This document shows, one piece after another, positions 1 to 57,302 of a stretch of 57,302 bases of DNA. Each line of letters begins with the position of its first letter. Positions within the stretch are counted from its first letter, which is position 1. The stretch comes from Oehlia diaphana. Taxonomy: Eukaryota > Glomeromycota > Glomeromycetes > Glomerales > Glomeraceae. The notes beneath the pieces were generated by a model. That model saw only the letters and a list, made by a program, of their open reading frames with translations. It did not search any database and was not told where the DNA came from. The translations under genes were made by a program, and so were the position numbers. The stretch spans positions 104,658 to 161,959 of the forward strand of contig QZLH01000131.1 in NCBI GenBank assembly GCA_003833135.1, read 5' to 3'.

Positions 1-1168
1 TTTGAGAAAAAAAAAATAAATAAATGCATGATGTTGTAATGGTAACACAAATTAAACCGACATTCCCGACTAATCCCGAAATCGTATCACGTGATTTGCC
101 CCCGCTTTAGACGACCTCTAATTTTGGAAGGCAAAAAAAAACTGTCCCTCAGATAAATATAAACAGTGAAAACGCGGTGGGGTGTGATGCAGGTGATGAA
201 TATTATTAGGTCACGTGGGGTGAAAAATTTAGTGGTGTTACTGGGGAAGTGCCCCCAATTATGCTAGTCACCTGATGAAACTTATAGTTATTTAGATCAC
301 GTGATTAAGATTGAGTGTTTTTTCAATTGACAGTGTAAAAAATATGTACAAGTTTAGTTCGTAAAAAATTGAAAATAGTTACAAAAGTACAATCCGACTT
401 TTTTTATCTGTACATAAGAGAATAATATACATAATTAATATTCTAAATGAAAATAACTACATTTAACTGGAAGATTCCCAATATTTCCATATTTGTGAGT
501 GTTTGGGCAGTGAAGTATATATTGGCTCCTGTATGCAAAATCTTAGGTTACACATTATAAAGATTGATTGCACGGATCAAAAATATCTTACCTAAAAGTG
601 TGGAGGTAGACGCGATCCTAGACATATACTGCGCTTGTCACATCACTTATTGGGATTCCCTCCGTTAAGATTATTAGAAATTTTCTCTTAATTAGTAGAA
701 CTACAAATTATTTAAATTTATATTTCTACCTAAAATTTCTTAACTTCCGTGCTAAAAGATGTATTTAACATAAAATATGAATAACATAAAATATAAAATA
801 TTGAAGCAGTTCAGATGATATTTTGCATAATAAATTATACTAATAAAATAAAAATTAAAATACAAATAAAAAGAATTAAAAGCGAGTTGCAGACATTATA
901 ACATGAGCCAGAGCAATGTCATTCATTACGTAATTTCTTAAGGGGAGGGTTAGCAAAAATCAATAAAAATCATGTAGTCAAATATAATCGGATAATGTAG
1001 TTACTCAAAAATTCATATGACGTAAGAAAGTAGTTACCCTTGACATATGAAATACCTACAAACCCTTGAACGTACGGCGAATAAAGAAATTTTTTTCAAA
1101 GGACTGTGACATAGAAATCCGAGCGATAAAAATTGATTCGATGAAAGAAACAGCAAACCATATGTTTT
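1..1168. other. left flank, no gene seen
   Basis: No convincing ORF or spliced gene is visible. Three CACGTG palindromes lie at 88-93, 212-217 and 298-303. A GGTGTTACTGGGGAAGT segment at 233-249 resembles the duplicated promoter segment found upstream of gene A5 (13645 and 14093). This suggests the promoter of another cluster member reaching in from the left, but no coding sequence supports it. The remainder is AT-rich. Confidence 0.4.
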
Positions 1169-2291
1169 TTATTTCTCATCATCCATGATTGAAAATCTTA
1201 AATCGGATCGTCTTTGATTTTTTTGCCGCTTGATACAATTCCAAATTATATGGAATAATGTAATGATCATTTCTGGGTTTGATGATATATTATTAATAAT
1301 ATAATCAATATCATCACTTAAAGTTTGCTACAAATAAAACAAAAATTAATTATAAAAATTAAAAATAAGAATTAAAACATAATAGATTACTAGATTACCC
1401 TGGGTTGTAGGCCAAATGCAATATGCAAAGCCATCTTGATTTGATTTGGTTCATTATTAAATAAGTTATAGGAAGTAAATAATGCTTTTATATAAGTATA
1501 GCCTGCATATTCCAAATATTTAATTAAGCATTTATCAGCTGTTTTCTTATCATTGTTACAATTATTGATATTGCGCTTTTTGGTTTTAATAATTCGAATG
1601 AATTTTTCCAACACATCAGGAGGTATAGTGTTTTGAAAAATTATGCGGCGCAGCAATTGATTATTATATCGATATAACAAAGAGAAACAATTGTTGTTAT
1701 TATATTCATGTGTTCCATGATCATAATTTGAAAATGAAACATTATCTTCATAACTAAATGAACATTTTATAAGTCTTTTATCATCTGTCCATAACCTGTC
1801 TTCTGAAGACTCTGTACGTGCCATCCGCTATGAATAAAGAATTATTGTTATTAAAATAGAATTTACAAATAATCCTATAAAAAGTCATGGCCAATACCTT
1901 AATTGAAAAGTCTCCTCGCTTAGTTTCTGATTGTGGCGCAGAAACTTTATCTAAATAATTGTTTCTTTGAATTATTTCTGGTAGTAGTTCTAATTTTTGC
2001 GCAATCAATGTGAGGAATATCATACAAACCTTGAAATGAAGAACAAAGCTTCTCATATTCTTCACGAACATGGATGCCAGAATTCCAAGCTTCAATAATT
2101 TCTTCAACTTCAGAATCATGTAAAATACGATCCCCCCTTGCCTCTAAATAATGTTGTTTGAAGAGCTGAAAAGGCTCTGAGTTACCAATGATCATAGGAG
2201 GTAAATTCCACGTTAAAAATTGATGATTTGATAACAGAACAATTATATTTTTTTCGGATGTATTTTTGTCAAAATCATATATAAACCTCAT
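1169..2291 (-). CDS. B1: family-B HMG-box-like protein with long C-terminal tail
   Basis: Four exons join in phase: 2291-2030, 1989-1898, 1827-1399 and 1327-1169, giving 313 residues. Exon 1 holds the B signature: a DKN.SEKNIIVL start, FLTWNLPP, then an HMG-like helical core (FQLFKQHYLEA ... EIIEAWN ... REEYEKL). The remaining 225 residues are basic and Asn-rich with no recognised domain. The family is probably HMG-box DNA-binding or HMG-derived, so a nuclear role is inferred. The start ATG is preceded by a TATATAAT box on the minus strand at 2332-2339. It is divergently paired with A1. Intron 1 (40 bp) is very short and is the weakest junction; introns 2 and 3 (70 and 71 bp) are typical. If intron 1 is not spliced, the protein stops at about 114 residues. 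Confidence 0.6.
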
Positions 2292-2570
2292 TTTTCAGTA
2301 AAATTGTTTTTTCGAGTAAAACCTATCTCAAATTATATATAAGAAATTTAACGTTAGTATAACGTTACTCAATAAAGTAGCACAGGATTACAAATGGAAA
2401 TGTCAACCGAAATATAAACTGATATTTTAATAATATCCTTAAAATTTCTATATTAGGAATTGTACAAAAATTAATTACAGAAAGTCATGTGATGTACATT
2501 AAGATATATAAAAAACTCATTCCATTTCTTTCTTGATAACAAAATAATAAATACCTTCCTTATTAATAAT
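2292..2570. promoter_or_regulatory. bidirectional promoter between B1 and A1
   Basis: The 279 bp between two divergent ATGs carries a TATATAAT box facing B1 (2332-2339) and a TATATAAAA box facing A1 (2505-2513, 58 bp before its ATG). Both genes therefore have their own core promoter in one shared intergenic region. Confidence 0.55.
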
Positions 2571-3473
2571 ATGGCAAAAATAAAAATTCTTTTGGATAAA
2601 ACTGAACCGTCGAAAAGGCTACATGTCCTTGCTCTCGACAGTGAGACTCATTGTTACTTGAATGTTAAGATATCCTTTGCTGAGGAATTAGTCAATCGGA
2701 ATTATAAAGATATACTTAATGCGTTTATGATATTTAGAATTGATTTTTGCGATGCATTCAATGAAGCAAAATCAAATGAGAAATTTCGAAAAAAATTGGG
2801 ATCTTTTAAAAACACTTCATTTCTTTGGAAAATTTCACCAAAGGATGTTACAGACGTATACGAGCAAGTTTTTACAGAATTTAAAAAATTGAAACCAAAA
2901 AAACTCAGTTTCATTACTTGCTATCCGCAAGAAAGTAAAAGCAGAGAACTAAACTTCGAAAATTCCGAAGTTACCTACAACCAAGTTAATCAAGTTAATC
3001 TGCGTAACAATATTTTTCTACCAGAAACAGAGAATCCTGTGATTATGCAGGATCAGGATTATTTATCCGATAATATAAATTGCTCGACTTCTCAATCTCA
3101 ATACGACGAACCAGAACTCGATAATTCCGAAACTCTATTAGATATTGATAATAGTAACACAAATGATTTGAATTCAACAATTCAATTTGGAAATACTGAG
3201 GTATCGGATAATATATATAATTTATCGGGTGAATCAAATTACTTAATTCCTCAAGGGCCAGAATTTGATAATTTTGAAACTACACTTGATCAATTTAATA
3301 TTAATATGATTTCAGAGACTAATCAGTTTGATAGTTCTGAAGTTACTAACATAGACTATAATATTCCTCAACTACAATATCTTTCATGCGATAATGCTGC
3401 TTATAATATGGCTTATAATTTGGGTATGAGTTTTTGCGAGTTAAATGATATTTCGAAACTATTATTTACATAA
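2571..3473 (+). CDS. A1: family-A HMG-box-like protein, single exon, 300 aa
   Basis: Residues 1-45 form the A-family N-cap (KIKILLDKTEPS.RLHVLAL). Residues about 50-115 form an HMG-like core: NAFMIFR near the first helix and LWKISPKDV.DVYEQ in the last helices. Such cores are typical of the expanded MATA-HMG family in AM fungi, so sequence-specific DNA binding in the nucleus is a family-level expectation. The tail (about 125-300) is rich in N/S/D/E/Q with degenerate copies of the PE.DNFET.LDQ unit. Unlike A3 and A4, whose tails are split by phase-1 introns, this tail is one uninterrupted ORF. The last 40 residues (IDYNIPQLQYL) resemble the final exon of A3. A TATA box lies at 2505-2513. Confidence 0.75.
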   Translation: MAKIKILLDKTEPSKRLHVLALDSETHCYLNVKISFAEELVNRNYKDILNAFMIFRIDFCDAFNEAKSNEKFRKKLGSFKNTSFLWKISPKDVTDVYEQVFTEFKKLKPKKLSFITCYPQESKSRELNFENSEVTYNQVNQVNLRNNIFLPETENPVIMQDQDYLSDNINCSTSQSQYDEPELDNSETLLDIDNSNTNDLNSTIQFGNTEVSDNIYNLSGESNYLIPQGPEFDNFETTLDQFNINMISETNQFDSSEVTNIDYNIPQLQYLSCDNAAYNMAYNLGMSFCELNDISKLLFT

Positions 3474-4482
3474 ATATTATCTTTCTTTTTTTGAATTTTT
3501 GTAAGGCTGTGAATATTTCGATTCTTCCAGAAGTATGACCTGTTATGAACGACTGAAGTTAATTAACCAACCCATCTTTATTATTATCCAAAAGGATATT
3601 TATTTGCGAATACCTGTTGATTTTCCATTACATAGTCCTTGAATCAAGTGTATGTTTAATTAAATATTAAACAGAGGTTTCTTCTTTTTGTTATTTTTAT
3701 TCATTCAATTATCTAATATATTTGAATTTTGTGAAATTAACATTACGGCAGCATGAATAGATCAGTAAAATTTTATATTCCTACATTTTATTTTATTCAT
3801 AAAATAAAAAAAATTAATATTGTATGTATTGTATGGTTAACACCGAAAGGAGGGGAGGAGGGGGGGGGGGGATGCATTATGTGCAGTATGACAAATTGAA
3901 AAAAACATTATCCAAACTTTTCACCGCGCTTTTAAAAAGGTTTAGATTAGACAAGCTAAAATTCCATTATTAATTTATAAACAAGTTTTATAATATTGAT
4001 GTTTTCAGCTTAAATTTTTATTTTTATTTATTTATTAATTTTTTATTTTTTTTTTTTTTTTATTTATTTTTTTTTTATTTTATTTTTTTTTTGATTAGTA
4101 ATCATAAGAATGTCTTAAATCTAGAAATTTCTTATTTATGATTCTTGAAAATAAAACAATAAAACCCGCTTTAAATTGATGAGTTTAATGATTATTTTGT
4201 AAGACTTATTAACGTGACACGAATTGCTGCGCCACAAACCTTAAAATGATGATATACTGTATATTTTTTTGCGTCCATAGAAATCATAAAAACACGTAAA
4301 TTTACGAAAGAAACACGTGATAAACAAACACCCCTTAAAATTTGCGAAGCTATTTTTTTTTGTACCATCAGAATAACACATGCGAAAACATCCCAAACAT
4401 CCCTCTGAATTTAATTAAATTTGCGAAAAAATCTTCGGCTACGAATTAAGAATTTGCGATTTACGGATTTATGAAATAAAAT
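3474..4482. other. intergenic between convergent A1 and A2; G-run and poly-T tract
   Basis: No gene is seen. A purine strand GGAGGGGAGGAGGG followed by a run of G lies at about 3846-3871 and could form a G-quadruplex. A T-rich tract spans about 4018-4093. A CACGTG lies near 4314. The rest is AT-rich. Confidence 0.5.
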
Positions 4483-5120
4483 TCATTGCATTTTTTTAGA
4501 AGAATTATTGTAGAGTGAGTAATACTCAGAATGATAAGGATCTTCAAATTTTAAAAAAAAAAGTCAATACAAATAACTTGTACAATATAAAAAAAGAATT
4601 ATTTCGTAATGAACGTACCTGAAATTGGGATGACCCCATTTTCCTCTACGTAGTTAAATATTGATTCCATTAAGTCAGAAGGTATAGTAGTATTGATATT
4701 GAGTTGACCACCCGAATTTTTGGTTTCAGCCGTTTTACTGAAATTCTTCTCGTTTTTTTCTGAAGGATCATACATAACAAATTTTTTAACTTTAGGTTTA
4801 AAATTTCTGAAACCTATATAAATATTCTCATATTCGTCTTTTACGTCTTTTGGGGAGTTTTCCCAAAAAAGAGGTATATCTTTAGGAGAATATGAAAATT
4901 GTTTATAATTTTTATTCGATTTCGCCAAACTAAATCCAGAACAGCAATCAATACTAAATATCATGTAAGAATTTAGTATGTCTCTATAGTTACGGTCGTA
5001 AATTTCTCTTGCGGTCGAAATTTTAATACTTAAGAACTTATTATACTTATGGTCAAGGACAAGAATGTTTTTAGAAGGTCCATTCTCATCAAGAAAAATT
5101 GTTGGTAGTGGCTCGACCAT
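4483..5120 (-). CDS. A2: family-A HMG-box-like protein
   Basis: Two exons (5120-4619 and 4541-4483; 77-bp intron, phase 1) encode 186 residues. The HMG-like core is recognisable (NSYMIFSIDC ... LFWENSPKDVKDEYEN), and the N-cap is more divergent (PSKNILVLDHKYNKFLSIKIS). The tail is short and lacks the QPE..FENFE repeat; the last exon adds DPYHSEYYSLYNNSSKK. The donor is TTTCAG|GTACG. Without splicing the ORF ends six codons later, so the second exon is supported only by phase and consensus. A TATATAAATA box on the minus strand lies at 5155-5164. It is paired divergently with B2. Confidence 0.65.
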
Positions 5121-5441
5121 TTCTTATTATCATAAAATATTTTGAGAAACTAATTATTTATATACATGATTAGAATATGCAATTGCATATCGTATAACTT
5201 GCACAAAGCTGCATAATGGCACACATTCACAAAAAAGTTGAAGCCAGGGAATTATATATTTTGTTGTTATAACAATGCGCCTAATTTAGTTGTCTCAGGG
5301 TTAAATGAGAATAAATTTAGTAATCCTTTTAAACATTTTAGATGATCTTTCTATAAACGAATAACAAATCTATTATTTAAATAAACCACGAATTCCTATC
5401 CTTTGAAATAAACGAAAATATTTAATGTATGAGTAGGAATA
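5121..5441. promoter_or_regulatory. bidirectional promoter between A2 and B2
   Basis: A 321-bp intergenic region. TATATAAATA (minus, 5155-5164) serves A2. TATTTAAATAAA (plus, 5374-5385) lies about 60 bp before the B2 ATG and is the best TATA-like candidate for B2. Confidence 0.5.
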
Positions 5442-6020
5442 ATGATCTCTAACTACTCTACTCGAACATTAATAAAATTCGATAAGCATCATAATAGAAA
5501 CATTCTGGTTCTTAAGCCAAATTGCGAATTTTTGATGTGGAAATTTCCTCCAATTATTGCTAATAACAGAAATACAAGACGTTCTAAGAGAAAAAACAGA
5601 GGGGTAAAAAACATAACCGGATTCCAACTTTTTTACCGTCACTATTTAGCAGCTCAAAAAAAATATATGCAAAGACCTATTAGAAACGGAGTTGAACAAA
5701 GCGTGGAAATTCAGAAAATTTGGAAATATGCTGAAAACCAAATTCGTTTTTTATACGAAAAATTAGCTTTTCAGTTAAATTTAGTCAACTATTTAAATAT
5801 ACAAACTTATAGTATCAAAATTTTTTATAATCTTAATAAAAATTTTCACACAAATAAATTAGTTATGAACGAATATCCAGTCTCGACGTATCAGATATAT
5901 AACATTGATATCACTTTTATTCCAAGAATAACCAAAAATAACTCTCAAAGGGATAATCAAGTCTCAAAGGTTTTTCGATTTATTATTCAAATCATCATCA
6001 ACCGTTACAACCGTTACTAA
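5442..6020 (+). CDS. B2: family-B HMG-box-like protein, 192 aa
   Basis: The single ORF carries the B signature: HNRNILVLKPNCEFLMWKFPP (about residues 17-37), a basic linker (RRSKRKNRG), then FQLFYRHYLAAQ ... EIQKIWKYAENQIRFLYEKL as the HMG-like core. Downstream residues are Asn/Ile-rich and share nothing obvious with the tails of B1 or B3, both of which are spliced just after the core. An unrecognised intron or a drifted 3' end is therefore possible. It is divergent from A2 and convergent with A3. Confidence 0.6.
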   Translation: MISNYSTRTLIKFDKHHNRNILVLKPNCEFLMWKFPPIIANNRNTRRSKRKNRGVKNITGFQLFYRHYLAAQKKYMQRPIRNGVEQSVEIQKIWKYAENQIRFLYEKLAFQLNLVNYLNIQTYSIKIFYNLNKNFHTNKLVMNEYPVSTYQIYNIDITFIPRITKNNSQRDNQVSKVFRFIIQIIINRYNRY

Positions 6021-7062
6021 AGCGAATGCGAATGTACAACGTATACAATATGACTACAATAAGCAAATAAGCATTAATTATATACACTATGATTTCACTA
6101 TGGATTTATATTATAGATAAGCATAACTTCCACTATAGATTTTTTAAATACCGCTTCTAAATTTTTTGATGACATTATGACATTTAATTATTATCGTAGT
6201 TTAAACTTTCGAACGTTCGGATATAAGTAAAAAAACATACGTAACTTTTTTGATCGAATCGTAGTTTAAAAACGTCGACATATGTAAGAAAATCATATGT
6301 AAATCGTTTATTTTTATATATTTTTGATGTAACTTTTTTGATGACATTTTATGTAGTATTATCTATAACTTAGTTTATTTCGGTATATTCTTATTTTCGC
6401 TATTTTTTTTTATAAATTTTGGTTTATCTCGTTACGTATTTTAACTTCCCAATTTATTTTATAACCAAATCTTTTTTTCGATTACATGTAAAAATTAAGA
6501 GTTCTAAGATAGCAAGCTTCATATTAACCACAAAATTAAAAATTTTATTACACAAAAATTTAAATATAGATGAAGAGATTCCTAATACAATATTTTGTTG
6601 ATTCTGGTTACTTTTGTAATAATTTACAAAAAGTTTGCAAGCATATTTACTCGCATTACGATCGAAGGGTTATAACTTTCATGAACAACAATGAGAAATA
6701 TTTTTGTTAAGTTATTTAGTCAATGTATAAAATTGTCATCAAAGCGATACTACTTTCTATAATTCTGAAATTTGATAATAGGTTTGTTAGTTTAACGTAC
6801 TCTCGCTTCTCAGTTCTCATGAAATCTTGTATCGCTTTTGCTCCCCATTAATTAACAAAATTTGTCGTTTAATTACAAAAATAATGTGTATATATTATGA
6901 TAAATTTCGATATATTAAATTTACTAAAAATTTTATCTGTTAATTAATATATTGAATTTATAAAGCGTAAAAAATGAACTTAAGAAATATTACTAGATAC
7001 ACATATCTTTATATCTATATATTATATAAATGAGTAAAAATCATAAAATAATTAATTAATTC
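6021..7062. other. intergenic between convergent B2 and A3
   Basis: AT-rich with no gene. Two near copies of CGTAGTTTAAA occur at about 6196 and 6250; a similar phrase recurs in the tandem repeat upstream of A6 (25561-25610). A 60-codon ORF here looks like chance. Confidence 0.4.
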
Positions 7063-8217
7063 TTAATCATATAAAAGTTGCGGAACCGAAAGATTGAATA
7101 TTCCATAATCTTTAATAGATTCATATAGATTAACACGAATCTTTGTAACAAAAATAAAGTAATGTCGGCTTACCTAAATAAACATTATTATATTGAATAA
7201 ATTCTGGTTGAATGAAATTATTTGTCTTATTAAGTGAATTATTTTGACCTAACGTAGCTTCAAAGTTTTCGAATTGAATAGCTTCCGGTTGAGAAACCAA
7301 GTTATTTGAGTCTAAATTAATATAACATCGAAATTTCAAATTTAATGAGGTGTTGGTTGAATTCATCAAATAATGTAAATAATTTCAACATACCTAAGTA
7401 AAACAAATTCCCATTCTCCTCTGCAATACCAATTTTGTCGGGAATAATGTTATTATAACTATCTTGAACTAACGCTGCTTCAAATTGAGTAGCTTCTGGT
7501 TGATAATTCACGTTATTTATAATAATAGAATCGTCAGAATTTTCAAATCGAACTGAGAAACAAAGTTATCATTAATTAATGTTAGGAGAATTAAAAGATT
7601 AAAAAAATAATTAACATACATAAGCACATACCTAAATGAAACAAATTTTCATTCCCTTCTAAAATATTGTTTGCAAAATCAACATTGCCAGTAGATTGAA
7701 AAAAGTGATTAGATGAATTATTTTGGTTCAATATATTTTCGAAATTTTCAAATTGAGTAGTTTCTGGTTGAGAATTAAAGTTGTTGTTGGACGAATCATC
7801 TTGAACCTTGGAATTTTTTAAAATGAGTTTTTCATCGATATTTTTACTCGCATTTTCTTGATATTGAAATGCAATAAAATTTTGATTTATTGGGATTAAT
7901 TTCCTATAATTAATAAAGACCTGTTTATATTCATTTTTAACTTTTTTGGGGGCTTTGGCCCAAAGTGATGAAAAATCTTTAAAACATTCAGAATTTTTAC
8001 GAAAATTTATTTCTGATTTTGCAATTTTAAATGCTTCGTTACAATCAACCATAAAAATCATATATCCATTCTTTAAGGAATCTTTATATTTTCCTATTAT
8101 TTCTTTTGGAGATGATATTTTAATGTTAAAGAATGTATGAGTCTTAAGTGCAAGAGCGACGACGTATAATCGTTCTGAAGAGTCTTCAGTATTCAAGAAA
8201 ATTTGTATTTTTGACAT
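7063..8217 (-). CDS. A3: family-A HMG-box-like protein with duplicated symmetric exons
   Basis: Four exons (8217-7632, 7552-7394, 7311-7174, 7109-7063) join in phase to 309 residues. Exon 1 carries the N-cap (SKIQIFLNTEDSSERLYV) and HMG-like core (NGYMIFMVDC ... LWAKAPKKVKNEYKQ), then one tail repeat ending NENLFHLG. Exons 2 (159 nt) and 3 (138 nt) each begin and end in phase 1 and each encode another copy of the QPEA.QFE(N)FEA.L.Q unit ending YLG, so they look like duplicated modules. Exon 4 encodes DYGIFNLSVPQLLYD, similar to the A1 C-terminus. I chose the ATG at 8217 over 8232 because MSKIQIF aligns with the other family starts. A TATATAAG box lies at 8288-8295 (minus). Confidence 0.68.
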
Positions 8218-8287
8218 TTTTAAAAATTTCATATACTTATTATTTCCGTCTGATGAAGAATATTAATTTTTAATATTGGAGAAGCGA

Positions 8288-8295
8288 CTTATATA
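8288..8295 (-). promoter_or_regulatory. TATA box of A3
   Basis: TATATAAG on the minus strand about 71 bp upstream of the A3 ATG; same position class as the boxes of A1, A2, A4 and A5. Confidence 0.5.
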
Positions 8296-8302
8296 TTCGA
8301 TC

Positions 8303-8597
8303 AAAGATCTGCAAATAATACTACCAAATTAGTTGAAATCAAGTAATTAATGAGGATTAAAGATTCTCTATCCAGCTTGAAAAAAAACACGAAATCCACG
8401 TGACTTTTCATCATCACCTTCGTTTTTCCAATTTATTGTATCAAAATTCTATTCGTCTCGCACTATCTGTCACATGTGCCATAATTTAATTTGCGTAATG
8501 CTGTCATTTTTCAGGTTACGCTAATTAAAGATCTGCAAATTATATTACCAAATTAGTTGAAATCAAGACATTAATGAAAATTAAAGATTCTATATCA
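8303..8597. repeat. duplicated about 70-bp promoter segment upstream of A3
   Basis: Copies at 8303-8372 and 8527-8597 share AAAGATCTGCAAAT, then TACCAAATTAGTTGAAATC, then ATTAATGA..ATTAAAGATTCT. A CACGTG (8397-8402) lies between them. This is a direct duplication of upstream regulatory sequence. Confidence 0.7.
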
Positions 8598-10547
8598 TTC
8601 TGAATTCTACTAATTGAGAATGATCAAGGTAATATAAAAAACATTCCATTTGTTATATTTTTAAAATTTCCAAATTTATCCTACTTTTAATATATATAAA
8701 GGAAGGTTCAAACAGACTCAAAGAATTTTTATTCTTTTATAATTTTCATTACATTGAAACAAATATCATTAATTTGGAACTTCTAATCGAATTAAGCTCA
8801 TTATACGGAACAATGAACCCTTCACGAAAATTGTAAAGATAAAAGTTGAAAATTTTGAATCGGAAACTTGTCAAAGCTTTGAATAATGCAGTCATAATTT
8901 GTCTAAATTACAATGAATTTATAAATTTAATATAAACATATAATGTTATCATAAACTATCTACAAATAATCCGGGATATATAATATTATCTTCTCGGTAC
9001 TTTTGTATTTATTAGTAATATACATGCTGGAACGCTTTTAAATATGGGCGCTATGATATAACATATACTGTAGAACCAAAAGTTAATTAATGTTTACTGA
9101 ATGCTTATTTTATTTTCTTCATAATAAATATTATTGTGGTTCTAGAGTCTAAAACAGATCCAATCGTTTTTTAATTATAATAACAAACCAACAAATTCCT
9201 CGTTACCGCCCACTTACATACAGCAAGCTGCAAGCCAATAGAATAACGATTATTGTTGAAACTTTTAACTGCATTAAATTATGATTCTGAAAACGCACAT
9301 TAACTGTTTAATATTAACCAATTATGCAATTAATTATATCAGTAAAATAGAACAATCTGAGCTATCCATCTTTATTATTCAATTCCTGCAGTACTAACTT
9401 ATTGCATACTATTTCTTTCGCTGTGCGATTAACTGACCACGTCAAAACATTGTATGCTCTGAACATGACACCTATTTACCTTTATGTCGACGGGAGTCAT
9501 GGACGTTGAGCTTTTGTAAAAATTATATACAAAGCATTAAATATCTCGTTAAGTATGAATTAGTTTTCCTTTATTTTAAAGAAAGAAATTTTAAGAATAT
9601 AAATCCAGCTATCACGCATAGTAACACGTTTGTAAAGTTTCATTCAAACTTTATTTTGAGTTTTTCTTTTTTTCCATTATTTAGAAGGAAGGCGGTTTCT
9701 TTCTTTCTTGTTCTTTAGGAAAAGATTGATTTAAATTAAAATTCCTTCTTTTTTACGTTTTGCTTTGGCTTCCAGGATTTTAAAGTAAATTTCAGCTTCT
9801 TATCTAGAAAATGAAAAATTAAATATCGTATAAAATAAATTTTATTACATATCATTACTATATAATACATTTATTGTTAAAATAATACGCAAATAAAAGG
9901 AAAATCATACTTGGTCAAATTAACATGTCAAGCGTACCCCGTTGTTCCACACATAAAAACAAAAATAAAAATAACAATATAATAAGTAAATAAATAATTA
10001 ACTAATTGCTAAATTTAAATAATTTTGATGCATATTTCATATGGTTTTTATGCATATGTGTATGAAATATGACGAAAAAAGTTAAAACGAGTGATGCGAG
10101 GTTCCAAAACCAATATACTAATCAAACTTACGATTAAGATTTGCACGAGTAGTAGTAAACTGAATTTTGAAATTCTTCTGTCCCGCATTCGCAAGTGTAA
10201 TATAATTTTATGTAATATATCGATATATAATTATACTAATTTATGGTGATTCATAATAAACGAAAATAAATTTCTTATTAATAAAAATACAATGGTTCTA
10301 TATCTTAAAAAGAATTAACTTAAATATTTATCCATATCGTGAATTATTTTTTTTCTAATATTACGATGTTACGAATTCATTATTGGATTATTAACATTAT
10401 TAACTAACCTTAATCATTCATATACTTATTATTCATATATTATATATCAAATTGTGCTATAATATTAAAACATATTGCATGTTGAATCATTCATATATTG
10501 CTTACTTTACTATATTGTGTAAGAAATCTGTACGAATTTGTGTAACG
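8598..10547. other. intergenic upstream of A3, with orphan plus-strand TATA box
   Basis: A strong TATATATAAAGG (8691-8702, plus strand) points away from A3, and an ATG at 8813 gives only a 7-codon ORF. The layout mirrors the divergent pairs but no B gene follows. The remaining sequence to 10547 is AT-rich with no gene; ORFs near 9506 and 10452 start on non-ATG codons or lie antisense to A4. Confidence 0.4.
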
Positions 10548-11670
10548 CTAATAGCCAATTTCGAAATCAGCAAAAGGATAGTGAATAGTTTCCGATGGAA
10601 AGAGAAGATTATTCGTATAATTGTCGTTTTGAAATGTAGCTTCGAAATTTTCAAACTGTGGCTGAAGAATCAAATTATGTGTGTTGTCAGAAGAATCGTC
10701 TTGACCTAGAATCGAAATTTTCAAATTGAAATTATTATTTGCATGTTAGGCAGATTAAGACGTTGATAAAATGATGCATATGAAATATTATTTAAATTGA
10801 TTTACCCAAATAAAACAAATTCTCATTCTCTCCTATATTAATTGTTAAATATGCATTTTCAGGAATAGCTTCTAATTGAAGATTAATGTAATCTATGTAA
10901 CTATTTTGACCTGATGAATCTTCGAAAGATTCAAAATGAATAGTTTCTGGTTGAACATTTGCGCTATTGAACGAATTATCTTGATCTAAATATCAGAATT
11001 TTTCAAATTGAAAATTGTGTAAGACGAATTATTCTAAAAATATTATTATAGATTATTTAAACACACCTAAATTTTCATCATTATATACAGAATCAAAATA
11101 GTCAAAAGAAGGGTTTCGGATAAATTCATGTTGAAGAAAGTCATTAGGCGAATTATTTTTGTCAATTTCGAGATTTTCGAGATTTTCGGATTGAATAGCT
11201 TCTGGTTGAGGGGTTAAACTATTTATATCGTTTGGCGATTTATCTTGACCTTTTTCAAGTTCCGGTTGATCGTTATTTTTATTTGCATTTCCCTTAGGGC
11301 GGAAGGGAATGAAATCACGAACTTGTGGTTTTAATTTTTTATAATTTTGAAAAATTCTCTTATATTCATCTGTGACTTCGCTTGGTGAAGATCCCCAAAA
11401 TAATAAAGGTTTCTTAAAGGACTTTGAATTACTACGAAATTGCTTATTTGACTTTTTTGCTGCTTTGAATGCAGTTTGAAAATCAATCATAAATAGCATG
11501 TATGCATTAAGGATGTCTTTATAATTACGTTTAATATCACGTTCAATAATTTCTTCGGGGGAGGAAATTTTAATACTCAAATAACTTCGAGTTTCCAGAT
11601 CAAGAGCAAGAACGTGTAACCTATTTGAAGGTTCGGTCCTATCTAAAAGAATTTTTACTTTTGATAGCAT
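10548..11670 (-). CDS. A4: family-A HMG-box-like protein with repeat exons
   Basis: Three exons (11670-11067, 10985-10806, 10705-10548; introns 81 and 100 bp, both phase 1) encode 313 residues. The N-cap (SKVKILLDRTEPSNRLHVLAL) and HMG-like core (NAYMLFMIDF ... LFWGSSPSEVTDEYKR) are very close to A1. Exon 2 (180 nt, symmetric 1-1) holds VQPETIHFESFEDSSGQNS and exon 3 holds QPQFENFEATFQNDN, so each exon carries one tail repeat. The exon ends read NLG or YLG, as in A3. A TATATAAATA box lies at 11725-11734 (minus). The gene is solitary: no B partner was found on its upstream side. Confidence 0.7.
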
Positions 11671-12738
11671 AGTTGATCATCAGTAAAACGGATAATAAAC
11701 GCAACGTATTTTGAGAAATCGGGGTATTTATATAATGATTCAGTATCACGTTTTTTAAATCACTAATACTAACTAATTTGGACAAGACATTGTTATTAGT
11801 TTGAATAATGTGTGACAACCTGCTTGGTGACGCAAGTGTTTCTCACGTGTATATCTGACAATTTGGCAAATGTATCGTTCTTGTACCATCAGGTGCTATT
11901 TTCTTCTACCACCTTACTGTAAAAATATATTATGCGGTGAAGATCGACATGCATATGGTAGAAGAAGATAGTATTTGCGACAATTTGTATGTAATAATGT
12001 AATAGTATAATGTTAATAATCTTAAATTTTTTTCAAAATGCCCGTTTGGATATTATTGTGATTTATTTTAGTTTTAATATCGAACTTTTACAGCGCTTTG
12101 ATCTACGAAAACTATTATTTAAGAATATTAGTGACCCCCATATGATATTGACATGACAATCTTGATTTTTTAATGTTGTATTTGATATTGTATTTTTTTT
12201 TTTTTTTGATATTGTTTGCAATAATAATATAAATATATCTTTCATTTTATATATTCTTTTCTATTAATAGACTATTATTTCAAACATCATGAAATCACAT
12301 GATAATATTTGCACTTACGGTTAATAATATTATCCAATTCTGTATTCTGATCGGTTAAATTTATATACAGTATGTTTTAGCAAATACAATCAATAAAATG
12401 TAATTGGTTAAACATGTATATTCGAACAAAATTTTACTTAATCCATTTAATAAAGTTAGTTTTTTTCTAAATAAAAACGCGAAAATTAATTTTTTTTTTC
12501 TTTAAAAAATAAAAAAAATTCTATAATAAAAAAATAAGACAAGAAAAATCTTGTGTATAACATATATCTACTGATCTATAGCATAAGCATAAGTTAAGGA
12601 ACATACAAAATAAAAAAAAACACACGGAGAAGAATAAAACATAAATTAAACCATAAATAAAACAAATAAAAAACATAATTAAAAATACATAAAGTACATA
12701 AATAAAATTTTAAACATATAATAAACGATCTAATTAAT
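11671..12738. other. intergenic upstream of A4
   Basis: TATATAAATA (minus, 11725-11734) is 55 bp from the A4 ATG, and CACGTG lies at 11844-11849. No divergent gene is visible. The rest is A/T-rich simple sequence, especially 12480-12720. Confidence 0.5.
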
Positions 12739-13304
12739 CTAGTGAATTAATAATTTTATAAATACTAATTTTTTATTCGAAATTACTTCACACAAAATTA
12801 AATAAACTTTTTGCTTTTTCGGTAAAATCTTCAAAATAGTCTTTGATGTATTTATTCTTTTATCAAAAAAGATTTCAATTTCAGGTTTGAAATAAACTTT
12901 CATAGCAAAATTCATCCCTATCAAATAAGCATCTAATTAGTTTTTTTTTTTTAAAAAAAAAAAAGGTAAAAAAAGAAAATTTCTCCATAAATACCTAAAT
13001 TATTAATTTGCGTTGCATTAAAAAACAGTGAAGCAAGTTCATTGTATTTTATGCGAACTTCTCTATCTGCATTATTCCAAGCCTTGATAATTTCTGACTT
13101 AAATTTTTCAATAGATTTTTTTTGTGAGTAATTCTTCGTTGCTTCTGCATAATGATCGTAAAAGAGAGAGAGTGGGTTCAAATTTTTTGGGGTGTACTTT
13201 TTCATTTTAATTTGGAGTTCCCACATTAAAAACTCATAATTTGGTTTTAAAACTATGATTTGTTTTTCAGACGTGTCCTTTTTAAAGTTATAAAAACACT
13301 GCAT
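12739..13304 (-). CDS. B3: family-B HMG-box-like protein, 167 aa
   Basis: Two exons (13304-12995 and 12932-12739; 62-bp intron) join in phase. The protein has the B start (DTSEKQIIVLKPNYEFLMW), then the core (LSLFYDHYAEA ... EIIKAWNNADREVRIKYNEL), the clearest HMG-like version of the three. Exon 2 adds a Lys/Ile/Val-rich tail (AYLIGMNFAMKVYFKPEIE). I take the ATG at 13304; a longer frame at 13313 would begin with GTG. The upstream side is a long polypyrimidine tract on the coding strand with no clear TATA box, unlike its relatives. It is divergent from A5, 957 bp apart. Confidence 0.65.
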
Positions 13305-14261
13305 TTTTATCACGTCAAATTATAAAAAAGAAAAAAAGAAAAAAAAAGAAAAAAATTATTTTCAGTCTGATAAGATGCAGAAAGGAATGTAAAAAGGAAC
13401 TGAAGAAAACGGAAAAAAAAATATCGTATTTATTTGCAAATTGACACTGCCGCAGAAATTGCGTAATATCACATGGGAGTGAGAATTTTTTGATTCACTA
13501 GATTTAACTGTCACACCGAATGTATAATATAAATAGTTATAATATAGTACTTATTGTGATAATTAATGCGGTGAATTTACTGTCTTTTAATATTCTAACA
13601 AGTTTATAACGGAAGTTTTTTTTTATCAAAAGTTATTGTTATTTGGTGTTACTGGGGGTAGTCGTACTAGGAATCTCAAGGTATTAAGAAAATGATTAAT
13701 TTAACTAATGTCTTGAGCTCAAATTTTGGATAAGTTTTTGTCGATCTGTTTATTACGAAAACACTTTTTTTCGCGGCCTTTTAAAGGATGCAAAGTACGT
13801 GTTTCTTGCATTTTCTTCTTTATACTCCGAAAATACAACGTGGTTTAAGATTAAAATATCATTTACCTGTTATGAAGGTGTATTATTGTGCTTTACATAA
13901 ACATAACTCTTCACGTGAACATGCATAAATTTTTAATTTAATGATTCCAAAAACGAAATTCATAATCTTTTTAATGATTTAGGAAAAGTTTATAGAGAGG
14001 ACAAAAATACATACAATATACGAACAGCTTATAAATTTGGTTTGATGTTTTAAAAAAGAATCTTTTTTCATGAGAAATTCTACAAAATCATTTGTGTTAC
14101 TGGAAGTAGTCGTACTAAATTTCAAGGTATTATAAAAATTTGATTTTATTAATTGTCTTGAAATATATTAATTTGGTTAATAAGTTTCAGATCATTTTTG
14201 ATAAGTTGCCGATCTTTTGTATATAAATACGCACCATCCACAAAAAATTTTCTCTCCCAAA
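13305..14261. promoter_or_regulatory. bidirectional intergenic region B3/A5 with duplicated segment
   Basis: Direct repeats at about 13645-13745 and 14093-14190 share GTGTTACTGG..GTAGTCGTACTA, CAAGGTATTA and an AATGTCTTGA-like phrase. CACGTG lies at 13912-13917. A TATATAAATA box (14220-14229) is 42 bp before the A5 ATG. Confidence 0.6.
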
Positions 14262-14723
14262 ATGCTTAAAATGCAAGAAACAAACGAAGTGTACCTTATT
14301 TCCGAAATTTCTTGCGTCATTGTTCTTACAGAATCTGATAAATACCACAAGATTAAAGTATCAACTGCTCAAGAGATAATTGATCGAAGTATCAAACGAA
14401 AATATAAACGTCCTTTAAAAAATTCGTATATGATTTTTATGATTGATTGTAGCGAGGCATTCAAAGTTAAAAAAAAAAGAAGGAAAGAAAATCGTGAAAA
14501 TTATTTTTCATCACTTTGGAAAATCGCCTCGGAAAAAGTTAAAGACGAATATACAAAAATTTTTGAGGATTATAAGAGACTAAGACCAAATGTTATTGCA
14601 TTTCGACAAGCCGATGAAGGTTCATCAAATCAACCATCTGATAATACAAATGACCTTGATGAAGAATATAAACGTTTGTTCGATGAATTTATTGATATAC
14701 CCATCACCGAACGAAAAATGTGA
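14262..14723 (+). CDS. A5: short family-A HMG-box-like protein, 153 aa
   Basis: The frame opens further upstream on a TTG codon, but the first ATG (14262, context CCCAAA) sits 42 bp after a perfect TATATAAATA box, so I use that start. The N-cap is degenerate. The HMG-like core is well kept: RKYKRPLKNSYMIFMIDC ... SLWKIASEKVKDEYTK, with a very basic insert KKKRRKENRE. The tail is only about 40 residues and lacks the QPE repeats. It is divergently paired with B3. Confidence 0.68.
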   Translation: MLKMQETNEVYLISEISCVIVLTESDKYHKIKVSTAQEIIDRSIKRKYKRPLKNSYMIFMIDCSEAFKVKKKRRKENRENYFSSLWKIASEKVKDEYTKIFEDYKRLRPNVIAFRQADEGSSNQPSDNTNDLDEEYKRLFDEFIDIPITERKM

Positions 14724-14792
14724 AATGTGATCTTAAATTGATCTTAAATTCTAGCAATATTTATTAGGAAATTTTTATATTTCACACAGTTA

Positions 14793-15129
14793 GGCCGGAC
14801 CAATTTGATTTTCTGTTTAACATAACCCTTCCCCTCGAAAAATTTAAATAGACACCAAAAAAAAAACAAAATTTTATGTTTTTTTTAAATCCCTCCCCCC
14901 CCCAAAAATTTTTGTTTTCGTATAGATATTAAAAAAAATTTTTTATATAATCCCCCCATGGAAATCTAATTTTTAGATTTTTTATTACTTTTTCCTTCCC
15001 TCCTCTCTTATTTTCAAAATTTTAATAGTAAAATAATTTAAAAATTTGTAAATTATTTTTTGCCCCCTCCCCTCCCTCTCTTTTTTCAATAAAATCTCTT
15101 GTTAAACAGAAAATCCAATTGGTCTGGCC
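14793..15129. mobile_element. Harbinger/Tourist-like MITE, about 337 bp
   Basis: Ends GGCCGGACCAATTTGATTTT and, reverse-complemented, GGCCAGACCAATTGGATTTT pair as terminal inverted repeats of about 32 bp (to CTGTTTAAC). Both sides are flanked by TTA, a 3-bp duplication typical of PIF/Harbinger. The interior is non-coding with C-rich tracts. Confidence 0.7.
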
Positions 15130-15176
15130 TTAGATTTTCTCATAAAAAACACTATTTATCACATTATTAGCAGACC

Positions 15177-15207
15177 GAGTATATATATATATATATGTAT
15201 GTATATA

Positions 15208-15240
<33 letters not shown>

Positions 15241-15243
15241 TAC
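15177..15243. repeat. AT/GTAT microsatellite
   Basis: Interrupted (AT)n with GTATGTAT steps. No other feature is seen from 15244 to about 16540 apart from AT-rich sequence. Confidence 0.85.
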
Positions 15244-16542
15244 ATGAAATTAATCGTTTAGCAGCTTCCATTTCGCCTGCGATGGAAATTTACCCAAATC
15301 ATCATTTACCGAAAACATACAATATTATATTTAAATAAATATAAATTATTATTTTTTTTTCCTCTAAACATTTAATTTGCAATAAAATTTAATAAATAAA
15401 ATATAATATATCATATTTAATTTTTATTTTACATAATGGGAAAAAAAAAATTTTAAATTTCAAATTTTAAATGCTAAATGAGTGTATACGTCAAATAAAC
15501 AATTTCCTGTATATACTTATTTCTTTAATATTTTCCAAATTTATAACATTTTAACCATTGGGATATTTAAATGCAATAACTATTTATAGTGTATAAACAT
15601 AAAGATGCATCATTTCAAATTATGGGTACATCTTTATTCATAAAGTTCTCTCCAGATATTTCAATCCCAAAACAAGCTCATTTTTTATGTTGTAGGCTTG
15701 ACTTGTAGCATAATAAATAATATCAACTGTTCATACAAACAAAATAACAGGTTACAAAATAACGATATATAATAAAACAGTAGTTGTTCAATGCACTGAC
15801 ATTTCGGACAAGAGAAATGGCCTTATATCATGTTGCATATTTCATTAAATATTTATATAATTAACCAAAACTACGATAAAAATTAAGTACGTTTGATAGG
15901 TGATTATCATTCCCTACAAACAAATATTAGATGAATTTCATAATATTGCCATATTTGAAAATCAAAAACAAATCCTCAGCGAAAGGATTATTCATGATTT
16001 GAACCATACAATTTTTCCTTCCTCTAGTCAAACCAGTTTCAAACAATGGATTATTTATATGAAGTTTCCATGAATTTATCCACCTTTACGACTCCCGTAG
16101 TCCTGTTGACCAGATCTTTGGGCTACCGTTGTACGTAATATGTTTTTAATTGAACATGCATCATTTGAAATGCTCGTCGAGTATTTGAAGGATTTAGAGA
16201 ACGTTTTCCTGGTTGCGCTTTAGAAATAGCCAGTAGTTTTCTATTGTCGACCCAATTATTTGAATTCACATGTAGTGGGGAATAAATTCATAATTTATTA
16301 GGTTAGAACTATTTTTTTTTAAAAAAAAAAAAATAATGAAATTACGCAATATAATAAAAAATTTATGCGGATAAAAATCTGAATAACTCAATAACTATAA
16401 ATGCTAAGAGGCTGAAATTTTATTTATAAAAAGTTCATAATATACTTTTTTAAATATTAAATTTGAGAATGTCAAAATGTCACCAGTGGTGATTGTCACA
16501 GCTGATGATTATATGACTAATATTAAATTAAACAATTAATTA

Positions 16543-17500
16543 TAGTCAACTCTCCATAAATGCACCCTCTTTGGGACCGGTACAAGTGTGCATTTATAGA
16601 ATTGTCACGTAATTTATTTATATAATGATTTTAACGATTACTATATTTATTTATTATTAAGAAATCCGAAAATCAATACAGAAATAAACCTATCTAAAAT
16701 ATTTATCTATACCATTGAATTAATTTGTTCCCTTTAATAAATTTCTCAATTTTATCCATTAATTTCATATAACCACTTGCATTCTCTTGTTGAATTAAAA
16801 ATGTATGATCAGTTTTAAGCTTTTTAATGTTTCATTAATGCAAATATTTTCTACATCGGTACTATCGTCTACTTCATCTGGATGATCTGCATCTGACCCA
16901 CTTTTAAATAATCTCACAATCTCTGAAATAATTTGATCAGGAATCAAATAAACTATGTCTTCATCAGGAATAGTTAAAAATTCCTTTACTTGCATTCTGT
17001 TGCGAAGATTAAGAGATTCAATTGCTTTACTAAGCTCATCATCAATATCATCTTCATAAATGTCATCCAGAGGAAAAGTATTGGGAAGAATTTCAGTTTG
17101 ATTCCAGTAATTTTGAATAGTATTGGCCGAATAATGTATTGGATTGCTTGTAAAACATTCATTTTTAAATTTTGTACAAGCTGGCCTGCTTCAACTTGCT
17201 CTAACATCCACCTAAAATAATAAAAGTTCAGTAATTGATTTATGAAAATAATAAAATAATAAATTAAAAATTTATAATAACCTAATATGATAATGCCAAT
17301 AATCTTTTTTAAAAGCCATAATTATTTCAGCATCCATTGATTGAAGTTTTGATGTTGTGTTAGGAGGTAAAAAATAAATATCAACATATAAAAGAGTTAG
17401 ATTTTCTAGAAAAATTATTAAGTAGTAATAATCCTCCATATTTTTTGCCAACTTGATGATCAAATTCCTGAAGCTTTTCTTCCATCAATCTAAAAAAGAT
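16543..17500 (-). mobile_element. relic of a pogo/Tigger-type transposon (C-terminal transposase)
   Basis: On the minus strand the translation reads FLPPNTTSKLQSMDAEIIMAFKK, then, after a GT..AG intron at about 17282-17215, WMLEQVEAGQLVQNLKMNVLQAIQYIIR. After a frameshift it continues NTIQNYWNQTEILPNTFPLDD and TIPDEDIVYLIPDQII, and after a second frameshift TDHTFLIQQENASGYMK. This is the C-terminal part of a DDE_1/CENP-B-like transposase. GTCAACTCTCCATAAATG at about 16543 looks like the terminal inverted repeat. The N-terminal HTH half and the other TIR are not found, so the element is truncated and dead. Confidence 0.7.
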
Positions 17501-17999
17501 TTCTATAGTGCTAAAATCTATACTTAATAATTATATGATTTTGTTTCAATTTTCTAAACTGATTCTATATTATATGATCTGAAATTCAACCAATAAAAAT
17601 TTCTTGTATAAAGTACTAAATAAATGCAGTTTTTGAAATTTTTTTATTATAAACAATATAAAATATAAGAAAATATGAATTTAAGCAATAAAAATATAGT
17701 TACTATTTTATAAAGTTATATATTGATAAAAATTTTTTTTTTAAAAAAAATTACAATCAATCCAGATTATGATAATTCAGGTTGCCAAAATAAAAAGGTT
17801 ATTGCAAAATGGTAAAAATAATTTTAACAATTTCGACATGATAAAATTTACTAATTTCGTTAATTCAGGCTGGCATCATTATAATGTATAGAATCAGCCA
17901 ACCATAAAGGATCCTCTCCAAGTTGTTCCTGAAATAAAAATACAAATCAAGCCACCCTATATGATGAAAATGGTAAAACCATGAGTTTGAGTTGGTAGA
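17501..17999. other. AT-rich spacer
   Basis: No gene recognised. Short ORFs here are antisense shadows or AT-rich chance frames. Confidence 0.5.
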
Positions 18000-18009
18000 G
18001 AAACTACTT

Positions 18010-18440
18010 AAAGAAAAGAAGATCAAAGGATATAATCTCATATCCATCTGATGGCACTCCTGGCATATTTCTATTATCGCGTATCTCCCCATCACACTGC
18101 CCATTATGTGATCGGAAACATACCAGCAAGAAAGTTGGGAGGGAGTAAACCCTCATTAAAGCTTGCCTCCGGAGAAACAGATTCATTAATTCCTGTTAAA
18201 TTAAACCGACTCAGAATTTCAGACCCAAATGACCATTTTGTATGGGACGACTTATTAGTTATGTATAATTCATGTAAAAAATATTCTTATGTTGAAGTTT
18301 ATGAAGAAACCAGGCTACAGTTGCCTGTATTCAGAAAGGAGATACAACAACATGGGTATTTAAGCCTAGTGAGAATGGCATAGATTTAATGACCATCTTA
18401 AAGACCTCATAACAAATGGGAGGGTGGTTATAGAACGAAA
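18010..18440 (+). pseudogene. decayed primase-like gene fragment
   Basis: Two frames must be combined. The first reads DGTPGIFLLSRISPSHCPLC then DRKHT, a CPxC-type Zn-ribbon segment I associate with viral/mobile-element-type primases common in Rhizophagus. The second, open from 18051 to 18383, reads RISDPNDHFVWDDLLVMYNS..KKYSYVEVYE, then after another shift TTWVFKPSENG. Frameshifts make it non-functional. Recognition is from memory of the family and was not searched. This fragment opens the block of higher GC. Confidence 0.35.
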
Positions 18441-18684
18441 AGGTATCGATCCAGGGTGATATTACTCCTTTATCTTCATACTTGCGTCGAAGTACCTCTT
18501 CCCTATCAATCTTTCTCGCACTGTCATATCCATATATTCATGAGGATTTTCTTCACCCTCTTTTGCATAATCACATTCATGCATCCATTTCTATTCTGTC
18601 GCGGTAAGTAGGCTCAGATTTTTTTCCTCTCTCTACAAAATCCATAACGAAACGTTGAGTAACGTATTGCTATTTTTTTTTTAG

Positions 18685-18899
18685 TCAGCACTCGGCAGTC
18701 AGATTCCGGTAAGATTTTATTTTTAATTTTTTTGTTTTAACTATTTCTTCCAACGAGCGGTTTTTAAATCATTTTCTTTGTTTTTTTTTTAGACGGCTCT
18801 TTCGAATTTCTTTGGAGACGATATTCTGGTAAGTTTAAGTTTTTTTTTATCTGTTTCTTCCGTCTTTTAACGAACGGTCTCTAATATTTCGTTTCTTAG
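18685..18899 (+). other. micro-exon-like array: two tiny exons between duplicated introns
   Basis: A 24-nt segment (18685-18708) and a 36-nt segment (18793-18828) are each bounded by a pyrimidine-rich ..TTTTAG acceptor and a GTAAG donor. The following introns are similar (TTTCTTCC, then AACGAGCGGT or AACGAACGGT). Both segments are multiples of 3. No intact host gene was found. Confidence 0.4.
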
Positions 18900-18929
18900 G
18901 ATTGGGCTCGACAAGTTCAAGTTTCGCAA

Positions 18930-19110
18930 CTGTATGTTCGATAGTTTAAGGATGTTCAACTTCGGCTTTAGTTTCGGACTTCACAACTGCAGATTTAGCA
19001 GGCTCATCTACGACAGAATCGGAAGTATTGTCGCCTGGGCATGTTTTCTTGATTTCATCAGTACTAGATGCGTCCGATGCTGGTTTAAGCGTTGATCTGA
19101 AACTTTGAAA
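18930..19110 (-). pseudogene. low-complexity coding-like remnant
   Basis: The minus strand translates without stop as STLKPASDASSTDEIKKTCP then GDNTSDSVVDEPAKSAVVKS, a Ser/Lys/Glu-rich stretch of about 50 residues. No start, ends or homologue recognised. From 19110 to 19960 no feature can be supported. Confidence 0.25.
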
Positions 19111-19959
19111 ATGGGAACCCTGCGATCTTGTTATCGGGTTAGTTAGCTTAGGGCGTTTTAGAGAATTCTTCGAAATCTCCTAGGCCAGATTCACGGAGCT
19201 TGGCTATAATTTGAAGCGGTCAAGAATATAATGCCACTCTCTCTTCCCACTTCCTGCTTACCTGCGCTCAATATTTTTCTCCAATATTTTCTTACCGAAA
19301 ATGTTACTTGAAAATTTTTCTTACCGCTACTACCACACCATTCGATATAATTCATTACAACTTGCCCTAAAGCATATTGAAAGTTGAATGTTTGCTGGGA
19401 TTGTCTACTTTATCCTCAGCTGGGTAAATTCCAAATGGTTTGAAACAAACTTTCTTTTTTAAAAAGATTAATTTTCATTTTTTTTTTGTTTAGAATTGGA
19501 ATTCTGAAGTAGTTTCAACCGATTTTCTTTATTACTTTTTTATGAAGGAGTAACAGTCAATTATAAATCGAATCGGGTTAGGTAGTTGGTCTCGCATTGT
19601 TTCTACTTTCATTTTAGTTACAGGAATTTTTCTTGGACTCCATTCTGATAATCATGGCTATGAAGGTATGACATGACTAGTACTTCTGGTGCACCAGGAT
19701 GGACAACCGGTCAAAATATGGTATATTATCTCTACAATGTGCGGATACGTCAAAAAAAACTGTTCACGTATCTTTCTATTTTCAGTGGAGCATCATGATT
19801 ACTCGTAACTATAAACGCAGAGAAATCATGTATTTTTAAGGCCGATGAGGAGTGGGAAAAGGTTATTAACACGCTCCAGAAAACGGTAGGTATGGTAAAG
19901 GCAAATAGAGGAGGCCTCCCATTATAATTTGAAAAATAACTAGGCTAATATATCCAACC

Positions 19960-21110
19960 AGGTAATAACTCTGGCTCTCTGGCTACTAAAGTAACTGTTC
20001 AAAGATCCCGAAAGCCAAAGACCAACGACTTCGTCTCCGCTTTAGGGATGGTCTTAGAGAAGTACAATTTGTCAGTCGACTCCACCCCGGAGCAATTAAG
20101 CGAACATGCTAAGTTGGAACTTTTCTTCCCGATTGGAAAGCCCGCAAGTGCATTAAAGACGCCCTTAGAAGATGCTCATTCAGAAAGGAGCAGATAAAAG
20201 CTTTCGTACCGGACGAAGAGAAGGAGAAGCTCACTATCGAGGAAAGGGCGAAATATTGCGTTGAAACTGCCGATAAATACATCATCCACCTCCATACACT
20301 CGATTTGGGCCCAAAAAGTTACGATGAAATGAAATAGTCGCTAGGGCTCCCGCTAATCACTATTTCGCATAAAATTAGCAGAAGCTGGGGCGAGCCTGAA
20401 GTTATCAACACCTATGCCAAAGACCCACAGGTCATACAGGCTTCCAATAAAATCCAGAAAAGCGGATTGAGAAACGATTGATTAAATCGGCGAAAATTCA
20501 ACCACATTTCTCCATGAAGAAGGAGCTTAAAAGGATTGAGAACATCGACACTACTAAACCTCCCTCTATGCAGATGTAATGATAATGCTGAGTGTAAGGA
20601 CCGCAGAAGTCATGACTCTCCGGATTTTCCATTATGAACCCGAATCCCCAAATCCGCCAGAATGGTATAAAGAAGGGTATTCTTGGTATTGCACAGGATA
20701 TATCAAGAATAGAGGAGAAAAGAAGGAAAATCCTAAGCTGCAGACCATTCCTTTCAATGGAGAAGAATCTGAAACGCGCAAGAGACTTGCTTACCTGGAT
20801 ACAAGATGCCATTAAGGCTGGAAGGTTGCGTGATCCTGTCTTAGTGAAAGTGGGAAGCGTAGTACAAAGCCATTTAGCACCTTTCTAAGACCCATAAGAC
20901 TCTTCCGAAAGATCTAGGGACATAGGAGCTAAACATGCTTCCAGGATTATGCAACCCACAATATCTTAGCCTTCTTACAAGAATTGCATTGAGGCAAGAA
21001 TCGGACAGATTAGATGCGGGAAATAGGCGAAACAGACTCGGAAGACTCTGACCCAGATCCTGATTCCGATTATGACTCTGAGACGGAGACCGCGGAAAAT
21101 AAAAATTGCT
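19960..21110 (+). pseudogene. decayed tyrosine-recombinase-like gene
   Basis: Several frames carry continuous coding-like text: KVTVQRSRKPKTNDFVSALG with SVDSTPEQLSEHAKLELFFP (about 20000-20140), EEKEKLTIEERAKYCVETAD (about 20220), ITISHKISRSWGEPEVINTY (about 20360), then MIMLSVRTAEVMTLRI (20579 on) followed by WYCTGYIKNRG, and finally GAKHASRIM (His at 20934). The R..E...LRI segment followed by a tG.iKn strand and an HxxR (KHASR) matches box I and box II of tyrosine recombinases. At least four frameshifts or stops separate the pieces. An acidic DSDPDPDSDYDSETE tail follows (about 21040-21090). Possibly Crypton-like; unsearched. Confidence 0.4.
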
Positions 21111-21730
21111 ACTGATTTCGGCAAGTCGGAATTCTTAGTGATCGCCATCCGATACCGCTGTGCTTGTGTAACAGAAGAAAATCGAAAGAAATAAATACGC
21201 AAACTTCCACCTCTTTCTTTTTCCCCTGAACAAACGCGAGAGGAATGTGAAAATGCTTTGTTGGGGCACAGGGCCTATCACATAAGTTAATATTAACGTC
21301 AAAAGCATATGTTATGAAAGGCCGAGGACTTCGCAATTTCCAAGATCGCCAGGCGTAAAACCACTTTGAGTCTTGCGAGGAAGAACGCTAAACTAAAACG
21401 AATCAAAATTCTGTACACATGTGCTTTCAAAGGCTTCTTAGTATCATACGACAATGTTAATCGCCTTCAGCCCTCGGGTTTTTATTCCGTGAGCCCCCAG
21501 AAACAAGATAGAAATCGTGAAGGAACTGGTGGAAGTTCGGTTATCTTCTCGCGAAAAATTAAGGTGTGTACATGTCGGAAGTTACATACGGTGATTTCAT
21601 AAATTCTCGCCACCTTGAATTTAGGAAAGCAAGATGGCTGATATTAATCTCGCGTGTACTATCATTCCCATCGATGGCTTTATTGAATTTCCACGCAAAC
21701 AATTACAATCTCCAATGGAGAAATGGTTGT

Positions 21731-21812
21731 TCCAATCCGTTAAACCGCTATCCGTCGGATTACGGATATCCGCCAAAAAATTCAGATTTTTCGGATAACG
21801 GATTGGATTTCT
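21731..21812. repeat. nested inverted repeats of ATCCG/CGGAT
   Basis: CAATCCGTTA pairs with TAACGGATTG, and inside it TATCCGT pairs with ACGGATA, with further TTTCGGATAA copies. Looks like a hairpin-forming transposon end or a clustered binding site. The surrounding 21110-21930 holds no gene I can support. Confidence 0.45.
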
Positions 21813-21936
21813 CGGATAATTGAATAATGGACGTTATACTCGATAAAATGTCACGTGCAATGAGCACGCTGCAATGTCTGTGCGACATAAACTATTTTTC
21901 TCCGAACATAACACATTTTTTATCCGAGCCAAACTA

Positions 21937-22971
21937 CCGCTATGTCTGAAACAAATACACTCTCTACTTCTACCGCCACTACTACTCGTTCACGTTAGCG
22001 GACGAAATCAAAAAAATATAAAACGAAGGAGCTTATCGACTTCTCGCGTAAGGAGGAGGAACTCAGCGAGAAGGTTTTAAGAGGTTAATGGCCGTGACTT
22101 TCTCAAGACGAGCAAAGATTTTTGCAGTGTTGACTTAGTTTTGGGACCGCCAAGGAATGTAAGGAGAAAAGGTTGCGCTCGTTCTCCTCGTACAAGACCC
22201 AGAAAGACTTGAGAGAGGTGCAAGCGAAGTATGAAATCGAAGATGGACGAATAACAGACATCGCAATTTGTCCCAAGTAAGTTTCCCTCCACTTGTTATC
22301 TTGATAATATGTTTTACTAACGTGGTTGCTCTCTCTCTCGTGAAGAAACCACCCCATCAATGATAACGACGAAGTTTTGCAGCACTGTATTAAGAAATAA
22401 GACTCAGGCTAGGTAATATGGGGACAGTCGTTGAGTAACGAAGCTATCCACTGTGAATATTTCGTCTATCCTCCTATCCTCCACGCGTGTGTCCATATTG
22501 TCAAAAATCTCACTGGTCAACTTGAAGTGTTGGGGAGGAAATGCGACGTGTGGATTACGCAATCAAGGCGCTCGAGGAACTAATTTGCATCCCGGAGGGG
22601 AAGCAACATCAAATTGCCATTGGGTTTGCACAGGTTAATAAGCCTATTTTATTCCAGAGACTAGGAAGGTCCGTTCCACTAATTTTTTCGTTAACAGTAT
22701 GTTGTGCAATGTGAGAGGCCTACCAAACCAACAAGAAAACAAAAGGCGGATACTGCATTCAGAGAGGATTACGACTATCTTTATGGAATCATCACCACGG
22801 CCACGGAATGGTACTTCCTCCTCTACACCACGGAAGGAATTTCATGTACGAGTGAAACCGAATGCCACGTTAGCCTATCGCTAAAGAAGAAACGAAGCCG
22901 AATTACGAAAAAACGTGAAGCGGGTGATGGAGGTTATTGTTGGTTTATTGAAGGACAGGGTGGATGTTGAG
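21937..22971 (+). pseudogene. decayed multi-exon family gene (SAM-like N-terminus suspected)
   Basis: Opens with MSETNTLSTSTATTTRSR then a stop. It continues in shifting frames: KKYKTKELIDFSRKEEELSE, then AKECKEKRLRSFSSYKTQKD with LREVQAKYEIEDG. After an intron-like gap comes DYAIKALEELICIPEGKQHQ with IAIGFAQ, a GT..AG intron (about 22634-22697), then YVVQCERPTKPTRKQKADTA with FREDYDYLYGIITTATEWYF and LLYTTEGISCTSE. I associate this arrangement with a large Rhizophagus family whose N-terminus resembles a SAM domain. Stops and frameshifts are spread throughout. Confidence 0.45.
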
Positions 22972-23191
22972 AAGTAGTTGAGAAGTAGCCGGATTGAAAA
23001 AACAACGGTCCAGGGGTATTCCGAAAAGGAATACTCGTGTATATTAGCATAGATGTATATTTATTTTTGCATGTATTGTCCCCAATATGTATTCATTTTA
23101 CTTCGCACTCCGCTTATGTATTAATAAAGCTTCTTTACATTTGCCACTTAACATTGAATATTTCCTGGCGCAAATAAAAAAAATAACAATC

Positions 23192-24160
23192 ATGTCATCC
23201 GAGCTTGAAGTTTGGAGACAGCATATCTCTGAGCTGGAGTCCGAGCTTAAGACTAAAAAAAAATGAAGAACTTGAAGCTTGGAGGCAACGCGCTACTCTG
23301 AACTAGAAAAGATTGACTAGCTTAAGGCTCGAAGTGCTAATCTCGAGGTCGAGAATTTCGATTTGAAAACAAGGTTGCGAAGCTCATGCAAGAACACAAG
23401 TTTACAATCGAGGGTCTAAAACGTAAAGATACAGAGCTTGAGAGTAGACTCGCGAAAGTGGAACAGGGTTCTCCGATAGTGAATGAGCAGCCACAGAAGA
23501 TTAAGGAAGCGTCAGATGAATAGTAGAGCAAGCGCAGGCCCAAGACATGCGAAGCTTCTGAAAGGCAAAAGAAAAACATTAGTGGTGAGAAGCAGAGTAA
23601 GCGGGAAAAGAAACAAATGCCTGAATCGGCCAAGCAGGGCTTGATTCGAGAAATGATTTCATCCAAGGAAGAAAATCATGTGACTGAAATTTCAGCGACC
23701 TTGGGTCGCCCAAATAATGAGACTTCGATAACAATCTATTCCAGTGAGAAATGGAAATATTATGAGTTATATAAAATCGCGTGCGATGCGGAAGAAAAGG
23801 CAATTGAAGCTAATAGAGAAGAAACATTGCGTTGGTGTTTCTATGCTAGAGAATTCAAGAGCATGTATAAAGATATTATGGCCAGCAATAAAGTTGGGGA
23901 AAGGTCAGGTATATGATTTCATCTCATCGACACCAAGCGCAAAACTTTATGTAAGCAGACACAGAGAGCCTTAAGAATTGACAATTTATTCGAAAAAATA
24001 TGAATGGACAAAATTCAATACATTAAAACATATAGTGGGGATGCTATTTCAAAATTTACTAGTTCTCAGATTCATACGATTATGGATCACTTCACCGTAA
24101 AGCCCAATTTGGTGATCCCGAAGAGCAAAACGAGGATAATTCTTTCAATTTAGATACCAA
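23192..24160 (+). pseudogene. decayed coiled-coil family gene
   Basis: ATG at 23192 starts SSELEVWRQHISELESELKT, a heptad-rich Glu/Leu/Lys coiled coil that continues through frameshifts (RSANLEVENFDLKTR, HKFTIEGLKRKDTELESRL). An intact stretch (23617-23916) reads ITIYSSEKWKYYELYKIACD then AEEKAIEANREETLRW. A C-terminal part reads MDKIQYIKTYSGDAISKFTS then SQIHTIMDHFTVKPNLVIP (about 24003-24120). In-frame TAG codons near 23521 and an early TGA show it is broken. No function assigned. Confidence 0.45.
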
Positions 24161-24959
24161 CCAGATGGGGTAAGCGTATCAACCGCACCTATTCCTTGAA
24201 CTCATGTCTTTAATTTGGATGAGCTTCCCTAGCGGGAATCACAAGGAGGATTCCTGGGGTGGAAGGACCCTCCGAAGGTAGAAGATTTGGCTCGATCAGA
24301 AGGTATCTCGGTACTATCATAGTCTGGGCACAGCTCATATGAAAGGCGCAGTACGATATCATCGAAAATAGGGGCTGTGCAATGTAAGATTGGATTTCGC
24401 ATTTTTTACTCCGCGATTGTTCCATCATCTAAAAACAAACTATTATCCGTAAAGATTTGGGGAATGTGTAAGCTTATCGACACCGCCAGGTGATTTGCAA
24501 GGGGGATTAACACAATGAATCGCCACATTATGTCTCGCACATAATTTTGTACGTGTAGACGTTTCACGTCCAGAACCAATACCTCACTTGCTCCTGCGGA
24601 ATTTCAAGCAATATATTAACGTGCATTTTTACTACTCCATATTTCGCCCGTTTACATTCCAGTTCGTCCTAGTTCATTTAACGTCTTAAAATATACTTCG
24701 AACCAATTTTAGTAACAAAACTTCGGGTCAACAAGCGGGAAACACTTGGATTTTCAAATTCTACGTCGGCAGGCTGGAATACAAATATGAAACTAGTGTA
24801 GCCGAATATCGCTTGGATTTTCAAAATTCGATCTCTAGCAAGATAACGATAAAATGGTAATTCTCCGGACTGTTCATTTCGGAATTCACGAAGTCACATG
24901 ACTCCGACGTCTTACGAGTATATCCCGGGAATATTCTGGGATGTAACCGGTTAAAACGA
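24161..24959. other. higher-GC spacer without recognised gene
   Basis: No coding frame I trust. Base composition still matches the preceding relic block rather than the AT-rich flanks. Confidence 0.35.
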
Positions 24960-25077
24960 TATTGAGTATGATATATACCTCCGATGTAGTTGAAAATCTA
25001 TACAGTATAATTTTTTATCTCTAGTTCTACATAGTATAATTTTTTTACAACATCGGAGGTATATATCATACTCAATA
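24960..25077. repeat. perfect 28-bp inverted repeat with 62-bp loop
   Basis: The 28 bases at 24960-24987 (beginning TATTGAGTATGATATATACC) are exactly complementary to 25050-25077. The loop contains a short direct repeat (AGTATAATTTTTT twice). Could be a small fold-back transposon or a transcribed hairpin. Confidence 0.85.
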
Positions 25078-25553
25078 ACTATATTATCGGATGTAATGAA
25101 ACGGAGTATTCTCACATGACTGACTGCGGTAGATGTCCTTCCAGTCATCCTTCGGCCTTCCTTTGCAACAAATAGGGTAGGAAAGCAGCCAATTCACTTC
25201 CCAAACCCATGTAAGCAATTACAGGCAGGGAGCCGCAGCAATCACGTGATAGGCACTGATATTCTAAAACTGAAATATGACTATTAATAACAAATAGTCT
25301 TTATTTTTCAGTAGTCATCTGTATCTACTTATACTATACTGCCCTAGTTATTGTGAAACTTATTTAGTACATAAGGATGTTAAAAAGGCTCCTATCAGGA
25401 TCTAAACATTGGAGTATACAAATTTGGTTTAAAATATAATCTGCGCTTCTTAAGGCGTTTTTAAATGTATTGGAAAAGGGGATAACATTATGTAATGACT
25501 ATCATATTATATAACACAACGTCAGATAATCACGCGATTTTATACAGTCTTTC

Positions 25554-25659
25554 GATATAAATTCGTAGTCTAAACGTTACGGATACACAGGTATAAATTG
25601 TAGTTTAAACTTTACGGGTACACAGATATAAATACGTAAACATTACTGTCACACAGGAA
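25554..25659. repeat. three degenerate tandem copies of about 35 bp upstream of A6
   Basis: Units share ATATAAAT.CGTAGT.TAAAC.TTACGG.TACACAGG. They lie 320-430 bp before the A6 ATG. Similar phrases occur at 6196 and 6250. Confidence 0.55.
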
Positions 25660-25979
25660 AACAATATTATATAAGAACTTGATCAAGGGGTAATATATAT
25701 TCAGATATTCGGAGGCAGTAGTACAATATATTCGGCTATTTTATGCGGGGTTTAATGAATTACTATAAAAGGTCCACTCAACTAAATAGTAAAACTATTA
25801 TTGCAATTTTATCTGATATTTCCCGATATGGGAATGTAAAGAAACTCAATATGACTTGGTATCAACAAAAATAGTAATCGCAACAAAATTTAGATCATCG
25901 ACTTACAAAGGATATTCGTGCTATTAATTTGTTATAAATAAAGGAAGCTCATGAGCATGGACTTTATTAACAGCATAAG

Positions 25980-26417
25980 ATGGCAGAACATATACAAGTT
26001 CTCTTGCATACAAAAGACCCATCAAACAGAATGTACATCCTCGCACTTGCACTTACAACTCATACCTTCTTTAAAATTAAAGTATCGTCTCCCGAAGAAA
26101 TCATAGAACGAAGCATCAAACGTAATTATAAAAGCCCTTTAAAAAATGCATATATGATTTTTATGACTGATTGTAGCGAGGCATTCAAAGATGCAAAATC
26201 AGAAAAGAAATTTCGTCAAAACTCTGAATGTTTTAAGGATTTTCCATCACTTTGGAAAATATCTCCACAAGAAGTTAAAGACGTATATGAACAAGTTCTT
26301 GCAAGCTATAGGAAATTAAAACCGATAAGCCAAAATTTTTTTGAATTTCATCCTCAAAATAATGCGAATGAATCACAGGAAAATACCGCAGATCAAGCAA
26401 CGAGAATTAATTGTTGA
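25980..26417 (+). CDS. A6: short family-A HMG-box-like protein, 145 aa
   Basis: The N-cap (HIQVLLHTKDPSNRMYILAL) and HMG-like core (NAYMIFMTDCSEAFKDAKSE ... SLWKISPQEVKDVYEQVL) are intact and closest to A3 and A5. The tail is only about 30 residues (NESQENTADQ) with no QPE repeat; no downstream repeat exon was found up to 26640. TATAAATAAAGG lies about 45 bp upstream of the ATG (about 25935). The gene sits about 11 kb from the cluster, on the far side of the relic block, so it was probably separated by insertion of that DNA or arose by duplication. Confidence 0.68.
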   Translation: MAEHIQVLLHTKDPSNRMYILALALTTHTFFKIKVSSPEEIIERSIKRNYKSPLKNAYMIFMTDCSEAFKDAKSEKKFRQNSECFKDFPSLWKISPQEVKDVYEQVLASYRKLKPISQNFFEFHPQNNANESQENTADQATRINC

Positions 26418-27697
26418 AAATACTGTTGGCAATTATGACATTATGACTGCCAACAAGAGAAAGATGGAACGAAATTTCGTCTACGGTTTACCGGCTGAAA
26501 AAATTAAAATTGGCTTTACTTGTAATGAATCTGTAAAAATCATAAATTCCACGGTACTGCGACATTTATTTCGTATGATAAATAAAACATATAATACTAT
26601 TTGTAAGTTATGTTAGTTAGGGTAGTTACGTTAGTTAAGTTAGTCAACGTTCGAATTCCCTATTCGTTACACCTTTCTTACAATCTCTTCTATTCGTATT
26701 TTCCTAAAATCTGAATTTCACATTTAACTCGAATACCCAAAATCTGAATAAACTAGTTAGTGACAAACATCCGACTATGTATAATTATGTATGTATAATA
26801 AATAAAATTTTCATGTCTAGAATTTAGATACCATGAGGTTGATCGTGTCCATTGTTAAATAATTTTTTTAGCATGAAAATCCACAAAAAGTGGTGCATGA
26901 TTATTTATTTATTTATTGACGTTTGTGACATTGGATCTTGGGTTACACATTGATTTAAAGATAAACGTTAAATTTTTTGTATTGAAACAGACAATGTGTT
27001 TTGTTGAAATTTGAACCACTGTAGTAATCTAAAAGCCGCTTGGTTTTCGCCTAATTTATAAAGGATGTCATTTAAAATAATATAAAAAATTTCATCGAAA
27101 TCTGCGAATCTGTATTACTGAAGTCACTTAACCGAAATGTCACAAGATTAAATTTCGTTTTGCCGAAATCACAAAATAGGACGGTAAAATAGACTCCGAT
27201 GAAATTGTAAGGTTTTGATAATGGAAACTGGTTAAGTCCGTCTCGTTATTTATTCAATTCAATTTTATTATTTATTAATACAATGTTTATTTAAATTATT
27301 AGTATCTATTTTTTTTTAAAAAAAAAATAAAAAAAATTGACTGTATAATAAAAACAAAAATTATTAAATCTATGGTAATAAAAGAATAAAATAATACTAT
27401 ATAACACTAAATAGGCGGTATTAAGGATTCTCGCGGATTTTTCTTACATAGTTTAAACTTATATGAATTCATGTAATAATGTAGACTTTTTGAAATTTTT
27501 AAATAAAAGAATTATAAATTATAAATCTAGAAATGAATGTACTTAGTGTGAGTATTTGAGGATGTGATCGAGATAGTGTGGATATTTTTTTTTTGGTTAG
27601 TAAAAAATCATTCTGGTGTAAGCGTGTGATAAATTTTTATAGTTAAAATCATGTGATAATAAGTCAATGACATCATTATTTCATCCTAAAGCACATC
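26418..27697. other. AT-rich intergenic downstream of A6
   Basis: A frame overlapping the A6 end (26341-26616) is probably chance. A short GTTAGT-like repeat lies at 26608-26645. No other gene seen. Confidence 0.4.
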
Positions 27698-28099
27698 TGA
27701 AATGTGTGTCAGGTTGACGGCGCAGTAATTTCAAAAAAATTAAAGATTTTCTTTTTTTCAAATTTACACATTAGATGTAATTTCATCTGTTTTACAAAAT
27801 TCACTTATAAATGGAAGGAGGTTTTGGAAGTAGTTTTTGACTTTAGTATATAACAACTGATTTTATCGTCTTTGCCGATCATTTCCAAAATTGGATTTGT
27901 CGAAAAAACAGTTATTGTTAAATAACTCAAAAATGGCCTTCTAAACCACCCGTATATACTCTAAGTAAATTTGCAGAACGGACGAAAATAAATCTAATGT
28001 AGTAATTTAAAGGTGTTATTTTAAATAAAAAAAATTGCAATTTAATTTTTTTGGAAAAAATCGCCGCGCCACACTGCGCTGTCAACCTGACACATTTCA
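27698..28099. mobile_element. MITE, about 402 bp
   Basis: The left end TGAAATGTGTGTCAGGTTGA and the reverse complement of the right end TGAAATGTGTCAGGTTGACA pair over about 27 bp (to GCGCAGT), differing by a GT insertion and one base. The interior is AT-rich and non-coding. No clear target duplication. Confidence 0.65.
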
Positions 28100-28438
28100 A
28101 AATAATGAAGATCATACGGGTAAATGAAAATCACGCCATTTTTTTTTGTACTACTTTTCGATTTTTGTATCAAGTTTTCTATGTAGTCGTTAGTCGTTAC
28201 TGACACTGTTTTCACTGTTAATAAAATAGAAATTATTAAATATTGTTCAGTAAAGTTAAAACTACTTGTATATTAACTTTTGAAGAAGCACGAATAATAG
28301 CTGAAATTTTTCAATCGATGTATATATTAGCATTAATAGTTTACAATAATCCGGTTTTTTCCGATTTTACAATTTTTACAGTACTATTTTAGACCTGCTG
28401 CACATGTTAGTTAAGATCCTTTTGCAGTTTTTGCAGTT

Positions 28439-28451
28439 ACGCGTAACGCGT
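28439..28451. promoter_or_regulatory. double MCB (ACGCGT) palindrome
   Basis: TTACGCGTAACGCGTAA contains two ACGCGT boxes (28439-28444 and 28446-28451) about 60 bp before the ATG of the next gene. ACGCGT is the MBF site used for G1/S transcription in fungi. Confidence 0.5.
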
Positions 28452-28510
28452 AAGTGATAAGGTTTTCGACTTTAACCTTCGAAAATTTTTTACACCTGAA
28501 AAAGTAAAGT

Positions 28511-29179
28511 ATGGACAGTAAAGAACGATATAGCCATAAAGAAGTATATGATACAACTACATCTAAAGATAATTTTCAGTTTTCTGAAACCGAAGAAACA
28601 CATCATTCTATAAATAATCCTGATTTAATAGTGGGTCGATATTTAATATATGACTCAAGAACTAGGCGTTGTTATGCTAGAAATAATTCGTCGATTGAAA
28701 TAACTACACCAAGAGACGGGAATCATATATCAAAAATGGTAGATGCTATTTTAGGATGCGCGTCTCCGAATTCAGTGAAAGAAGTTATTGGTCGTTCATT
28801 ATTATCGCGACCACGCATTCCATCACCTGAACCTTCACTTATACCACCACCTCCGCCCTATCCGCCATCAGTCGTGTCCGTGTTTCCACCCAATTCTCCA
28901 CCACCATATCTACTGGAGTCACCCTTAACACCAAAAGAGCCACGGCAAGCGATGCAAGCTACACCAATCAGTACACCACGACAGCGGAATCAAAATATAT
29001 TAACAGATAATAATAGTCCACCATATTCTCCGTTTCCAGATTCATATTTTGCTCAGTTTGATGTACTTAGTCCACCGGTTTCCATTTCACCAATATCAAA
29101 TTCTTATTATTCGGATGACTCAGAACTTCTTTATGCCTCCGCTTATAACTCACCGACAACGCCAAGAAAAAATAAGTGA
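28511..29179 (+). CDS. proline-rich protein with many S/T-P sites, 222 aa
   Basis: Not recognised as a known family. Residues 1-35 are charged and Thr/Ser-rich. Residues about 38-95 are the only segment that could fold (VGRYLIYDSRTRRCYARNN, then HISKMVDAILG). From about 98 on it is a disordered Pro-rich tail (PPPPPYPPSVV, FPPNSPPPYL) ending NSPTTPRKNK. I see many SP/TP dipeptides, including TPRK and TPRQR, which fit the CDK consensus [S/T]-P-x-[K/R]. With the double ACGCGT box upstream, a cell-cycle-regulated CDK substrate is an inference. AATAAA follows at 29225. Confidence 0.65.
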   Translation: MDSKERYSHKEVYDTTTSKDNFQFSETEETHHSINNPDLIVGRYLIYDSRTRRCYARNNSSIEITTPRDGNHISKMVDAILGCASPNSVKEVIGRSLLSRPRIPSPEPSLIPPPPPYPPSVVSVFPPNSPPPYLLESPLTPKEPRQAMQATPISTPRQRNQNILTDNNSPPYSPFPDSYFAQFDVLSPPVSISPISNSYYSDDSELLYASAYNSPTTPRKNK

Positions 29180-29301
29180 TCCACTTGTAACACTCACTTA
29201 ATACAACTAGAACGCGTCAAAGAATAAACTTTATTACAATAAAATTTAAATGTTGAGAGAAAATGTTTTTATCTTATCAACTGAAAAACTAATTATTAAA
29301 T

Positions 29302-30517
29302 TTATGTAATAGTTATTATATTTAATTCGGGATGTTCTTTCCAAAATTTATTTTGAATTATATCTACATGCAATATCGTGACAATTTTCTTCTTTCTAAT
29401 AACTTCAACGCCTTTTTGGTTAAGAGTCTTAAAATCAATCTACATATAAAAGTTTAGTAATAAGTACAATAACGTAAATTGGAATTAATAGAATTAATCA
29501 CGATTTTATTACCTCTTGTTTAACTAGTACAGAGCCTTTCCGATACATTTCCGATATATTGTTATAATTTATATTAAACAATGAATGAAGCAATTCATTT
29601 TTATCGGAAGATAATGTGCCCTAAATTTTATTCAATAAATAAGTATTGTAACTTAAAAATATAAAATGTTTCAAAATCACATTACTCTCAATATGTTCTC
29701 GGCTTCAGTTTCTGTTTTTCCAGAATGAACTAGTGCCCAAAAACAAGTATTATACAAATTATTTATATGACCTAATATAAAGAAATATGTAAGCAAATTG
29801 ATTCATAACACAACTATAAGTTTTATGAAAATGTTTACAATCTGCCTGCCGCCAACTCAAATAATCTCTTAAATTATTATCGGATGGATACTGAACTATA
29901 CGACCATCAAATGATGGAGGATACTGTAATTCTTTATCAGCAAAATATGATTTCCAGAGAAATACGTAGTTGGATGTGAATAAACTAACTATTGTAGATA
30001 AAATCTTCCTATTTAAATTAGGAAATAAAATACGCGTAAAGCTTTTTTTAATTCAAGTTAAAGAAACTTAAATAACTAAAGTAAATAAAATATGACTTAC
30101 GCTTCTCGCCGACAATACAGATTACATTCTTTTTTTAATACGAAACTTTTAAATAAATAAATATATGATTAGGTTACGTATAGAATTATGTCACTTCGAC
30201 TCTTTCACATTTACTACCTATATTCATCACTTTGCCCATAAGCGAGAATGATGTCGTATATTTCAGTCATTACAGTTTCAGCACATTTATTCATAAGATC
30301 TAAAGCGCGTCGATCATTTGGTTTCTCAAATTGATGACGTTCCGAAAATCTAGTTCCATTAAGATAAAATTTATATTTCCAAAAACAAAATACATAATAA
30401 TTTCGGGACATACTTATGAAAACCACGTCCATCTATACGGATGACAAGCCAAGTATTAGGAATTAAAGAATCATCCCTTTCAAATTGTTTGACGTATTCA
30501 TATTTAGATTTTGCCAT
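29302..30517 (-). CDS. THG1: tRNA(His) guanylyltransferase
   Basis: Adds the extra G at position -1 of tRNA-His, the identity element for histidyl-tRNA synthetase. About seven exons read [16 protein letters not shown] then [12 protein letters not shown] (metal-binding Asp), [27 protein letters not shown] (second metal Asp/Glu), [45 protein letters not shown] and a C-terminal FWKEHPEL. Total about 258 residues, the normal fungal length. Approximate exons: 30517-30414, 30349-30218, 30146-30102, 30009-29839, 29771-29686, 29620-29513, 29439-29302; the junction between exons 3 and 4 is uncertain by a base. A 5'-UTR intron is possible (donor AAG|GTAAGTGAG near 30775, acceptor TTTGTAG near 30544). 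Confidence 0.9.
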
Positions 30518-30812
30518 AGCTAAATACCAGCTAAGATGCCTACAAATTTTAAAATAGTAAGACACTCTTTGTCATAATAATAGTAATTAATTATAATTAA
30601 AAAGTAAAAGGCGATATTCAGATTCGCCTTTTTATCGTCTTCGGCCACAAACTAACTCGGTTGTCTTTAACGACAATACAGTTCAAGAATAAATATTTGC
30701 AGTTTTGGTCTCTATTGCGATTACCAAAGATTTCATCACTATATCACCTTAGAATAGGAAAAAGTAATACTCACTTACCTTCGATTTCCTGAGAAAAAAA
30801 AACAGAATAAAC

Positions 30813-31029
30813 AGTTACAGCAAAATTCAAAATATGCAAAACACTCAGCAATTTTGCTGCCGGGAACTTGGCGGGTTCGCGGGTTGGCGCCAAATCAAAA
30901 ATAAATAAAACACGTGACAGTCATGAACGTGGTATATACTTAATATACCGAATAATTATACCGCCAACCCGCGAACCCGGCAAGTTCCCGGCAACAAAAT
31001 TGCTGCATATTTTGAATTTTGCTGTAAAC
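30813..31029. mobile_element. GC-rich hairpin MITE between THG1 and MDM10
   Basis: Arms of about 70 bp: the left runs GTTACAGCAAAATTCAAAAT ... GCCGGGAACTTGGCGGG ... GCGGGTTGGCG (to about 30892), and the right (30961-31029) is its reverse complement with few mismatches. The left arm has a 9-bp insertion (AAACACTCA). It is strikingly GC-rich against the AT background and fills much of the shared upstream region of two divergent housekeeping genes. Confidence 0.75.
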
Positions 31030-31131
31030 ACCCGAATTATATAAATACGATGACGTCATCTTCAATACAAATATAAATGTTGATTATCGGAAATTAAACT
31101 TTTGATTTAAATTATATTTCAAAAGCGGCAA

Positions 31132-32692
31132 ATGCATGATTTTATGGATTATTGCCTTCGTACATATTTCAAAACAATTGGTTGGAATGACGATAATCAA
31201 TATTCTAACTTATGTTCAGCTTCACGAGGTAACATTTGTATTTTATCAAGCAGTTTCTATTAAATGTATTTAAATTTACTTTCATTTAGCTATATTGGAC
31301 TTTCAAACACCACGCGGTTTAACATTTGCAATATCTAAAATTCAATTTCCATTACTCAAGGCCTCATATTCAATGAACATTTCACCAATACTAAATGGAT
31401 CATTGGGATATCTATTTACATCACGACCATTAAAAGTTGATCCAAGTGAACATGTAAATTTTATGGAAATGATCGATAGATTTCATATTAATTATGTTCC
31501 GAAGAATTACCTCCATGAGAACTTTGATAATAGTGATAACTCTAAGATTAAAGGTAATTTTGGTCAATTTTATATTTAATGTATATGTATATGGATTCTG
31601 ATAGTATTTATCGTTCTTGTTTTTTTTTAGATTATTTACTTTATGGACGCTTATTTGTTCCAACTGGTCGTCTTGAAGCTATTTACTCTAGAAAATTATC
31701 TCAATGGATGCAATGCGTTGTCACAGCTGTTAGTGATCCAAGATCAAAAGCAGCTTCACACGTAAAGTACATTTTACAGTTATTAATCCCCACTTTTCTC
31801 AGTTATTTAATATCAAAGAAATTGATCTGTTTTAATTACTATAGGTTACTACAGAATTACAATATGATGTTGGACAATGGTGTACTGAATTGTCTTATAC
31901 AACCGATGGAGAATTGTTCGGCGTAAGAGGATTATATAATTTTACAAATTACAATCAAGAAGAAATAAGTACGAATTCAAATAATGAAGAATCGATTGTA
32001 CAGAATAAAATGAAAAAGAAAGTCAAAGATATCGAAACACCTTTAGTTGAAAGAAATGTGTTTGATGTACCATCCGAGTCTGAAGATGACGAAGAAGTAG
32101 AAGCATTGAAAGGAGAATGGTCTATTGGTGCTGAATTATATTATGGTATAAGAGAAAGAAGTGGTGGAGGTAACTCTTATCCAAAAGACAAAAAATGCTT
32201 TTTGTATATAAACTATTTCTAATTGAATTATTAAAAATTTTGCTAGTTTCCGCTGGGATACGTTATCGAACACTTCCACAATTTTCATCACAGTCTCCTC
32301 TTAGCGTAACTTACTTGATTAATCCAATTATGGGTCATATGTCAGCTGCATTTGCTGCGCAAGTATCTGATGACTTAGCATTATGCCCAAGATTTGATTT
32401 TAATATGTATAGCTATGAGAGCGATTTGATAATTGGTGCTGAATGGTGGCAAAGAGAAAAAAGTGACATTGAATGCGAAAATCAATCGAATGATGATACT
32501 GTTAATAAGATGGTTTTACAAGGTGAAGTGAATGGAATTGTAAAAGCTACAGTAGGAACTTCTAGAGGTGTCACTCTTTTATGGGAAGGAAGATATGGGA
32601 AAACGTTGTTTAGTTTAGGGTTAATAGCGGATTTAACTTCTAAAATATCACCTATACGGTCAATTGGATTACAATTTCAGTACTTTTCATAA
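31132..32692 (+). CDS. MDM10: mitochondrial distribution and morphology protein 10 (ERMES subunit)
   Basis: A beta-barrel of the mitochondrial outer membrane, part of the ER-mitochondria encounter structure and a partner of the SAM assembly complex. Five exons join in phase (31132-31228, 31290-31553, 31631-31761, 31845-32169, 32247-32692), giving 420 residues. The N-terminus MHDFMDYCLRTYFKTIGWN and LDFQTPRGLTFAISKI are diagnostic. Later strands include GYLFTSRPL, LLYGRLFVPTGRLEAIYSRK, GAELYYGIRERSGG and MGHMSAAFAAQVS. An acidic loop (SESEDDEEVEALKGEW) precedes GAELYYG. It ends on an aromatic strand (LQFQYFS), as expected for a SAM-inserted barrel signal. It is divergent from THG1 across the hairpin MITE. 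Confidence 0.92.
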
Positions 32693-33234
32693 GAGAAATA
32701 ATTGGTCAACAATTTTATTTATAACAATCCGTGATATTAATTGCTGTGATGCTGTCCCTGATAGTGATCTTAGAGGCAAATTAATCTGTAAAATATAATT
32801 ATAAAAAGTAACTAAATTTTAGCTATAATACATGTGAACAAAATAAATAATAAAGAATACGCTATATATATTTAATAGATCATGCTTTTTTCATCATGCT
32901 GATATTTTTTATTAAGCTATAAATAAACTACCATTGCATAATTATTATTGATATTTTTGACGCAATGATTTATTGTATTTATAAGATGACTGCAGAATAA
33001 CACAGTTATTTGATAGGGGTTATATTAGAAGAAAAATCCCTCATGCGCCATTAAAATTACAGATTGGCATATCAAGTTCTTAATTAATTCGCGTGATACA
33101 AGTAATTTTTACATAAAAGTGATATATTTAATAATTGGCGCGTGAACGCGTTTTATAAAATTTTTCTTTTGCAGATACATTTTAACTGATTAATAACAAG
33201 GAGAAGCTTTGAGCTGTTAATATTTTTATAAAGG
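32693..33234. promoter_or_regulatory. intergenic MDM10/DNAJC9 with GGCGCGTGA and ACGCGT
   Basis: TTGGCGCG (E2F-like) overlaps GGCGCGTGA at 33137-33145, directly followed by ACGCGT (33146-33151), 84 bp before the DNAJC9 ATG. The same 9-mer GGCGCGTGA is found upstream of ZW10 (40863-40871). The rest is AT-rich. Confidence 0.45.
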
Positions 33235-34174
33235 ATGTCAGCAGATCTTCTTTCGGATACAAGTGATCTTTATTCACTATTTTCACTTACAGAAAAAGCC
33301 ACACCGGAAGAAATTAAAAAAGCATATTACAAGTTAGCACTTCAATATCACCCAGATAAACAGATCTCTTCCACAGTAGAAGAACGAGAAAAGAAAACAA
33401 AAAAATTTCAAGCTTTAGGATTCGCCTATTCTATACTCAGTGATCCAAAAAAAAGAGAAAAGTATGACAGAACTGGAGAAACAGACGACCTACCTGGTAT
33501 AGAGGATTTAGGAAAAGATGCCTGGGATGCCTTTTTCAAAGAGTTATGGTCTGGTATTGTTAACGCGAAGTCAATAGAAGATTTTAAAAAGAAATATCAA
33601 GGTACGTTTAATATTATGAATTGGCTGCCAGATGGTGTGTTTTTAAATAATTTATGTAATTTTAGGAACTGAAGAAGAACATAAAGATCTTATCGAAGCC
33701 TACAATAACTTTAAAGGTGACATGGATAAAATCATGGCCAACGTGCCAGGTTCTAGTGCAGACGATGAGCCACGATTCCGTGAAGTTCTTAAAGATGCTA
33801 TAAAATCCAAGGAAATCCGATCGTACAAAAAGTTTATAGAAACTTCTAATTCGTCATCTATGAATAGACGTAAAAAGGAAGCAGAACGTGAAGCTAAAGA
33901 AGCTGAAGAGATGGCGAAGAAATTTGGATTAGATAAAAAATTGTTGGGAAGTAATGAAGGCGAAGAAGAGCTAAAACAAATTATAGTTATGAAACAAAAG
34001 AAACGAATGAGCACGTTAGTTGAAAGTTTAGAAGCTAAATACGGTGGTAATGAAAGTAAGAAATCGAAGACTACTGGCAAAGGAAAAAAGAACAAGAAAA
34101 TGATAGAAGAGCCAACTGAAGAGGAATTCCAAGCAATACAAGAAAAAATCAAGGCAAAGAACAATAAGGCATAA
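33235..34174 (+). CDS. J-domain protein, DNAJC9 family (histone chaperone/HSP70 co-chaperone)
   Basis: Two exons (33235-33601 and 33666-34174) encode 291 residues. The J domain (about residues 11-80) carries the HPD triad at 39-41 that activates HSP70, and ends LSDPKKREKYDRTGE. The C-terminal part fits DNAJC9: HKDLIEAYNNFKGDMDKIM, EPRFREVLKDAIKSKEIRSY, and a long charged helix (RKKEAEREAKEAEEMAKKFG). It ends in a Lys-rich, probably disordered region. The known family member binds H3-H4 and recruits HSP70 during histone supply, so nuclear action is expected. The S-phase-type boxes upstream agree with that role. It is convergent with the next gene (159 bp between stops). Confidence 0.88.
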
Positions 34175-34333
34175 GTTATTTGTATTTGTTTATTTTTTTA
34201 TATCTAATTTTTGTAATAATATATTTCCTTTTTTTAGAAATGAATTTCGATCGATAGAATTATAGAATACTTAAATATAGCTAATATATTATTGCGTTTT
34301 TGATTTTTCTTCATAATATTATAATTAGAAGCG

Positions 34334-35372
34334 TTATTCGTCTGATCTTTGAAATAAATGACTCGTAACATTCCATTGTTTAATTACTGGAGTTCTCATT
34401 GATCTATCATAGCCCAATACACACAACCCCTATTATAAACAAAGTTTTAGTATCAAAACTACAAAAGTGACTTTTACTTTTATGTTACTCACCGCGGTAT
34501 CAACAATAAAATGTCTTCCAGATTCAGGTGGCATATTCAACCATCTACAAGCCAAAATTCTCAGTAAGTGAGAATGGGCAACGACAAGGACGTCACCACC
34601 CGGTGAACTGGGATTGTTGTCCATATGCTTTATTAAAAAAGAAATCTTAAATAAACCAATGTTCATAATAAGCAAAAAAAAAAGATTAAATACGATTGAT
34701 TATACATCATTCTGATGTGTCATAATTTTTGCAATCATGTGATCACATCGATTGGCTACTTGTTGAATTGTTTCTCCATTGGGGCATCCATCTCTCCTTG
34801 TAAATTTTAAAAAATTCAATAAGGTACGTACGTTTAATATAACTTAAGAAGAGCATCCCTTTAATCTTACCAAATATCCCAAAACGCATATTTAGTACTA
34901 TGAATTTCATGTGTGGTGATTCCTTCATAATCACCGTAATTCCATTCTGCTAAGTTGGGGTCAGTGAAAGTGGGAATTTTATCTTTCTTAGGAAGAGTAA
35001 TTAATCCGAGAGTTTGCTGAGCTCTTTTACGTGGAGAAACAAGGATTAGATCGATATTTGATGGATTAGTGAAATCTGTCCGGAATGAGATGTTTAATTA
35101 AGGAAATTTGAAAAATAATGAGATTGTAGGGAATAAACATTACCTTGACATTGGTTTTCAAAAACGAAACGAGATAGATCACGAGCTTGGGTAATACCGT
35201 GAGAAGTTAATTCTACTTCTGTTGTTGAGGTGTGTTGTCCAGTTTTTGACCACTCTGTTTCACCTACCATATCAAAAATAAAAATATTAGCAAATGATTC
35301 GGTATAAATTTACTTCACTTCGACGATATTACCATGACGAACAAGATATACTACGGGAAGTCTTAAAACCAT
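34334..35372 (-). CDS. histidine phosphatase, SHB17-like (sedoheptulose-1,7-bisphosphatase)
   Basis: Six exons in phase (35372-35333, 35263-35144, 35075-34871, 34796-34706, 34627-34493, 34429-34334) encode 228 residues. The RHG catalytic motif is at residues 12-14 (VVYLVRHGETEWSKTGQHTS). SPRKRAQQT, LAEWNYGDYEG (the Glu region) and VVAHSHLLRILACRW (second catalytic His) complete the histidine phosphatase fold. IWRDGCPNGETIQQV and the QHTS segment match yeast Shb17 better than glycolytic phosphoglycerate mutase. Shb17 hydrolyses sedoheptulose-1,7-bisphosphate to feed ribose synthesis without NADPH production. Substrate assignment is by resemblance only. It is divergent from RF2 across 240 bp. 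Confidence 0.8.
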
Positions 35373-35612
35373 AATTGATAATTGACGATAGGAAATCGAT
35401 CTAACGAACGTTTATATATCATAGAACATCAAGTCGATCTCACCTAATTTGACGTTTAGGTGTATTATTAATCTGTCCAACACAGTTTGCTGACATATTT
35501 CCCGTTATCTAATGATTAATTAATGATTAATAATAACCATTTTTGTTTGAGCTATTCAATTTAACAAACCAGTTTTTAAGCAACAAATCAGTGTCATAAC
35601 ATCAAAAAAATC

Positions 35613-36993
35613 ATGAATTTATCATTTGTACAAAACTATTATATAAAGTCTGCTTTGTTTCCATTAGCTTTTCATTATCGATTTTATAAAAGATTCCCCT
35701 CTATAAAAGTCAATGGTATAAAGGATATAATGGATGGCGTGAATAAAAATTTGGAATTTTTAAACCGCTCTAAAGATTGGAAAGTAATTAAAAATGAATC
35801 GCAAAAATTACAAAACGAATTACAGGTACAATAAGTTACTTTAAAAGAGTATATCTTTTTTAGATAGAGAAGATTAATTTTATATTTTAAAGTAAGTCAG
35901 AAACCTTATGGAAAGACTCGTCTATGGCTATAATTTTTCAGAAACAATTCTCTATATTAAATGATCAAATTAAAAAATATGAACGATTAAATGAGAGAAT
36001 TAAAGATGTCAATGAATTAGCGGGTGGGTTTTTTCAATATACTTTTTGAGTTTTATTGAAAACGTACGTAAAAATAAACATTTTTGATTGTTTAGAATTG
36101 GCTAACGAAGAAAATGATTTGGATTTAATGAATACGGTGGTAAATGATGTAAACCTTCTAGAAAAAGAGTTAAAGACTTTTACATCAACCTCGCTAATGT
36201 ATGTAGTAATTATTTGTTAATTAATTAAATTTATTAACATTTTTGTATTTTTGTTTGAAAAGGGTTGAAGAAGAGGATCAAAATGGATGCATAATACAAA
36301 TTATACCTGGAGCTGGTGGAGCCGAAAGTTGTGATTGGTCCAATATATTACTAAAGATGTATGAAAAGTGGGGTATTAAAAATGAATATCAAGTTAAATT
36401 AATGGATTATGTTAAAGGAGAAACCGCTGGATGTAAATTAGCAACTTTAAAAATTGATGGAAAATACGCTTATGGATGGTGTAAGCATGAATCTGGAATT
36501 CATAGATTAGTTAGGATATCTCCTTTTGACTCTCAGAATAGAAGACATACATCATTTGCTTCCGTTACTGTGTTTCCGAATGTTAATGAAGACGATAATT
36601 CTGATAGAGTAAATATTAAAATTCCTAGTTCTGATTTGAAGATTGAAGCATTTCGGTCAAGTGGACCTGGCGGACAACACGTTAATGTTACTGAAAGTGC
36701 TATTCGAATTACTCATATCCCAACTAAAATTGTTGTACAATGTCAATTTGGGAGATCTCAGCACACAAACAAAACCTTAGCTATGACGATGCTTAAAGCT
36801 AAATTGTATGATAAAGCTATAAAAGAAAAGTAAGAGATATAATAAAAAATTTACTATTTTAACCTAAAACAGTAAATTTATTAAATTTTAATTTATAATT
36901 ATAGACGAGATGCCAAACAAGAACAATATTCAGGCTTACCCAAGAATTCTTGGGGATCGCAAATTAGATCTTATTTCTTATATCCTCATCAGG

Positions 36994-37029
<36 letters not shown>

Positions 37030-37259
37030 TGTCTTTGTAAATATTATTTTTTTTTAATTAGCTTATTAAAGATGGCAGAACTGGACTTGAAACTAATAAA
37101 GTCGATGCAGTATTAAATGAGGGCGAATTAAATGAGTAAATAAGTTTAAATTTTTTTAAAATGTATAAGATTCTTATTAAATCTTCTTATTAAACTCTTA
37201 GATTTATGGAAGCATCATTAATCTATTACAACAAAAAAACCAATAACTTATTTATATAA
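35613..37259 (+). CDS. peptide chain release factor 2, organellar (RF2/prfB type)
   Basis: Seven exons in phase (35613-35825, 35897-36023, 36096-36198, 36263-36829, 36905-36992, 37062-37135, 37202-37259) encode 409 residues. The N-terminus lacks acidic residues for about 30 positions and is rich in F/Y/K/R, as in a mitochondrial targeting peptide. Then come coiled helices (domain 1), [39 protein letters not shown] with the SPF tripeptide (residues 234-236) that reads UAA/UGA in RF2, and [14 protein letters not shown] with the GGQ peptidyl-tRNA hydrolysis motif (284-286). The C-terminus ([22 protein letters not shown]) is also class-I RF. The RF1 codon-reading motif (PxT) is absent. No programmed frameshift is seen. 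Confidence 0.9.
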
Positions 37260-37268
37260 TAATAGCGG

Positions 37269-40200
37269 TTATAATATATTAAGTTTTTCCGCACAATGTG
37301 GATGTCCCTCTCTAATTTCTGACAAAGTGTTTTCTCTAATTTGTGTGTCTGCAAATAAAGCACAAATAAGTCCTTCCAATTCACCAGTTGTAAAACATAC
37401 AAGCTCGCCATTACGAAATCTGCTCATAATTTTTGCTTGTGATAATTCAAGTATATCTGTCAATTGAAGAAATTTCGTCCAATTTTTTGTGTATTTTTCT
37501 ATCGAATTTACCTGTCAAAAAAAGGTAATATTAGAAATTTAAAGAATGAACTTAATTTTTTAAAATCACGTACCCCTTTTTCATTAAATAAATTTTCTAG
37601 CTGAAATAACATTTTACAAATTAAATTTAATTGTTCTGACTCTACTTCAGATATATCATATAAGTCCTCAACGTAATCTGTCATACATGCTAATACCGAA
37701 TCTATCAATTCGCCTAATACCGTATAATATTCCGTTGGACATAAAACATCCTACAAAGTTATTAGAACTAGAGTTACGTTTTCTTTGAATAAACAATATA
37801 TCAAACTTGACTATTTACCTTCCAAATTTTAGATAAATGATTCATTGTATACAAAATTTGATTCATTGCACTTTGACATGCTTCAAATCTATCATCGTCT
37901 GCAATCTGTTGTACCCCATTCATTTCATCCAGAATTTCTTTAAGAACGCCTTTTTGTTTGTCCTAAAAAATGAAGAAATATTGAAATATTCTAAGAATTA
38001 AGTCAACAATTAAAATTTGAATTTGAATTATCAATAACTTACAATTTGATTATCATACCATTCTTTACCTAATTCGCGTAATTTTTCAATGGTCTCGTTA
38101 TATGAAATTTTACCTTTAATATCATCAGCTTGTTCAGAATCAAATGATGATAAACTATTTATGAATTGACTTTGCACAACTAGAAGCTGGTTTGCAAGCC
38201 ATATACAATCATTCCTAAATAACATAGCTAAGGCAGGTACATTACTAAATGTGTTATAATGAAAGACTGGCATAATGGCACGATATAAATCAAAAAAATC
38301 AAGAGTTGCTTGATAAAGACGCACTCCGCTAATTATTATATTGTATAAACGTTAGTAACTTAATAAATATTAAAGTAGAGTACATACATAATACAATAAA
38401 CAAATACCTTTTAGAGTTTAAATTACACGCCTCGTTTAAAGTTTTTATGACCAAATTTATCAGAGGCTTTACTTTATTCGAGATGGAATATCGAACTAAT
38501 TTCTTTTTCGTTGTAATCTGTTCACTCTTTATATTTTTATTAATTATACTTTCACTTTTATTTTGTGGATCATCTGATTCATCCCAACTACCTTCATCCC
38601 ATCCCTCATTCCAATCAACTTCCCAGCCATCATTAGGGATATCATTGTCGTTTTGAATGGCAAATATATCCTTCTCTGCCGCTTCTTTTTGTTTAGTAAT
38701 TTCACTAATGTTATTAGACTTAACTCCCTGTTCATCATTAAGAGTATCTTGTTCATTATAACCTAGTTCCGGTTCTTGTTCCTCGATAATCTCGCTCTCG
38801 AAATTTCCATCTAACATAATATTTCGTCCAAGCTCTAATAACTTATCACGTTTTTTAATCGTGAAATGAACATCAACTTTTGCCACATATGCTCCTAAAG
38901 TTCGTTCTTCTTCTTCCTCTGCATCTCGAGATTGGCGCATAAATCCCATTTTGCGCATTTCGACCTGGAAATCTCTTACATCACGTGCGATTTCATCAAA
39001 TCTTTTGAATTCAAACGTTTCCGTAGGAATTACATGTGAAAGGTATTCACTAATAACGACATCACGTAAATCATGCGAAATAAATTTGCCAAAGGTGGAA
39101 GCATATTGAGTAGCAAGCGGTAATATTATAAATTCTTTGGAAGAAGGATCAAGACCGCCAAATATAAATGTATAAATGAACTTAAATATGGTAATGAGTG
39201 GCGTAAAAACTCTATCTAAGAATAAATATATAATTAATGAAAACGTATAAAATTTATTTATTAAATACGACCTTTTTTCTAAAAAAAAAATCACCTTTGT
39301 TTATATTCTTAACATTCGAATTTGGCCCAATAACCAAACGAGCCTTGATATTATCATCAACCTCTATGGAAGCATCCCATGATTCGCGATGTTTCAATAA
39401 AGGTACAATTAAATACTTCATTACATTCTTTTTTAATCTCGATAATTGCATATTAATTGAATCGATCTCATTAAGGGAAATAAACACTGATGTTAAGAGC
39501 GCTGTGGCGTTTGCACCTAATTGATTCACGAGAAACAAAAGATTTTAACTTCGTTATATATGAAACAAGTAAATTTATTAAAAAGTTGTACTTACCTTCT
39601 ATAGAAGATAATACGGTAAGACTAAATCCCTCATCATCATCAACTTTCTTGAAAGAAATTGATTGCGTTAATAAATTATCAAGGGTTTGATCCAATGATT
39701 CTTTCATAATGGATAATTGGGACTAACAATTTCAAAATATAACCAAACAAATAAATTATATTTTTACAAATAGTATCAAATTACTGATCATCGGCTACTC
39801 GTAACAAACCTTCAGCTTATCAAAAATTTGAATTTTGCGCTCAGTTGTTATAGGAGGTGATTCTAACAAACTATCCTAAAGAAAATATGTATTAATTTTG
39901 AAAATATAAGATAATACATAATAGCACCTATAGCTCATTTCATACCATATATGTGATAGTACCAGAAGCTTCCTCAATACGACCTTGTGCTAAATATTCT
40001 TGAAATCTTTTTACACAATTTTGTATCTTATCAATTGTAAACAAAATGTAGTTATTTATAATATAACCTGCAGCAATTTATTATGTAAAGTACCTCATTT
40101 AAATATTCTAAAGCGTCCACTACTGATTTGGTATCCTTAACTTCCTGCATCACCATCCTATTCTCTTGTAATGCACTAACAAGTTTTGGTTTCATCCCAG

Positions 40201-40691
40201 TCTGTACTTAAAATAAAAAAAAATTTTAAAGACTAACATCCTGCTTAAAATTTTATAATTTATTTAAATAATAACCTCAGAATGATTTACTCCTCGAGAA
40301 ACAATATCTAGTTCCATAAACAATGTATCAATCTTATCTCGCAATGAAATGGAATTATTATATAACTTAATAAAAGCATCTTGACGATCAAGAATTATTT
40401 GTAAAATTTCCGTCTAAAATAAATATACAAAGAAAATCAATTCCGTAAATAACGAATAAAAAAATAAATATCAGTAGTATAAAAGACTTATCGAACCTTT
40501 ACACTTTGAATCTTCAGATCAATCTGTTGTATACAAGAAAAAGCTGTTTCTTTGTCAGCGGAAGAGGTCGCTAACAACGTATTCTGTTTGTCTTTAGCAG
40601 AATCAGTAAAATCATTTTCTCGATCTCTCTCTAATATAGCTGATATAAAAGTTCCCGGAAGCGCTACTGCACTAACGGGTAATGGTGGCAT
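37269..40691 (-). CDS. ZW10/Dsl1 family tethering protein
   Basis: Twelve exons in phase (40691-40497, 40413-40276, 40201-40094, 40026-39946, 39875-39810, 39722-39596, 39516-39295, 39215-38408, 38328-38043, 37962-37819, 37750-37574, 37511-37269) encode 864 residues. The family tethers Golgi-derived COPI vesicles at the ER with Tip20/RINT1 and Sec39/NAG; in animals it also serves at kinetochores. Diagnostic text: TLDFFDLYRAIMPVFHYNTF then ALAMLFRNDCIWLANQLL, and the C-terminal FTTGELEGLICALFADTQIR. Around residues 525-545 an acidic Trp-rich loop (DGWEVDWNEGWDEGSW) resembles the COPI-binding lasso of yeast Dsl1. Its stop codon is 9 bp from that of RF2 on the other strand. Confidence 0.88.
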
Positions 40692-40862
40692 TCTGTAGCT
40701 TGTTAGAGCAAATTACTAATTTATTTCTAAAATATAAACATGAATACACTTCAGGTTCACTCCTTCGATATCGTAACTTTTCTAATCTTAGCCAGAATTA
40801 AGAATTATCAACATTTTCACGAGTTTAGTATCAATTATGATTTAACTGCTAAATATGTTACC

Positions 40863-40871
40863 GGCGCGTGA
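40863..40871. promoter_or_regulatory. GGCGCGTGA element upstream of ZW10
   Basis: Identical 9-mer to the DNAJC9 promoter, about 170 bp before the ZW10 ATG. GC-rich words are rare here, so it stands out. Confidence 0.3.
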
Positions 40872-43565
40872 TCATGAAAAAAATATATTATAGAGAAATT
40901 GTATTTTTCATAATACTGATATCCAAATTTTTTTGTTTATTTATCTGTTATTTGTTAATTTTAAAGTATAATTTTAATCAAATAAAATCAATTTTCTTTA
41001 TTAATTGAAAGTTATTTAAATTTATTAATTTAAAATATATTAATTGTATAGTTATTTTAAGCTTTTTATACAAAAATATTTTATTATAATTTATTTATAG
41101 CTTACCTATTTATGTATTTTCTAAAGCCCTATTTTACTAGTATTTAAAATTGCTTACCTAAACAACTAAATCTTTCCAAATCTTATAATTAGTTTCTTCA
41201 AGATTTTACTATAGTTTTACTATAGTTTTAGTATTTAGCAGTTTTAGTATTTATTATAAATTTTATTAGATTTCACTTTTTCTAGAATTTTGCCAACTTT
41301 TAATAAGATTTTTATATAATTATAGCAAAGTTTTACTATTTCAGTATTTTATCAATTTGATAAAATTCTCTAGTTTTTCTAGCAATCTTACTAGTATTAT
41401 ATAATATATAATTTGTCATACTTTCCTTAATTTCATTTTTACTATATATTTTAATTTTATTTATTATTTATTTACTATATTTTATAATTTTAGCCAAATT
41501 TTATAATTTTTACTAAAATTTCTTTTTTAAATCTTTGAGTAATATTATATAATCCAAAAAAAAAGCAATTTTACTCAAAAATGGAAAAATGCATTATATA
41601 AAATTTTAAAAAAGGAAATTTTTATATTAATTACTTAATTTTGGCTAAAATTATTTTTATTTTAAAAATTTTAAAAATTATTAAATAATATTAGTGTTTA
41701 CCTGTTGTCTATGTCAACGGTTAATATGTATTAAACAAATGTAAAATAATGTTATAATTCTAGCCAAAATTAAAAGATTTGCAAAGAATTTTCTTTTTTA
41801 AAAATTTGAGCAATACAATTTTTTTAATTTTTTTGAAAAGTAACAGAAAATAAAATTTCCTTTTTTGGTTTTGTGATGAATAGAAGTAGAGTTATACAAT
41901 TCAAATAATTTATTTATATGGTTAATCTAAACATAACATTCATGTGATTGCAGTGTTTTTAATATATAAATAAATTATTAATTGCTGATTTGTCAAAATC
42001 AGCTTGTATTACTAATAATAAAATTAGGAAATAATAAAGATTGGAAAAACTATCAATAAAGGTCACCAGTTTTTTTGGTTTGAACTTATAATTAATTTTC
42101 AAAAAGGTCACTGTAAAAATAATTAATAAAGTCACGTGTTGGTTCATAAGAATAAGAAAATTTGAGTGAAAAACATATGATAAATAGCCAATTGACTAAT
42201 CATGCATTTATATGATTTTATGAATTTTTTCTGATAATCTTTATATATAATTTTTCTAATCCTAAATAATAGCAATAATAAAAATATGTTTTTCACATCT
42301 TATGTGCAGAATAAATTTTCATTCATTTCATAAACAGAAATACCATAAACTTTCACTTAATTCTATAATAAAAATATTTTAAAAAAGTCTTTAAAAATAA
42401 CTTTAAAAGCTAAAAATTATATATATCTAATATAAGTAATGTAATATAGCAAAATAAGTATTAAAATTTTCCATAGTAAATTCATTATTTTGCATATGAA
42501 TATATAAATTTTTTTTGCAAATTCTTTTTTTCAAGTATTTTTTCAGTATATCATATAACTTTTACTGTATTTATATTATATTTGTTATATTCTAAATCTA
42601 ATTATATATATTAAAATTTGGTAAAATTTAATAAAAATAATAATTTATACAATTTTAAAATTAAATATTTACTAATTATTAATTTAGTTTTTTTATATTT
42701 GAAATATAAGCTATTTTTAAATTAAAAAATTAATTTTTGATATTTATTTATCTTATTATAACTACTTTACTTAAAAAAATAAATTTTTTTTTTTTTATTT
42801 TTTAATAAAAATTTATTATAATTTTAAAAAATTTTCATGGATCATATGAAATATAATGACATCAATATCACACCCTTTTATTTTTTCTATGCAATATATG
42901 TATTTTTGACTGCTTTGCAAGTTTATTTAAGGTATTAAAAGGTTTTAAATACCTTTTTAACTTATATATGAAAAACTGTTTTTGCTGATCATTTTCTAAA
43001 TTTTTTTAAGAGTAATCAGCAAAATCAATTATTTATAGATAAAGTCAAAATTGATATTTAAAAGCATCTTTGATGCTTTAGGTAAACTTGTAGAGTAGGC
43101 AAAAATTCATTTATTTACTAATTTTAAAGTTTATATTATTAATCAAAATGGCAATAATCATATGATCCAGGATCAAACATCCCATGTATAAATAGAAATT
43201 ACTATAATTTTAATAGAATCCTAAATATATATATATAATACAATTTACTATAATTTGATTTTAATAAAAAAAAATAGAAAAAAGCTAAAATAACTTTATG
43301 TTTTTATATATAAGTTTTTAACATCTATATTATCATATCATCATACTTATATCAAAATCCCAGATATTTCTAAAACAGGTAATAAGTTATACTTTTAGGG
43401 TAAACGTGATATAGTAGCTTTTATCTTTATTAAATTTTATCAAACTTTACAAATTACAATATAAAATAAAAAGAAAATAGAATAAATTATTAATTAAAAA
43501 TAAAGCTATAGTATAGTTTCCTAAAAAAAAAATTAAAATTAAAATGATATTCAAAAAAAATCATT
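40872..43565. other. AT-rich desert with small hairpins
   Basis: No gene. Visible items: TTTTACTATAG/TTTTAGTATTT direct repeats at 41205-41262; AAGGTATT...AATACCTT-type inverted repeats at about 42928-42958; TTTTGCTGAT paired with ATCAGCAAAA at about 42976-43024; and AAAGCATC TTT GATGCTTT at 43061-43079. They may be parts of AT-rich MITEs. Confidence 0.5.
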
Positions 43566-43566
43566 A

Positions 43567-44774
43567 ATACTACATCAGAAAATTTTTTTAGGCGTAATTT
43601 AGTGTAATCTTTTGAAGGTGGTGTAAAATTTCGAAATATTACACTAAAAACGTAATATTACAGAAGTTTACGCTCTTAAATTTAAATAATTATAGTAATT
43701 TGATAATATCTCGCTATTTACTGATCCAATCAAGACAATCTATAGCTCATTGGAATCAGCTCATCAAGATGAATCGAATGGTAGTAAAATCACATTCCTA
43801 CGTTCGATAGAACGCTTTATAGTATGCAACAAAGTTTTACATTAATNNNNNNNNNNNNNNNNNNNNNNNNNNNNNNNNNNNNNNNNNNNNNNNNNNNNNN
43901 NNNNNNNNNNNNNNNNNNNNNNNNNNNNNNNNNNNNNNNNNNNNNNNNNNNNNNNNNNNNNNNNNNNNNNNNNNNNNNNNNNNNNNNNNNNNNNNNNNNN
44001 NNNNNNNNNNNNNNNNNNNNNNNNNNNNNNNNNNNNNNNNNNNNNNNNNNNNNNNNNNNNNNNNNNNNNNNNNNNNNNNNNNNNNNNNNNNNNNNNNNNN
44101 NNNNNNNNNNNNNNNNNNNNNNNNNNNNNNNNNNNNNNNNNNNNNNNNNNNNNNNNNNNNNNNNNNNNNNNNNNNNNNNNNNNNNNNNNNNNNNNNNNNN
44201 NNNNNNNNNNNNNNNNNNNNNNNNNNNNNNNNNNNNNNNNNNNNNNNNNNNNNNNNNNNNNNNNNNNNNNNNNNNNNNNNNNNNNNNNNNNNNNNNNNNN
44301 NNNNNNNNNNNNNNNNNNNNNNNNNNNNNNNNNNNNNNNNNNNNNNNNNNNNNNNNNNNNNNNNNNNNNNNNNNNNNNNNNNNNNNNNNNNNNNNNNNNN
44401 NNNNATCAAGACAATCTATAGCTCATTGGAATCAGCTCATCAAGATGAATCGAATGGTAGTAAAATCACATTCCTACGTTCGATAGAACGCTTTATAGTA
44501 TGCAACAAAGTTTTACATTAATAGAAAGTCATCTATCGAACGTAGAAATGCAATTTTACTACCATTCGATTCGTCTTGATGAGCTGATTCCAATGAGCTA
44601 TAGATCGTCTTGATTGGATCAGTAGATAGTGAGATATTATCAAATTACTATATTATTTAAATTTAAGAGCGTAAATTTCTGTAATATTACGTTTTTAGTG
44701 TAATATTTCGAAATTTTACATCACCTCCGAAAGATTACACTAAATTACGTCTAAAAAAATTTCTGGATGTAATA
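43567..44774. repeat. fold-back element interrupted by an assembly gap
   Basis: The left arm (about 43567-43813) and the right arm (about 44525-44774) are inverted repeats of about 245 bp with roughly 93-95% identity by eye, sharing TTACACTAAAAACGTAATAT and CTCATTGGAATCAGCTCATC. The unique centre is only about 33 bp (ACGCTTTATAGTATGCAACA on). An N run of 558 bp (43847-44404) is flanked by an exact 118-bp direct repeat (43729-43846 = 44405-44522). The true element is probably about 530 bp with no gap. Confidence 0.8.
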
Positions 44775-44984
44775 CTTCCTAGATCTTCTCCTTTGATACT
44801 GTATATTCTAATTAAAGTAGAAGTAACTATGCTAATAGAATAACAAATAGTGTGCCTATTATTAAAATTGATACCCCATATTGTAAAAGCTGTTATTAAG
44901 TAGCACTATTAGACAATTCATAAACCAAAATGTGATCAAATCAAGATAAACTACTATGACTTGGTACTGACTGATATTATGAAT

Positions 44985-45332
44985 TACTTTACAGAAACTT
45001 AACATTTTTAATCAATATAGAATCGATATTGTTAAGTTTATCTTAACGGTATCATTTTGATATCATTTCAATATCGATATAATATTGATATAATATCAAA
45101 ATGATAATTAAAATGATATCAAAATGATATCTTTAAATTAAACTTAAATATATTGTTTTGATGTCATTTCTATTATCATTTAAATATCATTTCAATATTA
45201 ATTTAATATCAATATAATATCGAAATGATAATACTTTATTTTAATATCACATCAATATTAAATCGATATTAAAATAATATCAAAATGATATTAAAATTAT
45301 ATCGCTTGAAAATTTAAAGTTTCTGTAAAGTA
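44985..45332. mobile_element. MITE with satellite-like ATATCATTTTGATATC core, 348 bp
   Basis: Perfect 16-bp terminal inverted repeats TACTTTACAGAAACTT. The interior is almost entirely built of permutations of ATATCAATATCGATATA and ATATCATTTTGATATC. No coding sequence. Confidence 0.75.
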
Positions 45333-45542
45333 CTTTTAGCAAAATTTTTTAAGAGTTCAAAAAATCATTTTTTGTAAATATTTCAGCATCCAGTAGTCTA
45401 ATTTTAACAACTATTTTTTAAATTATAAAGATAAATAAGGGCTATAAAATAAAAAAAAGTTCATTAAAATTGAATTATCAAATATTGAAATATTTACAAA
45501 AAATAATTTTTTGAATAAGTGGTTTTTTTGGCCAAAAGTCAA

Positions 45543-45913
45543 TTTACTGGTAAAAAAATGGTTTATCCTATACATATCCTATAATATCTCACACATATTG
45601 GATGCTCAAAATGTAAAAAATCATACATAAATAATACACATATCATATACATATCAGGTATTTATACAGTATATATCGTATACCTATTAGATACCTGATA
45701 TATGTATGATATATATATTAGTACCCAATATGTATATAATATGTGTATTACTTATATATGATTTTCTACATTTTGAGTACCCGATATGTGTGAAATATGT
45801 GTAGGATAAATCATTTTTTTATCAGTGTCTGTTAGAAGTACTAATTTTGAGTACCCGATATGTATAAGATATGTGTAGGATATGTGTAGGATAGACCAAT
45901 TTTTTACTAGTGA
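45543..45913. mobile_element. palindromic MITE with a duplicated right end
   Basis: The left end ACTGGTAAAAAAATGGTTTA with TCCTATACATATC is matched in reverse by two right ends: one at about 45803-45830 (GGATAAATCATTTTTTTATC) and one at about 45878-45912 (GGATAGACCAATTTTTTACT). Internal TACCCGATATGTG phrases repeat. Confidence 0.6.
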
Positions 45914-48003
45914 TATTGCTAAAATAAAATTTTTTAACTAATCGTTCAATGTAAAAATTTTTGATGGATCTTGATTTCTTTACAAATTTGGCCAATTACT
46001 TTTTAGAAAATATTGCTAATTAGTATAATAACATAACCTTAAATGGCAAGTATATGTTTGATCAAACTTGTAATATTAATATTTGATGATGCAAATTTAT
46101 CATTCAATATACTTAAACATTAATATATAATACTTAAAAAAAAAATTCTGGGCAAATCAGCTTAAAAGCCATTTAAGGGAATATTAATTTGTAAAACCAG
46201 TTTGCCAAAATTTATTAATAGTTTTTACTGGTTCAGAAATAGATCACGAATTAATTATTAATTATCTGAAATTTTGTTTTAACAAATTTTACCTTTTTAA
46301 TATTATATTATTTTACTAAAATTTCTAGCAATCTTAAATATTGATCAAAAATTTTCTGTAATATATCATACAGATCATTTTGATTTTTCTTTTTTTTTAA
46401 ATGCCATCATTTTTTCTTTACCCTATTAAAGATTTTTTAAAAAAAATTTTTTTTTTTAATAAGTACTAGTTGTAACCTGTTGCTTCGCACCAGGATTTGG
46501 CTGGAATTATATTATCGACGCTTTTTTTTAATTTGTTTAACGTCACGTCCAATGGAAGTAATGTTGCACAATTTGGAATCTATTTATACAGGTAATCTAA
46601 ACGTTACAAATTTTTTTAATTATATAGATTAGTAAATTGAATTTTCTAGATTTTAAATTAATAGATATTAATAAATTTCAGTTTTTTTTTTTACTTTTAA
46701 ACAAATTTCAAAGTATTTTACTTTAAAACTTTTTAAATTTTATTTTTTATTATAAATTAAATTTTCTGCATTTTAAATAGTAAAATCAAATTATTTTAAA
46801 ATTTTATTTAATTTTTAAGTTAATTTGAATAAATATTGGCAGAATTATGACTTTATAACTGAAATTATATTAATTTATATGTAAAATCAATTACAATTGT
46901 TTATAATATATATAAATAAATTAAAAAATTTTTATTTAAATATTAAAATGAAATAAATTATATATCAGATATGATTTGTACTTTTTTCTAATATTTACAT
47001 TCATTAGATTATTAAATTGTTATGTAATAACATAGTAAGTATAAAATAATAAGATATAACTATAATTAGAACAATTTGTAGTACCTTATTTTTTTAGTTT
47101 TTTTAGCCACTATAATGAACTATAATTTATAATAAACGATATTTTACACGCCGTATGCGTATTTTATTTTTTTTTAGTAATACATTTTAGTATAAATTTA
47201 GAAAAGTTTGAATTTCGTTATCTAAAATCTCAGATCATTAATATTATAAAAACCCAAAAACAGGAAGTCACTGGACCTACCCGAGTCTAATAGTTACCGT
47301 TACCGTATTGTACTTTTGTATTTTTGTTGAATAATTAATATGCCAAATAACTTTATAATAATATTATTAATTAGGAAATTGTTACAAGCACTATTGATAG
47401 ATCCACCACGAAAATCTACAGATATTTGCCGGTTTGATGCACACTAGTTATCTGATGTCATTTTTGACTGGCGAATGTTAAACGCCAAACATCTCGAACT
47501 CCTAATTTTATAACAAGATTAAAATTAATATTGTTCAAAAAAATTACATTTTGATGTGGAACATAGATAAGCTGTTTACTGATTTTCCTTCTTAGGATAA
47601 ATGGAACTTAAATTTCACATTTTTCTCACATTAATTATAAAAGAGTTAATGAACATGAGTAATAATTATTAGGAATATCACCATATTTTTGTGTAAATTA
47701 CGAATTGTTTTTGTTTTTATGATGGCCCCCTTTTTTGTTAAGGAATTCTAAGAATTACACAACGGCGGCATATTTTTTTTTTTACTATTGTACTATTTTA
47801 GTGTGACCTATAAAAATTTTTATAAACTCTTTCAAAAAAAAATTCTTTTTTACTCGTCCTTGCTATAGGAACATTTCTTTCATTCATATTTTCTTAATTA
47901 ATGATTCCAATTTTTTTTTGAGTGAATTCTTATGTTTCATTCATTCATCTAATTTTAATAATTTTAAAGATTTTTATTGTATATATATATCAACTAACAT
48001 AAA
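45914..48003. other. AT-rich intergenic upstream of the antiporter
   Basis: No gene. GTAACCTGTTGCTTCGCACC at about 46470 stands out in composition and may be the end of a dispersed repeat. T-tracts and a TATATATATAT run (about 47981) precede the antiporter ATG. Confidence 0.4.
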
Positions 48004-51000
48004 ATGGGTGCTTCAGAACAAGGTGGTGTCCTTTCTGGCGCAGTACCGACTCACTATAATGAGAGTGATCCTATAACTTTGTTTATAATACAAGTAATTT
48101 CTTATTTATAATACTAATAAATTCATTGTTTCTTACATTATTTTTTGTGACTAATCGGATTAATTTTCATTAAAGGTTATTTTGATCATATTTTTTACAC
48201 GTATTCTCCATTTTGGGTTGTCGCGCTTTCGACAACCACGTGTTATTTCAGAAATTATTGGTGGTATTATCCTTGGACCATCAGTACTTGGACGCATACC
48301 TGGATTTAATGATGCAATTTTTCCAAAAGAATCTAGAGCCAACCTAAATTTACTTGCTACGTTGGGTTTAATTTTGTATTTATTCATCGTTGGTGTTGAA
48401 TTGAACCCAAAAGCCTTGATAAAGAATGCAAGAGTAGCATTGACTATTTCTGCCGCGGGTATTGCGTTACCTTTTGCCTTGGGTGTTGGCGTTGGTTATG
48501 GATTATATCATGCGATGGGTAATGATAGTCAAGCATCTTTCTCCAGTTTTATACTTTTCATTGGTGTAGCAATGTCGATCACGGTAAGATGAGTTCAATT
48601 AAATATTTATTAATCCACACAATTAAATTAATAGGTATTGTATTATTCATAATAGGCATTTCCAGTACTTGCACGTATTTTATCAGAACTTCAACTTCTT
48701 CGAACCCCAGTTGGATCTACTGCTCTTACTGCGGGTGTTGGTGATGACGTAGCTGCATGGGTTTTATTGGCTTTAGTAGTCACCATCGTTAATGCTTCTA
48801 ATTCACTCATCGCTTTATATGTCTTCCTTCTGGCAATTGCTTGGACATTAGTAGTTATATTTGTTATACGTCCTATCTTGTTAAAACTCATTGTTAAGAC
48901 TGGTAGTAATGATAACGGACCTACTGTAATGATGGTGGTTATTACTTTATCCATCGTGTTAATATCTGCATTTGTTACAAATGTTATTGGCGTGCACGCA
49001 ATTTTTGGAGGGTTCATAGTTGGTGTTATTATTCCACATGAAGGTGGTTTCGCTGTGGGTATAACAGAAAAGATTGAAGATTTGGTCAATGTTCTGTTTT
49101 TGCCAATTGTAAGTATAATTTATTCTATTACAAAATTTTTTATCGTGTTAATTAATTAATTAATAATATTTTTTATTTAGTATTTTGCGTTGTCCGGAAT
49201 AAAAACTCAAATTGGTCTCTTGAATGATGGGACATCCTGGGGGTGGGTCATTTTGGTGATTATTGTTGCAATGGTTGGCAAGATAACAGGCGCTACACTT
49301 GCGGCCAGATTAAACAAATTGGCTTGGAGAGAATCCCTGACAATAGGTGTTTTTATGAGTTGTAAAGGGTACGTACAAATTATGACAATAGAAAATTACA
49401 TTATTTAAACAATACTGATTTTGTTTTTCTTTTATATTCTTATATAAAGTCTTGTTGAATTGATCGTGCTCAACCTTGGATATGACGCAGGAGTTATTAA
49501 TGATAAAATATTTGTGATCATGGTTGCCATGTAAGTATAGATTTTTCATATTTTTAGTTTTTTTTCCTAGGAAAACAAAATATTAATTTGTTTAAATAAT
49601 TGTTTCTTTAAGGGCATTGGTTACTACAGTCTTAACTACTCCTTTAGCAACGTGGTTATATCCACATGAATACCAAAGGAAAATGGAACTTAAACGTATC
49701 GGTCAATTGGAACCAGAAGGAACTGGCGATCGTACTGATGAGATCTCAACAAAAAAGAATAGATTGTTAATTGTTCTTAATAAGGTTGAATATCTTCCGC
49801 CAATGATGATGCTCGTACAATTATTGCAACCACTATCAGCCATTGTAAGAAAACAAGTTGAAGAAAAGGGAGAAAATGAAAAAACGGCTACTGTCCAAAC
49901 TCAACCGAATGCATCAATTACGGTGCATGTGTTACGACTCATTGAATTAACTCAACGTATTTCCACTGTAATGAAGATCAGTGAAACTGAAGAAACATTG
50001 CATGATCCGATCATGAATCTTTTCAGATCATTTGGACAATTGAATTTTGTTAAAGTCAAAGCAAACCTTGCTGTTGTTGCACAACAAGACTTTGCACAGC
50101 ATGTTGCCGAAAGGGCCGAAGACACTGATGCTAATTTAGTAATAGTTCCTTGGGGCGGCGCAGGTTCGGTTATTGATGATCAGTCAAATCCATTTGTTGG
50201 ACCAAGAGAAAAGAAAGAAACAAGTCCACAAGTTGCGTCTTTCACTCAAGAGGTTTTCTCTGAAGTAACTATCAGAGCAAATGTTGGTGTCTTTGTAGAT
50301 CGTGGTCTTGGTGTTTCCTCTTTAAATCAGAAGGAAAGTAGTATTACTAGCATGACAGTTCGCGTTTTCTTACCATTTTTCGGTGGCATTGATGATCGTG
50401 AGGCATTAACTTTTGTCATTCAATTACTTGACCATCCAAATGTGTCAGTTGATGTTCTGAGAATAATTAAATCTTCTGAGCCTACCGAACATGATACTAT
50501 ATTAAAAAACAATGCACTTATGACTGAAACCGACGGAGATAAAATACCAGAAGATTCTGAAGATGTTCAACGTCCTCCACTTGCTCACAAAATATCTTCA
50601 GCATCTGCTCACATTTTACATTCGAATGACGAACGCAAAGCATCTGATGATGCCGATGAAGAGTTATTAAAACAAGCTTTAAAGTCACGTACAGGTGTTG
50701 TAGCATCAAATGCTCGAATAAATTATACGGAGATATCGTCATCTACACCTTTACAAACAGCAGTTAACCGTGCCAAAGATATACTCAGTCGTAAGGATTT
50801 AATTGTGGTTGGACGTGGACGTCATGATGTTACTTTTAGTCATAAAGCAGAATCCTTGGATATACTCAAAAATTTGGGAGATTATGGTAGTGATACACGT
50901 AAATCATTAGGTGATATAGCACAAGCATTTTTATCTGGTGGTACTGCAGCAAGTATTTTAGTTTTGCAAGCAAAGAAAAATACGAATTCAAAATTAAAAG

Positions 51001-51011
51001 AAATTGCTTAA
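48004..51011 (+). CDS. K+/H+ antiporter, CPA2 family (KHA1/Kef type)
   Basis: Six exons in phase (48004-48093, 48176-48583, 48656-49108, 49181-49368, 49450-49530, 49613-51011) encode 872 residues, virtually the length of yeast Kha1. The membrane part (about 25-430) has CPA2 hallmarks: RQPRVISEIIGGIILGPSVL, LYLFIVGVELNPK, LTAGVGDDVAAWVLLALVV (the DD pair expected to bind ions), VHAIFGGFIVGVIIP and SGIKTQIG. The large soluble C-terminus (about 430-872) has two regions like universal-stress domains (NLVIVPWGGAGSV; DLIVVGRGRHDVTF). The family exchanges K+ for H+ in endomembranes and helps pH and cation balance. The location here is inferred. Confidence 0.92.
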
Positions 51012-54000
51012 TGTATTAATGTATTTAGTTTTATTATTTTGTTATACAGGGCGTGAGGAGTATTATTATAGGTGGATTTGCAGCATCTGATAGTATTTTA
51101 TCTTATATATTGTAATTTTATCTTTTTAAATGTATAAACTTTTTTTGTATGATTTAGTATTTGATTAGTAGAACGGAACAACTTTATTGCGTTGAATGCT
51201 AATCTCATCATTAAAAAAAAAATCTTATTGAGTATTTCGTTGGAGACTTTTCGAGTCAACTATTTGAACTTACAGCACGTATCGAAAATTGTTGTAGTAA
51301 CAAAATGCCATGTGGTTTAAAATCTAATATTATTACCATTGTTTTATAAAATTAATATCATATTTTTAATGCTATTACAAAAAAAAAATATAATTGTCAA
51401 TAACTTTTTTCAAATTTATTTTCTTTGTCAATCTACACATTTATCCGTCCACTACCAAAATCATTTAAAAATTTTTTTTTAATGTACGAGGATTGTATAC
51501 ATTAGATTAAATATATTTCTTGATTTTTTTGTTTTTTCTGAACTTTAAGTATTATAGCAATTTTTTAAAATATTTTCCTAACAATTGTATATAGTTCTTA
51601 ATAAAAATAAGCTAATAAGCTTTTAGACCAAATTCTTTTATATACAATTTTTGAATACTTACCAGAATTAGAGGTGATTTTCACTTTTATCACATGATTT
51701 TATTTATTATACTAAAAGTTTAAAAAGAAAAAATTAATAATTTTATTAATAAAAATATTAATGAACAATATATTGTAAAGTAAAATAATATTTTATATTA
51801 CAAAATATATACAAAATTCGTTTAATACTGATAAGATAAAAGTATATATTCAGATATAAAATCAATGTTTTAAATCAGGTAAATTGATTTATATTCAAAG
51901 TATTTTAATTAGTATTAATTTTTCTTTGCAAATATTATACTTATATTTATAAAATTAATATACAATTAATTTTAACTTTTTAATAATTTCCAATTAATAT
52001 AGAAAGTTAATTTCGTTAAATCATACAAACTTGGTTTTATGGTTTTCATAATATAAAAATTTTATCAATAACCTGACAACTCAACTTTTAATTTTTTTTT
52101 CAAAATTTTTATATATAAATTTTTAAAAAATTTTCACCTGAGTAACCTGACATAGTAATAATATAAAAAAATTTTTTTAAGACTTAACAAAACTGATCCA
52201 GCCTGACTATAAAAACCATTTTTACTATTTTATGTCACCTTAATAAAAATAATATTATTATTATTTTTTTTTAATAATCTATATATGCTTTATTGATATT
52301 AATTTATATATTATACAAACAAATTATCATATGCTATATCCATCTAACAGAATACAATCATCAAAATACAAATAAAAATAAAAGTAAAATAAAAAAAATA
52401 ATATTATATCTATTGATTTATTGCCATTTTCAAAATGGTATATGCACTTTATTTGTGAATATGTATTTAAATACCAATATTTATCTGATTTTCATTTATT
52501 TTTTATTTATATTTCATTCAGTTTTCATTCAATCTTCAATTTTTTTTAATTTAATTGCATATATTATCTTGAAAATAGCAATAAACCATACTAATTTTTT
52601 TTTATTAACTAGTCTTCTCCTTTTTAAATTAATAAATTAATCTGAAATAAATTATTATTAGGTCTATTATAATATTATTAATAATATATTTTATCTTCTT
52701 ATATATCCAATTATACTACTAATTGTTATTAATTAGTAAAACATATCTATAGCATTTTGGCAAATAAGATTTTTATTTAATGAGTTTTTAGATTATACTA
52801 AATTTATATCAGTTTAAATGAAATATTATCATATATTACAATTTGATTTTTTTGTGAATCTAATAAATTGTTTTTTTTTAAAAATATTATTTATTCTGTT
52901 TTAAATATTTAACTTATTATAAGAGAATTTAAAATAATAGTCCATATTTTCGGATTTATTTAATTTGTCTTTTTTTTCAATATTTTTAGCTTTTTCTATG
53001 TAATAGTAGTATTATATTACTATTATACTTTAATAGCTAAATTAGTTTTTTAAAGTGAATAATAAAAAAATCTAAAAATAAGTAAAAAATAAAATGTTTT
53101 TATTTTTGAAAATCCAAATATTTATTTTGATATATTGGAAAAATTGGTATTAATTTTAGCTTCCAAGACTAGTGAGTAAAAACTAATAAATTTATTGTTA
53201 TCATATTATGATTAGAAATAGAAATGTTCTAAACTAAGCAGTTTCAAGTCAGTTTTGAAACTGATTCTAAATTTAATGGATTTTGAATTTACATAGAGAA
53301 AAAATCCATTCTAATGATAAACTGAACCAGTTTCTAAACCAGTTTCTAAACTGACGCTAAAATTGGATTAATATTAAATATATGACGATTATGAACCAAT
53401 TATTGTTCATTTAATCATCATCATATACTTTATTTATATCTTGAATTTGATGCATTCAGCTTATATTTTTCTTAATTGAAACTGATACCGATTGAAAAAC
53501 TAATAGAGAAACTGAAATGAAACTGATAAACCTTTTTCATCCCTAATTGTAATCCTAATATCTGGTTTAATTTCTTATTAGTTGATATTATATTATTAAA
53601 AAATATAATTTTTTTTACAAATATTTTTTTTTTTAGCTGCAGCACATTTGATATTTTATTAAAATAAGTGAAGAACAATTTTAAGTATATTAAAATATAT
53701 AACAAAAAATAAATCTATCTTAATTAATTAAATACTAAACTACCTGTCTACTATTCAGTGTACTGTCAGATTGAAATTTTGGAAAAGTAAGTGCTTCTTA
53801 AAGAGTTCTTTCTTAGAGGGGATTTTCTCTTTCAGAAGTAATAAAAAAAAGCCAGAATAAATAAAAATTATAAATAAAAAAAGGGTTTAATAAAATGATT
53901 CATATCTACTCTAGTATCCCATTCACTCTGTCTATACTAACTTAATTAGCTTGCATAATCATCCTATCAGTTCACAAGTCTATTTAATAAATTTCTGATT

Positions 54001-56011
54001 TTAACTAATAAAATTAATTTGGAAGTACTATTCAGATCCTTTAGATTTTTTTAGGTATTTTAGTTTTGCTATTTTCATGTAATCTTTACTTCTGCTTCTG
54101 TTTATCTGAATTTTTTGACGTAACTAACAGATCTACATCTTATGATATGGGTTATTTTTTTTTAGTAACCACCATGACCTATATGATTAATTTAAAAAGG
54201 ATGTGAAATATCTTATCCATATACCTTTAAATTTATTGAAGTTGAATTCTGTATTAGTGATTTTATTCAAATCTGCTCAAAAAGTTGTAATATATAGTCA
54301 ACTTAACGTTTTTCTTTCTTGAATAATTTTAAAAGCTTTACATTCAGTATTTGTTTTTTTTACAAATATTATATTTATATATAAAAATTAATATATAAAT
54401 AATTATAACTTTAATTAATAGAAAAAAAAATTCTTTTCAGTTATTATTGTGATCTAACATTACTTAATAAAAAAAAAAATTTTGAGAAAACATATGAAAA
54501 TAAAAATTTTATTATATTTTCAAATAAAGAAAGTATAATTATAAATTAAAAATATAATTTTAAGAAATAATTTTTAATTTTTAAATAAGTTTACTTATAA
54601 GTAACTTTTTAAAAACAATAATATTATACAAAATTTAAAAATTTACTTATAAATAAACTTATTTAAAAATTAAAAATTATTTTTTAAATTATAATTTTTA
54701 GTTTATAATTATATTTTCTTTATTTGAAAATACTACAATAAAATTTTTATTTTCACATGTTTTCTTAAAAATTTTTTTTATTAAATAATGCTAAATCGTA
54801 ATAATTAAAAAATGACAATAAAATGAATAATTTTATTTTTATTTATAATTTAACTTTTAATAAAAAAAAATAAGACATAATGTATTCTTTACATTCTGCA
54901 TTACAAATTTATATATATTTTTATATTTATTATTTGCCATTTTAAGAGAATGCAGTGTATAAACTAAAGATCGATATAAATAACTCATAAAAAGAATAAC
55001 GTTAGATGCGATAAATAAATTTATTCAAAAAATAAAATATAATTTATTAATTTACAATTTACAAAAATAGCTTATCAGAAACATTTACTGATTTAGTGAA
55101 GTATTTTAAAAATTGGAATTTATGAATATGTAAACTAATTATTATAAATAAAATATTTGATTTTTATAAGGATAAATAAAACAAAATTTACAAAAATTTT
55201 AAAATGAATTATATTAACTTTTAATTTATTTTTAAAAAATTAAATTTTTTTTTATTTTGTAATTTTCATTAAACTTTACAATATAAAAAAAAATCCATTA
55301 AAATTGGATTATTATTAAATATTAAGAAATATGCAAAAAATATTTTTTTAAATTTTAGTAAAAAAGTATGATTTTAATTAAAAATCTATTATTGATCTAT
55401 ATATACTAATAATGTATTTAGAAAGAATATGCATTTATAAAAAGTAAAAATTATAAATTTAAATTCAAATCAAAATATTTAAAAAAATATATTATAAAAT
55501 AAATATATTTATAAAAGATGTATTTATAAAAAATTTATTATAATATTAGTTAAATAAGATAATTTAATTGAATTGCTTGTTAAAATTAAAATGATAATTA
55601 TGAATAAATAACTTTATTATTATTATATATAATATTATGTATAATAATAAAATTAAGGAGTTTATTAGTATCACATGATATTTTAATTTTGGCCAGAATT
55701 AAATGATTGATATAAAGATTTCCTTTTTTTAAAATAGTATATAATTCATTTTTCCACTTTTTATAAGAAATAAATGTTTTTTTAGATTGTGTAATATTAT
55801 TCAAGTATTTAAAAAAGGATATTTTGACCAGAATTATAAAGTTTGACTGAAATTATAGTATGTGATAAATAAGACTAACAAATAGGATCTTCATATTAAA
55901 AAAATAGCAATTTTATAAAATTGAAGTAATTTTATAAATAGTTTTAGTTTAAAGGAATTTGACTTTTATGCGGGATGCATAAATTGCATCTTATGCATAA
56001 TGATTCTAATA
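51012..56011. other. AT-rich desert with repeats
   Basis: No gene I can support. Long ORFs (52293-52640, 53472-53705, 55598-55804) are low-complexity AT translations. A cluster of CAGTTTC/GAAACTG words in both orientations lies at about 53238-53530. The large palindrome at 54443-54810 is listed separately. Confidence 0.5.
54443..54810. repeat. large AT-rich inverted repeat, arms about 155 bp
   Basis: The left arm (about 54443-54597, including AAAACATATGAAAATAAAAA and TTTTCAAATAAAGAAA) pairs with the right arm (about 54653-54810) at roughly 85-90% by eye, around a spacer of about 55 bp. Probable fold-back MITE. Confidence 0.7.
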
Positions 56012-57302
56012 TACACTCCCCGGTAAAAAGTATCTGACCACCCTGTCGATCATTGCCGATCATTTCCATTAAAATTAAAATTACGCCAATACTAACTATG
56101 CAAATATAAACAAATTTTTTTTTCCCATGTAGCTAATACCTTCGTCTACCCAAAAATAAAAAAAAAAATATTTTGTAAAAATGCCCAAAAAGCACGAACT
56201 TACTGAATTTGAAAGAGGAGAGGTTATTGGTCTCTGGAAAGGGGGTCATAGTGAACGAAACATTAGTGAAATACTTGACTTCCCAAAAACAACTATCCAT
56301 GACACTATAACGGACTACAAAAATTCAGAAAAAATTTCAGCTGCTCCACGTTCAGGTAGGCCACCAAAACTTGCAGAAAGAGATATAAGGCGTATTGTAA
56401 GAATCGTTAAGGAAGATAGACAACAATCTTTGGATGAAATAACAAAAAAATTTAATGATGGTTTACCAAGTCCAGTATGTAATAGTACTATAAAGCATAT
56501 TTTACATTCTGAAGGGTATTTTGGTAGGGCTGGGAAAAGAAAACCATTAGTTTCTGAGGCTAATCGTAAAAAAAGGTTAGATTGGTGCCGTGAAAGAAAA
56601 GAATGGGATACTGAATGGGATTTCATCATATGGAGTGATGAATCTCGCTTCTTATTATTTCAGAATGATGCACACCACTGGGTCTGGCGTAAACCACATG
56701 AAAAATACGATGTTAATTGCTTGATTCCGACTGTAAAATCTGGAAATCAAGGAGTTATGGTATGGGGGTGTTTCGCAAAAAATCAACTTGGTCCTTTAAT
56801 TCAAGTTTCCGGAAGTATTACAGGTTTAGTGTATATTAACATATTAGAAAATCATTTTCTACCCTTTTATAATAATTTAGAAAACAATTTGCAATATTTT
56901 TTTCAAGATGACAATGCGCCAGTCCATAGAGCAAGAACAGTTTCACAATGGAAAGAGAATAATTCAGTATCAACTATTCCGTGGCCTGCACAGAGCCCGG
57001 ATCTTAATCCGATTGAACATTTATGGGATGTTTTGGAAAGAAAAGTTCGGGCACATAAACCTCATCCAAAAAATATTAGAGAATTAATGGTAGTTTTGGA
57101 AGAGAAATGGAATAACATTGAGCCCGAAATTTTAATTAATTTGGTTGATAGCATGCCAAGAAGGGTTCAAGCTGTTTTAGATAGCCGTGGTAACCCAACT
57201 AGATATTAATAAAAAATTTGAGTTTTTCTGAATAAAATGATATAAAATTTTTATAATGTTTATAAATAAATTGTTGAGAAATTAACTGTCAAAACATGTG
57301 TT
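56012..57302 (+). mobile_element. Tc1/mariner transposon, right end beyond the window
   Basis: A TA dinucleotide (56012-56013) precedes CACTCCCCGGTAAAAAGTAT, which looks like the left terminal repeat, 167 bp before the transposase ATG. The matching right terminus is not seen up to 57302, so the element continues outside. Confidence 0.75.
56181..57209 (+). CDS. Tc1-family transposase, intact, DD34E
   Basis: 342 residues without interruption, the usual Tc1 length. The N-terminal paired-like HTH region runs about 1-120: TEFERGEVIGLWKGGHSERN, ISEILDFPKTTIHDTI, then a GRPPKL-type GRPR hook. The catalytic residues are D in IIWSDESRF, D in FFQDDNAPVHRA and E in SPDLNPIEHLWD; I count 34 residues between the second D and E. 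VMVWGCF and the C-terminal RVQAVLDSRGNPTRY are standard. It cuts and pastes at TA sites. No frameshift or stop, so the copy is recent and possibly active. Confidence 0.95.
   Translation: MPKKHELTEFERGEVIGLWKGGHSERNISEILDFPKTTIHDTITDYKNSEKISAAPRSGRPPKLAERDIRRIVRIVKEDRQQSLDEITKKFNDGLPSPVCNSTIKHILHSEGYFGRAGKRKPLVSEANRKKRLDWCRERKEWDTEWDFIIWSDESRFLLFQNDAHHWVWRKPHEKYDVNCLIPTVKSGNQGVMVWGCFAKNQLGPLIQVSGSITGLVYINILENHFLPFYNNLENNLQYFFQDDNAPVHRARTVSQWKENNSVSTIPWPAQSPDLNPIEHLWDVLERKVRAHKPHPKNIRELMVVLEEKWNNIEPEILINLVDSMPRRVQAVLDSRGNPTRY

Follow-up and report, generated by a model that had tools for sequence, protein, structure and literature searches.

Introduction

It has long been debated if arbuscular mycorrhizal (AM) fungi mate at all and by which genes compatibility is decided. 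The MAT genes of Ascomycetes encode related DNA-binding folds with a role in mating, the HMG box and the divergent alpha box, one of them hard to recognise. For AM fungi, a MATA-HMG (SexM/SexP-like) family was reportedly treated by Riley et al. 2014. In Rhizophagus irregularis, a putative MAT locus of HD1-like and HD2 genes is transcribed in opposite directions, with many alleles reported (PMC7490403, PMC11414155). The Mucorales sex locus has the order TPT, sexM/sexP HMG and RNA helicase (PMC7490403, PMC3834313).

The window analysed here (the whole stretch of 57,302 nucleotides, from contig C131 of a genome that is very probably R. diaphanus) harbours two gene families, A and B, partly arranged as head-to-head couples. 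The couples resemble the HD1-like/HD2 locus in that two regulators are transcribed in opposite directions, yet that locus encodes homeodomains and A/B encode HMG boxes. Linkage of the A/B contigs to homeodomain genes was ruled out, as the six homeodomain matches of the genome lie on six other contigs and none on C131, C252 or C931. With the Mucorales sex locus, A/B share HMG-box regulators (of mating, in Mucorales), but several A/B genes stand at one place, and neither TPT nor RNA helicase was found among 10 flanking ORFs scanned. An HMG box is likewise the feature in common with the MATA-HMG family of AM fungi (PMC3834313, PMC4771724), from which A/B differ by an extra N-terminal strand module, scores below the Pfam cut-off, restriction to three contigs and a clade of their own. 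In contrast to Ascomycete MAT genes, no alpha-box family was present among the Pfam families listed for B (25 families in one listing). Among the titles and abstract openings listed in literature searches, none mentions the A/B arrangement.

Layout of the A and B genes

The original prediction of three A/B couples facing apart, B1(−)/A1(+), A2(−)/B2(+) and B3(−)/A5(+), was confirmed: the frames were found where they had been placed, and the gene order of A2/B2 is the reverse of that of B1/A1 and B3/A5, so that both orientations occur. In the first couple, the first exon of B1 (1947..2291, minus strand), an ORF carrying the N-terminal module and the HMG-like domain, has homology spanning 1980-2312, with P0038 of R. 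clarus as the best public relative (56%); later exon(s) perhaps lie in 1390-1827. A shared upstream region of 279 bp (2292..2570), with TATA-like elements facing both ways, separates it from A1 (2571..3473, plus strand), a single-exon frame of 300 aa with a long acidic Asn/Gln-rich tail and 80% identity to public protein P0012. In the second, A2 (4599..5120, minus strand), recognised by its reading frame and the genome search, is separated by 321 bp (5121..5441) from B2 (5442..6020, plus strand, with homology reaching 6054), which comprises the N-module and, in its modelled structure, a predicted HMG-like fold. In the third, the two-exon B3 (12739..13304, minus strand), whose splice junction also occurs in public proteins, faces away from A5 (14262..14723, plus strand), a short frame of 153 aa without the long tail, across 957 bp (13305..14261).

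The remaining A genes of the window are unpaired. A3 (7184..8217, minus strand) has a first exon at 7594-8217 and, downstream of it, one or more tail exons, as seen from a repeated tail motif (D2/D3) and public relatives; A4 (10551..11670, minus strand), whose structure was modelled, has several exons, the first of which is equal to R. diaphanus protein C1646_751654. With A3 and A4 unpaired, three of the six A genes in the window thus stand in couples, the sixth being A6 (25980..26417, plus strand), a short frame without the long tail that lies 11 kb from the cluster with no adjoining B and is an addition to the original gene list. Public relatives back the exons of A1, A3, A4, B2 and B3. Frames are open in A1-A6, B1-B4, B5b and B5c, while B5a carries two stops plus a masked stretch and A7, on contig C252, a frame break.

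Distribution of couples in the genome

A search of the 108.8 Mb assembly with ten queries returned strong clan matches on 3 of 1,672 contigs; weak single matches on C119, C174, C577, C22 and C170 (E from 2e-4 to 0.026) were regarded as noise or as belonging to other HMG genes. On C252 a fourth couple was found, A7(−)/B4(+), with 244 bp between starts. Each of the four B genes that share a contig with an A is therefore head-to-head with one, at gaps of 244-957 bp, and three further B copies occur without any A. In the genome-wide adjacency check proposed with the original prediction, A and B were neighbours at 4 of 7 B loci, far more often than random placement would give. When gene order on C131 was fixed and orientation randomized, at least three divergent A/B couples arose in 6.25% of cases, or in 1.6% once the C252 couple was added (P about 0.016); random labels under fixed orientation gave 8 of 56 cases, and randomizing both gave 320 of 14,336. 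The couple layout is real, and its excess over chance is modest because the copies arose by duplication. Other Rhizophagus and metagenome records hold A and B homologs on equal-sized contigs, matched by size rather than by contig name.

HMG-box relationship

The HMG-box relationship of A and B was borne out by profile comparison. Against HMG boxes (16 M and 34 O rows, labels of our own grouping), hhalign gave 93.0 and 92.8% for A and 71.9 and 93.9% for B, with reversed controls at or below 1.5%. Structure prediction, a check also proposed at the outset, yielded an HMG-like model for B with a predicted three-helix L-shaped HMG fold; a B without any HMG-like fold was ruled out by this model. Less came of other searches: Foldseek with the A model returned noise only and with the B model placed HMG boxes among the top rows, none at E 0.001; VIA-align structure comparison gave mixed low-Z rows; sequence search of solved structures found nothing for A and, for B, HMG only at E 0.33-0.46, behind better-scoring unrelated rows; and NCBIfam gave nothing useful.

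With an E limit of 1, Pfam HMG_box appeared in 3 of the 18 A rows (best E 0.0059) and in 1 of the 32 B rows (best E 0.02), the best A score of 17.5 bits being below the cut-off of 25.4. A Pfam survey of HMG domains misses the clan: its scores are too low, and the 125 Pfam HMG matches listed, a lower bound for this genome, include no clan gene. Other HMG genes cluster too, for example on C11, C88, C199 and C407. A/B are not themselves the very expanded MATA-HMG family invoked with the original prediction: in the tree they make up a separate clade next to the HMG rows sampled, and a genome-wide, very expanded clan was rejected, since the ten queries matched strongly on three contigs only.

In sequence-specific (SOX/MATA) HMG boxes, a hydrophobic wedge residue lies three positions after a signature Asn. 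All 18 A rows retain the Asn, the hydrophobic wedge residue and the Trp; the wedge residue is missing in 30 of 36 B rows. Long A models (eight proteins, A2-A6 being left out) have a terminal tail that is acidic, aromatic and rich in Asn/Gln, and B proteins are mostly short.

Kinship of A and B

It had been argued that the N-terminal modules differ, so that a couple is not two copies of one gene. By tree and comparisons, A and B look instead like ancient sister paralogs. Rows A, B, X and Y form a clade of their own (100/99.6) beside 10 of the 16 M and 9 of the 34 O rows, with 4 of 12 public A and 5 of 30 public B sequences included. The 19 HMG rows were a selection out of 50 that were read, the matches themselves numbering at least 125; the 50 comprise several groups (8 top loci, 38 of 40 further loci, L041 and L042 being set aside as not Pfam matches, and 4 on C252). 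A7 entered the tree only as far as its frame break, B5a is absent from all alignments and P0023 from the B structure alignment. Direct comparison of the A with the B N-module detected no similarity; the N-modules are nevertheless probably homologous (34 of 36 B rows in the module test). Two unrelated families were ruled out by comparison of A with B and by their joint clade.

Duplication of the unit as a pair, also proposed, found no support. A and B distances were uncorrelated over the four couples (Mantel r −0.40; 18 of 24 permutations as high), a comparison of little power at n=4, and A5 groups with the unpaired A3/A6. Divergence among couples is strong: B1-B4 share 31-39% identity, and tree distances among A1, A2, A5 and A7 are 0.45-0.72.

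Relatives in R. irregularis

Each type is present in one copy in this genome. The R. diaphanus genes A4, B3 and B4 have 91-95% identity to some R. irregularis proteins, but 79, 63 and 71% to those of R. irregularis strains A5, B3 and A5, respectively; solitary B5b and B5c reach 98 and 96%. Unexpectedly, the R. irregularis sequences of A4, B3 and B4 do not form single groups to the exclusion of R. diaphanus: holding them together was rejected by AU tests, which were chosen after the identity table had been seen, for A4 (p-AU 0.006), B4 (0.0002) and B3 (0.003). This non-monophyly could reflect either trans-species haplotypes or old paralogs.

Competing explanations

We tentatively favour, at somewhat less than even confidence, a reading in which A is an activator and B a short, wedge-less sister that tunes it, the two being long-separated branches of a single cryptic HMG-box clan in Glomerales. 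In both, an HMG box would follow a short three-strand module at the N-terminus; A may act as a DNA-binding transcription activator, and B as a small companion that either pairs with A via the common N-module or occupies A sites. Head-to-head order would lead to co-expression from one upstream region. The couple may have originated by head-to-head duplication of one ancestral HMG gene, with subsequent births, losses and re-pairing of A copies. A plausible, if still doubtful, alternative is that the couples simply record inverted and tandem duplications in a region of fast gene birth, A and B being HMG regulators that work independently on unrelated targets and have no functional link as pairs. 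The negative Mantel r, the grouping of A5 with unpaired A3/A6, the frequency of unpaired A and B genes, the modest P for orientation and the clustering here of other HMG genes (C11, C88, C199, C407) are consistent with it. However, every B gene on an A-bearing contig (4 of 4) stands head-to-head with an A; this holds for two contigs and for both orientations despite strong divergence of the couples, and A and B homologs occur on equal-sized contigs in other records, where presence rather than orientation was scored.

That balancing selection has maintained linked A and B across species as highly divergent haplotypes, with A-B combinations specifying identity, appears unlikely. The cluster would then be an unrecognised, hypervariable Rhizophagus regulatory locus with haplotypes older than species, an improbable candidate for mating identity or nuclear recognition built on cryptic HMG partners instead of a homeodomain pair. 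AU rejection for A4, B4 and B3, their split identities beside the 98/96% of solitary B5b/B5c, and single-copy types point that way; yet alleles are not separable from old paralogs with differential loss, the AU tests were specified with the identities already known, neither homeodomain matches on these contigs nor TPT or helicase among the 10 flanking ORFs were found, P0032 may be a separate paralog, and B2 is only 65% identical even on an equal-sized contig bearing close A4, B3 and B4. A decaying cluster of HMG pseudogenes is very improbable: the A7 frame break and the stops and masked stretch of B5a would fit, but the other frames (A1-A6, B1-B4, B5b, B5c) are open, A4, B3, B4, B5b and B5c have R. 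irregularis orthologs at 91-98% identity, and the B3 splice junction is common to public proteins.

The A/B clan is a small, defined gene set whose back-to-back layout recurs and which lends itself to typing across strains. Should the R. irregularis lineages be alleles, the locus would directly rival or accompany the homeodomain MAT locus; if paralogs, it would be a clear case of HMG divergence, activator-like versus wedge-less, between genes that are still neighbours.

Upstream regions of the couples

K-mers common to the upstream regions of the couples were too few to carry meaning. The private core promoters originally proposed were found in part: no TATATA/TATAAA lies within 160 bp upstream of B3, and the sole element of A7 is at −129, but such elements are present 40-78 bp upstream of A1-A5 and at −50, −90 and −55 for B1, B2 and B4, respectively.

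Divergent couples in and outside the window

The window (G000:C131:104658-161959; assembly of 108.8 Mb in 1,672 contigs) holds, by its reading frames, six genes of the cryptic HMG-box family A (A1-A6) and three of the second such family, B (B1-B3). The three divergent couples of the original prediction are real, with B1/A1, A2/B2 and B3/A5 lying head-to-head at start-codon gaps of 279, 321 and 957 bp, and the layout recurs once outside the window; A3, A4 and A6 are unpaired. Exons of A1, A3, A4, B2 and B3 are backed by public relatives, and the A4 query is R. diaphanus protein C1646_751654 (100% identity across 98% of length), which makes R. diaphanus the very probable source of the genome. 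Private core promoters, noted earlier as well, are partly supported by TATA-like elements upstream of A1-A5 (40-78 bp), B1 (at -50), B2 (-90) and B4 (-55), but not for B3, where none was found in 160 bp upstream; A7 has one, at -129.

When the genome was queried with ten proteins (A4, B3, B2, Y, X, B4, B1, B5b, A5 and A2), strong matches were confined to three contigs, namely C131 (A1-A6, B1-B3), C252 (A7, B4, X, Y) and C931 (B5a, B5b, B5c); single weak matches fell on five more (E 2e-4 to 0.026), in a first look that very distant members may escape. The A7/B4 couple is head-to-head across 244 bp close to the end of C252, with a frame break in A7. X and Y, on the same contig (locus L015; 109747-110118 and 110609-111394, both minus strand), stand in tandem and are kin to both A and B; an ordinary HMG gene (108922-109599) adjoins them. 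C931 carries three B-type genes (loci L017-L019), with no A found nearby: B5a, with stops and a masked stretch (19154-19865, minus), and two on the plus strand (24673-25506 and 40506-41027). B5a and the gene at 24673-25506 lie ~5 kb from each other as inverted copies (84% over 102 aa).

Four of the seven B loci are thus head-to-head with an A (4/4 on A-bearing contigs), compared with ~0.0009 neighbours within 1 kb expected, by our arithmetic, for 7 A and 7 B genes placed at random, which agrees with the expectation that A and B adjoin more often than by chance. Since duplication explains closeness, orientation is a fairer test than random placement, and the random-orientation P is 0.0625 for C131 and 0.0156 once C252 is added. 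Ordinary HMG genes are clustered too (for example, on C11, C88, C199, C407, C166 and C1057), some in tandem and some in mixed orientation; the genome has at least 125 Pfam HMG matches.

Divergence, age and linkage

The suggestion that partners are co-inherited found no echo in the tree comparison, where A and B distances gave no sign of couples co-diverging (r -0.40, reached by 18 of 24 permutations; a weak test on four couples only). A5, a couple member, nests with unpaired A3 and A6.

Compared with R. irregularis, A4 is 94% identical to P0003, B3 92-94% to P0013 and P0014, and B4 91-95% to P0027 and P0021. Other relatives are more distant: for A4, P0005 of R. irregularis strain A5 (79%; 69% over full length); for B3, P0017 of strain B3 (63%) and P0032 of strain C2 (44%); for B4, P0023 (81%) and P0036 (71%); for B2, P0029 (65%); and for B1, P0039 (57%). 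Forcing the R. irregularis rows together was rejected for A4 (p-AU 0.006), B4 (0.0002) and B3 (0.003), in groups named after the identities were known. This disagreement between gene and species trees was unexpected, and reflects either haplotypes that predate the species or old paralogs differently lost; in the genome studied, protein queries found A4, B3 and B4 each without a further copy of comparable identity. The C931 genes at 24673-25506 and 40506-41027 have R. irregularis orthologs 96-98% identical (B5b to P0022, 98%; B5c to P0031, 96%), unlike many orthologs of paired genes.

Relatives of A (12 proteins) occur in R. diaphanus, R. irregularis, Glomus cerebriforme and further records, and those of B (30 proteins; 6 from one search and 28 from another, 4 in common) in R. 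irregularis, R. clarus, Funneliformis mosseae and further records. The copies are old, as G. cerebriforme P0008 pairs with A4 in the tree and F. mosseae P0042 with B2. Contigs of the same size suggest that A and B are linked in other genomes: 1,421,872 for P0003 (A) and P0013, P0027 and P0029 (B); 1,753,413 for P0005 (A) and P0036 (B); 76,129 for P0006 (A) and P0016 and P0028 (B); and 6,379 for P0004 (A) and P0015 (B).

Asymmetry of the A and B proteins

A and B are one HMG clan. In the joint alignment, the wedge position three after the signature Asn, occupied in SRY by the intercalating Ile, is hydrophobic in 18/18 A rows and in all sampled other HMG genes (16/16 M and 34/34 O rows), compared with 6 of the 36 B rows, Gln being the most frequent residue there (23 rows). 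Per 70 residues, A averages a net charge of +7.3 and B one of +3.7. In the eight A proteins with long models, acidic residues make up 13-20% of the tail, basic ones 1-3%, aromatic ones 8-15% and Asn+Gln 19-31%; A5 and A6 have frames without a long tail. A motif recurs in the tails of A3 and A4; the repeated DNA that codes for it lies at window 7229-7789 and 10891-11227, apparently once in each exon. Most B proteins are short (101-279 aa for the public ones). R. clarus P0030 (RclHR1_00070025), of B4 type, has an N-terminal Myb-like domain (24.0 bits; Pfam cut-off 22.9), which may be either a genuine fusion or the product of merged gene models, the latter possible because the similar R. irregularis P0023 reaches only 15.3 bits.

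In the mechanism rated likeliest, A would act as an activator and B as its tuner, and the couple would be co-expressed from a shared upstream region. Partnership of A and B and a role in identity are candidate readings. No arrangement of this kind is named in the titles and abstract openings that the literature searches listed.

Surroundings of the cluster

Seven of the ten flanking ORFs scanned had matches, to short-chain dehydrogenase, MDM10 (two ORFs), DnaJ, peptide release factor, Zw10 and, below cut-off, CHX17_C; none of the ten matched TPT or helicase. Six homeodomain matches lie on six contigs other than the A/B contigs. Between the cluster and A6, window 18000-26000 is 36-43% GC (24-31% in neighbouring blocks), has no listed frame >130 aa before A6 and is possibly an insertion. 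At window 56160-57209 (plus strand), a 349 aa open frame resembles, by eye, a Tc1/mariner-type transposase.
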